A DNA stretch of 61,918 nucleotides, from positions 1 to 61,918 of IMG/VR virus record IMGVR_UViG_3300037852_000239. One strand, written 5' to 3'. The translations under genes were made by a program, and so were the position numbers. Position 1 is the first letter of the stretch. The number at the start of each line of letters is the position of its first letter. The stretch comes from a virus. Positions 1-61,918 of this stretch are shown piece after piece. Below the pieces are notes generated by a model. That model was given only the letters and a program-made list of their open reading frames with translations, did no database searches and had not been told where the DNA came from.

Positions 1-360
1 GCTGCCGTGAGGGCTGCCGCGAGGGCTGCCGCGAGGGCTGCCGCATGGGCTGCCGTGAGGGCTGCCGCGAGGGCTGCCGCATGGGCTGCCGCGGGGGATG
101 CCGCGGGGGCTGCCGCGAGGGATGCCGCGGGGGCTGCCGCGGGGGATGCCGCGGGGGCTGCCGCGAGGGATGCCGCGGGGGATGCCGCGGGGGCTGCCGC
201 GAGGGCTGCCGCGAGGGCTGCCGCATGGGCTGCCGCGGGGGATGCCGCGGGGGATGCCGCGGGGGATGCCGCGGGGGATGCCGCGGGGGATGCCGCGGGG
301 GATGCCGCGGGGGCTGCCGCGAGGGCTGCCGCATGGGCTGCCGCGGGGGATGCCGCGGGG
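1..360 (+). repeat. 12-bp tandem repeat, 30 units, coding
   Basis: Thirty in-frame copies of a 12-base unit, consensus G(C/A)TGCC G(C/T)(G/A) (A/G/T)GG. Each encodes Ala/Asp-Ala-Ala/Val-Arg/Gly/Trp. Variation is confined to a few positions: the second base of codon 1, codon 3, and the first base of codon 4 (AGG, GGG or TGG). All three forward frames stay open through most of it, which is why misleading overlapping ORFs appear here. It continues the array at 61695-61918. Confidence 0.95.
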
Positions 361-423
361 GCTGAGCAAGCCACGATAGTACGCGAGTACTTCCCCGTCC
401 CTCCAAAGCGGAGGAAGTCATGA
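1..423 (+). CDS. Alanine-rich repeat protein, C-terminal part (continuation of the gene at 61398)
   Basis: The reading frame is open from base 1. It encodes 30 four-residue repeats (bases 1-360) and a non-repetitive tail ending [19 protein letters not shown]. The tail fits the end expected for the family whose head is encoded at 61398. There is no credible start here. The GTG at 7 lies inside a repeat and has no ribosome binding site. The stop TGA (421-423) overlaps the ATG of the next gene (420), so translation is probably coupled. This half and the 61398 half are one gene split by the arbitrary cut of a circular molecule. Confidence 0.85.
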
Positions 424-677
424 ACAATTCGCGCCTTGGCACGCGCGTCGTGGCACAGTCGACGCCGCTTGCGATGGTGGTCAAGGAGATCACCGACCTC
501 GCGTGGCTCGCCGTGGAGCGCGCCGCGCTGGCCGAGGACTGGCAGCAGCTGGCCGCACGCTACCCTGGGAAGGTGACAGTGGTGAATGGGCGGTTGGAGG
601 TGGTCCGCCGCCATGAGGTCCAGCAATTGCGCTGGTCACGGATCCGACGAAGGCGAAGGGGGGTGGAGTCTGACTAA
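420..677 (+). CDS. Small hypothetical protein, coupled to the repeat gene
   Basis: 85 codons. The ATG at 420 overlaps the stop of the repeat-protein gene (ATGA), a typical operon arrangement. The protein is predicted to be helical in the middle (ITDLAWLAVERAALAEDWQQLAARYP) and has a very basic tail (RIRRRRRG). I do not recognise a family. It overlaps the N-terminal end of the next ORF by up to about 90 bases, depending on which start that gene uses. Confidence 0.6.
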   Translation: MNNSRLGTRVVAQSTPLAMVVKEITDLAWLAVERAALAEDWQQLAARYPGKVTVVNGRLEVVRRHEVQQLRWSRIRRRRRGVESD

Positions 678-2229
678 CAACGGCCACCAGTGGCCCCTAC
701 TCTGGTTCACGTCTCGCACACCCACGGTCGAGGGACAGACGCGCTGCCGGATGGCGCGGTTCTTGGGCTACCACGCAGGCCTCCACGGCACAGGCTGGCG
801 CCGTCGCGCGTTGTCCGTCCCACTCGCCACCGGCGGCGCCGTCCACGTCGGCGTCGAGTTGTTGTGTGGCTGGATCCACGAGTATCAAGCCGCCCACCAA
901 GGGATGCCACCCGACCGCATGACCAAGCACTTGGATGTGATCGCGTGGGCGGCGAGTGAAGCCGCGATCCGCTATGAGGCCGGCGCGAGAGCCCGTGGGT
1001 TCCTCGAGCGTGGGCTGGAAGGCGTCGGAGAAGGAGAGGACGATGCTGGACATGACATGCGTCAATCTGACCACCAAGCTGGTGGTAATCCAATTCCTGA
1101 TCAGCTATCTGCTCACCGTGGCAGCGCTGACATACACGTACTACCGGCGGCGGTAGAACACCTGATCCTTGAACAACGGACGCTGATCGAGGCCCAGGTG
1201 TGGGTGTTCGCCGCGTTGATCCTCCCGCAGATCTTGGGTGAGTCGCGGATCCTCGACGTAGAGCATGAGGAATCGTTGGTGCTGGATTGTACGTGCGGCC
1301 TCGGAGATGGGGTGGCGGACTGGGTGGTACATGATCAACGCGGGTGTTCGGGGATCGTGCAGATGGGCCGGGCGGACATCCTGTGCGAAGGCTGGGCGGA
1401 TCAGGTGCGGGGGCAGATCACCTACTTGGAGGTGAAGACCAAGGCCACGCCGAATCTCCCGTGGGAGAAAGCCTGGGAACACTCCGGCCAGCTGCGCATC
1501 AACATGGAGACGGCGTCAAGGCGGCTGGGGAAGCCTATTGAGGCCGCCTATATTCCTGTGCTGTTCAAGGGCTGGCGAGGACGCGACAAGGGCGATCCAC
1601 CAGAGGCGCCGAAGTATCAGCACAGCCCATTAGTCTATGGGTATTACGACCCCGGCAGCCCGGGGTTCCGCGCCGCGGAGTGGAAGTCGAGTTACAAATG
1701 GGTGGACGACTACGGGAAGGGGCATACCTTACCGAGGACATACGATCGCCAGCCTATCTGGGAGGAAACCCGTGTGATGCCCTACGCGACCGCGCGCGCG
1801 GAGGCCGGCCGCGTCGAACGCTGGGTGCTGGACTATCTCCAACCGGCGCAGTGGCCGGCGCTCGCCAAGTTGCTGGGGCCGTTTCCCCACCAGCGGGCGT
1901 GGATCCCAGAAACCCTACAGTCGGTGCTGGCCGAAGAGAGGGACTGGCGTGACCTGGTGGGGTATATCCGCGACGAGGTCCAACAAGGGCATGGCACCGA
2001 GGCACAGATCGCCAGTAGTGTGATTACTCGGTCGTGGAATTGTTTGAGCTTTAGCGGGGAACCCTGTGCGTTTCAACCACTGTGCTTCAAACAACCTGGG
2101 TGGGAAGATCCCGGCACCATGAATTTGTTCGATATACGAACACCGCACCACTCCACTGAGCGACTTGCGTATGAAGCAGTAGGGTTGGTGTTCCCTGCCA
2201 ATGAGGCAGAAGAGGACGACACCGAGTGA
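586..2229 (+). CDS. PD-(D/E)XK superfamily nuclease (RecB/Cas4-type exonuclease)
   Basis: About 500-547 residues. The nuclease core is GRADILCEGWAD followed by YLEVKTKA, giving the D...(E)xK metal-binding signature. The N-terminal segment CRMARFLGYHAG resembles the Cys-containing N-terminal region of phage RecB-like exonucleases. Near the C-terminus, C-x5-C-x5-C cysteines (CLSFSGEPCAFQPLC) could bind an iron-sulfur cluster, as in Cas4/AddB-like enzymes. It probably resects DNA for recombination or degrades host DNA. It lies beside a Sak4-like ATPase, consistent with a recombination pair. The start is uncertain: the longest ORF begins at 586, but a CTG at 670 after AAGGGGGG would avoid the overlap with the upstream gene. 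Confidence 0.75.
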   Translation: MGGWRWSAAMRSSNCAGHGSDEGEGGWSLTNNGHQWPLLWFTSRTPTVEGQTRCRMARFLGYHAGLHGTGWRRRALSVPLATGGAVHVGVELLCGWIHEYQAAHQGMPPDRMTKHLDVIAWAASEAAIRYEAGARARGFLERGLEGVGEGEDDAGHDMRQSDHQAGGNPIPDQLSAHRGSADIHVLPAAVEHLILEQRTLIEAQVWVFAALILPQILGESRILDVEHEESLVLDCTCGLGDGVADWVVHDQRGCSGIVQMGRADILCEGWADQVRGQITYLEVKTKATPNLPWEKAWEHSGQLRINMETASRRLGKPIEAAYIPVLFKGWRGRDKGDPPEAPKYQHSPLVYGYYDPGSPGFRAAEWKSSYKWVDDYGKGHTLPRTYDRQPIWEETRVMPYATARAEAGRVERWVLDYLQPAQWPALAKLLGPFPHQRAWIPETLQSVLAEERDWRDLVGYIRDEVQQGHGTEAQIASSVITRSWNCLSFSGEPCAFQPLCFKQPGWEDPGTMNLFDIRTPHHSTERLAYEAVGLVFPANEAEEDDTE

Positions 2230-2347
2230 TCAACCAAGCACGTCTCCGTCACGGCGAGTCACGACGACGTGGGCAACGCCCAGCGACTCCGGAGGACGTG
2301 CACTGAAGTATCGGACACCTTAACGAAGGCCGAGGAGAAGAACACTA

Positions 2348-4168
2348 ATGGCCATTATTCGACGACGCACGCAGACGTTGCCTTCGCAGACAGCTCTGAC
2401 GCCCACTACTGACGCGGTCGTGTCGGGGTTGCCGCCGCAGCCTCCGAACCTCGGCGTGGTCGCCGCGCAACCGCGGGCGATCACCGCCATCGTCAACCAA
2501 GCGAACGCGTGCTTGGGATTAGTAGGGTTGACCGGCGCCGGCAAGACTTCGCTCGCGGTCACCGCCGTGGTCGAAGCCTGGGAAGTCTATGGCAAGGTCA
2601 CCCATTGGTACGCCAGCGACCTCGGTGGCTGGGGTAACCAGTTGTTGTCGCTGATCCGGCTGGGGATCTGCCACGTGTGGTACATCCGCAACCACCATAA
2701 CCCGTTCACGACCATGGAATTGGCGAGTCAAGGGTGCTGGCCGGAAACCATGCAGGACCGGGAGACGGGGTTGGCGGCGCCGGATGTGCGGTTGATCCCG
2801 CCCCGGCAGACCCGGTGGACGGTGATCTGCCCCAATGACCACGCGGTGGCGAGCTATGGGGACGTGGCGCAGGCCACGGCGATGCAGCTGGCCTGTCCAA
2901 CTTGTGGCGTGATCACCACGGCCGGGAACGCGCTGCGCATGGACCGCACGATTGTGCGATCAGCTGGGTTTAGGAACGTCGGCCACTACGTGTTCGACTC
3001 GATGACCCAGATGAGCGAGTACGGGCTGACCGAGCTCCGCAACAAGAGCGCACGTGGCGAACTCCCGGCGGGGCACTCGGGCGGATCCGCGTTGGGGTCA
3101 GCGGACGCCCTCCGCGAGGTGGGTGGCAGCGTGTTTGGCACCGGGTCATTGGCTCAATATGGCTTCATGCAGGATAGAGTGCCGGTGTGGATCGGCAACA
3201 TGCGCGCGATCCCCGATCAAGTCCTCCCGCCAATTGTCACCTTCGGCATAGAGTACAGCAAGGGCAGCGACGAATCCGGCGGGATGCCCATGTATGGGCC
3301 GAAGATCGCTGGGAATAAGCGCACGCCACAGGTGCCCGGGTGGCTGGGGAATTGTTTGTACGCTGCGAAGGAGCCGCATAACCCCCCAGACACGGATGAC
3401 CAGGGGAATGTGAAGAGCTACCACCGGTTGTGGTTGGTGAACCATCCGCTGGCGGGGGATGCGGAGAACACCCCGATTGTCGCCAAGCATCGCGGGGAGC
3501 CGCTGGGGATGCCCGATTACCTGGAAGACTCTGGGAAGCCCGAAGAGGCGTGGCAGCGGTGTTCGCTGCGGGAGTTCTACCGGTTGTTGCGGGTGCAGGC
3601 GGAGGTGATTGAGGCAAGGGACCGGGCGAAGTATGCAAATGCGCCTGCCCTCGCGGGCGACCCTGAGGATGAGGAGGAGGTGCTGGAGGTCACTCGCGCG
3701 GATGTTGGAGGTGCCACACAGGGAGGCGCGGTCGGGGGTGGGGCCTCGAGCAGCCGGGTGATTCGGCGGCGGCGGAGTCCTGGGGCGGGTCCGGCGTTGC
3801 CTTCGCAGGTGGCCCCGGTATTCGAGAACAATGTCATCCAGGACAACGCAGGAAATGGGTCGATCTCGCGACTCACACCAGAGGCCTTGACCGGGAGTGG
3901 GCTGGTGCAGAACGCCGCGGGCGAGTGGGTGCAGCCTCCAACCTCCTCGTCAGTGGTCGAACAACAACTGAAGGCCAGCTTGGCCGAGCGGCAGCAGACC
4001 TTGGCGAGCCCCGAGGAAACGGCCGCGGCGTTGACGGCGTTTGACACCAAGGACGCATCGACGGGTGGCAACGGGCACGCCCAAGAGGCCACGGTGGACG
4101 CGAGCGCGCCGCCGATGGCGAGGCCGGTGAGTCGGATTCGGCGGGTGCCGCGGCCACCGGCGGAGTAA
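2348..4168 (+). CDS. P-loop ATPase, RecA/Sak4-like single-strand annealing protein
   Basis: 606 residues. Walker A is GLTGAGKTS (about residue 60). A Walker B-like segment is HYVFDSMTQM. A zinc-ribbon pair, CPNDH and CPTCG, sits between them. The later segment with PKIAGNKRTPQVPGW resembles the catalytic and loop region of phage Sak4-type RecA-like NTPases. The last 200 residues are low complexity, acidic then Ala/Pro/Arg-rich, and probably disordered. A GAGGAGAAG ribosome site lies 8 bases before the ATG. With the upstream nuclease it probably forms a recombination or replication-repair module. Sak4 is the best guess; a generic AAA_24-type phage ATPase is equally compatible. Confidence 0.65.
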   Translation: MAIIRRRTQTLPSQTALTPTTDAVVSGLPPQPPNLGVVAAQPRAITAIVNQANACLGLVGLTGAGKTSLAVTAVVEAWEVYGKVTHWYASDLGGWGNQLLSLIRLGICHVWYIRNHHNPFTTMELASQGCWPETMQDRETGLAAPDVRLIPPRQTRWTVICPNDHAVASYGDVAQATAMQLACPTCGVITTAGNALRMDRTIVRSAGFRNVGHYVFDSMTQMSEYGLTELRNKSARGELPAGHSGGSALGSADALREVGGSVFGTGSLAQYGFMQDRVPVWIGNMRAIPDQVLPPIVTFGIEYSKGSDESGGMPMYGPKIAGNKRTPQVPGWLGNCLYAAKEPHNPPDTDDQGNVKSYHRLWLVNHPLAGDAENTPIVAKHRGEPLGMPDYLEDSGKPEEAWQRCSLREFYRLLRVQAEVIEARDRAKYANAPALAGDPEDEEEVLEVTRADVGGATQGGAVGGGASSSRVIRRRRSPGAGPALPSQVAPVFENNVIQDNAGNGSISRLTPEALTGSGLVQNAAGEWVQPPTSSSVVEQQLKASLAERQQTLASPEETAAALTAFDTKDASTGGNGHAQEATVDASAPPMARPVSRIRRVPRPPAE

Positions 4169-4182
4169 AGGAGACGCACCCA

Positions 4183-4332
4183 TTGACTGAACGCGAGCGT
4201 GCCGCCTTGGAGCGGCTAACGGCCTACATGAAAAAGCGCTTCCCGAACCTGACCGTGGAGGAGACGTTGAAGATCGCGCTGGACGTGATGGAGATTGTGG
4301 CAGGCTACCATGACCAAGGCAACCATGGCTGA
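4183..4332 (+). CDS. Small hypothetical protein (49 aa, TTG start)
   Basis: TTG start after AAAGGAGA, nine bases upstream. The product begins MTERERAALERLTAYMKK and looks like a helical hairpin (LTVEETLKIALDVMEIVAGY). It fills the gap between the Sak4-like ATPase and the next ORF, overlapping the latter by about 23 bases. No family recognised. Confidence 0.55.
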   Translation: MTERERAALERLTAYMKKRFPNLTVEETLKIALDVMEIVAGYHDQGNHG

Positions 4333-4558
4333 AGTCATCTACGGCACCCTGCGCACGTATGAGGTCGGCAAGCTGTATCAAGGGTTGCGTAAGGAGAATG
4401 GCCAGTTGTTCCACGAACAACCATTTTACGTCCTGCGGGAGGCCACCTATCAGGAATGGCTGGCGTTCGCCGCAGAGGAAGGGATGGTGCCCAGTCCACA
4501 GATGTTGAAGGCCGCGCAGAGTAAGGCGGCGAAGTTCTATGCGATTTCGACTGACTAA
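4310..4558 (+). CDS. Small hypothetical protein
   Basis: About 82 residues from ATG 4310; another ATG at 4325 is possible, and an in-frame TTG lies upstream. The segment IYGTLRTYEVGKLYQGLRKENG followed by FYVLREATYQEWLAF suggests a compact mixed alpha/beta fold. It overlaps the end of the preceding 49-residue ORF. It lies in the recombination/replication operon; no family recognised. Confidence 0.6.
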   Translation: MTKATMAEVIYGTLRTYEVGKLYQGLRKENGQLFHEQPFYVLREATYQEWLAFAAEEGMVPSPQMLKAAQSKAAKFYAISTD

Positions 4559-4609
4559 TGGCCCATGACGAGCAACCAGTAACCCAACAACACCAGGAGC
4601 ACACAAACC

Positions 4610-5371
4610 ATGGCGACCCCAGCCCAAGCGGCAATCGTAGCTGACGTTAACCGCCCCGCCACCACGGACATCGCCGGAGAAGTCTGGCCGGAAGGCGACC
4701 TCCCCGCCCAGGGCGGCGGCTTCGGCCCCACGCTGATGCCGGGCATCGACACGTTTCTGATCCCCGAGAACCTCGCCCAGCTCTGGGACGAGATCGATAT
4801 GAAGGAGAGCAATCCACGCAGTCCCAGGTATGGGCAGACCTGCAAGTACAACCGCTTGAAGTTCGATAAGAACTCGCCGCTGATCGTCGTCGAGGGACCA
4901 AACAAAGGCGAGACGTTCACACTGACGATCCATGGCCACCAACGACCACGTGGCGGGAAAGCAGATGATCCCGCCACGCCGTGGGTGAGCGATCTGGCCT
5001 ATATGCTCGACATTGGCCTCGGCGACCACTCGCGTCCGTCAAGTGCCCAAGCCCTCAAGGCGACGATCAACAAGTACGCGGGGAAGACCATTAGGCTGGA
5101 GCACGGGTTGTCGGCGCATTGCCGGGCCGACAAGCAGCGGTATATCCTGAACGCCGAGGACAAGTCCATCCTCGACCCGACCGGGCAGAAGGGCTGCGGC
5201 GACGACACCAAGCAGCGCGAGGACAAAAAGGGTAAACAAGGGCGGTATTACACCCGCGACTTCAAGGATCCCACGACCGGGGAGTATGTCGAGGAGATCG
5301 AGTGTGAGTGTGGCGCGATTTTGCGCGGGTTCCCGAACCTCGAGCGGTTTGTGCCGCCGCTGGGGAAGTAG
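4610..5371 (+). CDS. Hypothetical protein, possible single-stranded-DNA-binding partner of the Sak4-like ATPase
   Basis: 253 residues. The N-terminus is Ala/Gly-rich. The central part has a beta-rich stretch (SPLIVVEGPNKGETFTL). A lysine- and glutamate-rich segment (KQREDKKGKQGRYY) is followed by a CxC pair (EIECECGAIL). In phage genomes, Sak4-like ATPases are often next to single-strand-binding proteins. The size and strand-rich core would fit an OB fold, but no diagnostic motif is visible. The function is inferred from context only. Confidence 0.6.
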   Translation: MATPAQAAIVADVNRPATTDIAGEVWPEGDLPAQGGGFGPTLMPGIDTFLIPENLAQLWDEIDMKESNPRSPRYGQTCKYNRLKFDKNSPLIVVEGPNKGETFTLTIHGHQRPRGGKADDPATPWVSDLAYMLDIGLGDHSRPSSAQALKATINKYAGKTIRLEHGLSAHCRADKQRYILNAEDKSILDPTGQKGCGDDTKQREDKKGKQGRYYTRDFKDPTTGEYVEEIECECGAILRGFPNLERFVPPLGK

Positions 5372-5539
5372 CGCTCGCGCGCGGCCCTAGAATCACCGGT
5401 GGTTGTGGAATCACGCCACACGTAAGTGCGTTGGGAACGCTACTGACCATAACCGGTTCGCGGATGGGCTGACACTCGGTAGATGTTGCAACGAGTCACT
5501 GTTCATACATTGTTCAGGCATTGATGGAGGACACGCCCC

Positions 5540-6115
5540 ATGTCACATAAGTCGCACAAAGGCCCGCCTCAGAAGATGTCCGCGCCGGAGTACGCCCGCC
5601 TGGTCAACCAAGGCAACCTCGCCGCCCGCGACCGGTTCGGCGTGCCGATCGCCCGCGGCCAGCTCGTCGAGTATCGCCCAGAGATCCTCGGCATGGGCGC
5701 GCTGATCTGGCAAGTGATGGACGTCACGCCGATCATGGATCCGAGGCTGCCAGGGATGATCCGCGTCACCCTTGAAGGGAAGGCGCATTTGTCGCTCCAG
5801 GTCAACGTGGCGTGCCATGCGCTGCGCTATCATGGGGAGGCGCAGATCCCAGAGCAGGAGGTGGCGCCGCCCAAGCCAGAGGTAGTTGCCGCTGGGAATG
5901 GCGTCGCTGGCGACGTCGACGCGGCGGTCGAGGCGGTGGTCGCGCGCCTCGGCATCGAGGACACCAAGGTGGCGCCGGTGGTCGAGCGTGAGCCGACGCG
6001 AATCCATCTCACCGATGCGGACCCCCGCGGGCCAGCCCTGCCACAGCCTGACATCGAAGCCGCAGACTATGACGAGGATGGAGCCCCCGATGACGACGAC
6101 GAACAGGCCCACTAA
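5540..6115 (+). CDS. Hypothetical protein with acidic tail
   Basis: 191 residues. GGAGG lies nine bases before ATG 5540. The first 100 residues look like a small beta-rich domain (FGVPIARGQLVEYRPEILG...GALIWQVMDV). The rest is Ala/Pro/Glu-rich and ends in a strongly acidic, probably disordered tail (DYDEDGAPDDDDEQAH). Acidic tails are common in phage single-strand-binding proteins, so that role is conceivable but unproven. The 168 bases before it (5372-5539) are the largest gap in the early operon; I see no convincing promoter there. Confidence 0.6.
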   Translation: MSHKSHKGPPQKMSAPEYARLVNQGNLAARDRFGVPIARGQLVEYRPEILGMGALIWQVMDVTPIMDPRLPGMIRVTLEGKAHLSLQVNVACHALRYHGEAQIPEQEVAPPKPEVVAAGNGVAGDVDAAVEAVVARLGIEDTKVAPVVEREPTRIHLTDADPRGPALPQPDIEAADYDEDGAPDDDDEQAH

Positions 6116-6359
6116 CCCCGAAGCCCTCACCGGCGAGCACACCGGCATTGTCGATCGGCTGATCGCCAGCAAGGGCTTTGGGTTCATCCACGCCGACAAT
6201 GGCAAGGATTACTTTTTCCACATGAGTGCGGTGGAGGGAGAGGGGGGTTTCAGCGAGCTGGACCTCGGCGACGTGGTCAGCTTTGATGGGACGGTGACCA
6301 TCAAGGGCTGCCGCGCGACAGGAGTGCAGTTGGTACGCAATCGCCACAATCAGAAGTAG
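6090..6359 (+). CDS. Cold-shock-domain protein
   Basis: 89 residues from ATG 6090, preceded by GAGGATGGAG and overlapping the end of the upstream gene by 26 bases. The cold-shock nucleic-acid-binding motifs are clear: RNP1-like KGFGFI, RNP2-like DYFFHMSAV, then LGDVVSFD. It would bind single-stranded RNA or DNA in the cytoplasm. A short N-terminal extension precedes the domain. A second, more divergent copy of the fold is at 13664-13903. Confidence 0.85.
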   Translation: MTTTNRPTNPEALTGEHTGIVDRLIASKGFGFIHADNGKDYFFHMSAVEGEGGFSELDLGDVVSFDGTVTIKGCRATGVQLVRNRHNQK

Positions 6360-6369
6360 GAGATCGCCC

Positions 6370-7830
6370 ATGTATGAACCCTTAGAAGAGGAAGACGCCG
6401 CACCAGCGCCTGCGAGCGTGGAAGCCCCGTCTCCACCGGACGTGACGCCGCTCGTGCCCACCATTGAGCAAGCCAAGGCCATGGGCGTTATCGCCGCACA
6501 GCCGTTTGTCAACGTCTCCGGCACCGCCGGGTGCGGCAAGACCTACCTCGCCAAGTTCCTGGCCGAGGGCGACCCCAGCGTGTTGTTGTGCTCCACCACG
6601 GGGATCGCGGCGGTCAACCTCGGCGAAGGGCAGACGATCAACTCGGCGCTGGGGTACTATGACACCGCGAGCTTGAAAGACGCCTACGTCAACGGGTTCC
6701 TGCAGGCCAAGCTGCGGAAGCTGCGCAAGGCGGGTATTCGAACCATCTTGCTGGATGAAAAATCCATGCTGGACGCGTTCCAGTTGACGTATCTGGTGCG
6801 CGGCATCGACGACGTCAACCAGGGGAAGGCGCTCGAGGCCGTGGGCGAGGGCGATGCCACCGCAGCCGAGGTCGAGGCGAACAACCCCCAGATGGGGCTG
6901 GTGCTGGTGGGCGACTTCGGCCAGTTGCCGCCGGTGAAGGCGCCCTTCGCGTTCGAGTCCGCGGAGTGGCCGCGGTTCGCCGACCACACGATCACGCTGA
7001 CGCAGATCCTGCGTCAAGTTGACGCCCCGTTTATCACGGCGCTGCGCCATGTCCGTGCCGGGCGGGCTGGGTGGGCGCTGGAGTACTTCACCGAGGCGAA
7101 GTTCAGCCTCACCACCGACGATCACTTCGACGGCACCACGGTGTTTGCGCGGAATGACGCGGTCGATCGCTACAACCAGCTGCGGCTGGACGAGTGTGCC
7201 GGCGCCCCGATGTCGTTCACGGCCTCGCGCTGGGGGAAGCAGTCAGGCGAGTGGAAGGGCATTCCTGATCAACTCGACATCAAGGTGGGCGCACTGGTCA
7301 TGGTGCTGGCCAACCGGCGCTACCCCAGGATTGATGAGGATGACCTTCCTGGGCTGCAGTATTGCAATGGCGATCTGGCGGAGGTGCTGGACCAAGCGAC
7401 GATTCGCGTGGAAGATCGATTAGGGCGATCTCGCTTGGTGACGCGCTGCTACGTGCGGCTGCACCGCACCAAGAGTGAACAATGGATCTGGCCGGTGACG
7501 CGGGACTTTTTGATCCCCATGGATCCTGGGAGGCGCACGGAGCTTCGCGAGGCGGGCACCCCCGAGAAGATCAAGGAACGCTGGGAGATCGCTGGGCAGA
7601 TTACGTATATGCCGTTGCGGCTGGCGTGGGGGACCACGGTGCATAAGTCGCAGGGGCTGAGCCTGGACCAGGTCCAGATCAACATCCGCGATGGGTTCTT
7701 CGGGCAGCCTGGGATGTTGTTCGTCGCGTTGTCCCGGGCGCGAACGCCGGAAGGGTTGCGGATTGTTGGGAACGCGCGGACGTTCGTGGCGCGGTGTGCG
7801 ACGAACCCGGCGGTGGTGCCATGGTTGTGA
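6370..7830 (+). CDS. DNA helicase, superfamily 1B (Pif1/RecD/Dda type)
   Basis: 486 residues. Walker A is GTAGCGKT (about residue 50), with motif Ia STTGIAAVNLG. Walker B is ILLDEKSML and motif III is LVGDFGQLPPV. A later QILRQ and the C-terminal AWGTTVHKSQGLSLD and FVALSRART motifs complete the SF1B set. It would unwind DNA 5' to 3' during replication or recombination. The first 30 residues are acidic and probably disordered. It sits directly after the cold-shock gene in the replication operon. Length and motif order are complete, with no sign of damage. Confidence 0.92.
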   Translation: MYEPLEEEDAAPAPASVEAPSPPDVTPLVPTIEQAKAMGVIAAQPFVNVSGTAGCGKTYLAKFLAEGDPSVLLCSTTGIAAVNLGEGQTINSALGYYDTASLKDAYVNGFLQAKLRKLRKAGIRTILLDEKSMLDAFQLTYLVRGIDDVNQGKALEAVGEGDATAAEVEANNPQMGLVLVGDFGQLPPVKAPFAFESAEWPRFADHTITLTQILRQVDAPFITALRHVRAGRAGWALEYFTEAKFSLTTDDHFDGTTVFARNDAVDRYNQLRLDECAGAPMSFTASRWGKQSGEWKGIPDQLDIKVGALVMVLANRRYPRIDEDDLPGLQYCNGDLAEVLDQATIRVEDRLGRSRLVTRCYVRLHRTKSEQWIWPVTRDFLIPMDPGRRTELREAGTPEKIKERWEIAGQITYMPLRLAWGTTVHKSQGLSLDQVQINIRDGFFGQPGMLFVALSRARTPEGLRIVGNARTFVARCATNPAVVPWL

Positions 7831-8036
7831 GGCTCATGCGCTACTGGAACGGACAGATCTACACGATAGGGATGGCAGGTTTTAATCCAGACTACGAGTG
7901 GGCCTCAACCGTGCTTGCGCGCTACCTCAGCGACGCGATCTTCGACATCGGAACGCGGGGCTGCTGGGTGGATCTCCAAGAGGCGCCAGCCCTGCTCCCG
8001 CGTAATGAGGACCATATCGTCCGAGGGGAAAACTGA
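7821..8036 (+). CDS. Small hypothetical protein
   Basis: 71 residues from ATG 7821, overlapping the helicase stop by ten bases; ATG 7836 is an alternative. It begins MVVRLMRYWNGQIYTIG, followed by a helical-looking STVLARYLSDAIFD. No recognisable motif. Its stop abuts the next start (TGAATG), suggesting coupling. Confidence 0.5.
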   Translation: MVVRLMRYWNGQIYTIGMAGFNPDYEWASTVLARYLSDAIFDIGTRGCWVDLQEAPALLPRNEDHIVRGEN

Positions 8037-8291
8037 ATGCCTCTCATCGACCCCGCCGACCTCGACCAGGTCAAGCCGCTGGTCGTGGGTGACCGCGTCC
8101 AGCGCCGCGATGTGTTGATCGCCCGCATCACGCTGATCCGCCAAGGCACGGTGGTGGAGGTGTACCAGTCTCGCCCCAACGCTGTGGGCCACACCCTGCC
8201 CCTCTATGCGGTCGAGTGGGAGGGGCAAGGGTTTATCGAGCGAGGGTACTTCCGCGAGGGGTTGGTCAAAATCACCCCCGATGTCGCGTGA
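8037..8291 (+). CDS. Small hypothetical protein
   Basis: 84 residues. The ATG directly follows the TGA of the upstream gene. It reads as a small beta-barrel-like protein (VGDRVQRRDVLIARITLI...GTVVEVYQS...YAVEWEGQGFIERGYF), similar in style to the KOW/SH3-like small proteins phages often carry. Not assigned to a family. Confidence 0.6.
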   Translation: MPLIDPADLDQVKPLVVGDRVQRRDVLIARITLIRQGTVVEVYQSRPNAVGHTLPLYAVEWEGQGFIERGYFREGLVKITPDVA

Positions 8292-8303
8292 ATGGAAAGC
8301 GGT

Positions 8304-8313
8304 TGTACGTACA
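8304..8313. promoter_or_regulatory. 10-bp perfect palindrome upstream of the Acb2/Tad1-like gene
   Basis: TGTACGTACA lies in the 71-base gap between two tightly packed genes, 50 bases before ATG 8363. It could be an operator. With so short a site, chance is also possible. Confidence 0.3.
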
Positions 8314-8362
8314 TGGGTGGATCGGACAAGGGGCATAACCAAACAGAAAGGACAAGGGGACC

Positions 8363-8737
8363 ATGGGACAAGCATTTGACCACGAGGGCGGCGTGTTGGG
8401 TGAGGCGTCTGGGGAGACGAAGCGCGACGTGTTTGACAAACTCATGAAGGAACATCTGGATGCGCACGAGATTCGCATCAAGTCCATGGAGGAAAAAGCT
8501 GCGGCGGTCAAAGACCCCCGAGCGGCGACTACGGCACCGCTCGACGTGCTCGATCCGCTCCTGCAATTCTTCCAGTATGAGCACCTACCACCACAGGTGT
8601 GGATGATCAGTCGTCCATTCGGGGAGTTGGCCACGAATCTCGTCAAGATGTTGCCACGCAATCCTGAGAGGACGGTCGCACTGCGGAAGCTGCTCGAGGC
8701 GAAGGACTGCGCGGTGCGGGCGGTGTTGTTCAAATAG
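8363..8737 (+). CDS. Candidate Acb2/Tad1-like cyclic-nucleotide sponge (anti-CBASS/anti-Thoeris family hairpin)
   Basis: 124 residues; AAAGGACAAGGGG precedes ATG 8363. The C-terminal 60 residues are two predicted helices, FQYEHLPPQVWMISRPFGEL and ERTVALRKLLEAKDCAVRA. This matches my memory of a small phage family (F-x-Y-x-H-L-P ... E-x-x-x-A-L-x-x-L-E/L-x-A) related to the Acb2/Tad1 hairpin domain. Proteins of that type sequester cyclic signalling nucleotides of bacterial defence systems. The N-terminal 60 residues are polar and helical. The link to the characterised proteins is inferred from pattern and size only. A conserved phage protein of unknown function is the alternative. Confidence 0.5.
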   Translation: MGQAFDHEGGVLGEASGETKRDVFDKLMKEHLDAHEIRIKSMEEKAAAVKDPRAATTAPLDVLDPLLQFFQYEHLPPQVWMISRPFGELATNLVKMLPRNPERTVALRKLLEAKDCAVRAVLFK

Positions 8738-8747
8738 GGCGAGTGCC

Positions 8748-8852
8748 ATGACCAGGCTGTGGAGCGACGTTCGGCTGGCCGTGCGCGATTGGTGGTGGAC
8801 GTGGCGGTATGGGTTAAACCTGAACAGGGATCGCAGGTGGAGGCGCTGGTGA
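8748..8852 (+). CDS. Tryptophan/arginine-rich micropeptide (34 aa)
   Basis: ATG 8748, ten bases after the upstream stop. It encodes a 34-residue peptide with WSDVRLAVRDWWWTWRYG and a basic RDRRWRRW tail: eight Trp and nine Arg. Its TGA overlaps the GTG of the next gene (GTGA). The composition suggests membrane or nucleic-acid interaction. The gene may be real because it fills the gap exactly, but no homolog is known to me. Confidence 0.4.
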   Translation: MTRLWSDVRLAVRDWWWTWRYGLNLNRDRRWRRW

Positions 8853-9067
8853 TTCATGAGGCGGGAGAGCTGACGCGGGACGGGGTGCAGCGGTGCGTGC
8901 GGTGCGGGTATGTGCTGACCGATTATCGGCACACCCTGGTGGTGGCAGGCTCGCCGGCACTCGGGGGGTGGGAGGTGGGGGCCTTCGTCGAAGTCGTCAA
9001 AGGCGCGGGGAACCCCAGGTATAGCGGCATCACCGAGGTGCCGCCGGACTGTGAGGTAGTCCAATGA
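8849..9067 (+). CDS. Small hypothetical protein with one CxxC
   Basis: 72 residues from GTG 8849, coupled to the preceding micropeptide by a GTGA overlap. A CVRCGYVLTDYRH segment gives one CxxC plus a nearby His, like half of a zinc ribbon. The remainder is beta-like. The ORF is open further upstream (8759), so the start rests on the overlap pattern. Confidence 0.45.
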   Translation: MIHEAGELTRDGVQRCVRCGYVLTDYRHTLVVAGSPALGGWEVGAFVEVVKGAGNPRYSGITEVPPDCEVVQ

Positions 9068-9159
9068 AGGGTGACACGTCGCTGGTCGTGCTGTTCGTGG
9101 CCACGTGTGTGCTCGCCGCACTGTGGTTTGCGGTGATTCTCTGGGGAGGAGGGTTCTGA
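9064..9159 (+). CDS. Single-span membrane micropeptide (31 aa)
   Basis: ATG 9064 overlaps the previous stop (ATGA). Residues 6-27, SLVVLFVATCVLAALWFAVI, form one transmembrane segment with short polar ends. The stop overlaps the next ATG (TGATG). Micropeptides of this type in phages can act in lysis, superinfection exclusion or host inhibition; none can be chosen here. Confidence 0.5.
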   Translation: MKGDTSLVVLFVATCVLAALWFAVILWGGGF

Positions 9160-9377
9160 TGGCCAAAGGTTTGTCCGGGCGCTACCACCGCCTGCGGCAG
9201 GCGCTCGCGCGCGGCCCGTGGCGGCCGAAATACCCCAGACGGACGTCTGGGTCGGTGGTGGTCCAGTCGCCGATCGTGGCGCTGCCCAAGTCAGGGTCCG
9301 TCGTCGTCCACACCGGCGCGGAGGTCGTGGCCGTGGTGACCACGCTGGTTGAACAATGGCTGCGGCGGAGGCCATGA
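9159..9377 (+). CDS. Small basic hypothetical protein
   Basis: 72 residues from ATG 9159, in a TGATG overlap and preceded by GGGAGGAGGG within the upstream gene. The N-terminal 30 residues are very basic (RYHRLRQALARG...RPKYPRR), followed by valine-rich strands. No family recognised. Confidence 0.5.
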   Translation: MAKGLSGRYHRLRQALARGPWRPKYPRRTSGSVVVQSPIVALPKSGSVVVHTGAEVVAVVTTLVEQWLRRRP

Positions 9378-9622
9378 TGGCGAGCCCGATGACCTTGGTG
9401 GTCAACGCGGCGGTGCAACAAGCCACGACCCGGGCCGCGCGCATCGACGCGCTGGCGCCCGACCGGCGCGAGGCCGCGCTGGCCGCCGAACGCTATCTCC
9501 AACACGGGCTGCACCCGCGCCATGAGTCGCGCGAGGCGTGGTTGGCGACCCGGCGGGCGTGGCGAGAGGCGCCACCGCGGTTGTGGGTGTGGCGGCGGTT
9601 GCTCGCCAAGGCTAGGGGCTGA
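9374..9622 (+). CDS. Small hypothetical helical protein
   Basis: 83 residues; ATG 9374 overlaps the upstream stop (ATGA), with another ATG at 9377. GGAGG sits just before. It is Ala/Arg-rich and helical, with many Trp at the end (WLATRRAWREAPPRLWVWRR). Unknown function. Confidence 0.5.
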   Translation: MMASPMTLVVNAAVQQATTRAARIDALAPDRREAALAAERYLQHGLHPRHESREAWLATRRAWREAPPRLWVWRRLLAKARG

Positions 9623-9624
9623 CC

Positions 9625-10189
9625 ATGCGCGTGCTGGTCGCCTGTGAGTTCTCCGGAGTGGTGCGGGAGGCGTTCCGTGCAAGGGGGCATGATGCGTGGT
9701 CGTGCGATCTGCTGCCCTCGGAGATCCCCAGCGGTCGGCATTTCGAGATGCACGTTGAGCGGCTGCTGGAAGGCGACGACGATTGGGATCTCCTGATCGC
9801 ACATCCTCCATGTACGTATCTGGCTGTAAGCGGTGCCCGGTGGTTAAAGTCTCGGCGTCACGAGCAGATACATGCACTGGAGTTCGTGCGTACCTTGCTC
9901 ACTGCGGGAGTTCCCCGCATCGCGTTGGAGAACCCGGTCGGTGTTATCAGCACGATGGTGCGCAAGCCCGACCAGATCATCCAGCCGTGGCAGTTCGGCC
10001 ACGGCGAAACCAAGGCCACGGTGCCTCTGGCTGAAGGGACTGCCCAAGCTTCAGCCGACGAATGTGGTACCAGGCCGGCAGGGACGTGTGCATCACGAGC
10101 CTCCACATCCGGATCGCTGGAAGCGCCGGAGCCGCACGTATCAAGGCATCGCCGACGCGATGGCCGAGCAATGGGGGAGGGGCCTCTGA
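9625..10189 (+). pseudogene. DNA-methyltransferase-like phage protein, interrupted by a one-base frameshift
   Basis: The first 132 residues (MRVLVACEFSGVVREAF..., DLLIAHPPCTYLAVSGARW, RIALENPVGVIST, QPWQFGHGETKAT) match my memory of a phage family related to cytosine methyltransferases, with the catalytic-type PPC motif. At 10020/10021 the frame breaks. With one G removed, the protein continues CLWLKGLPKLQPTNVVPG... and GIADAMAEQW to a stop at 10187-10189, giving about 188 residues. The stop then overlaps the next ATG normally. Either the gene is inactivated or the assembly has an extra base. The uncorrected frame runs through to 10494. Confidence 0.75.
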
Positions 10190-10528
10190 TGGATCCGCGT
10201 CGCGGCACGTTGTGGCAGCGCTTCTGGCCCAAGGTCCAGCTCGCGCCGAACGGCTGTTGGATCTGGCAGGGCGCGAGAGGCCGCCGCTCAGCGCAAGGGG
10301 CTAGATGGGCGGCTGCGCAAAGGCGGCCGGGGCGCAGGGCACGTCAGCCCGCATCGCCAGGTGCTGATCTGGGCGTGCGGCCCTCCACCCACCCCCGACC
10401 ACCAAGCGTGTCACCAATGCCCCAACCCCACCGAACACTCGACCTTGTGCGTCAATCCCTACCATTTGTACTGGGGGACACAGGTGGAGAATGAAGCGGA
10501 TAAGCGAAGCGCTCGCGCGCAGCCCTGA
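10189..10528 (+). pseudogene. HNH endonuclease-like protein, frameshifted
   Basis: It begins at ATG 10189 (TGATG overlap) with RFWPKVQLAPNGCWIWQGAR, the usual opening of small phage HNH proteins. The rest of the fold is in another frame: HRQVLIWACGPPP, then CHQCPNP...LCVNPYHLYWG. The latter carries the Cys pairs and the final C-V-N-P-x-H-L of HNH enzymes. The frames join near 10270 if one base is removed. It ends at 10526-10528, three bases before the polymerase ATG. It lies directly after another gene with the same kind of one-base excess. Confidence 0.65.
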
Positions 10529-10530
10529 CT

Positions 10531-12585
10531 ATGCAACCTAAATTCCAGAAGCCTGACGCCTGCCGCGGCTGCGACCTCGCCCTGCGCGGCACTGGGTTCG
10601 TCCCACCGGACGGCCCCGCCTCGGCGCGGCTGGTGTTCATGGCCGAAGCCGCCGGCCCCGAGGAAGTCATCGTCGGCCGCGGGCTGGTCGGCGCGGCCGG
10701 CGGCGTTCACACGCGCGTGCTGCACCGAGCGGGGATCAACCGCGAGTTGACGCGCACGACAAACGCCATTTGGTGTCTGCCTCCTGGCATGTGGTTTGAT
10801 GAAAAAGCCCCGTGGTATTTTCCAGCACTCAGTCATTGTGCCGTCCATCGATCGCGCGCGCTCGCTGACGTCCCCGACAACGGGGTGGTGGTCGCCCTCG
10901 GGGGCGTCGCCCTGCGCACCGTGTTGAACCTCCACGGCACCCCCGGCGTCCGCGTCGACGAGTTCCACCACACGGTCAACCGGGATCCCACCGACCGCTT
11001 CTGGGTGGTGCCGACCTTTCACCCGAGTCACTTGCAACGCGGCGCGATGTCGCTGCTCGAGGTAGTTTCTGATGCGTATCGATTATCAGATCGAATTGCG
11101 ACTCACGGGTTCACTCGATCAGCTGTGTCGCTGGTGGTCGACCCATCGCGAGAATTTGTCGAACGTTGGGTGGACAGCCACTTGGCACGCGTTGCCGCCG
11201 ATCCGGACGGCACCCACCTCAGCCTCGACACCGAGTTCGAGAAGAAAGCCACTGACGAATCGACAACTGACCAAGCGGCTACAGCAGCCAGCGCGCTCAC
11301 GCGCATCAACCTCGCCAACGACCAGACGACCGGGCTGAGCTATCCCTACGCGGGGGAGTATCGTGCGCTGACGGAGCGGTTGTTGGCGGGGATGGCGCGG
11401 CTGGGGGGCATCTGCTGGTTGTGGTTCAAGTATGCCGATTGGGAGCATTTGCGCCGCGCCGGGCACACGCTGGACGGGATCGTGGCCTATGACGGGGCGG
11501 TGGCGTGGCATTACTTGCAGAGCGATCTCCCGATGGGGCTGGGGTTTGTCGCGCCGCTGGCGTCAGACATGGGGCCGTGGAAGCACTGGTCGGAGGACAA
11601 GGCCCGGTTCGGCCAGTATGCGGCGGCTGACGCGGTGCAGAACTGGCGCACGTGTTTGTGGGTGTTCAAGGCGTTGTTGGCGGCTGGCCAATGGACGGTG
11701 TTTGAACAAGACTGGCATGCGCGGGATGAATACGTGCTCCGGCCGAGTCATGCCATGGGTGTCCCGATCAATCGAACAGCGCTCGAGGCCTTCCACCAGG
11801 ATCTCCAGCATAAATACGCGCACGTGCTGAGTGAGATTAAAACCATTGGTGCGCAGGGTGTGTTGAAGCCCAAGGCCGGGTATGCGAAAAAACCAACGCG
11901 TGAACAACCCCCGCAATCTATCCTGGGAGGGCGGAGCAAGAAAACCCCGGACGACGCCAAAGCCACCTACATCGCCGAGAACGTCACGCTCGTTGAGCGC
12001 GAAGTTATACAGGCTGTGCGTGTCTGCCGAACCTGTGGCGCACGCGCTGTTGGCAAAAAACACCGCTGTGGGAAGAAATTTGGCGGAGCGCCTGTGGTAC
12101 TTGCTCTGGAAGATCAGCGAGTATTACGATGGTGGTGGGCGGTTCCCTTTAATCCCAGCAGCTGGCAGCAAGTGTTGTCCTACATCGAAGGGAAAGGCCA
12201 CCAGCCCGGCGTCTCGCGCAAAACCCGGCAACCCACCACCGACGCCGCGAGCCTCAAAAAGCTAGCCGCGGAGACGGGCGATCCGTTGTACCAATTGTTG
12301 TTGGATGGCCGGGCGATTGAAAAGGTGGATTCCAACTATGCCGTGGGGACGTTGTCGCGGCTGGACGAGGATGATCGCATCCATCCTGAGATCACCCCCA
12401 GGACGAGCACCCTCCGCGATAGTTCCATCGGGCCGAACCTGCAGAATGTCATCGCGGACAAGAGCGGGCCGGCGGGGTTGGCGAGTGGCTTCCGCACGTG
12501 TATCGTGAGCCGCGACGGCATCCCGGCGCTGGGCGGGGCGATCCCCCTCTACGAAGCGTGGTTGGATCGCTGGGGGCTGCGGTGA
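10531..12585 (+). CDS. Uracil-DNA-glycosylase-like / 3'-5' exonuclease / N-terminal part of family A DNA polymerase
   Basis: 684 residues. Residues 1-180 resemble family 4 uracil-DNA glycosylases: four cysteines at 11, 14, 82 and 103, spaced like the iron-sulfur ligands; VFMAEAAGPEE in place of the GEAPG-type motif; and a late HPSHL. Residues 228-375 are a DnaQ/PolA-type proofreading exonuclease: LSLDTEF (Asp233, Glu235), YADWE (Asp303) and YAAAD (Tyr363/Asp367). The rest is the polymerase thumb up to GPNLQNV, with a CRTCGA...HRCG zinc-like insertion. The palm and fingers are in the next gene. The stop at 12583-12585 overlaps that gene's GTG. Confidence 0.85.
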   Translation: MQPKFQKPDACRGCDLALRGTGFVPPDGPASARLVFMAEAAGPEEVIVGRGLVGAAGGVHTRVLHRAGINRELTRTTNAIWCLPPGMWFDEKAPWYFPALSHCAVHRSRALADVPDNGVVVALGGVALRTVLNLHGTPGVRVDEFHHTVNRDPTDRFWVVPTFHPSHLQRGAMSLLEVVSDAYRLSDRIATHGFTRSAVSLVVDPSREFVERWVDSHLARVAADPDGTHLSLDTEFEKKATDESTTDQAATAASALTRINLANDQTTGLSYPYAGEYRALTERLLAGMARLGGICWLWFKYADWEHLRRAGHTLDGIVAYDGAVAWHYLQSDLPMGLGFVAPLASDMGPWKHWSEDKARFGQYAAADAVQNWRTCLWVFKALLAAGQWTVFEQDWHARDEYVLRPSHAMGVPINRTALEAFHQDLQHKYAHVLSEIKTIGAQGVLKPKAGYAKKPTREQPPQSILGGRSKKTPDDAKATYIAENVTLVEREVIQAVRVCRTCGARAVGKKHRCGKKFGGAPVVLALEDQRVLRWWWAVPFNPSSWQQVLSYIEGKGHQPGVSRKTRQPTTDAASLKKLAAETGDPLYQLLLDGRAIEKVDSNYAVGTLSRLDEDDRIHPEITPRTSTLRDSSIGPNLQNVIADKSGPAGLASGFRTCIVSRDGIPALGGAIPLYEAWLDRWGLR

Positions 12586-13667
12586 TCACCGCCGACGTCT
12601 CCTGTCGATTGCTGGAGATCGACTACGCCGGCATCGAAAACGCGCTGACCGCGTGGTTCCTCTGGCGCCACAACGTCGCCACGGCCGAGGAGGCGCACGA
12701 ATACCTGCGCTGGTGTCAGCTGGGTTTGCACGCGGCCGTGTGCGCCATCCGAGTCGGCGAACCGGCGTGGCCAAACTGGCCCGATGACCAGATCAAGGCC
12801 CACTTGGCCAAGGTGAAGGAGGCGCACCCCATCGAATACGACATCTGCAAGCGCGTGGACCACGGCACGGGCTATGGCCTCACGCCGTTTGGGATGACCG
12901 AGATGTTCCCCGACTACTTCAAGACCTTGAAGGAGGCACAGGAGGGCCAACAATTCCTGTTTACCTTGGCGCCGAGCCTGCCGAAGTGGCACCACGCGGT
13001 GCGGCAGCGCGCGCGCGACGTCGGCTATCTGGGAGGGATTACACTACCCCCGGCGGCGCCGTCCATCTGGGATCATCCCTACGGGTATCGACACTGGTTC
13101 TGGGACGTCCTCAGTTACAAACCGACTGATGAAGTCTCAGCCCGCCGGTGGTTGAACGATCCGCGGCGCGCCGCCCGCGTGGTGCGCTTGCACGGGCGGT
13201 GGTTCCGCGTGGACTATGGCGGCGATTCGAAGCGCACCTGTGCGTTGTACCCCCAGTCCACAGGCGCTGGGGTGCTGAAGCTGGCGGAACTGCGGTTGTT
13301 CCACCCCGCGTCCAGCGATTTCATCGGCGACGCGTATTTTGGGCGCACGCCGTTGCTGCATCCCATCCACGATTCCTTGCTGCTGCACCTACCCAATCGC
13401 GTCTACGACCGGGTGCTGGCGATTGTCGTGCGCGTCATGCAAGACTGGTTGCGCGCGCTGCCCATCCCAGCGGCGTGGAACATGGGGCCCTTCCTGCGCA
13501 TCGGCGTGGCGGCGAAAGGCGGACGCACCTGGGACAGCCGCGACATGGAGAAGTTGCCGGTGGCGCCGATCCGGTTCGGGGTGGAGCATCCGGAGGATGC
13601 GCCGGTGATGGCCGCACAGGAGTCAGATCTGGAAATGTGGAATGCGCTGGCGAGGAGGGTCGCATGA
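12582..13667 (+). CDS. Family A DNA polymerase, catalytic palm/fingers part
   Basis: 361 residues from GTG 12582, overlapping the upstream stop by four bases (GTGA); the open frame extends back to 12498. Motif A is LLEIDYAGIENAL (for DYSQIEL). The fingers motif B is KRVDHGTGYGLTPFGM. Motif C is HPIHDSLLLHL with the catalytic His-Asp. These are the residues missing from the upstream gene, so the two products together make one polymerase. It could be a true two-subunit enzyme by termination-reinitiation, a -1 ribosomal frameshift at GGGGGC (12572-12577), or a sequencing slip. Comparison with the usual PolA spacing suggests about 25 extra residues at the joint. Confidence 0.85.
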   Translation: MITADVSCRLLEIDYAGIENALTAWFLWRHNVATAEEAHEYLRWCQLGLHAAVCAIRVGEPAWPNWPDDQIKAHLAKVKEAHPIEYDICKRVDHGTGYGLTPFGMTEMFPDYFKTLKEAQEGQQFLFTLAPSLPKWHHAVRQRARDVGYLGGITLPPAAPSIWDHPYGYRHWFWDVLSYKPTDEVSARRWLNDPRRAARVVRLHGRWFRVDYGGDSKRTCALYPQSTGAGVLKLAELRLFHPASSDFIGDAYFGRTPLLHPIHDSLLLHLPNRVYDRVLAIVVRVMQDWLRALPIPAAWNMGPFLRIGVAAKGGRTWDSRDMEKLPVAPIRFGVEHPEDAPVMAAQESDLEMWNALARRVA

Positions 13668-13903
13668 CAGGCACTGTGGAGCGGCTGCACGACAACGGCC
13701 ATACCGGCTCGATCCACGGCGATGACGACCACCGCTACTACCTCTACCGCGGGAACCTCCAGCGCCTCCAGGCGCACACCTGGGAGGACGTGCGCGTCGG
13801 GACGCGCGTGTCGTTCGGGATTGCCGAGTCGGGGCACGCGCGGGATCAGCCGCGCGCGATTGAAGTGTTGATCGATGATGCCGCACCGCTGGATGGGGTG
13901 TGA
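13664..13903 (+). CDS. Divergent cold-shock-like domain protein
   Basis: 79 residues; GAGGAGGG lies before ATG 13664, which overlaps the polymerase stop (ATGA). The pattern GTVERLHDNGHTGSIHGDDDHRYYLYRGNL...VRVGTRVSF follows the cold-shock order (strand, G-x-I, aromatic patch, G-x-x-V-x-F). The aromatic RNP motifs are altered. Probably a small single-strand nucleic-acid-binding protein linked to replication. Paralogous in fold to 6090-6359. Confidence 0.7.
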   Translation: MTGTVERLHDNGHTGSIHGDDDHRYYLYRGNLQRLQAHTWEDVRVGTRVSFGIAESGHARDQPRAIEVLIDDAAPLDGV

Positions 13904-14307
13904 TGGCGTTGAATAGCCGCCCAGATGGCCAGCTCGCGTGTGCGTACTTGGAGGTGTGGCTAGGGCCTCACTGGCTATGCCAAGCGGCGGTGGAGGCGAT
14001 CACCGGACACCCCTGTCGCCTCGCCGATCACACGCATCTCATGCCGAAGCTGCTGCCGGCTGCCACGCCACCCCCGTCGCCAGCGTCTCCGCCCAGCGCG
14101 CGATCCGCGCCGGCTCCTGGTGGTCCGCGGTGCTCGCCTTTAGCTGGAGGCTGGCAGCCGCCCACTCCCCAGCCTCGAGGTGCGCCAGCATCTGATGGAA
14201 CCCCAACAACCCCGCCACCCCAAGGTTGTACGCCAGTTGCGCCAGCACCCCCAGGCGCACCTCGTCGATGGCATCCACCCACAGGAGTGCGGCGACGACG
14301 GCGGTGA
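13903..14307 (+). CDS. Doubtful ORF at the convergence of early and late operons
   Basis: ATG 13903 overlaps the preceding stop. The first 45 residues (DGQLACAYLEVWLGPHWLCQ...) are in otherwise unoccupied sequence and look protein-like. From 14039 it runs antisense to the endolysin gene and becomes a low-complexity Pro/Ala/Ser tail. It may be a real short gene overlapping tail to tail, or only an open antisense frame. No transcription terminator is obvious between the two convergent operons. Confidence 0.3.
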   Translation: MALNSRPDGQLACAYLEVWLGPHWLCQAAVEAITGHPCRLADHTHLMPKLLPAATPPPSPASPPSARSAPAPGGPRCSPLAGGWQPPTPQPRGAPASDGTPTTPPPQGCTPVAPAPPGAPRRWHPPTGVRRRRR

Positions 14308-14503
14308 GAAACTGGTTGAACTGATACGTGAGGACCACAGTGGCCAGCGCCTCGCTCCAGTTGGCACACGCACACCCGTAGCCGATGGTGGGCGTCCCGG
14401 TGGCGTGGATCGGCGCCCCAGTCGCGTCGTCGTAGACGTGCGCGCGAAAGGCCTCGTCCGCCTTCAGCTGGACGAGACAGGCGTTGAAGGTCCAGTCGGT
14501 CAT
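14039..14503 (-). CDS. Endolysin, GH24 (T4-type) lysozyme/muramidase
   Basis: 154 residues from the ATG at 14503, overlapping the upstream membrane-protein stop (ATGA). The lysozyme signature is DEAFRAHVYDD...TPTIGYG, with the catalytic Glu, Asp and Thr positions. A short insertion lies between Asp and the TIGYG motif. A second conserved block, LAQLAYNLGVAGL, follows. It would cleave peptidoglycan glycan strands at the end of infection. It has no signal peptide and so relies on the holin-like protein upstream. It is the last gene of the leftward late operon. Confidence 0.85.
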   Translation of the reverse strand: MTDWTFNACLVQLKADEAFRAHVYDDATGAPIHATGTPTIGYGCACANWSEALATVVLTYQFNQFLTAVVAALLWVDAIDEVRLGVLAQLAYNLGVAGLLGFHQMLAHLEAGEWAAASLQLKASTADHQEPARIARWAETLATGVAWQPAAASA

Positions 14504-14646
14504 CGGGCGAGCGGCACCGCCGCGCGGAGCAGCTCCAGAATCGCCAAGAGCACGACGGCAATCCACAACACCGGTTGTGGCTTCACCGCGGAGTAAATGG
14601 CAATGAACAAGGCGAGTACCGCGAGGATCAGCGCAATGGTGATCAT
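14500..14646 (-). CDS. Holin-like small membrane protein (48 aa)
   Basis: It starts at ATG 14646. Two hydrophobic helices (ITIALILAVLALFIAIYSA and VLWIAVVLLAILELL) are joined by a short KPQP turn, with a basic end. Its stop overlaps the endolysin start by four bases. Size, two spans and position directly before the endolysin suit a class II-type holin. Function inferred from context. Confidence 0.65.
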   Translation of the reverse strand: MITIALILAVLALFIAIYSAVKPQPVLWIAVVLLAILELLRAAVPLAR

Positions 14647-14652
14647 GTGGGG

Positions 14653-14847
14653 TTACTCCGTGGGCCGGCGCCGAGGTTGCTGTGCCATGGTGACTAATGG
14701 GCGCTGAATCGAGGGCCCCAGCGCCTTGAGCCGCGCCTCTAACGTCGCGATGATGAACTCGCCGGGGGTCTGCCCCTTTCGTGCGGCCACGGCCTGCACC
14801 CGCGTCCAGAGGTCATCCGCCACATGGATGTCGTGCCGGTGCGTCAT
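14653..14847 (-). CDS. Ribbon-helix-helix-like small protein
   Basis: 64 residues. HDIHVADDLWTRVQAVAARKGQTPGEFIIATLEARLKAL fits the strand-helix-helix pattern of Arc/CopG-type DNA-binding proteins (short polar strand, helix, G-x-T-x-x-E turn, helix). It would dimerise and bind an operator. Its placement between the lysis genes and a coiled-coil membrane protein is unusual for a regulator. The start overlaps the end of the upstream gene by four bases. Confidence 0.6.
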   Translation of the reverse strand: MTHRHDIHVADDLWTRVQAVAARKGQTPGEFIIATLEARLKALGPSIQRPLVTMAQQPRRRPTE

Positions 14848-15311
14848 CCGCGCCCGTCCTTGATCTGTTGCGCGGCTTCGACCTTCTCGATAGCCGCCGC
14901 CTCATGCACGACCAGCGGCATCAGGGCCTTGAGCGCCTTCGCCGCTTCGATCTCGTTGGTGGGGGTTTTTGGGTTGGCGATCTGCACGTCCAGGAGCGCG
15001 ACCAGTTCAGGGAGTTCCACGGGGGTCAACGTGGTCTTGTCGAGTTTCTCCAAGAGGGCGTCTTGTCGAGAATGGGACGGATCGGGATGGTGCAGGCCCG
15101 CCGAGAGGAGATCCTGCACCTGTTTCATCAGCGGCGAGGTCTGCCGGGCCATGTCCAGCTCCAGTTGTCGAATCCGCTGGTTCTGCTCGTCAATCTTTTG
15201 TTCGTGCTTGTCGGTGACGTGGACCCGGTTGCTGTGGCCCTTCAGGTAAATGGCCCAGCCCATGGAGAAGACGGCCACCAACCACGGGATGAACGGCGCG
15301 AGTTCACTCAT
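14844..15311 (-). CDS. Membrane-anchored coiled-coil protein (possible spanin or holin accessory)
   Basis: 155 residues from ATG 15311; the longer frame upstream looks non-coding. An N-terminal transmembrane helix (FIPWLVAVFSMGWAIYL) is followed by a polar, charged helix (DKHEQKIDEQNQRIRQLELD) likely to form a coiled coil. The soluble C-terminal part is rich in Ala/Glu/Leu. An N-in membrane anchor plus periplasmic coiled coil next to endolysin and holin-like genes resembles inner-membrane spanins, but no outer-membrane partner gene is evident. Confidence 0.6.
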   Translation of the reverse strand: MSELAPFIPWLVAVFSMGWAIYLKGHSNRVHVTDKHEQKIDEQNQRIRQLELDMARQTSPLMKQVQDLLSAGLHHPDPSHSRQDALLEKLDKTTLTPVELPELVALLDVQIANPKTPTNEIEAAKALKALMPLVVHEAAAIEKVEAAQQIKDGRG

Positions 15312-15366
15312 GCTGGTATACTCGGCCCATGATATACCTGTTCGGCTCCATAGTCTGTGCGCTCGG

Positions 15367-16662
15367 CTACTTGCTCGTCGTCGTGGTCGGCGACCGCTGA
15401 TCCGCGTCGGCGTCGGCGGCGGGATCCGCGGCCCCCACCCACGCATGCGCCGCCGCGCGCACAAGGGCCGGCGCCACATACCGAAACGTCTGCGCTCCAG
15501 CGCTGACGCTACGCGCAATGATCGATCGCAGCGGCGCGCCTTCCCGTCCCGCAATCGCCAACAAGGTAATCAACGGATGTTGCGCGGCCCAAAACAAACT
15601 TTTCTCTGACGGGTTTTGCAGCGTGGCCAACCGCTGCGCCACGGCCTCATGCGCGGCGAGCAACTTGGACTCGCGGGCGTTGAGCGCGGCAACATCGGTG
15701 GCGCCCTGACGGGTCGCGAGGCCTTCGATTTCTTCGCGGAGGCCTTTGGCCAATGCCTTTTGGGTTTCGATCGCGGCCCCTTTCAATTCGCCGTAGCCGC
15801 TTTTCCGGCGCAGTTGGGCATAGGTGCCGCGTTTGAGTTCCTGCGCCTGCGCGCCCGTGAGGGGCTGCATCCGTGGCTCGATCCTGGGGGGAGGAAACTG
15901 TGTGTGTGAGGGGTAGAACGTGGGTTTCCCGCGGCCAACAACCGTGGGTTTGCTGTACTGGGGATGTTGGAGGAACTCCTGTGTACTCGCGGACACCGTT
16001 GCTAGATCGTCGACAGGGTTGACCTGCTTGGCCACCATCGCCGCCACGTCCTTCGTCCGGCTGGCCACCGCCTGCGGTGAGATCGTCCCCTTGAGCGATT
16101 GAATCGCGTGACTGAGTTCAAGGTCTGTGGCCTCGATCAGCGTATCCAGCCGGGTCAATCCGCGTTTGGTGACATTCACGCCGTTGGCGATCAACGTCTT
16201 TGCCAAGGCTTGGGTGGAGGTTCTGTAATCCTTCAGTGTCGCGGCGGTGACTTTGCCCAGCGCGCTGCGCATGGCCCACTCGCCGATTTTTGGCGCGACC
16301 GCTTTCGCGGCGACCCCGATGCCCTCGGTCGCACCCCCAACTGCTCCGCTGATGCCGATGTCGGTGGCCGCCTCTGTCATCGTCGCTGGGCCCCCCTTGC
16401 CGCGCGCGCGATTGACGAGTTGGCGTCCCGCGGCGCCAGCCGCCCCTCCCAGCGCGGCGCCGGGGATGGCGCCCGTGACACCCCCGATGGTCATGCCAGC
16501 GGCGGGAATGAGGTCCACCGCCGTATCCGTCCACGTGCGCTTTGCGGGGGCCTTGGGGAGCCCTGACGTGTCCCATGTGCCCTGAGGAGCGGCCCCAGTC
16601 GCCGTGGGCTTCTGGGACGCGGCGGGGAGGCCAGACACGTCCCACGTCTGGGCTTGGGCCAT
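15367..16662 (-). CDS. Probable internal virion (ejection) protein
   Basis: 431 residues. It opens with two copies of a WDxSGLP motif (TWDVSGLPAAS and TWDTSGLPKAP). A Gly/Ala-rich hydrophobic region follows (GMTIGGVTGAIPGAALGGAAG), able to insert in membranes, then long helical segments. This composition is typical of podovirus ejection proteins that form a trans-envelope channel, and it is followed downstream by the lysis genes. It starts exactly where the next upstream gene ends. No enzymatic motif seen; assignment by composition and position. Confidence 0.5.
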   Translation of the reverse strand: MAQAQTWDVSGLPAASQKPTATGAAPQGTWDTSGLPKAPAKRTWTDTAVDLIPAAGMTIGGVTGAIPGAALGGAAGAAGRQLVNRARGKGGPATMTEAATDIGISGAVGGATEGIGVAAKAVAPKIGEWAMRSALGKVTAATLKDYRTSTQALAKTLIANGVNVTKRGLTRLDTLIEATDLELSHAIQSLKGTISPQAVASRTKDVAAMVAKQVNPVDDLATVSASTQEFLQHPQYSKPTVVGRGKPTFYPSHTQFPPPRIEPRMQPLTGAQAQELKRGTYAQLRRKSGYGELKGAAIETQKALAKGLREEIEGLATRQGATDVAALNARESKLLAAHEAVAQRLATLQNPSEKSLFWAAQHPLITLLAIAGREGAPLRSIIARSVSAGAQTFRYVAPALVRAAAHAWVGAADPAADADADQRSPTTTTSK

Positions 16663-18395
16663 TACTTGAACCCTGCGTTTTTCGGGTTGTTCAGGAACGT
16701 GTCGATGGTGGTGTCATTCGCCGTGATGCCTTGGCTGAGCAGATATTGCCGCGCCTTGGTCCGCCGCGTCGGATCATCGGCGGAGGTACTCGCAGGCAGG
16801 CTGAGATCGCCGCCAATCGTGCCCATGAACTGGCCGATCACCGACGACACGTTGTTGATCTGCTTGGCTTGGTTGCCGACGACGTTGCGCATGTCCTTTT
16901 GCATGGCCTCGGTCGCTGCGCGAAACGCCCCGGGCGTCTGTGCCGCGTTCAACAACTCGTTGGCTTTGCTGGCAGCCGAGTCGGTGAGGCCTTGCGCGGA
17001 CTGCGCGGCGCCCGAGGTGACCTTGGCATACTCGCGGGCGGCGGTGTAGATGTAGACCTCAAACTTGGTCAGTGCCGCGTTGCCAGTCAACTCGTGCCCG
17101 TTGGCCCATTGAATGTAGCGGTTGGCGATCGGCGATCCCGTACGCGCGACCTTGTCGCTTTGATCCAGGGCGAGCGCGAGGTTGTCCCCGGCGGCTCCGG
17201 CGAAGCCCGCCGTCGCGCGGTATTGCGGCACCAATTTGTTGAGCGTGGTGGCATTGGCCCGATACTCGGCGCGCAGGGTTGAGAGATCAGTCCCCGCGGC
17301 GTCGGCCATCGCGGCGGCCTTGTTCTGAATCGCAAAGCGCGCGGCGCGGACCTGTCCGGCTGATCCCAAGCCCATGGACGGCATGGATCCCTGCAGCGCG
17401 AAGGCCACCGAGTCTTGATAGACGGCGTTTGGCGTGAGTCCGGTCGTGGCGTCGACCTTGTTCGCCGTCTTGGGATCGGGCTTATCCGGTGTCACGCTGT
17501 CTTTGGCGACGGGGCCTCCTCCGGCATTGTCGATGCGAATCGTGATGGCTTGGTTTTTGAGGGATTCATTTTTCAGCCCGGCTTTCCCCGCGTCTTTCAT
17601 CACGCCGAGGACTTGTTCATCCGTAGCCTTGTTGGGATCGATGCCTTGGGCCATGAGCATATCCGCGACACGCTCTTTGGCTTGGCCGGGAAGGCCATTG
17701 AGCACTGACGACGCCTTGGGTGGGTTTTTCCCCGCGGACTGCCATGCCGCGCGAGCTTTGTCGATGATCGCGGGCATCTCGTCATCGGTGGGTTCGCGAT
17801 CGTCGTGGTCGGCTTTGAATTTGTCGACTTCGGCTTGGATGCGACCTTGAATGGTGCCGGGGCCGAATTTCCCAGCCGTCTGGACTTTGGTGCGTTCCAG
17901 CGCGGCGCTCTCGGTCTGCGCTTGTTCCGCGGTGCGATACTGGTGTTCCAGGCCAAGTTCCTTGGCGTGTGTGTTGAATTGGATATCAGCCTTTTGCTGT
18001 TCGCCTGCACGCGACTGATCTTGGACCTCGGCGTCGCTCTTGAACATCGATGGCGGTGCGGCGCCTTGCTGGCCTTGCGGCCCCTGCTGGCCTTGTGGCT
18101 GCTGCATCATCTTGAACATCGGGTCGATATACTGCCGCAGCATCTGGTTGGGGTCAGGCTGGCCTCCCTGGCCTCCCTGCCCTCCACTACCGCCCTTCGC
18201 CCCCTTGGGTTTCTGCCCCAGCTGGGGGTACAACTGCTGCAACAACGGCTGGAGATCGTCATAGTTGCGCAGCCGCCCGGTGCTGACCATGAAGTTGATC
18301 ACGTCACGGGTGTTGCGTTCACGGCGGTCGCGTTCGGCGTTCTGGGTGTCGATGAAGCCGTTCAAAAACCCTGAGGCGAAGGCAGCATTCGGCAT
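16662..18395 (-). CDS. Probable internal virion protein with collagen-like and Gln-rich segment
   Basis: 577 residues. The N-terminal 70 residues are charged and helical. They are followed by a GGSGGQGGQGGQ stretch and a Q-rich MMQQPQGQQGPQGQQG region, collagen-like in look. Then come long helical, Ala/Lys/Asp-rich segments to the end. No catalytic motif recognised. Placed between two other candidate ejection proteins, it is most likely part of the internal core ejected with the DNA. Confidence 0.5.
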   Translation of the reverse strand: MPNAAFASGFLNGFIDTQNAERDRRERNTRDVINFMVSTGRLRNYDDLQPLLQQLYPQLGQKPKGAKGGSGGQGGQGGQPDPNQMLRQYIDPMFKMMQQPQGQQGPQGQQGAAPPSMFKSDAEVQDQSRAGEQQKADIQFNTHAKELGLEHQYRTAEQAQTESAALERTKVQTAGKFGPGTIQGRIQAEVDKFKADHDDREPTDDEMPAIIDKARAAWQSAGKNPPKASSVLNGLPGQAKERVADMLMAQGIDPNKATDEQVLGVMKDAGKAGLKNESLKNQAITIRIDNAGGGPVAKDSVTPDKPDPKTANKVDATTGLTPNAVYQDSVAFALQGSMPSMGLGSAGQVRAARFAIQNKAAAMADAAGTDLSTLRAEYRANATTLNKLVPQYRATAGFAGAAGDNLALALDQSDKVARTGSPIANRYIQWANGHELTGNAALTKFEVYIYTAAREYAKVTSGAAQSAQGLTDSAASKANELLNAAQTPGAFRAATEAMQKDMRNVVGNQAKQINNVSSVIGQFMGTIGGDLSLPASTSADDPTRRTKARQYLLSQGITANDTTIDTFLNNPKNAGFK

Positions 18396-18405
18396 CGATC
18401 ACCCC

Positions 18406-19212
18406 CTAAGCCAGTGCCGCGAGGATGAACGGCATAGCGGTGGCCACCGCGCTGCCAATCGCCGACCCGGTTGACTTGTTTTGATTGGCGGCGAACTGCG
18501 CCTGCTGTTCATAATTCTGAATCGACGCGTTCAGATCGTTCAGCCCTTGCGCGGAGGCCGACACCCCCAACTGGGCGAGGTTCGCCCCGAGCGTGCCGAG
18601 TTCATTCACCCCGGCCGTGCGCGCGTCCGCGCTGATCCCCGACAACTGCCCGGCCTTCGCGGTGTCCCGCGCCATGGTGCTCGAGACTTGTCCGCCGCCA
18701 CGCGGCAAGAACTGGTCGCCGCGCTTCGCGGTGTCATACTGGTCGATCACGCGGGTGCGCTGTGGCGTGGTCGCCCCCAACAGCGCGCCGGGGTCGCCGC
18801 CCGCCACCGCTTGCAAATACTTGAGCACGGGCGTCAAGGCTTGATCGCCTTGAGCGAGGAAGTCCTTGCCCTTCCCGAACAGGGACTGGGCGAGCTGTGT
18901 GAGGTTGGCATTGCTGGCGCTGGCCTGCCCCGCCGCGGGGTTGCTCGAGCCCAGCAAGCTCACCAACATGGGCGCGAGGGCGCCGATGGCGCCGGCTGCG
19001 TTTGATCCCCCGCTGCTCGATGTGGAGGGCGCCATCAGGCCCGAGGGGCTGCCACTTGGCAAGGCCGGGTTGCCAAACGAGGGCGATGACGACAGGGGCC
19101 CCATCGGAAACGGCGACCCCGAGTTGAGCGCGAAGGGGTCGCCCCCTCCAGCCGTCCAGCTGTTCAACCCCCCGGGGAGGTCTTGCATCCAGTTGAGCGA
19201 GGGATCAGCCAT
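18406..19212 (-). CDS. Probable small internal virion protein
   Basis: 268 residues. A Gly/Ser/Pro-rich N-terminal 90 residues, a central helical region (LAQSLFGKGKDFLAQGDQAL) and a C-terminal hydrophobic end (AIGSAVATAMPFILAAL) that could be membrane-active. It is the first gene of the putative ejection-protein group and follows the only AT-richer gap in this part of the late operon (19213-19290). No ribosome site is visible before ATG 19212. Confidence 0.5.
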   Translation of the reverse strand: MADPSLNWMQDLPGGLNSWTAGGGDPFALNSGSPFPMGPLSSSPSFGNPALPSGSPSGLMAPSTSSSGGSNAAGAIGALAPMLVSLLGSSNPAAGQASASNANLTQLAQSLFGKGKDFLAQGDQALTPVLKYLQAVAGGDPGALLGATTPQRTRVIDQYDTAKRGDQFLPRGGGQVSSTMARDTAKAGQLSGISADARTAGVNELGTLGANLAQLGVSASAQGLNDLNASIQNYEQQAQFAANQNKSTGSAIGSAVATAMPFILAALA

Positions 19213-19217
19213 GGTCT

Positions 19218-19247
19218 AGTCTAGGCCCTCACGGGGCGCCCTGACAA
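19218..19247 (-). promoter_or_regulatory. Possible internal late promoter
   Basis: On the minus strand TTGTCA (19247-19242), an 18-base spacer and TAGACT (19223-19218) form a sigma70-like promoter. Transcription would begin almost at the ATG of the 18406-19212 gene, giving a leaderless message, which fits the lack of a ribosome site there. It shares GGGCTTGTCA with the site at 57669. Tentative. Confidence 0.3.
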
Positions 19248-19290
19248 GCCCTTGCTATTGGTGCTATCTGTCATATAGTCGCACATATTG

Positions 19291-20349
19291 TCACAATCTT
19301 ATGTATGGAATTAGGTCAGTATAGTTCACATCGGTCGCGTTGGTCGCCCCAGTCTGGTAATTGATGTTCACCGCGCTTCCCGTGCCCCCACTCGACGAGT
19401 TTTCATGGATGAACTGGCCAATCAAATTCGGCGTGGTGATCCCTTGGGTGCCCCCCGCGGCCGTCGAGCTCGTCGCCGCGCCCCCATTGCACTGCGCCCA
19501 CGCGGCACTGGGGCCGGCCGTGAAGTTACAGATCATCCCCCGCATGGGTTGTCCCGGGGAATCGCCCCACGCAGAGCCGTTCCAGGTGTACTCCCGATCG
19601 AAGTCCGTCGCCGCGTAGGTGAACCCGGCGTCATTCACCCCCAAGGTGGGCTTCCCCGACAACACGCCGACCATCGGTCCGCCGCAGCCTTTGATCAACA
19701 CCCACGCGCCGATGCCGTAGTCCAACTCCCACGCCTGATCGCCTTGGTCAGTGGCTACCCAGATCACCCCGGCATCGCAGGCCGTGAACGCCACCGGGCG
19801 GTTGGCGATCGGGCCGTATTGCGTGCCTTGGTGCCAGTGCCACACCGCCCCCGACCACAGCCACGTGACCCCGGTGGTTTGATCAAACGCGTAGAAGGCC
19901 GCGTCGTTGCTGCCGAGATCCCCTGGGAGGGTGGCGATCCCCGACACCTCCATGGCCGGGCAACTCCCCGACAGCGTCCACACGCCAATCCCCGCCGAGT
20001 AGAGGGCGTGGCGATCGGTTTCGTAGAAGTTCGCCCCGGCGAAGGGCGCGAGGATCAACCGTTGGGCGTGCGTGCCGACGATCAACGCGTTGCCGCCCGC
20101 GCCGGGGAGGCCGGTGACCACCAAGGGCGTCCCACCTGTGGCTTGCAACGATTGAACAACCTGCTTCAACTGCGGCGTGGTGAGCTTCGGCGCCAGCGCA
20201 GGGTTGGTGACCTGGCTGTGCAGCCCAAGCACGCGCCCTTCCAGCGCGTTGCCAAACGCCGTCAACCCCGTCAACGCGTCCAGCACCTTGGTGGGCACCG
20301 TCGGAGGTGCAGCGTAGTCGGGCGTCAGCGTCGGGAGTTGAAAGGGCAT
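19291..20349 (-). CDS. Tail fibre/collar-domain protein
   Basis: 352 residues. The N-terminal third is a proline-rich and helical virion-attachment candidate. The middle is strand-rich with many Trp (GVTWLWSGAVWHWHQGTQYG). The C-terminal WAQCNGG...TTPNLIGQFI matches the tail-collar domain signature (G-W-x-x-C-x-G ... TPdLrgrF) found at the ends of phage fibres and in microcystin-dependent-type proteins. Likely a receptor-binding fibre. It follows the DLRT-repeat genes. Confidence 0.7.
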   Translation of the reverse strand: MPFQLPTLTPDYAAPPTVPTKVLDALTGLTAFGNALEGRVLGLHSQVTNPALAPKLTTPQLKQVVQSLQATGGTPLVVTGLPGAGGNALIVGTHAQRLILAPFAGANFYETDRHALYSAGIGVWTLSGSCPAMEVSGIATLPGDLGSNDAAFYAFDQTTGVTWLWSGAVWHWHQGTQYGPIANRPVAFTACDAGVIWVATDQGDQAWELDYGIGAWVLIKGCGGPMVGVLSGKPTLGVNDAGFTYAATDFDREYTWNGSAWGDSPGQPMRGMICNFTAGPSAAWAQCNGGAATSSTAAGGTQGITTPNLIGQFIHENSSSGGTGSAVNINYQTGATNATDVNYTDLIPYIRL

Positions 20350-20381
20350 CGGTGACGGCCTTGGAACAACCTGTGAACAAC

Positions 20382-20591
20382 CTAGAAGTGTAACCCGCCC
20401 ACGCCGGGCGCCTCCGCGCTGCCAAACTCGCTGACCGTGCCGACCTCCGCCTCCTCGCGTCCACGCTTCTTTGCGGACTTCAAGGTCGTATCGGTCAGCG
20501 TGAGCAGCGCCGTGCGTAGGTCCAGCGGATAGACACGCGTCGGCGGCAGCGGTTGATCCGCGAGGCTAAAGGGGCCGGGTGGTGGCGGCAT
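20382..20591 (-). CDS. Short DLRT-repeat protein, duplicate of the C-terminus of the 933-residue protein
   Basis: 69 residues: a Pro-rich start, one copy of the repeat (YPLDLRTALLTLTDTTLK), a basic segment (SAKKRGREE), and the end EFGSAEAPGVGGLHF. The upstream 933-residue protein ends DFGNTHTPNVGGLHF, and the DNA around both stops is nearly the same (CTAGAAGTGTAACCC on the plus strand). It is therefore a partial duplication, either a functional mini-version or a decaying copy. Confidence 0.6.
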   Translation of the reverse strand: MPPPPGPFSLADQPLPPTRVYPLDLRTALLTLTDTTLKSAKKRGREEAEVGTVSEFGSAEAPGVGGLHF

Positions 20592-20607
20592 ATATGAGGA
20601 CGACCCC

Positions 20608-23409
20608 CTAGAAGTGTAACCCCCCCACGTTGGGTGTATGCGTATTGCCGAAGTCGTTGGTCACGTCGAGCTGGTAGAGGTCCGTGAGGTGCGGCGCTTG
20701 CGGCGCGGGCGTCAAGGTCGTGGTGAGGAGATTGACCACCGCCGTGCGCAGGTCGAGGGCGTAGGGGCGGACCGGGGGCAGCGCGTCCACGTCCATGACG
20801 GCCGGGAACGTCTGCGCCGGCTTCAGGGTCGTGGTGATCAGGATCTGCAGCGCGGTGCGCAGGTCCGGCGGATACGGATGCGTGAGCGTGGGCAAGGCCT
20901 GTTCGCTGAGGTCGGGCGCAAATGGATACTGGAGGGTCGCCCCCAAGAGGTTGACCACCCCCGTGCGCAGATCCAGCGGATAGGGCCGCGTCGGGGGTAC
21001 CCCATCCACGGTGGCGACCACGGGATACGACAGCCCCAAGGGGAAATGGCACACGCTCGTGCGGAGATCCATCGGATAGGGCGTGGTGGGCGGCGAGTCC
21101 CATAGTTGATCGACAAAGGGCGCGGCGGGCAACGTCGACGTTTGGAGCGAGAGCGTGGCGGTGCGCAGGTCCAGCGCATAGGGCCGCGTGGGCGGGTTGG
21201 GCCAGTCCCGCGCCGGCACGGGGGCCGCCGCGGGCACCAGCGTCGATTCCAGGAGATTGCCCAGCGCCGTGCGCAACTCCAACGCGTACGGCGTGACCGG
21301 CGGATTCGGCCAGTCGTAGTGTTCAATCGGGGCGGCCAGCGTGGTCCGGATCAGATTCATCGTGGCAGTGCGCCACTCCAGCGCGTAGGACCGCTGCCAC
21401 GGCACGTGATACTCGATCGCACTGATGAAGGGTTGATTCTGATCGAGTTGGTAGTAGCTGATGAACGTGCGGAGATCCAACGGATACGGGAGGACGGGTG
21501 GCAACGGCTGATCGTCAGGGCGAAATGGCGGAGTGGCGGGCTGCAACGTCGTCTGCTGGAGATTGACCACCGCCGTGCGCAGGTCGAGGGCGTAGGGGCG
21601 CGTCGGCAGCCACGGGGGATCGGCGTTGACAAACGCAGCTTGGAATAACGTCGATTGCACCAGGGTCGTGGTGCTCGTGCGCAGATCGCTGGGGTACGCG
21701 AGGCGACCCGACGGCAGGGCGACGTCGGAGGGAAGGGCCACGGGTACGGGCGCCAGCGTGAGCACGAGGAGATTCTGGGTCGCCGTGCGCAGATCCAGCG
21801 GATAGGGCCGCGTCGGGGGCGAGTCCCACCACTGATCGACAAAGGGCGCGGCGGGCAATGTCGAGGTCTGCAGCGAGAGCGTCGACGTGCGGAGATCTCG
21901 CGGATACGGCAGGACGGGTGGCAGCGGCTGATCATAGGTGCCGCGCGCTTGTGCCACAGGCTGTAGCGTCGTTTGCTGGAGGTTCACCGTGGCCGTGCGC
22001 AGGTCCAGCGCGTAGGGCGGCATGGGGGGCCACATCGCGGTGAGGGCGATGACGGCCGGGAACGTCTGCGCCGGCTTCAGGGTGTTGGCCAGCAGATCGG
22101 TGATCGACGTGCGCAGATCGCTTGGGTAGGCTGGCGTGGCCGGCCGCGCGAGTTCCCCGTTCAGGAGGAGCGGATTGAACGGCTGCGGCCTGAGTGTGGA
22201 TTCCAGCAGGTTGTACGACGACGTACGGAGATCGCTCGGGTAGGCCTTTGGCGGAATGACGACGTCTACGAAGTAGGGCACACACGGTGGGGTCAGACTC
22301 GGGATGTAGGCCACCAGCACCCCGCACTCGTAGAGCGAGGCTGTCGCCGCCGTCGTATTCGTCACCATCCCGATGTCGGTGCCGGTCCCTGCTGGGTAGG
22401 TCGTGGGGTTGGGCGAGAGTTGGGTGAACAGGGCGGCCGTTGAGGTCACCAAGATGCTGGTCTGGGTGCCGTCCACGAGGATTTTGTCAGTCTCGGTCAG
22501 GGTAGACTTGGCGAAGATCCACCCTTCGACGCCGACAATCGTCGCGCCAGTGAGGTTAGCGTCTCCGACAGAGACGCCCTCAATGTTGTACTCCTCAGTG
22601 ATGGCTGACGCGACCACGGCCGCGGACCACCCATCTGCTTGGTTGAGTGGGCGCTCATTGACCTGCGGGGCGTGCCCAGAGCCGTAGCCGGACCCGCCAG
22701 AGCCAATCTGCGTGGTAAAGCCGTTGGTGGTGCCATTCGCAAACGGCCGTTTCGCGGTGACGTGGATGTTCCCGGGGTCCGTCAGATCGGTGCGATTGTC
22801 GACATAGACGCTATCGAAGTACATCGAGAACGCCGTGAACGGATTGAAGATATTCGTGTCAAAGGTGGGCCCCAGGCACAGATCGACCCCGCCCATATTC
22901 GTGAGAGTGCCTTGCGCGTTGGTACTCGTGACTTCAAGGACGCCATTCAAGAAGACTTTGATGGTCCAGCTGACGGTTGAGGTCAGCACGTACGAAACAG
23001 ACACGCGATACCACGTGTTGGCCGCCAGCACGGTCGTGCCGATCACTTCCGTGGCGCCACACGCTTGGATGGCCAGTTTTCCGGTGGTGCTCAAGCCGAC
23101 GGCAAACTCCGTGGAGCCATCACCTGTGACCAGGGACGAGATAAAGGCGAGGTCCGCAGACGGCGCCACACTCGGAAACCGCACCCACAGGGAGATGGCG
23201 CGTCCCGCATCGGCGAGGATAGCATTGCCCGTGATGATGATCGCGTACGACCCTGACCCGCCCGTCGTCGCGCACTTGATCGAATTGATTCCGTCTTCCT
23301 GCTGTGTGCTGTCGGAGGCGACGGTCCCCCCGCTGATCTGCGTGCCGCTGTAGAACTCCAGACCAGACGTCGCATCGGACCCGGCTTCCAGGAACAGCAC
23401 CGTGGCCAT
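20608..23409 (-). CDS. Large adhesion protein: lectin-like N-terminal domain plus 15 DLRT repeats
   Basis: 933 residues. Residues 1-210 look like a concanavalin A/LamG-type jelly roll (AISLWVRFPSVAPSADLAF, WTIKVFLNGVLEVTS), commonly glycan-binding. A second beta-rich region follows to about 390. The remaining 540 residues are 15 copies of a 32-39-residue unit, consensus (P)Y(P/A)xDLRTAxxNLLxTTLxP with a variable Pro-rich linker. The end is VGGLHF. Together with repeats in 33386-35938 and 20382-20591, this is probably a virion surface protein. I do not recognise the repeat family. Confidence 0.65.
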   Translation of the reverse strand: MATVLFLEAGSDATSGLEFYSGTQISGGTVASDSTQQEDGINSIKCATTGGSGSYAIIITGNAILADAGRAISLWVRFPSVAPSADLAFISSLVTGDGSTEFAVGLSTTGKLAIQACGATEVIGTTVLAANTWYRVSVSYVLTSTVSWTIKVFLNGVLEVTSTNAQGTLTNMGGVDLCLGPTFDTNIFNPFTAFSMYFDSVYVDNRTDLTDPGNIHVTAKRPFANGTTNGFTTQIGSGGSGYGSGHAPQVNERPLNQADGWSAAVVASAITEEYNIEGVSVGDANLTGATIVGVEGWIFAKSTLTETDKILVDGTQTSILVTSTAALFTQLSPNPTTYPAGTGTDIGMVTNTTAATASLYECGVLVAYIPSLTPPCVPYFVDVVIPPKAYPSDLRTSSYNLLESTLRPQPFNPLLLNGELARPATPAYPSDLRTSITDLLANTLKPAQTFPAVIALTAMWPPMPPYALDLRTATVNLQQTTLQPVAQARGTYDQPLPPVLPYPRDLRTSTLSLQTSTLPAAPFVDQWWDSPPTRPYPLDLRTATQNLLVLTLAPVPVALPSDVALPSGRLAYPSDLRTSTTTLVQSTLFQAAFVNADPPWLPTRPYALDLRTAVVNLQQTTLQPATPPFRPDDQPLPPVLPYPLDLRTFISYYQLDQNQPFISAIEYHVPWQRSYALEWRTATMNLIRTTLAAPIEHYDWPNPPVTPYALELRTALGNLLESTLVPAAAPVPARDWPNPPTRPYALDLRTATLSLQTSTLPAAPFVDQLWDSPPTTPYPMDLRTSVCHFPLGLSYPVVATVDGVPPTRPYPLDLRTGVVNLLGATLQYPFAPDLSEQALPTLTHPYPPDLRTALQILITTTLKPAQTFPAVMDVDALPPVRPYALDLRTAVVNLLTTTLTPAPQAPHLTDLYQLDVTNDFGNTHTPNVGGLHF
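20650..22250 (-). repeat. Coding repeat array: 15 copies of the DLRT unit
   Basis: Fifteen in-frame units, each about 100-115 bases, encoding Y(P/A)xDLRT(A/S)xxxLLxxTL followed by a Pro-rich linker. Units 8 (YQLDQNQPF) and 12 (SVCHFPLGL) have lost the second half of the motif, and unit 9 reads EWRT. Some linkers recur almost unchanged (PAAPFVDQ(W/L)WDSPPT; TFPAV), showing unit duplication. Boundaries are approximate. Confidence 0.9.
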
Positions 23410-23410
23410 G

Positions 23411-23683
23411 CTACTTGGCCCACCAGCTGCCGCTTGGCGGTGTCACGCCGATGTTACCCGTCCAGACAGCCACGGTGAGCGGGGCAATCGTGAAGACGTG
23501 CACGATAAGTTGGCACCCGGTGATGTTGGCCGGCACCCACACCGTGTTGATCCACGTTGCCACCAACGCAGGGGTGTTGTCAGGCCCCGGAATCATCGCA
23601 GTCGTCACGATGCGCGAGACGCCGCCTTGGTCCGCGACTACGAACGACCCGGACTGGCAGAGGACGGAGCGGATGGCAGGCAT
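23411..23683 (-). CDS. Small structural protein, hypothetical
   Basis: 90 residues, strand-rich (GSFVVADQGGVSRIVTTAM, GCQLIVHVFTIAPLTVAVWTG). The composition suits a small tail-associated beta-sandwich. It ends one base before the start of the 933-residue adhesion gene, so the two are translated together. No family recognised. Confidence 0.5.
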   Translation of the reverse strand: MPAIRSVLCQSGSFVVADQGGVSRIVTTAMIPGPDNTPALVATWINTVWVPANITGCQLIVHVFTIAPLTVAVWTGNIGVTPPSGSWWAK

Positions 23684-23702
23684 CAGCAGGGATCCGCCGG
23701 GA

Positions 23703-25877
23703 TCAGCAGGGGCTCGTGGTGGAGAACGGCGTCCCGTGCAAAAACCGCCAGTAGGCGGGCAGGGTCAAGGTCTGTCCACTCGGGACGGCGTTCACCCACG
23801 GCCACGAGCAGTTGTAGAAAAACCCTGGCTTGCTACTCAGATAGAACGACGCGGGCAACGCCGCGACGGCACTGTCCCAGTGCACGCTACTGGTGGCGTA
23901 GTCGTAATTGCCATCGCGGAGTGCGGTCGTCGCCACCGCATTGTCGACTATGCTCACGGTCCCGCCCGTGCCGCCCGTCGTCACATTGACGGGGATCGTG
24001 AACGTCGTCGGCGAGACGTAGGTCGCAGTATAGGTGTTGTTGATCGACGGTGTGCTGCCGGAGTGCCCCGAGATGACCACGGCCGATCCGCCGAGCGGGA
24101 CCGGCGAATCGGCGGGAATGGTAATCACCGTCGGGTTGGCGACTGAACTGCTGGTGATCGATACGCCGGTCTGCGTCGAATCCGGGTAGCCGAACACCCA
24201 GATTGGGATGTTGGGCGAAAAGTTGAACGAGGCATCGGCGCAGCCGGTGGTCGTGTCGTAGGCGGTGCAGTATTGGAACCCGGTATTCCCATCGTGCAGT
24301 GAGGGGTTTGTCCCGTATGTCGTTGTCGTCGCCATGCCCGAGCTGCCGATGACGTTCCCGACAAAGGAATAGTAATGATGGTACGCGCCGATCATCACAC
24401 CGCGCACTTCGGTCGCGTCGCTCAGGCTGGTCGAGGACGGCGGCAGCGGGTTGCCGGAGAGGTTGCGGAAGATCGTCGCCCAGTTCCGAAAGAATGTGAT
24501 ATAGACCGAGGACCCCCAGCGCGCATCGCCGCCCAGATTGAAGGTCTGGTTGCCCTCGAACAATTCGTAGTGCGGCGTGGTCATGTGCGAGGCGTTGGCG
24601 CCGACTTCTGGGATCGTCGGATACCCGGCTCCATAGCCCTCATCCAGATAGTTGTATGCGATGACGTTGCCGCCGCCACCCGCCCGCGACACGATCACCT
24701 TGTTGCCGTTGACGGCGATGTTGTTCTCGATCAAGCTGTCGGAGGTCGCCCAGGAAAAATCAATGAGGTAGCCCGCGCCGCCGGGATTGGGGCTCTTGGA
24801 TTCATGGGCATAGGAGTCCCGGATGACACAGCGGAAGCATTCATACATCCGCAACGCTGAGCCGTTGAACCAGTCCGAGTCGACATTTTTGACCCAGCTG
24901 TACTCAGCCACACTCAACAGGATGTTGCCGCCGCCATCCCCGCCTTCGCCGCCATGCACCCAGACATTCTCCAAGCCGGCATTCTTGACCGGCTGCAAGC
25001 CCGAGGCATACTGCGTCAGTTCGGCCGTGTGCGCGGTGTCGAAGGTCATGTGAAACGGCGTCGTGAAGGTGATCGTCGTGGAGGTCAGCGAGGCAATCTC
25101 CATGATCTGCGCGATGGGCCGACCGGTCGGCTCGCCCGACACCAGCCGCGAGAACCACCCCTGGCAGCTGTTCATGGTGCCGGTGGACGCCGTGTCGCAC
25201 TGGTTGTACGCGGTGTACGCGCTGTCGGCGAGCTTATCGATCAGCACCACTTGGCCCATCGACAGGCCGGTGGTGGACGTGACCGTGGCCGTCGACGTGC
25301 CCCGCACCGCGTCCGCGGTCAGCGCCATCGTGGACCCGAAACTCGCGACCGAGTCCAGGTACTGCCGCGGCCCGATCACCACCACCGATTGGCTGGTCCC
25401 GTCCGCGACGTCGATCTCCGTATCGTCGGGATTCCCGTCGCACCCGCGCACGACGATCCCCTTGTTGATGAGTATCGGCCCTGACGTGAGCGCGTAGACG
25501 CCACACCCGAGGGAGACATACTGCCCGACGGTACAACCGTTGATGGCGGTCTGGATCCCGCCCCGCGCATCCATGGAGCCATTCCCGTAGGTCGAGGCGG
25601 CCAGCGTGGCACAGGCCGTGGTGTAGTTCGGAATGCCGCCCACGGCATTCAGCCCAGGATTCCACGGCCCTTGCCGAATGGCGGGGAGGGTATACCCGGA
25701 GAGTCGGGCATCGACATGGACGGCGGTGGCGGGTGCCGGGGCTTGTCCGAACCCGATCGCGGCCAAGTACGCGAGTACCAGCCCCAGTCCTAGCACTAGC
25801 CCCAAGACCAGGCCACGCACCAGCCTCAAGACCAGGCCACGCTGATTACTCCGCGACAAGGGGCACCGTAAACACAT
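23703..25877 (-). CDS. Beta-helix (pectate-lyase-fold) protein with a signal-peptide-like N-terminus
   Basis: 724 residues. Residues 1-13 are basic. Residues 14-45 are a long hydrophobic Leu/Val/Gly segment, then GFGQAPAPA, like a signal peptide or membrane anchor. The body has repeating short strands and Asn/Gly turns typical of right-handed beta-helices (NVWVHGGEGGDGGGNILL, SLIENNIAVNGNKVIVSRAG, VIAYNYLDEG). A late Thr/Val-rich domain and a Cys-containing end follow. The fold suits a tailspike or depolymerase, but a signal sequence is unexpected for a virion protein; the gene may come from a bacterial secreted enzyme. The N-terminus overlaps the upstream gene by 32 bases. Confidence 0.6.
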   Translation of the reverse strand: MCLRCPLSRSNQRGLVLRLVRGLVLGLVLGLGLVLAYLAAIGFGQAPAPATAVHVDARLSGYTLPAIRQGPWNPGLNAVGGIPNYTTACATLAASTYGNGSMDARGGIQTAINGCTVGQYVSLGCGVYALTSGPILINKGIVVRGCDGNPDDTEIDVADGTSQSVVVIGPRQYLDSVASFGSTMALTADAVRGTSTATVTSTTGLSMGQVVLIDKLADSAYTAYNQCDTASTGTMNSCQGWFSRLVSGEPTGRPIAQIMEIASLTSTTITFTTPFHMTFDTAHTAELTQYASGLQPVKNAGLENVWVHGGEGGDGGGNILLSVAEYSWVKNVDSDWFNGSALRMYECFRCVIRDSYAHESKSPNPGGAGYLIDFSWATSDSLIENNIAVNGNKVIVSRAGGGGNVIAYNYLDEGYGAGYPTIPEVGANASHMTTPHYELFEGNQTFNLGGDARWGSSVYITFFRNWATIFRNLSGNPLPPSSTSLSDATEVRGVMIGAYHHYYSFVGNVIGSSGMATTTTYGTNPSLHDGNTGFQYCTAYDTTTGCADASFNFSPNIPIWVFGYPDSTQTGVSITSSSVANPTVITIPADSPVPLGGSAVVISGHSGSTPSINNTYTATYVSPTTFTIPVNVTTGGTGGTVSIVDNAVATTALRDGNYDYATSSVHWDSAVAALPASFYLSSKPGFFYNCSWPWVNAVPSGQTLTLPAYWRFLHGTPFSTTSPC

Positions 25878-26151
25878 TCGACACCGCGGATTCGGTGGAC
25901 CCGCCGGGGCTCACAGCCGTAATGGTGACGTCGTAGTTGCCCGCGGGGAGGGCCGCGAGGATGCCTTGGATATTCACACGGCACACGCCGCCTGGCGCAG
26001 GCGGCTTCCCGAATTCCTGAGAGGCCAGGACGGGGGTGACCGTGCCTTGGGCGTACACCTTCCCGATGTAATCCGTGACCGTCGGATCGGGGGACACGAC
26101 AAAGGTCACGTCGCCGACCGAGGGCCTCGGGACAAAGACGATGAGGGACAT
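25846..26151 (-). CDS. Small immunoglobulin/fibronectin-like structural protein
   Basis: 101 residues. The pattern VCRVNIQGILAALPAGNYDVTITAVSPGGSTESAVSNVFTV (a strand, the LPAGNYDVTITAV strand, and a final strand) is typical of fibronectin-III or Ig-like beta-sandwich domains on phage virions. It lies among tail genes. No enzymatic role. Confidence 0.55.
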   Translation of the reverse strand: MSLIVFVPRPSVGDVTFVVSPDPTVTDYIGKVYAQGTVTPVLASQEFGKPPAPGGVCRVNIQGILAALPAGNYDVTITAVSPGGSTESAVSNVFTVPLVAE

Positions 26152-26178
26152 AGCCCTGGGCGTCTCGGACGCACCCCC

Positions 26179-26682
26179 TTAGAGGGGTTCGAAGATGAAG
26201 TGGCTGCCCATCAGTCCCGGCGTGCCCCCGGTGAACGCACTGAGCGACAACTCGCCAAAGCTGGCGGTGTTGCCCAGCATGATCGGCTCCTGCCCCACTG
26301 GGAAGTTCATCCTGAGCAACCCGCCGTAGGCGTTGAAGCTCTCGTTGTGGAGCGAGAGGGTGGCGCTGCGCTGAGGCACGGTGGTGGCGGAGTTGAACCC
26401 GACCACGGGGGCACCGAGCGCGGCGGTCGCGGGATCGAGCGCAGCGGCAGCGACCGCGTTGCCGGTTTGCACCAAGGTGATGCCCACCGTGGAGTCGCGT
26501 CCCAGCTGGAGGATGCCCGGGGCCGAGGATCCCGCCTGGCCGCCCCCGAATACTTCGTGGATGATCACGCGCTGGGTGCCGCTGCCCCCCTGCAGGGACT
26601 GATACCCCCCATTGGTGAAGCCCACCGTGTCGGCCACCGCGATCGGCGTCCACGACCGAATGTTGTATACCCAATTGGCCAT
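26179..26682 (-). CDS. Hypothetical virion protein
   Basis: 167 residues, Gly/Thr/Ser-rich, probably beta-structured (MANWVYNIRSWTPIAVADTVGF, SATLSLHNESFNAYGGLLRM). It has a strong upstream AGGAG seven bases before the ATG. Located in the tail-gene cluster; no family recognised. Confidence 0.5.
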   Translation of the reverse strand: MANWVYNIRSWTPIAVADTVGFTNGGYQSLQGGSGTQRVIIHEVFGGGQAGSSAPGILQLGRDSTVGITLVQTGNAVAAAALDPATAALGAPVVGFNSATTVPQRSATLSLHNESFNAYGGLLRMNFPVGQEPIMLGNTASFGELSLSAFTGGTPGLMGSHFIFEPL

Positions 26683-26722
26683 CGAAGACTCCTCAAAAAA
26701 GACTGCAGTTGCCGATCACGGA

Positions 26723-27190
26723 TCAGGGTTCCAGCTCGCGTTGTTTCTGTGTGGGAATGTGGAGCAAGGGCGACACGCCCTGTGCCGCGTTGTAGCGATC
26801 GACGGGGCTGTAGGGATCGAAGCCGGTGCCCGCGTGGGGATCGACGCTGCGGCCTCGGGACGCGGTGCGAAAGTATCGAATGTGGTTGGCGCACATCCAG
26901 TAGGTATAGCCGTACAGGGAATCGGCGATCAGGGGCGGCCCCTCACCGGCGATGACCGCGCCACCCGAGTTGTAGGTGACACGTCCCGCATGACCGCCGA
27001 GGCACCAGTGGCACCGGCCCATCTGGCAACACAGCGTGCAGTCCGGGTGGTAGGTGAAGTCCGTGCGGCGGGCTTCGACAAAGCGCTGTGACGCTTGCCA
27101 CATGGCCAACGCCGCGATCATATCCGGGGCCGCCCGCGAGGGCACGGCTTGGGTCGTTCGCCACCGTGCCAGTGCCGCGATCATGTCCAT
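26723..27190 (-). CDS. Hypothetical protein with a cysteine cluster
   Basis: 155 residues. The opening MIAALARWR...MIAALAMWQ shows a short internal duplication. A cysteine-rich motif, CTLCCQMGRCHWCLGGH, about residue 51, could bind zinc, and WMCANHIRYF follows. It is next to another zinc-ribbon gene, so the two may form a pair of small virion or assembly factors. Function unknown. Confidence 0.5.
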   Translation of the reverse strand: MDMIAALARWRTTQAVPSRAAPDMIAALAMWQASQRFVEARRTDFTYHPDCTLCCQMGRCHWCLGGHAGRVTYNSGGAVIAGEGPPLIADSLYGYTYWMCANHIRYFRTASRGRSVDPHAGTGFDPYSPVDRYNAAQGVSPLLHIPTQKQRELEP

Positions 27191-27197
27191 GCGTGGA

Positions 27198-27554
27198 TCA
27201 CACTTCGCTGACGTTCAACGCACGGAACGCGGCTTCCTGCAACTCGTCCAGCACCCGGTAAATGTTGTGGCAGGTGTGATCGACCGCGCGAATCGCGGCG
27301 CACCTATCGCAGATGTAGTGGTAGCAGGTCGGGCACAGGTGCCGCTCGCGTTGGCGAAGGGGGTTCATGATCAACACCCGCTGGCAGTGGCTGCAGGTCT
27401 GGAGTCCCGTTTCATGAACCATGCCGCTGGGAACGACCTCGCCGGGGAGGATCTTCCCTTGGGCCACCCAGAAGTCTTCCAGCTCCTTGGGAATACCAGG
27501 AGAATAGCGGTGGTCCACGATCATGTAGCCTTCATTGGCGCGGAGACTTGGCAT
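27198..27554 (-). CDS. Zinc-ribbon protein, hypothetical
   Basis: 118 residues from ATG 27554; the upstream extension of the frame looks non-coding. A CSHCQ pair, then CPTCYHYICDRCAAI and HTCH, gives several CxxC pairs, a double zinc-binding arrangement. The N-terminal half is polar. Its end is eight bases before the start of the preceding Cys-rich gene. Unknown role. Confidence 0.55.
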   Translation of the reverse strand: MPSLRANEGYMIVDHRYSPGIPKELEDFWVAQGKILPGEVVPSGMVHETGLQTCSHCQRVLIMNPLRQRERHLCPTCYHYICDRCAAIRAVDHTCHNIYRVLDELQEAAFRALNVSEV

Positions 27555-27567
27555 CGGTGGTACCCTC

Positions 27568-27915
27568 CTACTGCGTCGTGTAGGTGACGAGCACTCCATC
27601 ATTGGTGTTGTTGGCATCGATGAAGTATTGCGCGACGTTCAACGCCGCGGGGGCGTTGGGCACCGCGAGCGTGGCCGTGATAAAGGGTCCGGTGACGGCG
27701 CTCCCAGGAGCTGGGATGACGAACATCACGCCCACGTAGGACGCCCGCACCATCCCCTTGTGCCCGATATACACGACGCCGATATTGGTGGGCAAGGCTT
27801 GAAACGCCACCGCTTGAGCGCCCACGTGAATGGGCGCTGGCGAACCCAGTCCCGCGACCACAGACACCGGCGTGCCCGGCGTGACCACGGTCACGGCGCC
27901 AAGGGGGAAGTCCAT
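27568..27915 (-). CDS. Small beta-structured virion protein, hypothetical
   Basis: 115 residues, almost entirely predicted strands (GAVTVVTPGTPVSVVAG, IGVVYIGHKGMVRASYVGVMFVIP). It resembles the small beta-sandwich proteins found beside podovirus tail genes. Directly downstream of the nozzle-like gene in transcription order. No motif. Confidence 0.5.
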   Translation of the reverse strand: MDFPLGAVTVVTPGTPVSVVAGLGSPAPIHVGAQAVAFQALPTNIGVVYIGHKGMVRASYVGVMFVIPAPGSAVTGPFITATLAVPNAPAALNVAQYFIDANNTNDGVLVTYTTQ

Positions 27916-27978
27916 AGATGCCTCGTAGTATAGCGTGCGCCCTGAAACCCCACGTAAACGGGTTGCGCGCGGTTGCGC

Positions 27979-30900
27979 TTAAATCGCGGCCCCGTCAGCC
28001 CGCGACGGCCCCCCGAAGGGCTGGACCACCCGATACCCCGAGCGCGCCCCCCACGGCCCCACGCGCATGGCACAATCGCGCTTGAACAACTGGAAGGGCT
28101 GGGTCGAGGTCAACACGGGTTGGAAAGACCGCCCCTTGGCCGCGACCAGCGCCGAGAGATACGTGCGCGCGTAGACGCCACCAGAGGCCGGGATGGTATA
28201 GGTGGCCGCCACCGCGCCGTCATACCGGATCGACAAGGTGAGGTCCGCGGTGGACACATGGGCGATCAGGATGTCGCGCGCCGAGAAGTAGCCGGGGAGA
28301 TCGCACGTGGTGGGTTGAGGCGCCCATTCCGTGGCGAGTTCTGGCGCGGGTTCGGACACCCACTGCGTCTCGGCTTCGAATAATAGCCAGGGCACCGCGT
28401 CCATCCCGATCAGCCGCACGAGGTGCGCGGTGAACGGCGTCCAGCCTGCGGCCACACGCGGATACGCGATCGATTGCTCGCCGTTGTGGTTGATCACCAA
28501 GGTCAACACCGTCGTGCCGCCATCGCACTGGACCGCGATCGTTTTGTTCACCCCGAAGGTGTTGGCGCGGATGATCACCCCTTGTACCCACTTGGCCCCT
28601 GGCGATCCCAGATCGCTCCAATCGGTCGCGCGGTCGAGGATCTGCTCGACCTTGGGGACGAAGGAGGGCTGCCACCAATAGAGGATCAACCCGGCGACGG
28701 TGTTTGTCCATTGGAGCAGCACGGACATCGTGCGCGCGAGGTACCCCGCGCCGGCGTTGAGGTCGCAGGGGATGGTGCTCTCCTGCGTGTTGACCAAGGG
28801 GAGGAAGCCCAGCGCCGCGAGGTCATCCGAGAAGTATGGGATCACCGTGAGCCCAGCGGCGGCGGGGGCGTTGGCGTTGACGGCGAAGTCGCCCCAGAGC
28901 TTTTCGACGCGCGGATCGCCCGCATCGCTGCTGTGGGTCAGCGCCATGCCCGCGATGGGGAGGCCGAGGTCGGTCGTGCCACCCATGGTGGCGAGGAGGC
29001 CGGCCGAGGTGCCGACCACACAAGCATGCACCGATTCGCCGGGCTCCCAGTCGCGGACCTGGACGCGCACGCCGTAGCGGTCGTACCACCAGCGCTTGGC
29101 ACTCCACTCGAGCGCGAGCGTGGCCTGTGCACCGGAGGTGTCGGAGAAGTCCGCGTAGAAATACCCATCGACATAGGAGAGACGCAACTTGGCGGCCTGC
29201 GTCATGTCTGGCGGGTAGATGGTGAGCCCGCCTACGGTGATCGCGACGCCGGGGCCGCCATCATGCGGGAACAACAGGCGGAGATCCGGATCGGTGAGCG
29301 ATTGGGCGAGCGCGCCGGATCCCGCGCTGAAATAAATCCCGTCCTTGCCCCAGAACGCCACGCCGCCGGCCGCCACGACAAAGCTCCACGGCGTCCACCC
29401 GCCGCGGTTGCACGGCGTCACTTGTGGGTGGAAGGGCGTGCCCGGGCTGACATTCCCGTAATCCGGCAACAACGCATGAATATTCTCGGTCGACAACACA
29501 TAGGGCACGCCGTCATAAAACCAGCCGCACAACACCGGTTCATTCGCGTCGGTGACTTGGATGGTGTTGGCGTCCGAGGCCATCTCCGACGCGTTGGCGT
29601 TGGTCCAGTACACCGTCCCCGGGTTGTTGGGATCGCCCACGGCAAAGATGTACAACACGCCGCCGACGGTCCCCGCGAAGATTTGTGGCAGCGGCTGGCC
29701 CATGAGCGTCGGCCCAGGAATATAGAAGCTCACATTGGTTTGCGCGAGCGCGTTCTCGTTGATGGCGAGGAAGGTGGCGGAGTAGGGCTGCGCGTAAAAG
29801 GTGTAGGGGAGGCCGTTGATCAGGATTTGTGTCCCCGGCGCCCAGTTGGTGTTGAACAGCCCACCAGAGACGAGAAACACTGAGTTCCCGACCACGGTGC
29901 ACGTGCCGGTGACTGGGGCGCCGAGCGTCGGCCACGGTTGGAAGTTGGTGAAACTCAGTGGTTCGCCACCATCCAACTCGCTGTCGCTGAAGTTATCCGT
30001 GAACGACGCCGGGGGGACTTGGCTCCCGACATAGGTTGGAGTGGTGAGGTTCCCGCCTTGGCGGAACCAGTCCACGACATCGGCTTGCGGGTCCGGGGAG
30101 GCCGCGGCGCTGAGCGCGACCGCCAAGCGGCGCGGGATCAACCCGCCCAAGGTCATGGGACTGGGATTGCTGATCGCCCCAGTCGCGCGTGAGCGATAGC
30201 GGTTCCAGTAGAAAATGGGTTGTCCGGTGGCGCCGATGTCGACGTTGCCGCCACCGGACAACCAGAGCGAGGAATACTGGACGGTTAAGGGGTCCAAGCC
30301 GTTAGCGGAGATCAGGATCTCCACGCCGTTCACATTCGCGAGCGTCTTTGAGGTGTCGGCCCCCACGCGGATCAAGCTGCTCACCGGCGCCGTGAGCTGG
30401 ATCCACTGGTCGTTGCCCAAGGCGAGTTGCTGCGCGAGCTGGGTCGCCGTGATTGGCGCGGCGTTGTCGGGGGTATTCGGTCCCGTATTGGTGACGTTGC
30501 CGGCGGCCTTCTGGGCGGCGAGGGCCGCCGCAGACTGGCTGATCGGCGCCGTCGCCCCGGCGTTGATGGACTGCAGCGAATTGGCGAGATCGCTGCCGCT
30601 CCACACCATCATGTAGTAGTTGCTGAGGAACGGCGAGGGGCCGCCGTTGACGTCAAGGTAGACCCGCACCTCGGTCACCGAGCTGAGGAAGTCCACATTC
30701 AACGAGAGATGCAGGTAGTCGTCAGGCAGCACCGCGATGGCGTTTGGGAACTGCGCGAGGTTGTGCGCGACCGCGGTGTTCTGAATCCCGCCCACCAGCG
30801 GCGCGTTGTTCGCGGGAGTGAGGGTTTGCGTGAACGCGAGGACGGCGGCGGCGTCCCCTGCGCTGCGCGCCGTGGTGGTGTAGACGCGGACGGCTGACAA

Positions 30901-32031
30901 CCCGACGATTGCTTGGCCGAAGGCATGCGCCCCGTTGGTGTAACAGCGGAACGACAACGTGCCATTGCGCCCGGTCTGCACGGAGAGGATGCGCACGGGT
31001 TCGCCGCCAATCGTGATCAAGCAATCGACCGGGAAGTTCACGGGCTGGGTGGGCGAGAGAAACGTGCTGGCCGTGATGTCACCCGGCAGGTTGATCTGTG
31101 GGTTGGTGACACCGGGAACTGTTCCACGTGGAACACCCGTGCCCGCCGGAAGCAGCCCCCCACGACCGAGCCCCGACGGCACGGACAAGCTGCTGCCGAG
31201 CTGTCCGGTCCCCAGCGATCCGACCGGCACCACGGAACAAAACCCGGTCGACCCGACGTCGTAGGCGATCGCCGCCACCGTGGTCGAGGCCACGGGGATC
31301 TTCACATCCTGCACGACCACGACTTCCGCGCCACCAGCCAGGTACAACCGCTCGCCGATGCTGATGTTGGCGGCGTTGGCCAAGTGGATCAACGCCCACC
31401 CGGTGGCGCCGTTGTCGTAGAGGATGGTCGAGATCGTGGTGATGATCGGCGCGACGGGAGACGGGGCACTCGCGCTGGCGCCGGGGCTGACGGCGAACGC
31501 CCAGCTGCCCACCGCCGCAAAGTCTTCGATCACGATGGTCTGGAGCGGTTGCAGCACCGCGCTGGGTGGCGCGACGGGAGGCGCGATCCCCCACGCGCGC
31601 ACCGGACCGTCGGTCGAAGCCTTGCCGGTTTTGGCGGAGTCGCCGATGTAGATGAAGGGTCGAGGCGACTGCGGCGGCGTGGCGACGGCGAACGACAAGG
31701 GGTTGCCAGAGTACCCGGTATCCACGAGCGCGGGAGGATTCGCCGACAACACGTCGATGTGGAGGTTGAGGCCTGCGCCGGTGACGCGCACGGCGGGCTT
31801 GGTCGCCACCGTCGAGCTGTCGTTGAGGCGCGCGAGCGAATGGATGTTGGGTTGCGCGAGCGGGATGGTGTTGACGCCGATCAGCCCCAGCCGAGAGACG
31901 AACGCGTCCTCCAGATACGCCCGCACGTTAGATAAGAAAGGGAACTTCCCTGCGGGGATGGCGGTCGGGGAGGCCGACACGTACAACCCTTTGCACGTGA
32001 AGCGCTCGGTGAGGCGTTGGAACAAGGCCAT
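27979..32031 (-). CDS. Large tail nozzle-like protein (beta-propeller)
   Basis: 1350 residues, the largest gene here. The segment FAGTVGGVLYIFAVGDPNNP...VYWTNANASEMASDANTIQV followed by GWFYDGVPYVLSTENIHAL and GGVAFWGKDGIYFSAGSGA shows repeating blades like T7 gp12 / P22 gp10-type nozzle proteins of short tails, but much longer. The C-terminal third has further beta-domains. There is no tape-measure gene of comparable size, supporting a short tail. The role is inferred from motif style and position next to adaptor genes. Confidence 0.6.
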   Translation of the reverse strand: MALFQRLTERFTCKGLYVSASPTAIPAGKFPFLSNVRAYLEDAFVSRLGLIGVNTIPLAQPNIHSLARLNDSSTVATKPAVRVTGAGLNLHIDVLSANPPALVDTGYSGNPLSFAVATPPQSPRPFIYIGDSAKTGKASTDGPVRAWGIAPPVAPPSAVLQPLQTIVIEDFAAVGSWAFAVSPGASASAPSPVAPIITTISTILYDNGATGWALIHLANAANISIGERLYLAGGAEVVVVQDVKIPVASTTVAAIAYDVGSTGFCSVVPVGSLGTGQLGSSLSVPSGLGRGGLLPAGTGVPRGTVPGVTNPQINLPGDITASTFLSPTQPVNFPVDCLITIGGEPVRILSVQTGRNGTLSFRCYTNGAHAFGQAIVGLSAVRVYTTTARSAGDAAAVLAFTQTLTPANNAPLVGGIQNTAVAHNLAQFPNAIAVLPDDYLHLSLNVDFLSSVTEVRVYLDVNGGPSPFLSNYYMMVWSGSDLANSLQSINAGATAPISQSAAALAAQKAAGNVTNTGPNTPDNAAPITATQLAQQLALGNDQWIQLTAPVSSLIRVGADTSKTLANVNGVEILISANGLDPLTVQYSSLWLSGGGNVDIGATGQPIFYWNRYRSRATGAISNPSPMTLGGLIPRRLAVALSAAASPDPQADVVDWFRQGGNLTTPTYVGSQVPPASFTDNFSDSELDGGEPLSFTNFQPWPTLGAPVTGTCTVVGNSVFLVSGGLFNTNWAPGTQILINGLPYTFYAQPYSATFLAINENALAQTNVSFYIPGPTLMGQPLPQIFAGTVGGVLYIFAVGDPNNPGTVYWTNANASEMASDANTIQVTDANEPVLCGWFYDGVPYVLSTENIHALLPDYGNVSPGTPFHPQVTPCNRGGWTPWSFVVAAGGVAFWGKDGIYFSAGSGALAQSLTDPDLRLLFPHDGGPGVAITVGGLTIYPPDMTQAAKLRLSYVDGYFYADFSDTSGAQATLALEWSAKRWWYDRYGVRVQVRDWEPGESVHACVVGTSAGLLATMGGTTDLGLPIAGMALTHSSDAGDPRVEKLWGDFAVNANAPAAAGLTVIPYFSDDLAALGFLPLVNTQESTIPCDLNAGAGYLARTMSVLLQWTNTVAGLILYWWQPSFVPKVEQILDRATDWSDLGSPGAKWVQGVIIRANTFGVNKTIAVQCDGGTTVLTLVINHNGEQSIAYPRVAAGWTPFTAHLVRLIGMDAVPWLLFEAETQWVSEPAPELATEWAPQPTTCDLPGYFSARDILIAHVSTADLTLSIRYDGAVAATYTIPASGGVYARTYLSALVAAKGRSFQPVLTSTQPFQLFKRDCAMRVGPWGARSGYRVVQPFGGPSRADGAAI

Positions 32032-32046
32032 GGGGATGCGCCGCTC

Positions 32047-33372
32047 CTATCCCGCGGTGTCACCGGTCATGAGTGGCGCGGTGCGCGTGGGGTCCGCGCT
32101 CTGCACGCGCTGGAATTGGCGATTCGGTACCGTCTTGCGTGCAATGGCGAGGGTGACGCCAGCGGCGCGCATGAACCGGTCGACGAGCGGCTGCGTCGCC
32201 TCCACCAACGCGGGGCCGTCCTTGATGAGGGCCAAATGCTCCGCATAGTCGAGCACGATCGAGTACAGCTCGGGGCCTAACGGGACATACCCAAACCCCG
32301 AGATCGGCACCACGGCGTTCGCCACCACGTCCAGCGTCACCGACCACGGTTCGCCACCAGGTTGGACACCAGGTGGGGGAATCACCGCCAACAGGTTGTG
32401 GCCCGCGGTCAGCACCTGTGCCACGGTGCCGCGTGTGGTCTGCCACAGCGGATGATAGGTGTCGAGATCCGCTAAGCTGTTGATCGCGCACGGCACATTG
32501 TCGATGCGTGCGGTCAGGACCACGCCGGCTGTTCGCGCGAGCGTCACGCCGTGGCGGAAGCGGGATTCAAAGTAGGCCGCGCGTCCGAGATCCTGCGACA
32601 ACCCATCCTTCGATAAGAGATCCGCCAACGCCCCGAAGCGCACCACCCACGCCCAGTCATCGGGGACGCCCAGAGGCGTTGGCCCTGCCGCCGGGTTGAA
32701 CGCCGCCCCGCGGTTGATGCTGACGAGGTCGAGCACGCCAGTGTCCTGGGGCGGCGGCGCCAACTGGATCATCAGCGGTGGCGCCGCGCCCACGCTGTAG
32801 GTCTGTGGCGGGCGGGTGGGGTCTTGCGCCCAGCCGGTGGAAAAATGGTTGAACGCCCATTCGTCGTCGCGCAACAACGGGGCGACCACGGCGTCCGGGG
32901 TCGACAACCAGACCGCGCGCCGGGGCTCGATCACGGCTTCGGGGAGCTGGATACGGCCGTTGGGCGGCGGCGAGATCGGCAACAGTTGGCGTGTCAGCAC
33001 CGCGCCGGTTTCGCGCAGGAACTGGTCGCGCCGGTATTGGAGGGCGCTGGCGAGATCAGCGAGGGAGAACTGGTCCGTCCCGGCCCAGGTGTTCCACGTA
33101 GAACCTTGTGGGGGCTCCAAGAGGGTGTACTGCATGGACACGATCAGTTGCTGATCGGTGAGGGTATAGCCGCGTACGGTGGGGAGGACTTGCGACAGGT
33201 CATAGAACGTGGTCGACCCCACGGTGTCGAACGTTGCGGTTTCGTGGGTGGACTCGGTCAGCGCATTCCACGTGCGGAGGGCTTCGCCCAGGTCACGTTC
33301 CAGCTCGTCCACCGTCCACCGCACGTGGTTGGGATCAACAAGGCGCGCGGCGAGGTCGTTGACGGCGCTCAT
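32047..33372 (-). CDS. Head-tail connector/adaptor-like protein
   Basis: 441 residues. The N-terminal NHVRWTVDELERDLGEALRTWN resembles the start of phage adaptor proteins in which 'RWTxxEL...LNxA' helices line the connector. A long beta-rich middle and a helical end (GPALVEATQPLVDRFMRAAG) follow. It lies between spikes and the nozzle-like gene. It could be an adaptor, tail-tube base or stopper; the family is not certain. Confidence 0.5.
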   Translation of the reverse strand: MSAVNDLAARLVDPNHVRWTVDELERDLGEALRTWNALTESTHETATFDTVGSTTFYDLSQVLPTVRGYTLTDQQLIVSMQYTLLEPPQGSTWNTWAGTDQFSLADLASALQYRRDQFLRETGAVLTRQLLPISPPPNGRIQLPEAVIEPRRAVWLSTPDAVVAPLLRDDEWAFNHFSTGWAQDPTRPPQTYSVGAAPPLMIQLAPPPQDTGVLDLVSINRGAAFNPAAGPTPLGVPDDWAWVVRFGALADLLSKDGLSQDLGRAAYFESRFRHGVTLARTAGVVLTARIDNVPCAINSLADLDTYHPLWQTTRGTVAQVLTAGHNLLAVIPPPGVQPGGEPWSVTLDVVANAVVPISGFGYVPLGPELYSIVLDYAEHLALIKDGPALVEATQPLVDRFMRAAGVTLAIARKTVPNRQFQRVQSADPTRTAPLMTGDTAG

Positions 33373-33385
33373 CGTTGTCTCTAGT

Positions 33386-35938
33386 CTACCCCCAGGTCTG
33401 CCAGCGGTACGGCGACGCGGGCCAGATCAACACCTGTCCATGCGGCACCGGGATGGGTGGCGGCTTCAGGGTCGACTCCAGCAGGTTTAGGATCGCCGTG
33501 CGCAGATCGCTGGGGTAGGGTGGGCGCAGTGGCGCGTTGGCGTCAAGATGGATCACCCACGGCGGCGGCCCTGGCGCGAGCGTCGTCTCGAGCAAGGCCG
33601 CGAGCGCGGTGCGCAGGTCCAGCGCGTAGGGCCGGGTGAGGAGCATCCCCACGTCGCGCTGCACAAACGGCCGATCGCGCAAGGTCGATTCCAGCAGATC
33701 CACCACGGCCGTGCGCAGATCGAGCGGGTACGCCGGCCGGGGGAGGATCAACCCACTGTCGATGGGGTGCAGCGGCGGCAGCGGCACCAACAAGGTCGTC
33801 GTCAAGAGGTTGATCGCCGCGGTGCGCAGGTCGACCGGGTAGGGGGGCCGCCCCGAGGACAACCAGGCGACGTCGTACGGCCTGATGGGCGCGACACCGG
33901 GTGCGAGCACCGTCGTGAGCAGGTTGAGCGTCGCCGTGCGCAGGTCAAGGGGATACGACAGGCCCCCTCGTGCCAAGCCAAGCTCGACCGTGAGCAGGGG
34001 CACACTCGAAAACTCGTAGGCGCCGATCGTCGGGGGGTTGGGCCGCGTCGCCCCGACAAAGTCCGTGGGGACCAACGCGACGTAGAGGCCCCCGGCAATC
34101 GCGGCACTCCCGGCCTGCACGCGGAAGTTGGGCGGTGTCCCTGTCGGATTCACAAACAGCGGATTCAGTTGGAGTCCGTTGTGCACGATGGCCGTGTGGG
34201 CCCCGCTCTGGTAGCCGCCATAGTCCACGATCTGGGCGCCGCCATTCCCATACGCGATATCGTTGTCAGACGTCGGGGGCAAGGTTTCGTCGTAGTACTG
34301 GAACACCAACCCATCGCTCGTGTTTCCATATATCGTGTTGTGGTGGCACAGGACGCTGGACTGGTAGCTGTAGATCAGGATGCCGGTGGCGCTGCAGATG
34401 TTCGTGCCAGCGGCGTTGAAGCCATTGCCATAGGCGAGACAGTTGAAGATGACGTTGCCGGTTGCCGGATTCCCGCTGTCGGCGATGAAGTTGAACCCGC
34501 CACCCGAGCTGCCCCCGACGCCGCTGCCCCCGACATTGATGATGTTGTTGTAGAACCGGCATTCCCGCACGGTGTTGTTGGACCCACGAAACTGCATGCC
34601 GTAGGCGTGGTTGTTGTAGAAGTCACAGCCCTGCACCAGGGTGTGATTCGTGTCCAGATAGGCGCCATACCCGGAGTTCGCAAAGGTGGGGTCCAACCCA
34701 CAATCGTGGAGCAGGCAGTAGAGGACTTGATGATGATCGGAGGCGCCGTTGTTCGGGGAGAATCCCAAGCCGTCGCCGCCGTTGTTCTTGATCTCCAGGT
34801 GGATGAACTGGTTGAAAGACGCGCCGCCGCTGGAGTAGACCAGGGGCACGCCGCCCCCGCCGACTTGGTCACTGTGGGGATTGTTGATCCCGTCGATGAT
34901 GAGATCTTCAAAGATCAAGTAGGAGGGCGCGGTCCCCGCTGGCGTGGTCAGTTCGATGGCGAAGGTCGCGGGGCCTGGGGGGCGGATGACCACGACCTCG
35001 GCGCCGGGACGGGGGCCACGTATCGTGCTGGCCGGGAGGTTCCCCGGGTACGCGCTCCAGGTAATCGGCGCGCTGACGGTGCCGGAGTTGACGGTGCCCA
35101 GCGTCGTGTTGATCGTCTGCCCCGCTCCGATGTAGAGGCCGCCTCGAATTAGAATTGTTGATCCCGCCGGGGCGGTCGCCGCCGCATGCGCCAGCGTCAA
35201 CCACGGGGTGGACGGACTGGTCCCCGTGTTGCTGTCCGAGGCCGACCCGCCAATGCTCGCGATGTCGACGTAATAGAAGGGGCCACCCCCACCGCCGCCT
35301 CCGCCAGTGGACGGCTTGTAGGTGATGATGTGGGCTTGGAGCGCGCCAGCGGGCGAGACGCCGGCCCAGGTGGGGTTGGTGGGGGATGCGGCAGCGAGGT
35401 GGTAGGCCATCGCCGCCGCGAAGTTCACGCCGTTGACCAGGACGTTCTGGTCAGTAATCGTGAAGCCGGCGTTGATCGTCGCGGGACCACCGGTCCACCA
35501 CCCCGCCAAGAACGTGATCGTGGCCTCCCCAGCGAGTACAGAGACACTGCCGGGTTGGAGCGCGGTGCCACTCGTGGTCTGCGCCGAGGTGAAGGCATCG
35601 ACCGCGGCGCTGGTCAGGGTGCCGGATACGCCAAGGACATCCAGCGTTTCGTAGTAGTCCGCCCCTGACGTGAAGAAGGACATCACCCCGGTGACGTTGG
35701 GGTTCTCGCACTCCCACGTCGCGCTGTAGAGCGGCGTCACCGCGTCTGATTGCGTGGTGACTTGGACGTAGGTGTTCCCGTTGGAGTCGGAGGGGGCCGG
35801 GGCGCCGAAATAGCCAGACGTGCCGATCACGATGACGGACGCGCCCGTCATGGCGATCGGGCCAGGCGTCCCCGTCGTGGAGGCGCCCGTGCCCCCCGAT
35901 CCCTGCGCCGCGACGTGAGCGACGATGCCAATCGCCAT
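33386..35938 (-). CDS. Tailspike: N-terminal virion domain, poly-Gly linker, beta-helix, five DLRT repeats
   Basis: 850 residues. Residues 1-210 are a Thr/Gly/Val-rich beta domain. Next is an eight-Gly run, then FYYVDIASIGGSASDSNTGTS, typical of the entry to right-handed beta-helix proteins (Asp/Asn-rich turns, STPWLTLAHA). The helix continues with N-x-x-x-x-x-C repeats (DCGLDP, NNTVRECRFYNNIINV, VLCHHNTIYGNTSDG). The C-terminal 180 residues hold five DLRT repeats shared with 20608-23409. It probably binds or cleaves surface polysaccharide. The end WQTWG differs from the VGGLHF of the other two repeat genes. Confidence 0.75.
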   Translation of the reverse strand: MAIGIVAHVAAQGSGGTGASTTGTPGPIAMTGASVIVIGTSGYFGAPAPSDSNGNTYVQVTTQSDAVTPLYSATWECENPNVTGVMSFFTSGADYYETLDVLGVSGTLTSAAVDAFTSAQTTSGTALQPGSVSVLAGEATITFLAGWWTGGPATINAGFTITDQNVLVNGVNFAAAMAYHLAAASPTNPTWAGVSPAGALQAHIITYKPSTGGGGGGGGPFYYVDIASIGGSASDSNTGTSPSTPWLTLAHAAATAPAGSTILIRGGLYIGAGQTINTTLGTVNSGTVSAPITWSAYPGNLPASTIRGPRPGAEVVVIRPPGPATFAIELTTPAGTAPSYLIFEDLIIDGINNPHSDQVGGGGVPLVYSSGGASFNQFIHLEIKNNGGDGLGFSPNNGASDHHQVLYCLLHDCGLDPTFANSGYGAYLDTNHTLVQGCDFYNNHAYGMQFRGSNNTVRECRFYNNIINVGGSGVGGSSGGGFNFIADSGNPATGNVIFNCLAYGNGFNAAGTNICSATGILIYSYQSSVLCHHNTIYGNTSDGLVFQYYDETLPPTSDNDIAYGNGGAQIVDYGGYQSGAHTAIVHNGLQLNPLFVNPTGTPPNFRVQAGSAAIAGGLYVALVPTDFVGATRPNPPTIGAYEFSSVPLLTVELGLARGGLSYPLDLRTATLNLLTTVLAPGVAPIRPYDVAWLSSGRPPYPVDLRTAAINLLTTTLLVPLPPLHPIDSGLILPRPAYPLDLRTAVVDLLESTLRDRPFVQRDVGMLLTRPYALDLRTALAALLETTLAPGPPPWVIHLDANAPLRPPYPSDLRTAILNLLESTLKPPPIPVPHGQVLIWPASPYRWQTWG
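33470..33960 (-). repeat. Coding repeat array: 5 copies of the DLRT unit
   Basis: Five units encode YPLDLRTATLNLL, YPVDLRTAAINLL, YPLDLRTAVVDLL, YALDLRTALAALL and YPSDLRTAILNLL, each followed by (T/E)(T/S)(V/T)L and a Pro-rich linker. Same repeat as at 20650-22250. Boundaries approximate. Confidence 0.9.
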
Positions 35939-35950
35939 TGGCGGGGCGTG

Positions 35951-37789
35951 CTACGAGTACCCGGTAATCCCGACGGATTGCAGGGTCGCGGTGGTCAGGC
36001 TGGTAATCGTCAGGTAGAACTCCCGCGTGGTCGCTTGCGGGATCGACATCGTGCCGAGGAGGGTCCACCCGGTGTTGGTGGTGACGGTCCACGGGAAGTT
36101 GACGCTGGAACTATTGATGATGCGCAGCGTATAGGATTGACCGATGGTCGGATCGTAGCCAGGGACGGTCAACGCGGCGATCAACGCGGCCACCGTGGGG
36201 AGGACGAGGAGCGCACTGGCCACTAACGCCCCGGTCATGTTGAGTGTGACGCCGCTGCTGCCGCCCACCAACGCGCTCGCCGGTAGAATCACTCCCGCGG
36301 TGGCAGGGTTGGTGTTATACGCCACGGCGGCTTGGGCGGGGGTTGGGAGATCGGACAGCCCGACCACGCCCATGAAGCGCGATCCCGGAAACGGCATCCC
36401 GACGAGCACCGCCGTAGTCGCGGTGAAGTTGCCGCCCACGATGGCAATCGGTCCGGTCTGGCCGGTGTCAAACGCGACGCAGTAGGGGCTGCCTTGGCAC
36501 ACACAGCCCGTGATGGTGACTTGCGTGGCATTGGACGCGATGTCGATGTCGGATTTGACGTTGGTGTTGAAGACCATGCCGGTGACGGCGATCAACGTGC
36601 TTTGCGTGATGGCGAGCCCGATGCCGCCGCCCCCGGTGGCCAACGCCAATTGGTTGTACCCCCCAATGATGGTGGCCGCTAAGACTCCCGTGAGGGAGAT
36701 GTTCGGCGAGACGAGACTGGCCTCCACAAACGGATTGGTCATCAGGAGCTTCTGGACATCGGTGAAGATGAAGCCCCCGGCGTTGCCGCTCGCCTTGCAG
36801 TGCAGCAGATAGATGTCATCTAATGAGATGACGTTCCCATTGACGGGTTGGTTGAACCAGAACCCATACACGCCGTTGGCATCCGCAAAACAATAGTTCA
36901 TGCGGATGTCTTCGCCGCCGCCTTGGACGAGGAACCCGCTTAGTGCACACCCGTTGGCTTGGCAGTAATCCAGATCCATCTGGCTCTGCCCTTGCAAGGG
37001 GTTGGTGGTGCCGTCGAGGAGAAATCCATTGCCGGTATTGGGCCCGGTGATGCACTGCCGCCACGTGATGGCGGTGCCCGCCGAATAGAACCCGTTGAAG
37101 TGGAACGAGGTGTTGACGCGTTCGTGGTGGATGTAGGCCCAGCGGGTGGGGCCTTGGATGTGGATGCCGTCTCCGGTGCGGTTGGGCACGCCGCTGGTGA
37201 GGGTGAAGTCCAGGAGGTTGACGTAGGACGCCGCGACGATGATGCCGTGCGCCGTGCCCGATTGGACGGTGATGGTCGCCGCGCGGTCGGCGCCGACGAG
37301 GGAGACGCCGGGGCTGGCGATCGTTAATGGGCTGGTGATGACGTAGGCCGCCGAGGTCACCGGCAACCAGACGATCCCGCCGCCGGCCACACCGGCCGCA
37401 TTAATCGCCGCTTGGATCGCTAGCGTGTCATCGTTGATACCGTTGCCCAGCGCGCCGAAGTCCGAGACGTTGAACACGATCGGCGATTGATCCACGAAGA
37501 TGTAATCGCCGAGGGTATAGGGTGACGTGATGCCGGTGCCGGAGAACTGCACATCGACATGCTGACGCAGGCAGTAGAAGTTGAAAAAGCCGTTGATGTC
37601 CGCGGTCAGGGGGTTGGCGAGCGGCGTCAGCCCAAACTGGTCGGCGTAGAGCAAGACGGGGTTGGTGGTCCCTGAGGCAAACACGGTCACCGTCGCGCCA
37701 GGGGCGAGGCCCGCGGGCGCGGTGGTCGTGTTGGGCGTCTGAGGCCGGGAATAGGCGTATCCCCAACCCCGGTTCATGTTGAGCGCCAT
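35951..37789 (-). CDS. Tailspike, pectate-lyase-3-type beta-helix
   Basis: 612 residues. An N-terminal virion-attachment segment (about 1-100) precedes VFNVSDFGALGNGINDDTLA followed by IQAAINAA, the standard opening of pectate-lyase-3/tailspike beta-helices. Repeated rungs follow (GDGIHIQGPTRWAYIHHERV, IRMNYCFADANGVYGFWF). A separate C-terminal domain from about 480 is hydrophobic and Thr/Leu-rich, like a trimerisation or chaperone-type end. It probably recognises and degrades host surface glycan. Adjacent to the second spike. Confidence 0.8.
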   Translation of the reverse strand: MALNMNRGWGYAYSRPQTPNTTTAPAGLAPGATVTVFASGTTNPVLLYADQFGLTPLANPLTADINGFFNFYCLRQHVDVQFSGTGITSPYTLGDYIFVDQSPIVFNVSDFGALGNGINDDTLAIQAAINAAGVAGGGIVWLPVTSAAYVITSPLTIASPGVSLVGADRAATITVQSGTAHGIIVAASYVNLLDFTLTSGVPNRTGDGIHIQGPTRWAYIHHERVNTSFHFNGFYSAGTAITWRQCITGPNTGNGFLLDGTTNPLQGQSQMDLDYCQANGCALSGFLVQGGGEDIRMNYCFADANGVYGFWFNQPVNGNVISLDDIYLLHCKASGNAGGFIFTDVQKLLMTNPFVEASLVSPNISLTGVLAATIIGGYNQLALATGGGGIGLAITQSTLIAVTGMVFNTNVKSDIDIASNATQVTITGCVCQGSPYCVAFDTGQTGPIAIVGGNFTATTAVLVGMPFPGSRFMGVVGLSDLPTPAQAAVAYNTNPATAGVILPASALVGGSSGVTLNMTGALVASALLVLPTVAALIAALTVPGYDPTIGQSYTLRIINSSSVNFPWTVTTNTGWTLLGTMSIPQATTREFYLTITSLTTATLQSVGITGYS

Positions 37790-37812
37790 GGTTCAAGGGC
37801 CGCGCGCGAGCG

Positions 37813-38073
37813 CTACGACCAGCGCCGCTTGCCGATTGCCGGTCGCCCAGTCGGCTTGGGCGGCGCCGCCTGCCCTGGCGCGTGATCGGTCGGCAGCCGC
37901 TCGCCGTGTGACTCCATGATCTTGACCGGGAGGCCGCCCGGGCCCCCGCTGTCGTGCGGCCAGCCGGAGAACGGGCCGTGCGGATACTGGTTGATCGATC
38001 CTTTGGCGCCGCGAATCGCGGGCGGGCGATCCTGCGGCATTTGCGAACGCACCGGTGAGCCACGCTTGGCCAT
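37813..38073 (-). CDS. Small Pro/Gly-rich hypothetical protein
   Basis: 86 residues, polar and low complexity (MAKRGSPVRSQMPQDRPPAIRG, GPFSGWPHDSGGPGGLPVK). Probably disordered. It sits between the adaptor-like gene cluster and the spikes. Similar small unstructured proteins occur near phage connector genes. Unknown function. Confidence 0.45.
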   Translation of the reverse strand: MAKRGSPVRSQMPQDRPPAIRGAKGSINQYPHGPFSGWPHDSGGPGGLPVKIMESHGERLPTDHAPGQAAPPKPTGRPAIGKRRWS

Positions 38074-38084
38074 GCTGGGTACCT

Positions 38085-38297
38085 CTACTCCTCAATTGCC
38101 TCGGATCCGTCGACGAGAGAAAAGTCGTCGGCGGCGATGTCCACCCATGTTACTCCATGCAGTAACCGGGCGCGGTTCAGCGGGTTGTTGAGGCGATCGG
38201 CCACGTGGTCGACGGCCGCTTGGATCGTGTCCACGTTGGGCACGATGACGTCCGCGTATTGGCAGAGGGTGCGCATGACGGTGACGCGGACGCGCAT
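38085..38297 (-). CDS. Small hypothetical protein
   Basis: 70 residues starting MRVRVTVMRTLCQYADVIVPNV, with a helix IQAAVDHVADRLNNPLN. A compact alpha/beta pattern. It begins a few bases after the upstream adaptor stop. No family recognised. Confidence 0.5.
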   Translation of the reverse strand: MRVRVTVMRTLCQYADVIVPNVDTIQAAVDHVADRLNNPLNRARLLHGVTWVDIAADDFSLVDGSEAIEE

Positions 38298-38303
38298 GGG
38301 TGA

Positions 38304-39389
38304 TCACCAAGTCACAGGATGCGATTGCCAATAATCGGCATCGGCTGGCCCGACTCCCGCCATCCGGTCGCGCACCAACCCGTGCCCGCGGCTGATGATC
38401 GATTGCAGCCCGGCTTCGTCGTCCGCCAACTTCGCGTCCATCAACGCGCCGCGCTTGCCATCTCGCCCGCCATACAACGACGCGCGCAGTTCGTTGGCGA
38501 GCAACGACCAGTTGGTCTTGGCCATGGTCGGAAACTTTCCGATGTTCGCCTGCACGTGCGGATACCCGAAGTGGAGCAGCGCCAGCTGGATGATCAATTC
38601 ATCAGGGATGCCAGGCGGCGGCACGTCTGACGCGTTGACGAAGTCGGTGCCGCGCCGACGATACCGACAATACCAGGTTTGCCCTTGGGTGGACCCGGGC
38701 CAGAACTCGTAGATCGGTTGCCCATACGTGGTGGTCGGTTGTGGGGTGGTCGTGGCGCCGGGTAGCGTAGAGGCCAGGGCGTTGCCCCGGTAGAGGCCCA
38801 GGAAATAGCTGAGCCCCAGCGACAGCCGCTGCGGATCGCGGGCATCGATGTAGGCAGAGGTATAACTGAGCTTCGGCCCGGTGATGGCAAAGCCGTTGAC
38901 CATGTCGGTGACCGACACCCACGCGAGGAAGTCGGTGGCTGGTGGAATGATATAGGTCCGGTAGATCAGGTAGGTGGAGGCCGCGTTGGTGCCCTCCATC
39001 ACCGCGCGGTCGAGCGTCAGGACCAGCGCAGTGGGTACGCTGCTATTGACCCCGATGATGTTGTAGATCTCGCTGGGCGAGGGCGCGGAGAGGCTCGTGA
39101 AGCGGATCTGGAGCTGGGTCGCTTGCGGGACGCTGGTTGAGAGGGTGAACGGCAACAGCGCCGCCGAGGCCGCCGCGTTCAGCGTGACGAGATTGGTGAA
39201 GCGAACAATGGCAACGGCGCCGGAGGTGATGGCCGGGGGGCACACCACCGCGGCATCCGCAACGAGGAAGCTCCAGCGCTTGGCGTCACAGATCTTCCGC
39301 CACGCGCGATTGATAAACGTGCGCGCAAGCGTCGGCGAGAGCCCAGGGAGGACTCCCGCCAATTCCGCGGAGAGGTCCAAGAAGGCCAC
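38304..39389 (-). CDS. Head-tail adaptor-like protein
   Basis: 361 residues. The start LDLSAELAGVLPGLSPTLARTFINRAWRKICDAKRWSFL is the helix-turn-helix opening commonly seen in phage adaptor proteins ('...INxAWxxIcdaRxWSFL'). A beta-rich insertion occupies the middle. The C-terminal helices (DELIIQLALLHFGYPHVQANIGK...LANELRASLYG) complete the pattern. It likely docks under the portal. Located after the capsid and decoration genes, as expected. Confidence 0.65.
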   Translation of the reverse strand: MAFLDLSAELAGVLPGLSPTLARTFINRAWRKICDAKRWSFLVADAAVVCPPAITSGAVAIVRFTNLVTLNAAASAALLPFTLSTSVPQATQLQIRFTSLSAPSPSEIYNIIGVNSSVPTALVLTLDRAVMEGTNAASTYLIYRTYIIPPATDFLAWVSVTDMVNGFAITGPKLSYTSAYIDARDPQRLSLGLSYFLGLYRGNALASTLPGATTTPQPTTTYGQPIYEFWPGSTQGQTWYCRYRRRGTDFVNASDVPPPGIPDELIIQLALLHFGYPHVQANIGKFPTMAKTNWSLLANELRASLYGGRDGKRGALMDAKLADDEAGLQSIISRGHGLVRDRMAGVGPADADYWQSHPVTW

Positions 39390-39398
39390 ATGAACAAC

Positions 39399-39782
39399 CT
39401 ACTGCGGCCCAGCGCCGATCAGTTTGATGGTGCGCCCTGAGAGATTCGTCGTCCCGGCGACCTCGTCGCTGGTCCCGGCGGCCACCCAGCGCAACGTGAA
39501 ATTCCGAGACGGAAGAATCCCCGTCGAGGCCTGCGAGTTCCCATCGATCGGGATCACCGAGGCTTCGTACGCGCCATTGTCGGAGCACATCGGCGCCGTG
39601 AGCCAATCGGCGTATTTCAACCCGCCTTGCGCGAGAAGTTCCGCGGCGGTGATGATATCGCCGCCGGTGGCCGGCGTCCCGTTGGTCACCTGGGTGTAGG
39701 ACGCAGGTCCAGTGTGCGTCCAGCACGCTTGCTTGACGTTGCCCGTGATCGTGGGGTACCCAATTTGGTTTTTCCGCGCCAT
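39399..39782 (-). CDS. Hypothetical head protein
   Basis: 127 residues, Thr/Gly/Ala-rich, strand-rich (VKQACWTHTGPASYTQV, NFTLRWVAAGTSDEVAGTT). AGGAG precedes the ATG. Positioned between the adaptor and a decoration-like protein, suggesting a minor head component. No family recognised. Confidence 0.45.
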   Translation of the reverse strand: MARKNQIGYPTITGNVKQACWTHTGPASYTQVTNGTPATGGDIITAAELLAQGGLKYADWLTAPMCSDNGAYEASVIPIDGNSQASTGILPSRNFTLRWVAAGTSDEVAGTTNLSGRTIKLIGAGPQ

Positions 39783-39814
39783 GACGAGAGTCTCCTCAGA
39801 AGGTCAGACGCGAG

Positions 39815-40450
39815 TTACCCGCGTACGTTATGGATGTTGACGTAGACCAGCGTCAAGGTGCCGTTGTTCGGGGTGCCGTCTGCCGTGCCGATGTAGCGCT
39901 GGAGCATGACGTCGGTGATCGCGGTCGCCGCGGATTGCGTGTCGGCGAATCCGTTGTCGGCACCGGCACCCGCGCCAGCCGCGTAGACGCCCGCACCGGC
40001 TGCTGACGCGCCGGTGAGCGTTCCGCGGAATTGCACGTAGCAGGGGCCGATGTCTTGGATGACCGAGTAGCGGCCCGCGGACCACCCGGCGTTTAGCACG
40101 ATACCCGCGGCGTTGAGCGCCCCGGTGGCTGACCCGGTTTCCAAGGTCGTCACCTGGTAGAGGTTGTCGACCGCGTTGGCGACCGTGTCCCAGAACACGA
40201 TCTGGCCGCGCACCACCGCGGAGGAGGCCGCGGAGAGGCGCACGTAGCGGAAGTGGCCCCCGAACCCAGGCGTCGCCAAGCTCCACTGGATGACGTTGTC
40301 GTCGAGCCAGCAGCCTTGGCCAAGTTGGCCGGGGAGCATGGACTGGGTGGTGGAATTGCCGAACGCGGGCTTACCGCCGACCACCACGTCGTTGATGTTG
40401 TCGATGTAGCCGGTGGTCAGCCGGATGCTGGGGGAGTCATAGTGGGACAT
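39815..40450 (-). CDS. Capsid decoration-like protein
   Basis: 211 residues. It opens MSHYDSPSIRLTTGYIDN. The centre has VRGQIVFWDTVANAVDNLYQVTT and a Gly/Ala-rich loop (GASAAGAGVYAAGAGAGAD), a composition typical of beta-barrel decoration or cement proteins. It follows the major capsid gene. The role is inferred from position and composition. Confidence 0.5.
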   Translation of the reverse strand: MSHYDSPSIRLTTGYIDNINDVVVGGKPAFGNSTTQSMLPGQLGQGCWLDDNVIQWSLATPGFGGHFRYVRLSAASSAVVRGQIVFWDTVANAVDNLYQVTTLETGSATGALNAAGIVLNAGWSAGRYSVIQDIGPCYVQFRGTLTGASAAGAGVYAAGAGAGADNGFADTQSAATAITDVMLQRYIGTADGTPNNGTLTLVYVNIHNVRG

Positions 40451-40547
40451 TGGTTAATCCTTGCCTATCCGGCTGCCAGAACCCTCGGCTGGCTGTTCGT
40501 TCGGGGTGGATTCCCCGGTTTGGGTGCTGCTCGTGCGACGCGTGCGA

Positions 40548-41678
40548 CTACCCGCCGATACCGTAGAACTGCTTATGAGTGCGCGCAGCGATTCCCTCAA
40601 GGTTACACATTGCCTTCAATTGCCCAACCACCTTGGTGTTGTCCTGCGCCGGCACGAACCCCGACCACCCAAACCCGAATTCCTCGTTGTCGGTGACGCG
40701 GAACAACAAATCAAACGTGTTGAACAGGCACGCGACCTCACCCACGGTGCAGGTGACGCCGGACGCCGGCAGGTTGCTGAGCGCGGCTGCGGTGCCGCCG
40801 TTCGCCGTGGTCCCCGGCGACACGAACGTCCCGGTCAGAAATGACTGCCCGCCGGCCCGGTTGGCCTGCCCGTACTTCAGGCTGGGGAAATAATCGTCCT
40901 TCAGGCACATCGCGTTGTTAAACCGGAAGCCCATGACGCCCCAGACCGGGTCGCGCTCTTGCTGGAAGCGCTGTTGGACTTGGAGTTTTTCCTTGATGTA
41001 GGCCGCCCACGCCTTGTTGCCCGTGAACAGGTTAGGCTCCTTCTTGCCGATGGTGGCGTCCTGGTAGCCTTCCTCGTAGGTGGAGTAGCTGGCGACGCCC
41101 GCGTTGCCGAGGCCGTCTCCGCACCAGACGGGGATCGAGTTCATGGTCTGGCCGATGGCGCCGTTGCGCAGCTGCTGACCATACGAGGTGTAGACGTTGC
41201 CGTCCCAGCTGGGCGTGATGCCGTCGTTGATCAGCTCGGGCCAGCCGTTGATCGCGAGAGAGCGGGTGCCCTGTCCGGACTGGTGCATGGCAATCGCGTA
41301 GATCTCGTTGATGGAGTCCATGCCGTTTTGCATGTCGGCGTCCAGCAGGAGGACCACCGCGTTCTCGCCCTTGTTCTCGACCTGGATTTCTTCCTTGTAC
41401 TCGGGCACCGAGACGTAGCCGTATTTGGTCGTGAACTGCAACGCCGCGATGGTTTGGCGCTTGGTCGTGTTGAGCGTGGCGCCGGGGGCGTAGAAGCCGC
41501 CGATCATCGGCGCGTAGCGGAAGGGCGCCTGCATGAAGCTCCCGCCGGTGAACGGGACCAGGCAGTGATCGCGGATGTAGGCGAGGAGGGGGGCGCCGAG
41601 GAACCACTCGTCCTCGATCGAACGTGGGAACAATTCGAAGAGGGTCACGGCGTTGAGTTCGGCGATGTTCGGGTCCAA
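40548..41678 (-). CDS. Major capsid protein
   Basis: 376 residues. The start is a TTG at 41678 with AAAAGGAG seven bases upstream. The N-terminal helix and extended part (FELFPRSIEDEWFLGAPLLAYIR) and the YVSVPEYKEEIQVENKGENAVV segment (long spine helix plus P-domain-like strands) suit an HK97-type shell protein. Order scaffold, capsid, decoration, adaptor supports this. The NTTKRQTIAALQFTTKYGYV segment may be the E-loop region. The HK97 fold is inferred rather than motif-proven. Confidence 0.75.
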   Translation of the reverse strand: MDPNIAELNAVTLFELFPRSIEDEWFLGAPLLAYIRDHCLVPFTGGSFMQAPFRYAPMIGGFYAPGATLNTTKRQTIAALQFTTKYGYVSVPEYKEEIQVENKGENAVVLLLDADMQNGMDSINEIYAIAMHQSGQGTRSLAINGWPELINDGITPSWDGNVYTSYGQQLRNGAIGQTMNSIPVWCGDGLGNAGVASYSTYEEGYQDATIGKKEPNLFTGNKAWAAYIKEKLQVQQRFQQERDPVWGVMGFRFNNAMCLKDDYFPSLKYGQANRAGGQSFLTGTFVSPGTTANGGTAAALSNLPASGVTCTVGEVACLFNTFDLLFRVTDNEEFGFGWSGFVPAQDNTKVVGQLKAMCNLEGIAARTHKQFYGIGG

Positions 41679-41734
41679 GGCTAACTCCTTTTGCTACAAC
41701 AACTTGCAGTAACTCAGGCCGGTTCGAAAATGTT

Positions 41735-42664
41735 CTACGCCGCTGGTCTTCCGCCTGCTCCCCGATACCGATGCGTGGCCAGCGCGCTGGCCGCTTTGCT
41801 GATCTTGTCGGTCTGTGCCACAGCACTCGGGCGCTGTAGCTTGCTCACGTGGGTGGCCGGGTCGCCGGCCGCCTTCAGCACCGGCGAATGCTGGCCTCGC
41901 GCGATCTGCCCGGGAATCGCGGCCTGACTCCGGATCTCCTGCCGCCCTTCCTCGCGAATCGCGTCGTCGTGCGCCTTGGCATCGGCGGTCGCCTTGGCGG
42001 TGCGCTTCTCCCCGATCGCAAACTTCTCTTCCCAGATCTTGATCAGGTCGATCGGTTTCTTGAACGTGCCATCGGCGTTGCGGTTGAGGCGGTCACTCGC
42101 GCGGACCTCAAACTCCCCCATGACCTCCGCGGGGTCCAACCACTCCCCAGTGAGTTGTTGGTGCTCATGCTGGATGCGTGGCAGCTGCGTGTTGAGCATG
42201 AGGGAAAACTTGGCGTAGGAACCCAACTGCTCTTGGGTGACGGTGTTGGGATCTCGAGCGGGCACCACCGGAGGCGTCACCACTGGCGCGGGCGCGTCGT
42301 CGCCGATGATCGTCTTGGGGTCCAGCCCGAGTTCGGTGGCCTTGCTGGTGACAATGGTCTTGAGGCGGGTGACCTCAGCCTGGGCCTTGGCGAAGTCGTT
42401 GCGCATCGCCTCGGTGATCTTCCCACCGGCGTTCTGCGTCTCCGCCCACTCGACCATTTCTTGGTTGAGCCGTTCGTTCGCCGCGTCCAGCTCGGTCTGC
42501 TTGGTCTGGAGCGCGGTCATATTGCGAGAATAATCGGACAACCGCAGTCCCGATTTCTCAATGTTGGTCGCGACGGTCGGGTCCGACAACGTGGGAAGCA
42601 CCGCGTCGATTTTGTCTGCAGCAACGCCCATCTCCGCGAGCCACGCCTTGAGATCGAGTGCCAT
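41735..42664 (-). CDS. Scaffolding protein
   Basis: 309 residues, directly before the capsid gene. A long polar helix with heptad-like pattern (MTALQTKQTELDAANERLNQEMVEW) and a second (AKAQAEVTRLKTIVTSKATELG) form the coiled-coil core. A Pro/Val-rich hinge and a basic C-terminal tail (capsid-binding) follow. No protease is seen nearby, so scaffold removal may be without processing. Typical length and architecture. Confidence 0.75.
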   Translation of the reverse strand: MALDLKAWLAEMGVAADKIDAVLPTLSDPTVATNIEKSGLRLSDYSRNMTALQTKQTELDAANERLNQEMVEWAETQNAGGKITEAMRNDFAKAQAEVTRLKTIVTSKATELGLDPKTIIGDDAPAPVVTPPVVPARDPNTVTQEQLGSYAKFSLMLNTQLPRIQHEHQQLTGEWLDPAEVMGEFEVRASDRLNRNADGTFKKPIDLIKIWEEKFAIGEKRTAKATADAKAHDDAIREEGRQEIRSQAAIPGQIARGQHSPVLKAAGDPATHVSKLQRPSAVAQTDKISKAASALATHRYRGAGGRPAA

Positions 42665-42669
42665 GGGGT

Positions 42670-42819
42670 TCAGCCTCCCAGTCCCTTCTCGCCAACGCGC
42701 GCGGCTGCAGGGCCGCCCGCGAGGGCCAGGTTGAGGACCGAATAGTGATGCTCCCTTCCCGCGGAAACGGTGCGCGGGGTTGAGGAGTGAACCAACGACG
42801 ACTGCGGTTGTACGATCAT
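42670..42819 (-). CDS. Small hypothetical protein (49 aa)
   Basis: ATG at 42819; the product begins MIVQPQSSLVHSSTPRTV and ends GEKGLGG. It exactly fills the gap between the 108-residue gene and the scaffold gene, its stop lying six bases before the scaffold ATG. No clear ribosome site. Possibly real. Confidence 0.4.
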   Translation of the reverse strand: MIVQPQSSLVHSSTPRTVSAGREHHYSVLNLALAGGPAAARVGEKGLGG

Positions 42820-42832
42820 GGTTGGATTCGTG

Positions 42833-43159
42833 CTATTGCGACGAGGTCGGAACAGCCTCGCTGGAGCCCGTTTGTGGCGGGGCGGCTTGGCTGGCCTTTT
42901 GAACCGCTTGTTTGATGGCGGCTTTCATTTGCTGGGCGAGCGGCCGGAGCGCCGGCATCTCGCCAAAGACCTGGTCGATGTGCTGATCGAGTTCGCGCAG
43001 GCGCCCCATGAAGGCGGCGAGCTGCGCGCGTTGCTGGTCTTGACCAGAGGCGCCGGGCGAGCCACCACCAGCCGAGGCCGCGGCGGGCTGCCCGCCGCCG
43101 GAGGTCAACTGATCGATCGCGCCCGTCATCGGGGCGGCGTCGCTGGCGATCCCAGGCAT
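42833..43159 (-). CDS. Small coiled-coil hypothetical protein
   Basis: 108 residues: a disordered Gly/Ser/Ala N-terminus, a helix QRAQLAAFMGRLRELDQHIDQV, then LAQQMKAAIKQAVQKASQAA. Similar small helical proteins lie between portal and scaffold in many podoviruses. Function unknown. Confidence 0.55.
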   Translation of the reverse strand: MPGIASDAAPMTGAIDQLTSGGGQPAAASAGGGSPGASGQDQQRAQLAAFMGRLRELDQHIDQVFGEMPALRPLAQQMKAAIKQAVQKASQAAPPQTGSSEAVPTSSQ

Positions 43160-43182
43160 CAGGGGGGCTCACGGGACTAGGA

Positions 43183-43341
43183 TTACCGGGACTTGCCCCC
43201 GCGCTTCCGGCCACGGCCCATGACCGTCATCGAATTGGTCATGCGTACCGGCGCGGATTTGCGGTTGGTCGAGCCGCCACGCTTCGCCGAGCGCGGATGC
43301 CGCGCCCGGGCGTGCACGGCGTGGGGGTGACTCATGTTCAT
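43183..43341 (-). CDS. Small basic protein (52 aa)
   Basis: ATG 43341; the product is MNMSHPHAVHARARHPRSAK... ending MGRGRKRGGKSR, with about 14 Arg/Lys. The composition suggests DNA or RNA binding, perhaps a head-associated basic peptide. A related, shorter basic peptide lies upstream at 43495-43554. Confidence 0.5.
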   Translation of the reverse strand: MNMSHPHAVHARARHPRSAKRGGSTNRKSAPVRMTNSMTVMGRGRKRGGKSR

Positions 43342-43494
43342 GATAGAAGCCTCTGACCCTTGAAAATGGTTGGCGGGAAATCAGAGCGGCCAGCAACTCC
43401 CCAAGCCACCGCGCCGCTCCAATCCGCTGCACCCAATGCCGCCCAGGGGACACACGGTGCTCGGACCACCGCGTCTCATTCGGGCGGATTGGAG

Positions 43495-43554
43495 CTACTT
43501 GCGGCCGTGCCGTTTCTTGCCGCGCCGCTTGCCGCGAACGATCTCGAGATCCAT
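43495..43554 (-). CDS. Basic micropeptide (19 aa)
   Basis: A strong AAGGAG seven bases before ATG 43554 precedes a 19-residue peptide MDLEIVRGKRRGKKRHGRK. It shares a G-(K/R)-rich tail with the 43183-43341 product. The ribosome site argues for translation; the size makes it uncertain. Confidence 0.4.
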   Translation of the reverse strand: MDLEIVRGKRRGKKRHGRK

Positions 43555-43641
43555 GAGAGGCTCCTTGACACGTGGGAAGGGTTCAAGGCCTCTTGAACCG
43601 CCGCGTGTGAGACTCAGCATGGCGCGCGTGGGCGAGGTTGT

Positions 43642-43908
43642 CTAGGAGGAAACAGGCAACGAGGAGGCCGAGCGCGTTGGTGGTTGCGCGTCGGTGCACA
43701 GGACTTTGACGGGGCGGCGCAAGCGTTGCTGACGAACCGTCAAGCGCCGGAGGTCCGCCACCGGGAAGCGGAGGGTGCGCCCCACGTGCACGTAGGGGAT
43801 GCGGCGGCGGCTCACCCAGTAGTACACGGTGCGGCGGCTGACCTCGAACAATGCCATGATCTCGTCGAGGCGGAGGTAGTTGCGATCGGTGGTGAGGAGA
43901 TCAATCAT
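43642..43908 (-). CDS. Helix-turn-helix protein, excisionase/HTH_17-like
   Basis: 88 residues from ATG 43908. The segment LRLDEIMALFEVSRRTVYYWVSRRRIPYVHVGRTLRFPVADLRRL is the winged helix-turn-helix of excisionase-family DNA-binding proteins. Those act as recombination directionality factors or regulators. There is no integrase here, so regulation is more likely. It is unusual inside the head-gene region. GGTGAGGAG lies before the start on the minus strand context. Confidence 0.75.
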   Translation of the reverse strand: MIDLLTTDRNYLRLDEIMALFEVSRRTVYYWVSRRRIPYVHVGRTLRFPVADLRRLTVRQQRLRRPVKVLCTDAQPPTRSASSLPVSS

Positions 43909-44119
43909 GGGTGGGATCCTTGACGAAGTCGTCCGCGACATCGTCTTCATGCCACGCACGTGCGGCGTTGCCACTCCACGTTTTTGGACACGCCTTGATG
44001 TTGTGGTCCCGCGCTCCGCAGTAGTCACAGCGCATGTGGAGACGTGCCGCGCTCCCGCTCCATGTCGAGGGGCAGCACGCGATCGTGTGAAACGGCGAAC
44101 CGCAGTAAGTACATCGCAT
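43901..44119 (-). CDS. Tandem CCHC zinc-knuckle protein
   Basis: 72 residues made of two copies of a unit: CTYCGSPFHTIACCPSTWSG and CDYCGARDHNIKACPKTWSG, each C-x2-C-x4-H-x4-C, followed by an acidic tail. Zinc knuckles of this kind bind single-stranded nucleic acid. I recall similar two-knuckle proteins in other phages near the portal gene. Its start is four bases from the portal stop and its end overlaps the HTH gene. A packaging-associated role is possible. Confidence 0.75.
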   Translation of the reverse strand: MRCTYCGSPFHTIACCPSTWSGSAARLHMRCDYCGARDHNIKACPKTWSGNAARAWHEDDVADDFVKDPTHD

Positions 44120-44122
44120 GGG

Positions 44123-46159
44123 CTAACTCGTGGCCACCGTGCTCCGCGTGCCACCGGATTTCGATTCCATGTGCGGGGGCTTGTGCCCGGAATTGGGCCG
44201 CCCCTTCGGCGGAGGCTGCCCTCCACCACCGCCGTATTTCTCCGCCATCTCGTGCTGCATGCGGACCTGCGCCATCCACTTTTCGAGGATCGAATGGCAC
44301 TCTTCTTCGGAGGCGTTGCCGTCCTCGTCCAGCTTCTTGGGGATGGCCCCGAAGCCGGGGAGCTGCGCCACCTTCGCGATCGACCACCAGTCAATCGGGA
44401 AGCCCAGTTTTTGGAGTTGGAGATAGAACAACTTGGTCGACATCCGGTTGATCTCGGTGATGCCGGATTGGGAGACGCGGTATTTGAACGCGGTGAGGAA
44501 GCCGCGCGCGCGGTCCTGGCGCGTCTGCACCGTGTCATTGGAGAGGCGCCCGACTAAGAGTTCAGGGGTGTACACCCAGTCTTCCTCGTCCCCGGCGTCG
44601 TTGATGGTCTGCAACAACCGCTCGTAGGTGTAGAACTGGAAGTAATCGGACTTGCGCATCTCGCCCAGCTGCTGGTAGGGGAGGATGATCGCGCGGACCA
44701 TGTCTTGGACTAAGGGCCCCGCCATTTCGAGAAACTTCTCAATGGAGTCGGAACTCGGGACTTGCTTGGCCTTGGCCATGGCGGTGAGATCGCGTGCCCC
44801 GGTGAGATACTCCATGCGGTCGTCGAGGTACTTGAGATGGTCGGCGATGTAGGGCGGGAGATCATAGACCTGGTAGGGGACGGGGAATTTGATCACGTCG
44901 CCCTGGGAGAAGTCCGCCGCGGCCTTGGACCCCGCCTTGCGCGGGTTGAAGGCTTCCGCGAAGCCGGTGGTCACCGCCTGGTCGTTGTACAACATGGGCG
45001 GGTCGAGGCGCGCGCTGATGCTGTCCTCCATGCCCTGCATGATGGCGTTGGCGGAGTCTTCCATCGAGCCGATCATCCCGACGCAGGAGCGGCCGAGGGC
45101 TTCCCACGGCCAGTCGTTGAAGCGGAGGCGGACCAGCGGAGTCAGGCCGTGCCACCACGGCGAACTATTGTCGTAGGCCACGATCTCGGTGGAGCGCGCG
45201 AAGATGATGTAGCGCTTCAGTGGGAATAGTTGGGCCTCGACCGGGTCCGCCGAACGGGTCAGCAACGCGCCAGTGGCAGGGTTGATCAGCCCGGTGGGGA
45301 ACTCGCCGCCCAAAGTCGGCACCGTATAGCTCCAGTTGGTGCCGGCACTCCCCATGGTCATCGGCGAGCCAGACTCGTTCAGCGTGTCATCGTTGATGTA
45401 GGCGTGGAAGATGTCGACCACGGGGAACGCGGTGTCCTGGTCGAAGTCGCCGGGGTGCATGCCACGGACGCGCAGGGCGGGAGACAGGAATTGCTGGACT
45501 TTTTTGAGGCCTTTGGCAATCCACCCCGGCGCGTCGCGGTCGGGGAGGAGCGACTCGGCGAACGCGGGGTTGGTGCGGCGGTAGATGCGCTTGGCGAGGG
45601 TGATTGGAAGCTCCTCGCGGATCAGGGTGATGTAGGCGCGTTGAATGTCATGGTCACTGGGGAGTTGCACAAAGGTCACGCGATCGGGGGCGAGCGCTTG
45701 GAGGCGGATGTCGCCTTTGTAGGTGCCGTGGAAGTGTGGATCCCAGGTCTGCCACGCGTAACCCGTGCCGAGGGTGACGGCGAGCTGCGCCAAGGTGCGG
45801 TGCGACTCAATGGTTTGTGGGAGGTGAAACCAGTTATGATCCAACGCCGTGAGCACGCCGGCTTGGGCATAGAGTGATTGGGAGACAGCAGGCTTGAACT
45901 CGCCCACGTGCGAGAAGCTGGTTAGGCTGGCCACGATCTCCCTGGCGAGGCGCTCCGTTTTGGGATAGGTGATATTGGATTGCCCAGCCAAGTTGAGCTG
46001 CGCGTTACTCGGGCCGAGGCGCTCAAGGAGGGCTTCGTATTCCGAAGCGGGCTTCTGGGTGGACAACCACGCGGCGCCTTCGCTGACGGCCTCGCGCAGG
46101 TAGCCGGTGAGCGTCGCGCCAGAGGTGCCCCACCGCGGGCAAGCAAAACTACGTGCCAT
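44123..46159 (-). CDS. Portal protein
   Basis: 678 residues. Size and position after TerL fit. Segments such as [46 protein letters not shown] and [22 protein letters not shown] match the stem/clip-type helices of podovirus (head-to-tail connector) portals. The C-terminal tail is Gly/Pro-rich ([16 protein letters not shown]). It forms the dodecameric DNA channel and docks the terminase. An HNH gene is inserted immediately upstream, overlapping by 11 bases. Confidence 0.85.
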
Positions 46160-46682
46160 AACAAGGCTCTATGAATCCGGCAGGACGTACCTGCCACCGG
46201 CGCTGGCGGCGGTTATTGGCTTGAACCTTTCGTGTAACCCACCGACAATTTTCGGGACTATACGGGCCATCGTTGTCTCGGCGATCAAGCGTGAGATCTT
46301 CACGAAACCCGTTGGCGCGTGACCAATCACGAAACGGTTCATAGACGTGCCACGCCGCACATACCGTAATACCACGACCTCCGTAATCGGGCCATGATTT
46401 GCCATTCCGATTCTCACAACGCTGTCGCATCGCCTTCCAGACATGATGAAGATGCGTTCCCGCCTCACCGTGTTTGAATGGAGTTTGCCGCTGCCGTTCT
46501 TTGTGTAAGCAGCCACAAGATCGTTTATGCCCCGAGTGAAGGTGGTTACTTGTCGCCACTGTTAATGTTCCACAATCGCAACGGCACGACCAACAGACTT
46601 GACGACATCCTTCAACAGCCACACGTTCAATGACAACGAGACGCGCGTAACGTTGTCTAGGAACTACGAATAGCGCCATCAT
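46149..46682 (-). CDS. HNH homing endonuclease-like protein
   Basis: 177 residues. It has the layout of free-standing phage homing endonucleases: a [24 protein letters not shown] zinc-like N-terminus, [27 protein letters not shown], then [19 protein letters not shown] and a basic Gln/Asn/Arg-rich end. It separates the zinc-ribbon gene and portal. Base composition is visibly more AT-rich than its neighbours, indicating a recent arrival. It probably cleaves the same site in genomes lacking it. Confidence 0.85.
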
Positions 46683-47329
46683 TAGTCCCGCCTCCGCTGG
46701 CCGCGGTCGTTGGTGTACGCCTCACGGTTCGAGCGATCGTTGGAGTAGCAATCAACGTGGACGCCGGGTTCGCCGATGCGCCGATGCCCTTTGCGATCAG
46801 ACTGCTCCATTGCACGGCGCATGACGTCGCGGGCTTGCGGGCGCAGATGGGTGGTGATCATCCGACCCGTCGCGCGGATCACGCCGTCCGCGCACATCCG
46901 ACGTTCCGGCACGCGGAAGCCTTGCTCTAATCCATGACGGATGTCTGAGCGCCGCACAGCATCTTGTTGTTCAGCCGCCTCTAAGCGCCGCTCCTCGGCA
47001 CGTCGCAAGTGCGATTGCTCGTGCTGGTTCATGCGTGATTCGAGGGCGCGGACTTCGGCGAAGCCACGGGCTTCCACGCGCTGGTAGCCCATGCGATCAT
47101 ACTTGGCGCAGGAGGTGCCGCCGGTTTCGCCCGGGAAGCGGAAGCTGCCGTCTAGCGCGCGGTAGACGACCACGGGGTCGACGCGGCTGACCACCTGCGG
47201 AGGCAAATGGCGTTGCTCGGTGGCGCCGCCACAATCGGGGCAGGGTGGGGTCGCGGGAAAATCGGCGAGCCGGCGCACGACTTCCGAGAGGTGGCCACAG
47301 GACAAACAGGCGACGTCGATCAAGGGCAC
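46682..47329 (-). CDS. Zinc-ribbon protein, hypothetical
   Basis: 215 residues. The N-terminal [28 protein letters not shown] is an FmdB-type zinc ribbon (two CxxC). The rest is a charged helical region ([23 protein letters not shown]), with a basic Asn/Arg C-terminus. Found between terminase and portal genes. No defined function. Confidence 0.65.
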
Positions 47330-47330
47330 G

Positions 47331-47591
47331 TCAGGCGTCCTCTTCCTTGGTGACTTCTAACATCACCGGTTGGATCGGTGCACCACCGGTTCTGATCCAG
47401 AGGCGCACACGCTCTCCGGCCAGGACGCGTGCGCGTTCTTCGTCCGTGAATGCCCACTCGGTCAGGACTGTCCCATCCGCATAGATCACGGCAGGTAACG
47501 CGCTGACATGTGCAGCCTCGTCGCCTGCAATCGTGACGGCCCATAAGTCCACATGGACGATCGCCAAGTCACGGAGATCACAGGGAATCAT
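47331..47591 (-). CDS. Conserved small phage protein beside TerL
   Basis: 86 residues: PAVIYADGTVLTEWAFTDEERARVLAGERVRLWIRTGG. This Dxx(V)-x-x-W-x-(F/L)-x-(E/D)-E-R-x-x-(V/I)-x-x-G-x-x-(I/V)-x-L pattern is one I recall from small phage proteins of unknown role. Its start overlaps the end of TerL by four bases. Confidence 0.6.
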   Translation of the reverse strand: MIPCDLRDLAIVHVDLWAVTIAGDEAAHVSALPAVIYADGTVLTEWAFTDEERARVLAGERVRLWIRTGGAPIQPVMLEVTKEEDA

Positions 47592-49864
47592 CGATACCCC
47601 GCTGGTAAACGCAACCGCGGATCTCTGAAACGCCCCAGCCGCACCGTCGCGCGCAGGCTCCCCGCCACCGGCCGCCGGAACTCCAACGGGATCGCGCCAC
47701 GCCCCATACTAGCACTGCTGGCTTGGATCCCCGGCCGGTAGGTGGCGAACGCGGGCGGGGGGCGGTCTTCATCCAAGGCCTCTGGCAAATACTGCGGCAC
47801 CGACTTCGCGTAGCGCGTGCGCGTGCGGTCGTCGACGGTGAGGGACTCCAGCGGGAACCCGATCGACATCACGCGGTCGTCGTGGGTGTTGTAGGCGGCG
47901 CGGGCGGATTTTTCGTCGGGGTCGCGCTCGAGGGTTTCCAGCTCGTTGACCAGCCACGGCGATCGAATATCCAAGGCTTCCTCATCGACCGCGGTGAGCA
48001 ACGTGTCCATCATCATGCTGCGATACCAGACGTTGGTGAACACCCCTTCCTTGTGGACCTTGTCGTTGGTGATGCGGCGCCGATTATCCAACTTCTTCCA
48101 AGGGTGGAAGTTGGTCCAGCCGCGCTTCTTGAGTTCGTCTTGGACCTTTTCGCCATTGCCTTTGCACTCGACGCAGATGCGAGCTTGCGTGCGGCGGCCC
48201 GCGCGCGGGTGCAGGACGGAATAGAACGCACCCAGCGCCAAGGCGAGATCCCACAACTGGGCGGCCTTGATATAGGGGGAGGCGAACTCCGCGCATTGCC
48301 CATGGGGGCGTTCGAACGTGCCCTTGCGGATCATGTTCAACACCGACCAGTCCTGGCCGATGCCGTCGCTGGTGTCCACCCCTTCCGCGTAGGTCTGGAA
48401 GTCTTCGGGTAACTCCCAGATGAATAGTTTGCCCAGCGGGTTATACCCGATGTAGCCCTCGAATTTCAGCGGGATGAACTGGTAGACCTCGGTGGCCCGG
48501 CAGATCGCTGAAGGTCGGACGGTGATCGTCGGCTTGGAGAGATCCCACTCGGAGCGCGGGATGGTCAGCATTTTATGAATGCTGGGGCCGACGATGGTGT
48601 ACACGCCGAGGGGAGGCCGCGCCAACGCACGCTCCCGGTAGTTCAGCGTGATGTCCTGATCGACCACCGAGATATTGGTGTTCTGGAACGCTTCGATGTC
48701 GTCCGCCGGCATCTCCGACAGGAATTTGTTGAGGCGCTTTTCCTTGATCGCCAGCTCGCGCTCACGTTCGTAGTACCACATCTGCCGCTGCGGCATGGTC
48801 CAGTCGCGGTTGCCCTTAGCTAAATAATGCAGCCACAACGGATTCGCCAACACCGCCTGGCGCGCGCGCTCGGCGTGGCGGATGGTGCGGTCCAACGGCA
48901 CCCAGTTCGCAGGCGGCGGCAACTGGTGGTGCTCGGTGTCGGTCGGGTAGAGGTCCACGCCGAAAAACCATGGGAGGAACACCGGGCGAATCTGGCTCCG
49001 CCCCGCCGGGTATTCGACCTTCTGCGACTCCCACTTGTCGTACCACCAGTTGTCGCGGCCGAGCGCCGTCGACTCCATCGCCAAGAACAATGTCGGAGTC
49101 GGGTGCATTGCCTTGAGCAGCGCGGAGTCCACGTCGTCAGCCGCGTTTTTCCAACTGGACAACTCGCTGAGGTGCCCGGCGCTGGGGGTCTGGCCGCGGC
49201 CGACGCCGTGATACTGATTGCCCCACTGCGGCTTGAGCACCGAGGTGATCGCGGGGATTTCCGCCGGGACGCCGCGCAGGTAGCGCACCGACGGCGGCAA
49301 CAACCACCACGGGAGTTGTTCCCACGCGTAGGCGATCATCCCGGCCATGGCTTCGGTCTTTGAAGGATCGGCCGAGGCGATCACCGCGTAGGTGCGCGGC
49401 ATGAACAGGAACAACCAGAGGATGATCATCTCGACCAAGGTGGTCGAGCCGAGCTGGCGCGCCTTCAGGATCATCAGCATCAGGGCATGGTGGGAGCGCT
49501 CCGACTCCGCGAGGAGGTCGAGCACGACCAGCTGCGCGAAGTTCGGCGTCATGATGGTGTCGCGCTTGTCCCAACCAATAATGTGACAAAAATTCAAAAA
49601 ATAGCGGAAGTCCAGCGCACAGATCACGCGCTCGTTGCGGATGAAGGCCATTTCCTTGGGGGTGAGCGGGCGCACGAGGCCGGCGGCGCCACCCTCCTCT
49701 GGCGTCAGCTCGGCGAGGTGGGCTATGGCGGAGGCGATCCCCGCGGCGGTGTGGCGTCGGTAGACGATATGGTCCTCGCGTGGTTTGAGGGTGCCATCGG
49801 GCAAGGTGTTCGCGCGCGCGGTGGCGGCGGCGATCGCGGCGTCAGAGCGCGCCAGATCAAACAT
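47588..49864 (-). CDS. terL: Terminase large subunit
   Basis: About 758 residues; the start chosen is ATG 49864 (GAGGA upstream), with the frame open 90 bases further. The ATPase has the modified Walker A LKARQLGSTTL and Walker B-region LSELSSWKNA. The RNase H-like nuclease has GVDTSDGIGQDWSV, ICVECKGNG and HDDRVMSIGF, giving the three acidic residues. It drives DNA packaging and cuts genome ends. The ends being inside a gene would fit headful packaging, but that is inference. Confidence 0.93.
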   Translation of the reverse strand: MFDLARSDAAIAAATARANTLPDGTLKPREDHIVYRRHTAAGIASAIAHLAELTPEEGGAAGLVRPLTPKEMAFIRNERVICALDFRYFLNFCHIIGWDKRDTIMTPNFAQLVVLDLLAESERSHHALMLMILKARQLGSTTLVEMIILWLFLFMPRTYAVIASADPSKTEAMAGMIAYAWEQLPWWLLPPSVRYLRGVPAEIPAITSVLKPQWGNQYHGVGRGQTPSAGHLSELSSWKNAADDVDSALLKAMHPTPTLFLAMESTALGRDNWWYDKWESQKVEYPAGRSQIRPVFLPWFFGVDLYPTDTEHHQLPPPANWVPLDRTIRHAERARQAVLANPLWLHYLAKGNRDWTMPQRQMWYYERERELAIKEKRLNKFLSEMPADDIEAFQNTNISVVDQDITLNYRERALARPPLGVYTIVGPSIHKMLTIPRSEWDLSKPTITVRPSAICRATEVYQFIPLKFEGYIGYNPLGKLFIWELPEDFQTYAEGVDTSDGIGQDWSVLNMIRKGTFERPHGQCAEFASPYIKAAQLWDLALALGAFYSVLHPRAGRRTQARICVECKGNGEKVQDELKKRGWTNFHPWKKLDNRRRITNDKVHKEGVFTNVWYRSMMMDTLLTAVDEEALDIRSPWLVNELETLERDPDEKSARAAYNTHDDRVMSIGFPLESLTVDDRTRTRYAKSVPQYLPEALDEDRPPPAFATYRPGIQASSASMGRGAIPLEFRRPVAGSLRATVRLGRFRDPRLRLPAGYR

Positions 49865-50771
49865 CGATCGCGTCCTCATCGGGGCTGCGCGCGAGCGTGG
49901 GGCTGCCCGCGAGGGCACTATCGCGCGCTGAACTCGCGGCGTTGATGTCCTCAAGGAAGCTGGGCATCGACGGTGACGCCGCTGCCGAAGCCGCTGCTGC
50001 GGCGTTGGCGCTCGCCACCACGTTGATCGTGGCCCCCTTCGGCGTCGGCAGGAACCCCGAATGGGCCAGCAACGCCATGCGGTCGCGTTGTCCGATCGCG
50101 GAATTGAGGCGCTTGGCGGATCGCACCGTGCCTTCGATGATCGTCGGGTGCGCCACCGACGCGATCAGGTTCCCGACATCGCACCCGAAGTTGAACGCGG
50201 TGCGCGCCATCGTGCCCACCAGCGTGCCGCGGTCGATGCCGGCCGCCAAGCAGACCAGGTCGACGTTGGCATGGGCCTGGTCCCAGGCACTGAGATCGAA
50301 CCAGATGGATCGAAATTTCTTCGCGTCGTCGTCGCCGCCCTCGGCCGCCAGTTGCACAATGCGGATGAAGGCCTCTCGGCCGCCGGGGAGCAAGCGCATC
50401 GCCATCGACAGAGACTGATCGTAGTCGATCGGGGTGACCGCCCGCTCGGAGAGCTTCTGCTTGAGAAGCGCGGGAACATGGCGGTCGCGGCGATTCTTGG
50501 CCAGCGGCGTCTGGGGCGCGAGAGCGTAGCCGCGGCCTTGATCGTAGGTCAGCGCACGCTTGGCCGCGGTGGCTGCGCCGTGGCGCTTGGCGGCCACGCT
50601 GCGCTTGGCGCGGGCCTCGGGCGTGCGCGTCAGCTCCCGGTTGGGGTCGAATCCGCGCTGGAATCCGTGGGAGCGCTTGGGTTGTTCGGTGCTTGGTGAT
50701 CCGCCGCCGGGGCTGCCCGCGAGGGCAGGGGCTGGAGCTGGGGCAGGGCCCCCGCCTCCAACTGCTGCAAT
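49857..50771 (-). CDS. Putative small terminase subunit, unusual start
   Basis: About 247-305 residues. The helical body (KQKLSERAVTPIDYDQSLSMAMRLLPGG, DQAHANVDLVCLAAGIDRGTLVGTMARTAFNFGCDVG) lies directly before TerL. The segment HGFQRGFDPNRELTRTPEARAKRS recalls the basic N-terminus of small terminases. The frame is open far upstream (to 51014), but that part looks like a shadow of the 128-residue ORF. No ATG lies at the plausible start: candidates are ATT 50771, GTG 50597, CTG at the upstream stop, or a -1 frameshift from 50630-51016. Overlaps TerL by eight bases. Confidence 0.5.
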   Translation of the reverse strand: MAAVGGGGPAPAPAPALAGSPGGGSPSTEQPKRSHGFQRGFDPNRELTRTPEARAKRSVAAKRHGAATAAKRALTYDQGRGYALAPQTPLAKNRRDRHVPALLKQKLSERAVTPIDYDQSLSMAMRLLPGGREAFIRIVQLAAEGGDDDAKKFRSIWFDLSAWDQAHANVDLVCLAAGIDRGTLVGTMARTAFNFGCDVGNLIASVAHPTIIEGTVRSAKRLNSAIGQRDRMALLAHSGFLPTPKGATINVVASANAAAAASAAASPSMPSFLEDINAASSARDSALAGSPTLARSPDEDAIDV

Positions 50772-51016
50772 AGGCGCGTCTGCCGGTTCAGGACCACGAC
50801 GTCCGCCGCGGTCCGCTTGCGGCGGAGGGGTGGTGGCGGGGCCGTCCGCGCGGCCAGCTCGCCGCCCAGGATCAACACCGATCGTTGCAGGGCTTCCACC
50901 TGTTGTTCCAGTGCTAGCACGCGCGCGGTCAATTCGGCCGCGGACTCCGTGGAGCGCGGGGCGGGGCCCAACGACGTGGGCATCGGCGTCTGGTCGTGAC
51001 TCGTCCATGGCCACAT
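50630..51016 (-). CDS. Coiled-coil hypothetical protein upstream of the small terminase
   Basis: 128 residues with a clear helix AAELTARVLALEQQVEALQRSVLILGGEL, then a basic strand (PLRRKRTAADVVVLNRQTRLLQQLEAG) and a disordered Pro/Ser/Thr end. It runs in the frame one base back from the putative small terminase (a -1 shift would join them), which has no clear start of its own. It could be the N-terminal part of that protein or a separate gene. Confidence 0.5.
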   Translation of the reverse strand: MWPWTSHDQTPMPTSLGPAPRSTESAAELTARVLALEQQVEALQRSVLILGGELAARTAPPPPLRRKRTAADVVVLNRQTRLLQQLEAGALPQLQPLPSRAAPAADHQAPNNPSAPTDSSADSTPTGS

Positions 51017-51030
51017 TCGGCTACCTCACG

Positions 51031-52164
51031 CTAGACGTCCACCCACTGCGTCACGCCGCCGGGCCCGCGCACCTGTCGCTTGCCGGGGCGCGGGAGTGCT
51101 AACGCTTGGCGGAGCGCGTCGGGCGCTTCGATGGACTGGCCTTGGTCGTCCGTCTCGCGCCGCTCCGCCAGCACGACAAAGCAGACCTGGTCGGCAACGT
51201 CCCGCGCGATCTCGGTCGGCGTGCGCGTTCGCGCCTCGTGCGTGGTGGGCAAGACCTTGTCGATCACAAACGCGTGGTCGGTGGCGAAGCCGGAGATCTC
51301 AATGGCGACTCGGGCGGTGACCTGCGGATAGGTGAGCGCTTCGCTGAAGCGCAGGTCGTTGAGCAGGCGCGCGTGGACCTCGTCCATCAGCGTCTCGACC
51401 AGCACCAACAACTCGGGGCCGGTGAGGGCGAAGTATTCCAGCGCCGCTTGGTCGCCGAAGCCGCCGGTAATAGCCTTGCCCGGGTCGCGGTTGAGTTCCG
51501 CGCGGGGCACGCCGCGCGAGGGGCTATCGGTATTGGACCCGGCGGGGTAGACCGAGAGGTCGACGGGGGCGAACGGGTCGACGGCGGCGTGGTCCACGGC
51601 CGCGGGGGGGTGATCGACCTCGCCAGAACGATCGTGTGCATGCGGCACGACGGTGCGCGTCTCCGGTGGGGGTTCGAACGCCTCCGCGACGAGGCCACTG
51701 CGCTCCGTCACGACGTCATCGGGAATGGCCTCGGCCTCTGCCATCGGCACCACCGGCGGCCTCGCGACTCCCGTCGCACGGCGCAGAATCCTCCGCGCCG
51801 CCGTCGGGGGCACTGACCCAGGGCCTCCTGCGCCGGCCACCCGATCAGGCTCTACGGCTGTCTTCAGGCGCTGGTAGAACGGGTCCATCTTGGACTCCGC
51901 CACCGCGTCCACGGCTTCGGCCACGCCGCCTGCCTTGGGCTGGGTGATATAGTGCAGCGGCTCCAGCGTGCGCTCGTTGTGCCGGGCCCGGGCCGCCGGT
52001 GACATCCGGTGCCAGTCCTCGGTGGCGTAGGACTCCCCGGTGCGGGGGTTGACCGCCTCGACAATGGCCCCGGCCTCGGCGGTCAGCGGTTGCGACACCT
52101 CGACCGGGGCGCCGGGCGGAGGCACCGCCCCGATCTGGCCGGTCGCGGGGATGTGATCAGCCAT
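51031..52164 (-). CDS. Hypothetical protein, late operon
   Basis: 377 residues. The N-terminal 200 are low complexity (Pro/Ala/Val/Asp). The C-terminal part is folded-looking: EYFALTGPELLVLVETLMDEVHARLLNDLRF, VAIEISGFATDHAFVIDKV. No known motif. Its order before the terminase suggests a minor virion or packaging accessory role. Confidence 0.5.
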   Translation of the reverse strand: MADHIPATGQIGAVPPPGAPVEVSQPLTAEAGAIVEAVNPRTGESYATEDWHRMSPAARARHNERTLEPLHYITQPKAGGVAEAVDAVAESKMDPFYQRLKTAVEPDRVAGAGGPGSVPPTAARRILRRATGVARPPVVPMAEAEAIPDDVVTERSGLVAEAFEPPPETRTVVPHAHDRSGEVDHPPAAVDHAAVDPFAPVDLSVYPAGSNTDSPSRGVPRAELNRDPGKAITGGFGDQAALEYFALTGPELLVLVETLMDEVHARLLNDLRFSEALTYPQVTARVAIEISGFATDHAFVIDKVLPTTHEARTRTPTEIARDVADQVCFVVLAERRETDDQGQSIEAPDALRQALALPRPGKRQVRGPGGVTQWVDV

Positions 52165-52171
52165 GGGTGGA

Positions 52172-52747
52172 TCAGGCGTTCAGGGGTTGTTCGGCGACAG
52201 GCACCTCGACCACTGGCACGTGCGCGGGCACAGGCTCGGGCACGACCGTAGACGCGACCACAGGCACGGGCACCGGCGGTTCCTCGACCACGGGCTCCGG
52301 CAGCACCTCCAGCGGCGGGACCACCGTGGGCGCCGCGATGACGAACACCTTCGGCACCGGCGGATACGCCGGCACATCCCCGAGAGCGCGTGTCAACAGC
52401 TTAGCCGCCCCCATGAACAGGTTGAGCCGGATCTGCGTGGCGTCGTCTACGAGCGACAGCGGGGGTACCACCGGTGCCGGCACCGCGGCGGCCAAGGTGC
52501 CCAAGGGCACGGGGTGTTCCACCACGACCACGCTGGCTGGCGCCGCCGGAGCCGGCAACGTGTCATACCCCGCCTCGAGCGCCGTGATCTGGTCCCGCAT
52601 GGCGGCGACGAAGATGACCGCCGCTTGTTCAACCTGGTTGAGCTGGTTGGTGAGGCCGATGGTGTGGGTGCGCAGGGCGACGTGGGTGACGGGGCCGGTG
52701 GCTGGAACGGCGTAGCTCAGCGGTGCGTGGGGGTCGGTCGGTGACAT
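52172..52747 (-). CDS. First gene of the late operon, hypothetical Pro/Val-rich protein
   Basis: 191 residues; the AAGGAG before ATG 52747 is strong. A helical segment (LTNQLNQVEQAAVIFVAAMRDQITALEAG) is followed by a long Pro/Val/Ala-rich tail with repeating VPVPVV/PEPVP motifs, likely disordered. It is promoter-proximal to the leftward operon. No family recognised. Confidence 0.6.
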   Translation of the reverse strand: MSPTDPHAPLSYAVPATGPVTHVALRTHTIGLTNQLNQVEQAAVIFVAAMRDQITALEAGYDTLPAPAAPASVVVVEHPVPLGTLAAAVPAPVVPPLSLVDDATQIRLNLFMGAAKLLTRALGDVPAYPPVPKVFVIAAPTVVPPLEVLPEPVVEEPPVPVPVVASTVVPEPVPAHVPVVEVPVAEQPLNA

Positions 52748-52803
52748 AGTAGAGGCTCCTTGGGGAGTAGCCTTGCACAGAGGCGAGTGAGGAGTCAACA
52801 AAA

Positions 52804-52832
52804 AATTTACAGTCGGATCCCGATCGCGTCGA
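52804..52832 (-). promoter_or_regulatory. Candidate promoter for the late operon
   Basis: Reading leftward, TCGACG (52832-52827), a 17-base spacer and TAAATT (52809-52804) form a weak sigma70-like promoter, about 57 bases before the ATG at 52747. The adjacent AT-rich run is unusual in this GC-rich genome. Four of six bases match in each box; a middle or late phage promoter may depend on an activator. Confidence 0.35.
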
Positions 52833-52857
52833 CACCCCCTCCCCCGGGGGCACCCCC

Positions 52858-52887
52858 TTGACAATGGGGACAGCGCGGGCCTATGGC
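52858..52887 (+). promoter_or_regulatory. Candidate rightward promoter
   Basis: TTGACA (52858-52863) is a perfect -35 box, followed 18 bases later by TATGGC (or 17 bases later by CTATGG). It faces right, opposite to the late promoter. The first convincing gene downstream is 600 bases away, so it may make a leader or regulatory RNA. Confidence 0.35.
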
Positions 52888-53008
52888 TGGGCTAGGTGGG
52901 TGGCTGGACTGGGGGTGGGGTGGGGGTGGGTGGACGTGGGTGGGTGGTGGGCGGCCATGGGTGGCGCGGCCGGTATGGAGGTAGGGCGCCATCGAAAAGC
53001 CCCGCCAA

Positions 53009-53233
53009 TTGGGATATTGGAGGCGTGGCTCCATGACAATGGAGGCGTGGCTCCATACGGCCGGCGCCTCACCACTCTATCTAGTGGTTGCACGTGGCTC
53101 GACCACCATGGGTTGCTTGGCACGCGCGGTGCTCTGCGTGGTCGGCATGAGACACCACACATACGAACGGTGCACAACCTGCGGCGAGTGGCGACGACCG
53201 CGGCCCGCGCGGTGCCCACACTGCAACGGGTAG
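53009..53233 (+). CDS. Possible small zinc-ribbon protein
   Basis: The frame encodes up to 74 residues; the most protein-like part is the end, from ATG 53147: HHTYERCTTCGEWRRPRPARCPHCNG, with two CxxC pairs in a short ribbon. The upstream part overlaps the dyad repeats and may be non-coding. No ribosome site is evident. Weakly supported. Confidence 0.3.
   Translation: MGYWRRGSMTMEAWLHTAGASPLYLVVARGSTTMGCLARAVLCVVGMRHHTYERCTTCGEWRRPRPARCPHCNG
53018..53056. promoter_or_regulatory. Pair of dyad-symmetric operator-like repeats 22 bp apart
   Basis: TGGAGGCGTGGCTCCAT occurs exactly twice, at 53018-53034 and 53040-53056. Each has inverted arms TGGAG/CTCCA. The 22-base spacing would put both sites on the same face of DNA, as in repressor operator pairs. 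The protein binding them is not known; the ribbon-helix-helix (14653) or HTH (43642) protein are candidates. Confidence 0.5.
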
Positions 53234-53302
53234 CAGCGCAAGGTGTGGTCAAACAGCCACAGCGAACAGCGAGCGAACTGTGGTAATTCAGCCACACCGA
53301 TT

Positions 53303-53355
53303 CGGTATGGCCACCCGTCAATGGTAGGTATAAGCGAAGGCATACCGAAGGGTAT
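53303..53355. promoter_or_regulatory. Cluster of GGTAT/ATACC inverted half-sites upstream of the DUF932 gene
   Basis: Half-sites occur at 53304-53308 (GGTAT), 53327-53331 (GGTAT), 53342-53346 (ATACC) and 53351-53355 (GGTAT). The last two form a hairpin with a GAAG loop. CGGTATGGCC and GGCATACCG are also near inverted copies. This dense symmetry 100 bases before a start suggests a regulator site or RNA leader structure. Confidence 0.45.
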
Positions 53356-53458
53356 AGCCTATAGCTGAGGTAGCACCAAGGGGCGATAGTTCGGCAGTTG
53401 AATGCATCCACGGTCGGCGCAATACCGCGCCACAGTCGGATAATCGGAGGCTAGTCAC

Positions 53459-54535
53459 ATGGAACTCTTCAGCGCACACAAGCAATGGTCCACACGACCG
53501 GACGATCAGCGGTTCACGTCACTCCAGCAACTCTACGATGCGACACGCGCGTATGCAGCCACGGCACATGAGCGGGAAAACGTCCGGGTCGACTCGCTCC
53601 GCGTCGAGAACGTTGATGGGGATGTGCAGATTCTTGGCAAGGGGAATCAACCAGCACGGCTGACACACTGGGCGTTTGGGCAACTCGCCGCGCGTGTGGG
53701 TGCCCCAGCTGGGTATCTCCGCGAGCTGCCCGCGACACTCGCCGCGCAGAACCTCAACCATGGACTGGCCAGCCGCGTCGCTGTCTCAGGGTCTGACTCC
53801 GTGGTTAACCTACTGGTACACGCCAACGGATCGTTATTGCTCCGTGCGCTGACCAGCGACCGGTACGAGCGGATCTGGAATCACGAAGTCGCCAGCCGAT
53901 TGCTCGATCTGCAATCACGGGGCTGGCGCCCAGCTCAGCCAGATATCCGCGTCATCGATGACCGCTTGCCACTCTACGCGAGCGACCACGACTTGTACGC
54001 GTTTGTCAGCCACAGCGAGAGAACGATCGCCGAACCTGGGAACCCGGACGGGTTGCAACGTGGGTTGATCTGCGAGAATTCCGAAGTGGGCGCCGGCAAG
54101 CTGAAGCTGACTCGATTCCTGTATCGTGAAATGTGCGGGAATCACATTATCTGGGGGGCGAAGGACGTCACCGAAGTGGCCTTGCGCCATGTCGGCAAGG
54201 TGCGTGACCGGTTGCGGCTGTGGGATACCCAGGTGCGTCGTTACTTGGATGAGTCGGCGAGTGAAGATGAAGCGAAGATCAAGGCCGCGAAGTCGCGGAT
54301 GATCGCAGCCACTAAGGAGCAGGTACTTGACGCGCTGTTCGCCGATCGACGGATTGGGCTCAGCCGAAAGGCTATCGCAGCCGGATACGACGCCGTGGTA
54401 CCGGAGCAGGATGGCGATCCGCGATCGACGTGGGGATACGTGCAAGGGCTGACACGGAGTAGCCAGGCTACGCCGTTTGCGGATGCGCGCATGGCGATTG
54501 ATACGGCGGCGGGACGGGTGTTAGAGGCGTTCTAG
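53459..54535 (+). CDS. DUF932 phage/plasmid-like protein
   Basis: 358 residues; GGAGG lies ten bases before ATG 53459. Order and motifs follow DUF932: an N-terminal VRVDSLRVE...LTHWAFGQLAARVGAPAGYLREL, a middle LLLRALTSDRYERIWNHEVASRLLD, then RGLICENSEVGAGKLKLTRFLYREMCGNHIIWG and a basic helical end. The family is common on plasmids and phages and has no firmly known function, but often sits with replication or anti-defence genes. First gene of the rightward accessory block. Confidence 0.85.
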   Translation: MELFSAHKQWSTRPDDQRFTSLQQLYDATRAYAATAHERENVRVDSLRVENVDGDVQILGKGNQPARLTHWAFGQLAARVGAPAGYLRELPATLAAQNLNHGLASRVAVSGSDSVVNLLVHANGSLLLRALTSDRYERIWNHEVASRLLDLQSRGWRPAQPDIRVIDDRLPLYASDHDLYAFVSHSERTIAEPGNPDGLQRGLICENSEVGAGKLKLTRFLYREMCGNHIIWGAKDVTEVALRHVGKVRDRLRLWDTQVRRYLDESASEDEAKIKAAKSRMIAATKEQVLDALFADRRIGLSRKAIAAGYDAVVPEQDGDPRSTWGYVQGLTRSSQATPFADARMAIDTAAGRVLEAF

Positions 54536-54554
54536 GTTGGTGGCGTCACGCATG

Positions 54555-54588
54555 CGGCCGGAGCGGAAGCGGGCTCCGGCCGTTTCGT
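54555..54588 (+). terminator. Stem-loop after the DUF932 gene
   Basis: A perfect 10-bp stem, CGGCCGGAGC (54555-54564) and GCTCCGGCCG (54573-54582), with an 8-base loop, followed by TTTCGTG. It lies 20 bases after the stop. The weak T-run suggests partial termination or mRNA protection rather than a full stop. Confidence 0.55.
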
Positions 54589-54616
54589 GAATCCATCAGC
54601 GGAGGGGTTGAGATCA

Positions 54617-54832
54617 ATGGTAAAGACACTCTACACAAAACGGCAGACACTCGCCTTGCTCTATGGTTGGGGATATTCCGAGGGTACCTTACCGCAACGG
54701 CATCGGCCGGAGTCCCTTGTTTCCATTGCGCCTGAACTGCGCACGAATCCACTGATTACGCGAGCACGGATCACGTTTGACCAGCTGAACAGCGTGAAAC
54801 AGCGACTGTACGGGGTTGAGTTTATTGCGTAG
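54617..54832 (+). CDS. Small hypothetical protein
   Basis: 71 residues from ATG 54617, after GGAGGGG. TLYTKRQTLALLYGWGYSEGTL suggests a short helix-turn-helix-like element, followed by a polar region. No family recognised. Confidence 0.5.
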   Translation: MVKTLYTKRQTLALLYGWGYSEGTLPQRHRPESLVSIAPELRTNPLITRARITFDQLNSVKQRLYGVEFIA

Positions 54833-54842
54833 AGGTTCAAAA

Positions 54843-55655
54843 ATGGCCACTCGTCACACCTATCCGGGTAGCGCAGTCGTCTACCGCGGCCGATCAACCT
54901 TCGATGATCAACCGATCGTGGCCGTGGTCACGGGGTTGCGGCGATCGTCGAATAACCCGAAAACTGGACCTATGGCTCAGCTGTGGATCCTGCGCGCCGA
55001 TGTCAATCCGAATCGCGCGATCGAGACGCGGGCGGATTATTCCGTGTGCGGCGATTGTCCCCTGAGAGGCGATCGGCACGGGCGATCGCGCGCGTGCTAC
55101 GTGACGGTGAGCCATTCGCCCGGCTGGATCTATCGGGCGTTTCGCGCTGGGCGGTATCGGGAGTTGGAACCGGCCGCAGTGGCCAGGATCCTAGAATCGA
55201 CCGGGCGATCGATCCGACTGGGCGCCTATGGCGATGTCACCGCGATGCCGGTGTGGGTTGTGGATGAACTGGTGGGGAGTGGTAAAACTGGCATTCGATG
55301 GACGGGATATACCCACCAATGGCGCGATCACGTGGCGCAATTATTCAAACCGTACCTGATGGCCAGTGTCGACACGTTAGGGCAATCGCAGCGCGCGCAG
55401 GCAGCCGGATGGCGCACGTTTCGGACGCGAGTCGCAGAGTTGCCGTTGTTCCCCGCTGGTCTGGCCGCTGGCGAGATTGCGTGTCCCGCCGCCGCGGAAA
55501 GTGGACACAGCACCACGTGTGATCGGTGTGGGCTGTGCAACGGCGTGAGGCGATCGGGGGATCAACGGCGATCGATCGCGATTGTGGCACATGGGAACAG
55601 CGCGGTGCATTTTGCGAAGTGGGTGAGTAAACAGGAAATGGAGCGAACACAATGA
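54843..55655 (+). CDS. Conserved phage protein (DUF7227-like), Cys-rich
   Basis: 270 residues from ATG 54843. The pattern NPKTGPMAQLWILRADVNP, YSVCGDCPLRGDRH...ACYVTVSHSPG, IRLGAYGDVTAMPVWVVDEL, TGYTHQWR and LMASVDTLGQSQRAQAAGWRTFR matches a widespread phage family of unknown function that I recall, with conserved CxxC and C residues. A late CDRCGLCNG adds a further zinc-like cluster. Widely found near DUF932 genes. Function unknown. Confidence 0.75.
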   Translation: MATRHTYPGSAVVYRGRSTFDDQPIVAVVTGLRRSSNNPKTGPMAQLWILRADVNPNRAIETRADYSVCGDCPLRGDRHGRSRACYVTVSHSPGWIYRAFRAGRYRELEPAAVARILESTGRSIRLGAYGDVTAMPVWVVDELVGSGKTGIRWTGYTHQWRDHVAQLFKPYLMASVDTLGQSQRAQAAGWRTFRTRVAELPLFPAGLAAGEIACPAAAESGHSTTCDRCGLCNGVRRSGDQRRSIAIVAHGNSAVHFAKWVSKQEMERTQ

Positions 55656-56014
55656 GCCAATGGCGACACGATCAACCGACTGGACTGTTAGTGTGCTGGG
55701 TGCATGCGGAGCACAAAACACGCGTGTACGTGTACCCAGAGTTCAAACGCCGGATCGTGTTCAGCCATCCGAGTAACAGCCACCCGGATGTTGACGAATG
55801 GCCGATCTTGTACCGGCGGGACGTGCCCAGCTTGACCGATGCCGAGTGGGTGGCGTGCCCGGGCGAAGGGTGGGCAGAACCGGACAACCGCGCGCGCCTC
55901 AAGCGGGCGTTTCCGGATTACTGGGTCAAGTATCAAGACTTGGCAGAGCTGGCCAAAAAGCGCCAGGCTGCCCCAGGCACCACGATCGCCCCGCCGACCG
56001 AGGAAACCTCATGA
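55652..56014 (+). CDS. Hypothetical protein
   Basis: 120 residues; ATG 55652 overlaps the upstream stop by four bases. RVYVYPEFKRRIVFSHPSN and WPILYRRDVPSLTDAEWVACPG suggest a compact fold; the last 20 residues are disordered. No family known to me. Confidence 0.5.
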   Translation: MSQWRHDQPTGLLVCWVHAEHKTRVYVYPEFKRRIVFSHPSNSHPDVDEWPILYRRDVPSLTDAEWVACPGEGWAEPDNRARLKRAFPDYWVKYQDLAELAKKRQAAPGTTIAPPTEETS

Positions 56015-56220
56015 GCGCCCACAGCGCCCATGATCGCCCCAAGGCGCCCCCGCTGCAGGCACGCTGCCGCACGTGTGGCGACGCGCTGTCCCGTGCGAGG
56101 GTCCAAGCCACTCCGGACGCGGTGCAATGCGTGCCGTGTCTCGAGGCGGGCGGCGACGTGGCCCCGACGACGGCCAAGGATCTGGACCTGCCGATCGCGG
56201 ACGATATCGACTGGAGTTGA
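56011..56220 (+). CDS. Small DksA/TraR-like zinc-finger protein
   Basis: 69 residues; ATG 56011 overlaps the previous stop (ATGA). CRTCGDALSRARVQATPDAV followed by QCVPCLEAGG gives C-x2-C...C-x2-C with spacing similar to DksA/TraR zinc fingers, but the long N-terminal coiled coil of DksA is missing. Acidic end. May modulate host transcription; this is inference. Confidence 0.5.
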   Translation: MSAHSAHDRPKAPPLQARCRTCGDALSRARVQATPDAVQCVPCLEAGGDVAPTTAKDLDLPIADDIDWS

Positions 56221-56319
56221 GCCACACCCAGCGAAAGGCGAAAGTTTAGATCCCCAGATGGGGGGTATTTTTTGTGCGGGTACTTCAAAATCGCCTAATT
56301 TGCTAGGGAAACCATGAAA

Positions 56320-56349
56320 GAGTACCCGCCCAACTATGTGCGGGTACTC
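56320..56349. promoter_or_regulatory. Perfect 10-bp inverted repeat in an intergenic control region
   Basis: GAGTACCCGC (56320-56329) and GCGGGTACTC (56340-56349) with a 10-base spacer. Related GCGGGTAC or GAGTACC sequences recur at 56277-56283 and 56414-56420. They lie in the 270-base gap between convergent genes 56011-56220 (right) and 56491-57477 (left). Could be a two-way terminator-like hairpin or binding site; there are no T-runs next to it. Confidence 0.45.
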
Positions 56350-56490
56350 TGCGGGCTGCGGGGGACTTTCGCCGTCTATTCGCTCGCACAGAAAAGCGAA
56401 ACTGCGGGCGAAAGTGAGTACCGGGATAATATAGTACTTACTAGAGTGTGCCCGCACCCGCACACACCCCCAATCAGGTGCCCGCAATAC

Positions 56491-57477
56491 TTATAAAATC
56501 CTTGCGCGTTTCGCCCAGTGTGGGGGTGTGATGCGGTGCCAGCGTCCGTCATCGTCTTTGAGAATGATGCCACGATCCTTGAGCAGCGCAAACGCCCGTT
56601 CGAAGGTGCGTTCGCTGATCGAGAACGTGTGCTGGGCGAGGTCGGACCACTCGGTGTACCTCAGCCCATCGACAGGCAGGAGCTCGGCGATCTGGGTGGG
56701 GCGATCGGGATCGACGCCTACGTCATCCAGCCCGATGTAGGGCACAAACCATTGTTCGCGGGTGAATTTGTGCTCCTCGGGCTTGCTGTATCGGGGATTC
56801 CAGCCCAGCAGGTAGTAGGGTTGTTTGACCTCGGGGTCGACCAAGTAGATCTGCGTGTCCGAGTAGCCGCTGAACGCGCCACTGCCTGAGATGCGATCCT
56901 GCGGCCGGCGATACCGATCGTTCTTGTCGGCCTTTTGCTTCCCGAAGTGGGCCGTGCCGGTGATGTTGATCTGATACTCCTCGATCGTGCGTGAGAGGCG
57001 GATCAGACTCGCGGCGACGTCGCGCTGGGCGTTCGGCGATCCGCTGATGAACAACGGCGAGATGGGATCGATGATGAGGTGGCTGCCCGGGATGGGCTGG
57101 AGGGCGGTGAGGACGTGGCGGAGGAGATCCTTGCCGTGGGTGGACTTTTGGAGATCGTCGACGTTGAGCCCTGAGTCGGCGCTGACGACCGAGTAAAAGC
57201 TCAGCTGTTCAGAAAACCCCGCCAGCGCGTAAAAGTCTTCACGCAATAACCCGCGGTCGGCGCAGACGTAGTACACCCAGGTTGGTCCTGTAGTGGGGTG
57301 GGTGCAGATGGTCCGCCCGTCTCGCCAGCGGCGCAGCCACTCCAGCAGCATGGTGGTTTTGCCGACACCCGGAGCGCCAGCAAAAATAGTCAGGGTGCCG
57401 AAGGGGAGCAGCCCGGGAATCGGATCGGGCCAGGTGGTACGCGCGTTGCCGGACTGAGGATTGGCGGCGTCAGGCAT
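56491..57477 (-). CDS. RecA-fold ATPase, RepA/AAA_25-type (candidate replicative helicase or loader)
   Basis: 328 residues. Walker A is FAGAPGVGKTTMLLEW (about residue 34), Walker B is HLIIDPISPLF, and the later TGTAHFGKQKADKN resembles the sensor/loop region of RepA-type hexameric helicases. The last 90 residues look like a winged helix (FSISERTFERAFALLKDRGI). It is the only gene in the right-hand block on the minus strand, so it has its own promoter and may be regulated separately from the early operon. A role in initiating replication is plausible; exact family uncertain. Confidence 0.75.
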   Translation of the reverse strand: MPDAANPQSGNARTTWPDPIPGLLPFGTLTIFAGAPGVGKTTMLLEWLRRWRDGRTICTHPTTGPTWVYYVCADRGLLREDFYALAGFSEQLSFYSVVSADSGLNVDDLQKSTHGKDLLRHVLTALQPIPGSHLIIDPISPLFISGSPNAQRDVAASLIRLSRTIEEYQINITGTAHFGKQKADKNDRYRRPQDRISGSGAFSGYSDTQIYLVDPEVKQPYYLLGWNPRYSKPEEHKFTREQWFVPYIGLDDVGVDPDRPTQIAELLPVDGLRYTEWSDLAQHTFSISERTFERAFALLKDRGIILKDDDGRWHRITPPHWAKRARIL

Positions 57478-57570
57478 GCGTCATGCCAGGATCGCCGCAT
57501 TGCGAGAGACTCATATCGGTTGGTTATCCCATCAGCTCGACCACGACAGCTAGACCACGGGCCCCCTTAC

Positions 57571-57612
57571 AAAAAAATGGGGAGGGCGGTTGGCCGGCCA
57601 GCCAAGCCGCCC
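57571..57612 (-). terminator. Hairpin with T-tract for leftward transcripts
   Basis: Reading leftward, a stem with one bulge (57612-57601 with 57594-57584) is followed a few bases later by TTTTTTT (57577-57571). It resembles a Rho-independent terminator that would stop leftward transcription before the ATPase gene. It lies in the 378-base gap 57478-57855. Confidence 0.45.
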
Positions 57613-57668
57613 CCTGGGATCCATCCGACATGCACGAGCACGGCGATTGTGCCATGGTGGGCGCGGGC

Positions 57669-57696
57669 TTGTCAAGCGATGGGGGAATGTGATAGG
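57669..57696 (+). promoter_or_regulatory. Candidate promoter for the right-hand accessory block
   Basis: TTGTCA (57669-57674), a 16-base spacer and GATAGG (57691-57696) face right, just before two small ORFs. It shares GGGCTTGTCA with the possible late internal promoter (19218-19247). The -10 box is weak. Confidence 0.35.
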
Positions 57697-57705
57697 GTCC
57701 AGCCT

Positions 57706-57789
57706 GTGAGCGTCTGGACGCCAACGCTGGCACTGCTCAGCCGAGTGTGGACGTGGCTCCGGCGTGGCCCACGCCAGTGGTTTTACTAA
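57706..57789 (+). CDS. Tryptophan/arginine-rich micropeptide (27 aa)
   Basis: GTG start at 57706; the product is MSVWTPTLALLSRVWTWLRR... ending QWFY. It resembles the micropeptide at 8748 in having several Trp and Arg around a hydrophobic core. An inverted repeat GTCCAG/CTGGAC spans its start. Existence uncertain. Confidence 0.3.
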   Translation: MSVWTPTLALLSRVWTWLRRGPRQWFY

Positions 57790-57855
57790 CACAACGAGGG
57801 CGTGCGCCGAGCGTGCGCCGAGCGAGCGCCCGCACCAAAGGAGAACGGCATCATC

Positions 57856-57954
57856 ATGGGATACACCGTGTGTTTCTGGATTACGAACATCTTTTGGGAC
57901 GTGGGAAGTTTGCTTGGATTATCCGGATTGAACCCCCGCGCGAGGAGAGGGTAG
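57856..57954 (+). CDS. Small hydrophobic peptide (32 aa)
   Basis: AAAGGAGAA precedes ATG 57856 with good spacing. The product is MGYTVCFWITNIFWDVGSLL... ending NPRARRG: a hydrophobic, aromatic segment with a basic C-terminus, likely membrane-associated. Unknown function. Confidence 0.5.
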   Translation: MGYTVCFWITNIFWDVGSLLGLSGLNPRARRG

Positions 57955-58004
57955 GCAACCATGACGGTGACCATCACCTTCGACGGCAAACATCTGGCCG
58001 ACAT
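57948..58004 (+). repeat. 57-bp direct repeat, copy 1
   Basis: Identical to 60417-60473. It includes the ribosome-site end, the ATG and the first 14 codons plus two bases of the gene at 57961. It lies about 2.5 kb from the second copy. Confidence 0.9.
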
Positions 58005-58299
58005 TCCAGACGGGTCCACGCTGGATGTCAGTCTGAGCACAGGCGCGCCTCCGCCGCCGGCGCCGCCAGCGGTACGCCCCACGCAGGCGTTCGCCACGGC
58101 CATGACGGCGGATCAGGTGCGCGTGTTAGTCAATGAGTACATCGCGGCCGGCGGCGTGGCGAACATCGACAACGGGCAGTACTGGGTGCTGGCCTGGAGC
58201 GAGTGGGGCTCGGGCGATCCGGCGTACTTCCGGACGAAGCTCGAGGCCGGGATCGCGGGGCAACCGAGCTACAACGGGATCTACACGCCGCTGGATTAA
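57961..58299 (+). CDS. Hypothetical protein; its first 14 codons and ribosome site are duplicated at 60417
   Basis: 112 residues; GAGGAGAGGG lies before ATG 57961. A short beta N-terminus (MTVTITFDGKHLADIPDGST), a Pro-rich linker, and a helical/aromatic C-terminal domain (QYWVLAWSEWGSGDPAYFRTKLEAG). The C-terminal part looks like a compact folded domain. No family recognised. The 57-base segment 57948-58004 recurs at 60417-60473. Confidence 0.55.
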   Translation: MTVTITFDGKHLADIPDGSTLDVSLSTGAPPPPAPPAVRPTQAFATAMTADQVRVLVNEYIAAGGVANIDNGQYWVLAWSEWGSGDPAYFRTKLEAGIAGQPSYNGIYTPLD

Positions 58300-58323
58300 C
58301 CAGGGGTATGGCGCATAACGCCC

Positions 58324-58527
58324 ATGTTGGTGCTCCCCTACTTGATCGCCCATCACCTGGTGAAATGGTGCTGCACCTGTGCCACCTATCACGCCGTGAC
58401 GCTATTTGGGCCGAATCGGAGCCAGCCCGATGGGTTGGGGATTCACTGCCGTGCGGCGCATAATCGGCTGAGTCGTGAAACCCACGCCCGCCACAAGGCC
58501 GGGCATGGGGTCCGCGGGAAAAGTTAA
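58324..58527 (+). CDS. Small Cys/His-rich hypothetical protein
   Basis: 67 residues from ATG 58324. KWCCTCATYHAVTLFGP followed by GIHCRAAHNRLSRETHARHK has Cys pairs and several His in a spacing like small phage zinc proteins. A basic C-terminus. Unknown function. Confidence 0.45.
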   Translation: MLVLPYLIAHHLVKWCCTCATYHAVTLFGPNRSQPDGLGIHCRAAHNRLSRETHARHKAGHGVRGKS

Positions 58528-58564
58528 GGCGCCATGAAGCCCGTCTGCCGTGTTACGATCAGCC

Positions 58565-58810
58565 GTGAGCAATTGGTTCCAGCGTATGGAGGCGCTCCTC
58601 ACGGCGCTCTCCCTCAAGGTGAACACCATCATGGCCACTGAACAGAATTTGCAGGACGACATGGACGCCATCAAGGCGGGGGTGGCGGCCCTCGCCGCCG
58701 AGATCGCGGCGCTCAAGGCGGCGGGCGCAGGCGCGGTGACGCAGGCGCAGTTGGACGCGCTGGACGCCGAAGCCAAGACCATCGTCGCGGGCACCACGTC
58801 AGGCGCGTAG
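58565..58810 (+). CDS. Small coiled-coil protein
   Basis: 81 residues from GTG 58565; ATG 58586 or 58631 are alternatives. The core is a heptad-like helix (QDDMDAIKAGVAALAAEIAALKAA), ending in an Ala-rich helix. Similar small coiled-coil proteins occur next to holins in tailed phages. Six bases before the next gene. Confidence 0.5.
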   Translation: MSNWFQRMEALLTALSLKVNTIMATEQNLQDDMDAIKAGVAALAAEIAALKAAGAGAVTQAQLDALDAEAKTIVAGTTSGA

Positions 58811-58815
58811 GCGCG

Positions 58816-59139
58816 ATGCTGACGCGATTCGGCGCGTGGCTGACCTCGCTCGGCATCTCCCGGGAGGACATGTCGCTCGTATGGACGCAGTGGATCAGCG
58901 TGGCGACCATGATTGTGACCGGCGCCCTGAACCTGACCACGGTCGGGGAGCCCTTGGGCATCCACATCTCGCCGCCCGTCATGCACTGGATCATGGTGAT
59001 CTGCACGGCGTCGCTCTGGTTCGGGGCGAAGATGGCCGCGAGCCCGCTGTTCAACAAGGACCACACGGCGGCCATCGTGGAACTCCAGACCGCGGTGAAG
59101 GCTGACCAGCAAGCCGTCAAGGAGAACCCCCCATCATGA
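58816..59139 (+). CDS. Holin-like membrane protein
   Basis: 107 residues. Two hydrophobic segments, WISVATMIVTGALNLTTVG and MHWIMVICTASLWFGAKMAA, are joined by a short loop, followed by a polar coiled-coil-like tail (IVELQTAVKADQQAVKENP). The architecture is like class II holins. Its stop overlaps the start of the PAP2-like gene. If a holin, this phage has two holin-like genes, the other at 14500. Confidence 0.55.
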   Translation: MLTRFGAWLTSLGISREDMSLVWTQWISVATMIVTGALNLTTVGEPLGIHISPPVMHWIMVICTASLWFGAKMAASPLFNKDHTAAIVELQTAVKADQQAVKENPPS

Positions 59140-59663
59140 GAGGCGAGGGACCAGGGGCAGCGGCGCTGACGACCGCGTTGCTGTGCGTGTGCATCCTGGG
59201 CAGCGCGCAGCTCGGGCACTGCCAAACGTTCGATGCGTGGCCGCAGAACAAGCAGTCCATTGCGGACTATGTGTCAACGGGCATCGTGGCCGGGACGATC
59301 GGCGCGGACGTTCTCTATGAGACACATGAGGCGCGCCAGCAGGGGTTGTCGTGGCAAGCCGGGTTTGGCTGCCCCGCACTCAAATACACCGCGGTGAACC
59401 TCGCGGCGATTGGACTGAAGTCCGCCTTTCCTCGAGAGCGCCCCAACCACCTGAACAATCAGGATAGCTTCAGCGAGCACACCGCCAACGTGACGGTGAC
59501 CGCTGGGCCGTGGTGGGTGGACTTGGTCATGGGCGTGGTCGTGGGTTACTTCCGTGGCGCAGCGAACATGCACGATCTCGAAGGGGTGCTGGAAGGCTTC
59601 GGCCTTGGGCTCGCGACACGCGGCGGGGTCAGGCTGATTCCCGCGTGCCGGAGCCTGTCATGA
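59136..59663 (+). CDS. PAP2-superfamily phosphatase-like protein
   Basis: 175 residues; ATG 59136 overlaps the holin-like gene stop (ATGA). The N-terminus (AAALTTALLCVCILGSAQLGHC) is a signal peptide or membrane anchor. The three PAP2 motifs are recognisable: KSAFPRERP (K-x6-RP), SFSEHTA (SFPSGHTA type), and FRGAANMHDLEGVLEGFGLG (R-x5-H...VLxGxxLG). In the third, the usual Asp after His is replaced by Gly and Glu, so activity may be altered. PAP2 enzymes dephosphorylate lipid phosphates or undecaprenyl pyrophosphate in the envelope. Possible roles are lysis timing, envelope modification or exclusion of other phages. Confidence 0.65.
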   Translation: MRGEGPGAAALTTALLCVCILGSAQLGHCQTFDAWPQNKQSIADYVSTGIVAGTIGADVLYETHEARQQGLSWQAGFGCPALKYTAVNLAAIGLKSAFPRERPNHLNNQDSFSEHTANVTVTAGPWWVDLVMGVVVGYFRGAANMHDLEGVLEGFGLGLATRGGVRLIPACRSLS

Positions 59664-59725
59664 CGAGGCGTCTGACACGTGCGCACGCGGCGCTAGACAC
59701 GGCGGCGACGATCACTGGGGCCTAG
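59660..59725 (+). CDS. Micropeptide (21 aa), coupled to the PAP2-like gene
   Basis: ATG 59660 overlaps the PAP2-like stop (ATGA). MTRRLTRAHAALDTAATITG is a short amphipathic helix. The overlap is the only support. Confidence 0.3.
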   Translation: MTRRLTRAHAALDTAATITGA

Positions 59726-59730
59726 TCACG

Positions 59731-59922
59731 ATGGACCCGCTCGCCGTGATCATGGCCGCGATTCAGTTGGCCTCGGCGTCGCTGGCCTTTGAGACGAAGG
59801 TCTGGGACGCGATGCCGCCTCCGGTCCAAGCCACCGCAGCCGTCGATGTGGCCACGTTCAATCACAACATCGCGACGTTCTTGATTGGGATCCAAACCAA
59901 GCTGAAGATCCCGGTGGCGTGA
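59731..59922 (+). CDS. Small hypothetical protein
   Basis: 63 residues from ATG 59731: an amphipathic helical start (LAVIMAAIQLASASLAFETK) and a second helix (VDVATFNHNIATFLIGIQTK). It ends in a direct overlap with the next gene. Unknown function. Confidence 0.45.
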   Translation: MDPLAVIMAAIQLASASLAFETKVWDAMPPPVQATAAVDVATFNHNIATFLIGIQTKLKIPVA

Positions 59923-60116
59923 TGGCGGATGAACCACCCGCAAGCCGGGAGAGTAACTGGCACGCCGCTGGCCGCGCAGCGGTTCCAGCCGTGCCCGTCT
60001 CGGTACTGCGGGCACTCGCGCGTGATCTGAAAGCACGCTGCTGGGAGCCAGCGAACGTAGACGCGCTCGCGGATCATCTCGCCGTCCTCTGTGATGCCGC
60101 GGAGTCGAAGCCGTGA
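59922..60116 (+). CDS. Small paralogue family member 1 (VPVSxLRAL...LCDAAE)
   Basis: 64 residues from ATG 59922 (GTG 59919 is also possible). It carries the shared pattern: AVPVSVLRALARDL near the middle and ALADHLAVLCDAAESKP at the end. The same two blocks occur in 60476-60634 and 61131-61310, and the second alone at 60364-60423. Probably a small helical protein; function unknown. Confidence 0.5.
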   Translation: MADEPPASRESNWHAAGRAAVPAVPVSVLRALARDLKARCWEPANVDALADHLAVLCDAAESKP

Positions 60117-60367
60117 TTTTCCGCCGTCGCGGCGATCGGCACGCCTACGAGTTTCGCGCGGCGGATTGTATGGGATTGTCGTGCTGGGCTGCCGGATTGT
60201 ATCAGCATCGATCGCCGATGGCTGGCGGGGGCTCACGGAATACGGGCAGTCCCGATTCGCCGTGCTGCTTAAATCGCGCCTATCACGGGTGTCCATCGCC
60301 CCTGCCGACGTTTCAACCGGTGCTGGCGACGCAGCGCAAGACAGAAGGCTGGAAGCTGATCCGATGA
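60113..60367 (+). CDS. Small hypothetical Cys-rich protein
   Basis: 84 residues from GTG 60113, overlapping the upstream stop (GTGA). Several Cys, with GLSCWAAGLYQHRSPM and SPCCLNRAYHGC. It ends overlapping the ATG of the next remnant gene. Unknown. Confidence 0.4.
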   Translation: MIFRRRGDRHAYEFRAADCMGLSCWAAGLYQHRSPMAGGGSRNTGSPDSPCCLNRAYHGCPSPLPTFQPVLATQRKTEGWKLIR

Positions 60368-60423
60368 ATCGCGCGGACCTCGCCGCCCTCTGTGACGCCG
60401 CGGAGAAAAAGAATGAAGGGTAG
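60364..60423 (+). CDS. Truncated paralogue (19 aa) with the LCDAAE block
   Basis: ATG 60364 overlaps the upstream stop. The product MNRADLAALCDAAEKKNEG is the C-terminal block of the small paralogue family without its VPVSALRAL part. It probably represents a remnant or a minimal copy. Its stop lies inside the 57-bp repeat. Confidence 0.35.
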   Translation: MNRADLAALCDAAEKKNEG

Positions 60424-60473
60424 GCAACCATGACGGTGACCATCACCTTCGACGGCAAACATCTGGCCGACAT
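60417..60473 (+). repeat. 57-bp direct repeat, copy 2
   Basis: Exact copy of 57948-58004. After it the sequence diverges at once, leaving a 17-codon remnant. Evidence of a recent duplication or of recombination between small genes. Confidence 0.9.
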
Positions 60474-60483
60474 CATTGAATAA
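60430..60483 (+). CDS. Remnant ORF (17 aa) created by the 57-bp repeat
   Basis: It begins with the same 14 codons as the gene at 57961 (MTVTITFDGKHLAD) and then ends after IIE. The ribosome site was copied with it, so it may be translated as a short leader. It overlaps the start of the next gene. Confidence 0.35.
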   Translation: MTVTITFDGKHLADIIE

Positions 60484-60634
60484 AGATAAAGAACCATGTG
60501 TGCCCGTCTCGGCGCTGCGGGCGCTCCAACGGTATCAGGTGAGCGCCCGTGGGCGTTCCTGGGCGATGCAAGATGGCGAGTGGGTGAAGTGGGAAGACCT
60601 CGCCAAACTCTGTGACCAAAGCGGAGAACCCTGA
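60476..60634 (+). CDS. Small paralogue family member 2 (VPVSALRAL...LCD)
   Basis: About 52 residues from TTG 60476 (GTG 60500 is an alternative). CVPVSALRALQRYQ and EDLAKLCDQSGEP correspond to the two blocks of the 59922 and 61131 genes. Its stop is followed directly by the next ATG (TGAATG). Confidence 0.45.
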   Translation: MNKDKEPCVPVSALRALQRYQVSARGRSWAMQDGEWVKWEDLAKLCDQSGEP

Positions 60635-61027
60635 ATGACTAATCTCGGTGCGCGGATCGGGGACGGCGTCGACCTCATCTCGGAGGAGCGGGTGCGTCAA
60701 CTGACGGCAGGTTGGACGCCGGCACATGATGACAGCCACGACGACGGCGCGTTGGCGGCAGCAGCGGCGTGCCTCGCCGGTGAAGAAACGGCGGCGGCGT
60801 CCTCCATCTGGCCGGACGACGATCGGTCCTGGATCTACCAGTTGCGGGCCAAGCATGCGGTCCAAGGTCCGCGCGACTCGGCCCGGTGGACGCGGACCCG
60901 CGTGCGACAACTCGTCATCGCGGGCGCATTGATCGCGGCCGAAATCGATCGGTTGGAACGGCGCGCCCGTCCACTGGCAGCCTACGACCGCGCGCAGGCG
61001 GTCGACGAGACGCACGAGGCGAAATGA
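60635..61027 (+). CDS. Conserved phage hypothetical protein
   Basis: 130 residues. ISEERVRQLTAGWTPAHDDSH, GALAAAAACLAGEE, then WTRTRVRQLVIAGALIAAEIDRLERRA is the pattern of a very common phage protein (ER-x-x-Q...GW-x-x-x-HDD...GALI-x-AEIDRL). Its biochemical role is unknown. It is followed by an ATGA overlap with the next small gene. Confidence 0.75.
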   Translation: MTNLGARIGDGVDLISEERVRQLTAGWTPAHDDSHDDGALAAAAACLAGEETAAASSIWPDDDRSWIYQLRAKHAVQGPRDSARWTRTRVRQLVIAGALIAAEIDRLERRARPLAAYDRAQAVDETHEAK

Positions 61028-61134
61028 TCGTCACCTGTTTCCCTCTGTGGACGGCCATGCAGTCCATCGATCGCGACGCGAACGACGGCTGGGTGGGTGT
61101 GTGCAAGGGCCGTCTCGACAGGAACAAGCCATGA
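61024..61134 (+). CDS. Small hypothetical protein (36 aa)
   Basis: ATG 61024 overlaps the upstream stop and its own stop overlaps the next ATG. The product starts MIVTCFPLWTAMQSIDRDAN. It is supported mainly by the double ATGA overlap. Confidence 0.4.
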   Translation: MIVTCFPLWTAMQSIDRDANDGWVGVCKGRLDRNKP

Positions 61135-61310
61135 GCTATGAGTGGTCGGAGTCGCAGCAAGCCTTCGTGTTACGTGAGCCCGCCGTGCCCGTCTCGGCGC
61201 TGCGGGCGCTCCTGGATGAAATGGACAAGACTGCGCCGCAATTTCCGCAACGCCTCACACCGTGGATGCGGAAACTCGCCGCCCTCTGTGACGCCGCGGA
61301 GCCGAAGTAA
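61131..61310 (+). CDS. Small paralogue family member 3 (VPVSALRAL...LCDAAEPK)
   Basis: 59 residues from ATG 61131, overlapping the upstream stop (ATGA). AVPVSALRALLDEMDK and MRKLAALCDAAEPK are the same two blocks as in the 59922 and 60476 genes. It has a longer N-terminus (MSYEWSESQQAFVLREP). It is the last gene before the early promoter. Confidence 0.5.
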   Translation: MSYEWSESQQAFVLREPAVPVSALRALLDEMDKTAPQFPQRLTPWMRKLAALCDAAEPK

Positions 61311-61314
61311 GGGC

Positions 61315-61342
61315 TTGACATCGTTTGCACAACGTGCATAAT
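61315..61342 (+). promoter_or_regulatory. Early promoter with operator-like palindrome in its spacer
   Basis: TTGACA (61315-61320), a 16-base spacer and CATAAT (61337-61342) form a near-consensus sigma70 promoter, the best in this window. The spacer contains TGCACAACGTGCA (61326-61338), a dyad overlapping the -10 box, as expected for a repressor site. It drives the repeat-protein gene (ATG 61398) and, through the circle, the early operon up to 13903. Confidence 0.8.
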
Positions 61343-61397
61343 TAGGCGGAGTCAGTCATTGCCACACGGCGTCACAAGGAAGAAGGAGGTCCGTTAC

Positions 61398-61918
61398 ATG
61401 GCCGCACCCCCCAAACCCCATTGGTCCACGCGCCTTGCGCGTCTCCACGCGTGCGCGGACGCCATCGCGTTTGCCCGTGGCTATCCGACGTTCAGGGCGG
61501 CATGGCGAGCGTGCCCGCGTAGCGATTGGTTGATCTGGTGGTTGGCACGCACGGAACCCGCAGAGAGCCAGCCGCTACGGTGCATCGCGATCCGGTGTGT
61601 GCTCGCCATTCCACGCCGGAAGCCCATTGAAGGCTGGGATGAGTGGGCACGTAACTATCTCGCTGGGAAAGCCCGTAGCAATACGACATTACGGGATGCC
61701 GCATGGGCTGCCGCGGGGGATGCCGCGGGGGCTGCCGCGGGGGATGCCGCATGGGCTGCCGTGAGGGCTGCCGCGAGGGCTGCCGCGAGGGATGCCGCAT
61801 GGGCTGCCGTGAGGGCTGCCGCGAGGGCTGCCGCATGGGCTGCCGCGGGGGATGCCGCGGGGGCTGCCGCGAGGGATGCCGCGGGGGCTGCCGCGGGGGA
61901 TGCCGCGGGGGCTGCCGC
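61398..61918 (+). CDS. Alanine-rich repeat protein, N-terminal part (gene runs off the end and continues at base 1)
   Basis: The start is ATG 61398, preceded by AAGGAGG with good spacing. The first 99 residues are non-repetitive, with [17 protein letters not shown] and a [12 protein letters not shown] segment. This resembles a widespread phage protein family in which such a head precedes a long Ala-rich repeat and a tail like 'IVREYFP'. From 61695 the protein becomes four-residue repeats (A/D-A-A/V-R/G/W). The frame is open to the last base, and the missing C-terminus is at 1-423. With the 164-base overlap removed, the whole protein is about 259 residues: 99 unique, 35 repeats, 20 unique. Function is unknown; the family identification is from memory. 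Confidence 0.85.
61695..61918 (+). repeat. 12-bp tandem repeat, other end of the same array; last 164 bases duplicate bases 1-164
   Basis: Same unit as at 1-360. The first five units (61695-61754) are not found at the window start. From 61755 to 61918, thirteen and two-thirds units line up with 1-164 with a single difference: A at 61792 against C at 38 (GAT/GCT, Asp/Ala). This is the signature of an assembler's unresolved terminal overlap on a circular or circularly permuted molecule. The true number of units in vivo is uncertain. Confidence 0.9.

Follow-up and report, generated by a model that had tools for sequence, protein, structure and literature searches.

The question raised by this locus is whether a small phage gene encodes a member of the Acb2/Tad1 hairpin superfamily, whose known members serve as sponges, and, if so, whether it would hold the same ligands. 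The window, by which we mean the whole stretch of DNA analysed, is a virus contig of 61,918 bases. The initial annotation had proposed an Acb2/Tad1-like sponge at 8363-8737, and this ORF (+ strand in the ORF list) is real: it begins with ATG, encodes 124 amino acids and contains both of the stretches quoted, FQYEHLP... and ERTVALRKLLEAKDCAVRA. The gene and its neighbours, the flanking ORFs being annotated at the level of Pfam and PHROGs, are the following.

6370-7830, + strand: Dda-like helicase
8037-8291 and 8759-9067, + strand: small ORFs without assignment that flank the gene
8347-8359, + strand: purine-rich Shine-Dalgarno-like stretch AAAGGACAAGGGG, read directly from the sequence
8363-8737, + strand: gene of the 124-residue two-domain protein
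9625-10494, + strand: DNA methyltransferase/HNH ORF
10531-12585, + strand: UDG-PolA ORF

The GC content of the ORF by codon position (0.66/0.37/0.73) resembles that of coding DNA in a contig of 64% GC, and four full-length relatives with 50-63% identity (L001-L004) are found among the IMG/VR matches listed. Since relatives are numerous, several residues are near-invariant and the GC pattern is of the coding type, the ORF is not a chance reading frame. The gene had also been placed in an early operon. An early or replication region is a fair reading of the gene content, because the flanking genes on the + strand (helicase, methyltransferase/HNH, UDG-PolA) are of replication type and long ORFs lie on the - strand between about 14 and 52 kb. 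Comparison of the first 25 kb of the window with INPHARED at the DNA level, and a search for phage relatives by means of the polymerase ORF, gave none.

Some other features of the contig were observed. The ORF at 10531-12585 combines a UDG-type domain with the start of a family A DNA polymerase, the rest of which is encoded by an overlapping ORF in another frame (12498-13667), a situation that may reflect a frameshift, a sequencing error or a split gene. The end of an ORF at about 6115-6359 (+ strand) resembles by eye a cold-shock domain (GIVDRLIASKGFGFIHADNGKDYFFHMSAV), and a low-complexity ORF with repeated RQPSRQP units lies at the contig end (61492-61836, - strand).

AlphaFold modelling with 45 relatives resolves the protein into two confidently predicted parts with a linker of poor prediction quality between them.

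8363-8485, + strand: N-terminal module, residues 1-41 (MGQAFD...EIRIKS), predicted as strand-strand-helix-strand, pLDDT about 95
8486-8551, + strand: low-confidence linker, residues 42-63, pLDDT 53-67 over residues 41-60
8552-8734, + strand: hairpin domain, residues 64-124 (PHROGs, AlphaFold), with a helix at 65-70 and long helices at 77-96 and 101-122
8681-8719, + strand: near-invariant second-helix motif L107-R108-K109-L110-L111-E112-A113-K114-D115-C116-A117-V118-R119, from conservation in 167 members

The N-terminal module is modelled with strands at residues 2-5 and 11-15, a helix at 20-30 and a further strand at 36-39. It had been described as new, and this is borne out by searches of Pfam, PHROGs and NCBIfam, none of which returned a match to the N-terminal half; a similarity to tape-measure proteins (E=0.08) was rejected as chance. 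Most relatives are short and lack this half. A module with the consensus MGQAFDRDGxVLGEAxGxTKREVFDKLxxxHPDAxEIRIKS is present in 11 viral loci and is followed by the hairpin in eight of them. At another locus (L264:1501-1914) it is joined to PHROG 11049, a small phage domain of another kind, at a further one (L267:1501-1833) to a C-terminal part without a match, and one locus (L273) is cut off. Judged by the sequences of these loci, the module is exchangeable. The hairpin domain in its turn seems to swap N-terminal partners. A fusion of the hairpin to an N-terminal P-loop-like stretch (VRILGPVGSGKSS) was observed in Erwinia phage pEa_SNUABM_7 (L082:1462-1890, corresponding to MZ475896 18227-18655).

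The C-terminal domain places the protein in a family covered by PHROG 1761 (E=2.4e-25) and PHROG 5120 (1.9e-18), neither of which carries a function assignment. The family is widespread. A pattern scan detects relatives encoded in at least 579 IMG/VR stretches, and 315 INPHARED records contain them (374 with a shorter query and a looser limit), including those from phages of Vibrio, Erwinia, Acinetobacter, Brevibacterium, Gordonia, Mycobacterium, Ruegeria and others. In GTDB genomes 118 stretches from many bacterial phyla encode relatives. An alignment of 167 members shows no variation at six residues (E102, L110, E112, A113, D115 and R119) and one or two exceptions at each of R108, K109, L111, K114 and C116. 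A few members in INPHARED (records H4, H18, H75 and H76) are labelled 'anti-TRAP domain' or 'occludin homology domain' in GenBank, names that look like automatic mis-annotation. Matches to Occludin_ELL, TetR_C_11 and DUF6735 were weak (E about 0.0005-0.006 for Occludin and TetR), involved few members and were rejected. The literature yielded nothing usable on the PHROG 1761/5120 family as an Acb2 homologue or under the Sequestin and Lockin names.

The kinship of the C-terminal helices with the Acb2/Tad1 hairpin, as originally claimed, is supported in a remote sense, but is not visible by direct comparison. An HMM search against the hairpin family had been named as the check; with the Pfam profile PF24729 (Acb2_Tad1_hairpin, gathering cut-off 27 bits) neither the window protein nor its C-terminal 55 residues gave a match, so that it does not belong to the Pfam family. 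Direct sequence searches of Pfam, NCBIfam and the PDB with the window protein likewise returned no Acb2 match. Only one of 45 relatives reaches PF24729, at E=0.15, and known Acb2 proteins match it at 1e-16 to 1e-20.

A bridging protein, gp14 of Gordonia phage Schomber, surfaced as a weak match of a member of the PHROG 1761/5120 family. It exceeds the cut-off of PF24729 (46.2 bits, E=5e-12), is aligned with the PHROG 1761/5120 family by hhalign with a probability of 92.9% (E=3.7e-7, a single comparison) and shares 39% identity over 51 residues with the window protein (BLASTP E=1e-6, one pair). With the same helix it matches PHROG 1454 (1e-7), PHROG 1761 (0.005) and PHROG 717 (0.0098), the last being Acb2's own. 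PHROG 1454 is matched, at the same end of the profile, both by T4 Vs.4/Acb2 (7e-4) and by the window family (2.7e-4 to 0.0068). No relatives of Schomber gp14 were found when it was used as a query against viral contigs.

A narrow profile of PaMx-type Acb2 does not match the PHROG 1761/5120 family (probability 0.9%). The PaMx-type proteins form a diverged, insertion-rich branch, and a broader set of PF24729 proteins was therefore built. Comparison of the broad family profile with eight PF24729 proteins of actinophages gives a score of 34.3, the maximum in 300 column shuffles being 18.7; when Schomber gp14 is left out the score is 26.0 and the maximum in 300 shuffles 17.3. With the unbroadened family profile, again without Schomber, one of 300 shuffles reaches the observed score, and this comparison taken alone is marginal. 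The two profiles align gap-free over the two long helices. When the family HMM is run against 9,300 ORFs the best match outside the family is Schomber gp14, followed mostly by PF24729 proteins that include PDB 9ptq, 'Acb2 homolog 43'. A PF24729 HMM made without Schomber ranks the Erwinia phage fusion protein and a few other family members above T4 Vs.4.

Modelled alone, the hairpin domain reaches a pLDDT of 93.5 and a pTM of 0.80 and consists of a short helix and two long antiparallel helices. The predicted topology agrees with the published Acb2 protomer, which consists of one short and two long helices (PMC12043709). In a Foldseek search of BFVD with the hairpin domain, the first seven ranks are taken by family members or unnamed proteins; every protein at rank 8 and at ranks 10-16 bears the name 'Acb2/Tad1 hairpin domain-containing protein'. 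Searches of PDB folds by Foldseek and VIA-align with the whole protein and the domain list only generic helical bundles, and neither Acb2 nor Tad1 is among them; for a two-helix hairpin such lists are uninformative, unlike that of BFVD. The bridging protein, the shuffled controls and the HMM ranking together support homology in the wider sense, and the C-terminal half is very probably a divergent member of the Acb2/Tad1 hairpin superfamily that lies outside Pfam's family as drawn.

The ligand residues of T4 Acb2 are not conserved in the family. T68 aligns with R108, which is Arg in 165 of 167 members, and K23, whose Acb2 counterpart K26 we take to be a ligand residue, aligns with S83, which is Ser in 158 of 166. 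R79 of T4 Vs.4 corresponds to the invariant R119. The position of Y8 is offset by a single column from the aromatic residues F69 and F70, in a region where the alignment is uncertain. In T4 Acb2 the Y8A mutant is binding-deficient and T68M lowers binding (PMC12657230). These replacements suggest that the hairpin scaffold has been retained and that the pocket has been rebuilt with other, equally frozen residues; a ligand of the nucleotide type, though of a non-classical kind, would therefore be expected.

ORFs clustered around 159 family loci show terminase- and portal-like ORFs, recognised by eye, among the commonest neighbours, and also Tad2-like genes, six of which are confirmed as PF11195 with 58-93 bits. 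Such genes lie 26, 46 or 204 bp from the family gene or overlap it (L239, L058, L037, L066), and elsewhere 0.7-1.4 kb away (L020, L027, L007). Seven of 50 virus records contain a Tad2 above the cut-off, and in six of the seven it is no more than 2 kb from the family gene; under random placement the probability of this is 4e-4, or 9e-4 when contigs of at least 12 kb are used. Tad2 is missing in the other 43 records, and in bona fide Acb2 loci it occurs within 1 kb in four of 80, some of these being apparently near-copies. One locus (L009) carries a canonical PF24729 gene (3680-3937, 33.6 bits) 0.85 kb upstream of the family gene (4791-5189); a PF24729 gene over the cut-off is missing in 43 of 44 records with a family gene. 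A Tad2-like gene was also noted in L009, about 16 kb away from this pair. The window has no PF11195 match anywhere, and the window protein itself no Pfam match. The counter-defence role that had been proposed thus draws on the neighbourhood of the relatives, where family genes cluster with Tad2-like genes and in one case with a canonical PF24729 gene, but not on that of the window.

Taking kinship, residues and neighbourhood together, we are inclined to regard the window protein as a sponge whose ligand preference has changed. The C-terminal 60 residues would form a hairpin of the Acb2 layout homologous to the PF24729 proteins, as computed here, and such hairpins may oligomerise like Acb2 and Tad1 with ligand pockets between protomers. 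The near-invariant charged residues R108, K109, K114, D115 and R119, together with E102, S83 and H74, could then line a pocket in which a nucleotide immune signal is bound tightly and left uncut, so that CBASS-, Thoeris- or similar effectors would stay off. With other residues at the cyclic-nucleotide-binding positions of Acb2, the protein probably prefers a ligand outside the classical Acb2 range. On a more speculative note, the N-terminal module might be an exchangeable add-on that tunes targeting, assembly or ligand choice, an idea prompted by its occurrence with other small phage domains.

A plain Acb2, that is, a sponge with the classical ligand range (3'3'-cGAMP, cA3), would share layout and superfamily with the window protein, and Acb2 homologues are known to be diverse in sequence, T4 Vs.4 and PaMx Acb2 matching each other only at E=0.12. 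The near-invariant Arg and Ser at the equivalents of T68 and K23 speak against it, as T68M alone weakens binding by T4 Acb2 (PMC12657230). This explanation is accordingly given little credence, and on the residues the binding of Acb2's own ligands by the window protein is unlikely. It might also be held that any small two-helix hairpin resembles Acb2 and that the family has an unrelated function, as could be argued from the missing direct Pfam match, the spurious Occludin and TetR matches and the generic bundles of the PDB searches. Chance of this kind is improbable, given that the shuffled-column controls, the bridging protein and the rankings in BFVD and among 9,300 ORFs converge on one family, with profiles that run without gaps through both long helices.

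A true relative of the hairpin need not be a sponge, and the domain may instead be an oligomeric adaptor or regulator of phage replication or packaging, the same hairpin having been re-used by Acb2 and Tad1. The second helix stays almost frozen even between phages whose hosts differ widely, which is unusual for a pocket in an arms race, terminase- and portal-like ORFs abound near the relatives, the Erwinia phage protein is fused to a P-loop-like N-terminus and replication genes surround the window gene. The same helix is, however, equally frozen in the actinophage PF24729 proteins (LAITKLEEAMFWANAAIAR), and Schomber gp14 likewise adjoins a terminase, so that neither of these two arguments distinguishes a sponge from an adaptor. 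The Tad2-like neighbours favour counter-defence, and we consider an adaptor or regulator to be a minor alternative to the sponge with changed ligand preference.

Among the known systems, Acb2 (T4 Vs.4; Pseudomonas phage PaMx/PaP2 p26; PF24729) resembles the window protein in being a small phage protein built of one short helix and two long antiparallel ones, in a remote but supported homology of the hairpin sequence and in a conserved Arg late in the second helix (R79 of T4 Vs.4, R119 here). The window protein differs in falling below detection by the PF24729 model, in its extra N-terminal module and in having S83 and R108 in place of K23 and T68 of T4 Acb2. The closest branch of the superfamily by profile is made up of the actinophage PF24729 proteins and 9ptq; their LP.xRE/NPE turn and A.xxKLxEA second helix are similar, although the second helix reads ITKLEEAMFWANAAIAR in these proteins and LRKLLEAKDCAVRA in the window protein. 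In Tad1 too a β-containing N-terminal part precedes the hairpin, in the form of a four-stranded antiparallel sheet (PMC12043709). The window protein has no such four-stranded sheet but a 41-residue module with a flexible linker, which is missing in most relatives. Acb2 is described as relatively rare and limited to certain phage groups (PMC11722364), whereas the PHROG 1761/5120 family, of which the window protein is a member, is found in hundreds of diverse phages. It is tentatively conceivable that this family is a third great branch of hairpin sponges, spread more widely than Acb2, whose Arg/Lys/Asp/Cys pocket takes a messenger foreign to the known sponges.

If the sponge reading is true, hundreds of phage genes that currently go under the labels hypothetical, 'occludin' or 'anti-TRAP' would be counter-defence sponges, and the family would rank among the commonest of its kind, in phages of Proteobacteria, Actinobacteria and other phyla. 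Sponges matter further as bacteria sense them, the Panoptes system being triggered by Acb2 and Acb4 (PMC12657218, PMC12657230). The invariant pocket, different from that of Acb2, would predict an unrecognised ligand, and the protein could be used as bait for that messenger and for the defence system that makes it.

Follow-up and report, generated by a model that had tools for sequence, protein, structure and literature searches.

We found that a peptide repeat encoded by an uncultured phage is, by sequence comparison, a subtype of a widespread, unnamed Pro-rich repeat family in uncultured phages, and that arrays of these repeats are strictly linked to a second gene, FNA. The partner gene is the more informative finding of the two. 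We analyzed a 61.9-kb phage record from IMG/VR (the window). Three ORFs in the window, gene A, gene B and ORF C, contain the DLRT units from which the analysis started (Table 1).

Table 1. Features of the window. Array extents are approximate and replace those proposed in the earlier note.
Feature	Position	Strand	Description
ORF C	20382-20591	-	69 aa; single unit; VGGLHF end as in gene A
Gene A	20608-23409	-	933 aa; 15 units Y(P/A)x(D/E)(L/W)RT, from residue 390 to the end
Gene A array	20611-22242	-	15 DLRT/DWPNP-type units, residues 390-933
Gene A N-terminal region	22243-23409	-	Residues 1-389; no confident family
90-aa ORF	23411-23683	-	Directly before gene A
Inserted gene	23703-25877	-	724 aa; in a variable slot between gene A and FNA; without a family match
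ORF	25846-26151	-	101 aa; between FNA and gene A
FNA	26179-26682	-	167 aa; predicted jelly-roll; upstream of gene A; E 5.8e-56 with an FNA HMM that includes the window row
Gene B	33386-35938	-	850 aa; 5 units from residue 662
Gene B array	33389-33955	-	5 units
Choice-of-anchor-Q-like module	33990-34144		Gene B residues 599-649, directly before the array; NF041518 1.7e-5, just under cut-off
Gene B N-terminal part	33974-35938	-	N-terminal domain and right-handed beta-helix, with the choice-of-anchor-Q-like module at its end
Second beta-helix region	35951-37789		Beta-helix domain
Structural genes homologous to and collinear with Tunturi_1	27979-32031, 32047-33372, 38304-39389, 40548-41678, 44123-46159, 47588-49954		

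The earlier note had counted 21 units (15 + 5 + 1) of the form Y(P/A)xDLRT(A/S)xxxLLxxTLxP, and we confirmed this count on the three ORFs, all on the minus strand. It had assigned the units to three adhesion genes. Genes A and B do contain arrays, but the third is only the one-unit ORF C, which carries the C-terminal VGGLHF of gene A. The 3' end GTTACACTTCTAG (VGGLHF) is common to gene A and ORF C (window 20382-20620), and ORF C looks as if it were a duplicated array terminus or the leftover of another array gene. Units in gene A are spaced 32-38 aa apart. The linkers before units A10 and A11 are canonical DWPNP; the other gene A linkers are an eroded form.

The repeat is conserved as protein. 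Y, R and T were invariant (21/21 units), and D, L and two later L positions were conserved in at least 90%. The codon pattern of the motif core matched 9 times in the window and 0 times in 100 dinucleotide shuffles. Synonymous codons varied at the conserved residues (TAC 12, TAT 9; GAT 10, GAC 9), and in the Y, D, L, R and T columns pS was 0.505 and pN 0.032 (pN/pS about 0.06). High pS together with low pN indicates selection on the protein sequence rather than a fresh DNA duplication, and these codon comparisons indicate that the repeat in the window is old. Mean unit identity was 0.363 within gene A, 0.40 within gene B and 0.355 between the two, compared to 0.22-0.24 with the nearest outside relative. 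Because identity between A and B is near that within A, and that with the outside relative is lower, the gene B array appears to have arisen within this lineage by copying of an A-like array.

The DLRT motif is part of a larger repeat, PFxQxDWPNPxxxxYxxDLRTWxxxLL. A full unit is about 35-45 aa and contains, in order, PFxQxDWPNP, Y-x-x-DLRTW, xxLLxxTL and a Pro-rich linker. We collected ~76 different array proteins, almost all of them from IMG/VR. The window units share the arrangement that defines the family, W/x-P-x-P followed by a Y..DLRT-like core at an offset of ~9 residues. A search of IMG/VR with a tandem DLRT DNA pattern yielded a single true relative, L006, which is called L011 in its full-length form. 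Another match to this pattern (L005) was a chance match, and a match to a DWPNP pattern (L010) was chance-like too. The L011 relative is a 939-aa protein with units PFxxxxWPNPxxxxYPxDLRT; gene A and gene B matched it by BLASTP with E values of 2e-34 and 3e-10, respectively.

The L011 units connect the window to the wider family. In profile comparisons, the window units matched the L011 units at 97.5%, and the L011 units matched the wider DWPNP set at 97.4%. Direct comparison of the window units with the DWPNP family was weaker (70%, E 4e-5). An HMM made from non-window DWPNP units only gave 23.7 bits for the gene A array (maximum of 0.8 in 200 shuffles) and 12.3 bits for ORF C (shuffle maximum of 3.6). 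The gene B array alone gave no score with this HMM, and its tie to the family runs through gene A and L011. Used as a query, the gene B array has poor linker patterns and found no relatives.

The family is a phage family. In viral contigs, the pattern F.Q.DWPNP matched 95 stretches, and almost all of these have ORFs that contain several motifs. The 76 array proteins (copies removed) had a median of 7 scored units and a maximum of 28. Approximately 85,000 bacterial and archaeal genomes yielded 37 stretches, mostly single-motif and at about the level estimated for chance. The only multi-unit arrays in bacterial bins, L117 and L136 (one Ignavibacteria bin, KW1-S15_2) and L126 (a Deltaproteobacteria bin), may be prophages or mis-binned phage contigs. 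In four of the loci (L017, L012, L048 and L076) the arrays terminate C-terminally in a second short repeat, WxxVxDSQTPN.

No existing name was found for the family. No model in Pfam, NCBIfam or PHROGs covered the array at its curated cut-off; for PF12323 in L017 and similar isolated matches, no stretch passed the cut-off on its own. The PDB contained no sequence match for the repeat, and a PDB profile search gave nothing above chance. The array proteins tried by tblastn against isolated phages and plasmids gave no array match, although low-complexity filtering may mask weak ones; the sole match was in the beta-helix part of gene B. A full-text literature search found no paper joining DWPNP with phage. 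Neither outcome that the earlier note set against its own reading occurred: a known family under a different name did not turn up, and many other phages carry the repeat. The suggestion that the element is new stands in that no curated family names it; the DLRT motif first described is only a subtype, since the full repeat includes DWPNP and is found in dozens of phages.

We found that arrays occur with FNA. FNA is a homologous protein of ~165 aa, named for its motif FNAxGG, that is often encoded upstream of arrays. In the window it is 2.77 kb upstream of gene A on the same strand; the gene B array is on the opposite side, upstream of FNA rather than downstream. FNA was upstream and on the same strand in 99/99 fetched loci with both genes, a number in which some contigs fetched by two scans are counted twice. 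FNA was present in 32/32 array loci whose sequence extends 4.2 kb or more upstream. An independent scan that started from FNA found a detectable array in 32/48 loci with at least 4.2 kb downstream, a lower bound because units in several of the remaining loci are few or weak, and because an array was detected beside some FNA copies but not beside others nearly identical to them. Taken together, the two scans indicate that the array appears to need FNA, and that FNA, present in some loci without a detectable array, must also have another role.

The gap between FNA and the array ranges from 12 bp to 3.8 kb with different genes inserted, and the linkage survives. It also holds through deep divergence of FNA (identity down to 22%). 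The FNA copies of the window and L011 form a pair in the FNA tree (SH-aLRT 93), and these two also have the DLRT subtype in common; absence of the array is scattered. Linkage of this kind can also stem from both being tail or adhesin genes of one operon. At a more distant FNA locus (L155:7491-9200) another type of repeat (LYAPTVAYAVTTPTISGT...) is present in the downstream gene, suggesting that repeat families other than DWPNP can take the place of the array next to FNA. In three other loci (L158, L188 and L204), FNA is immediately followed by GIY-YIG endonuclease-like ORFs (CGIYVIEQ..FYIGSS), which may be mobile genes that entered at this site. Pantoea phage LIMEzero, followed as a clue to the role of FNA, led nowhere.

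FNA is predicted with confidence to be an all-beta jelly-roll. AlphaFold2 with a 52-row alignment gave a model with pLDDT of 92.3 and pTM of 0.87. The closest structural neighbor of this model was a Haloferax virus turret (Z 7.7); others were ExsF (Z 6.5-6.8, a level similar to that of many other jelly-rolls), C1q, small capsid proteins and uncharacterized phage proteins. Matches of Z <8 are common for jelly-rolls, and for this predicted model they fix the fold class, not the function.

The arrays are attached to unrelated domains. The beta-helix that the earlier note saw in gene B was borne out by Pfam (PF13229, Beta_helix, 4e-9; 36.7 bits, gathering cut-off 25.9). Its "lectin-like" N-terminus of gene A was not: the best candidate, Cip1-like PF21340, reached E 0.062 and 13 bits against a cut-off of 27, with no PDB sequence match, and a beta-sandwich is possible for this region. 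Among the array proteins, BLAST clustering sorted N-termini of at least 100 aa into 17 groups, three of them made up of pieces of window proteins. The N-terminus was shorter than 40 aa in 32/69 arrays with a scorable start; ~40% of array proteins are nearly without an N-terminal domain and the others carry unrelated ones. With unrelated N-terminal domains on arrays both in the window phage and elsewhere, and with the gene B array in the place of the C-terminus of its homologue Tunturi_1 gp17 (see below), the idea of a modular element is supported.

For the arrays themselves, the prediction is an extended, largely unfolded chain. The earlier note had called for a fold prediction of consecutive units. 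Modeling of units 8-11 with flanks (AlphaFold2, 84-row alignment) gave no usable fold (pLDDT 60, pTM 0.15): short helices over LRTALGNLLESTL-type stretches and an extended remainder, in a model too poor to prove disorder. One explanation makes the array a spacer, flexible or semi-rigid, which acts as a stalk and holds adhesin domains off the particle; the motif would serve local structure and have no specific partner. This would fit the predicted extended state, the Pro content of the array (15.6%, compared to 3.9% in the N-terminal part) and the variable number of units. However, no compact repeat fold was predicted, and in the 32 arrays with a very short N-terminus a stalk would have no domain to support. 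A plain spacer would not be expected to combine varying linkers with strongly conserved Y, D, L, R, T and DWPNP, and the strict linkage to FNA is left unexplained. We therefore consider a spacer unlikely, and a string of docking peptides more likely than the surface stalk suggested earlier.

A second explanation, which we consider equally improbable, is that the array is itself a multivalent adhesin, with units that attach directly to a repetitive component of the host surface, either a polysaccharide or an envelope protein. Aromatic Trp and Tyr residues are frequent in sugar-binding sites, adjoining genes encode beta-helix tail proteins and copy number varies. In contrast, sugar-binding repeats are usually compact hairpins, the array is predicted to be mostly unfolded, and the FNA linkage is not explained. 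In a third explanation, which we consider very unlikely, the array would be an extended virion protein of cementing or tape-like type that laces over the lattice of the capsid or tail, and FNA would be a decoration protein in its own right, with a jelly-roll fold. Decoration proteins of both the jelly-roll and the intrinsically disordered kind have been described (review PMC7602432), and the top structural match of FNA is a virus turret, but the arrays are fused to beta-helix and other domains, lie among tail genes and lack the fixed unit number that a tape would require.

Based on these results we tentatively favor the notion that the units are Pro-rich docking motifs for FNA, a reading to which we give a little less than even weight. 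Each unit would act as a short peptide for docking and would stay largely extended before it is bound. An array would bind many copies of the jelly-roll FNA, which would probably be a multimeric virion surface protein, and would adhere to the particle by many weak contacts while carrying a receptor-binding or enzymatic domain fused N-terminally. Such adhesin domains would be optional, and could be exchanged by fusion to an array, as in gene B. The repeat family, its distribution in phages, the linkage to FNA, the predicted jelly-roll and the domain swaps are observed; from them we infer physical docking, location on the virion and the tethering role. Multivalent docking would explain five properties together: conserved motifs with free linkers, free unit number, arrays without domains, unrelated fusions and dependence on FNA. 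More doubtful is the broader proposal that these genes represent an undescribed principle of virion assembly in a large set of uncultured phages, in which docking-peptide arrays sit on a jelly-roll platform and modules are swapped by array fusion, as in a phage "scaffoldin".

The repeat family and its partner gene recur in dozens of distinct uncultured phages and are nameless in the databases searched. If the arrays dock on the jelly-roll, this would explain how these phages attach and exchange adhesins. FNA and the repeat would then be an annotation handle for many contigs, and virion anchoring and the evolution of host range in uncultured phages would become directly testable.

One of the nearest known systems is Tunturi_1 (PP887698), an isolated acidobacterial podovirus of Tunturiibacter (PMC11924767). 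Its terminase, portal, coat and tail genes are collinear with those of the window, most at 25-34% identity (Table 1). This collinearity indicates that the window is probably from a short-tailed phage, possibly of Acidobacteriota. Neither FNA nor the repeats were found in the whole Tunturi_1 genome, which makes this phage a natural control. Tunturi_1 gp17 matches the end of the gene B beta-helix (residues 604-647, TRPNPPxIGAxEF). Past this shared end, gp17 runs into other domains whereas gene B has the DLRT array. Bacterial choice-of-anchor-Q-like modules precede various C-terminal anchors. Gene B and the second beta-helix region share their beta-helix domains with phage tail-spikes (PF12708/PF13229). 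Many studied tail-spikes have the virion anchor at the N-terminus; in contrast, the gene B array is C-terminal.

Two other systems work in a way that resembles the proposed docking. In Bacillus spores, the ExsF trimer binds a Pro-rich anchor peptide in its inter-subunit clefts (PMC11952670). The pair of ExsF and exosporium leader peptide (BclA, F-Anchor) is like the putative arrangement here in that a Pro-rich motif of surface proteins docks on a jelly-roll, ExsF, which gives a middling structural match to FNA. Unlike the phage arrays, ExsF belongs to a bacterial spore coat and its partners have one N-terminal peptide per protein; the phage arrays are mostly C-terminal with up to 28 units, and no sequence similarity was found. 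ExsF is thus an analogy of mechanism, not a sign of membership. As a works-like idea only, claiming no relation of sequence or fold, we also compare the arrays to cellulosome scaffoldin/dockerin and other docking arrays, in which functional modules sit on numerous short docking units and can be exchanged.
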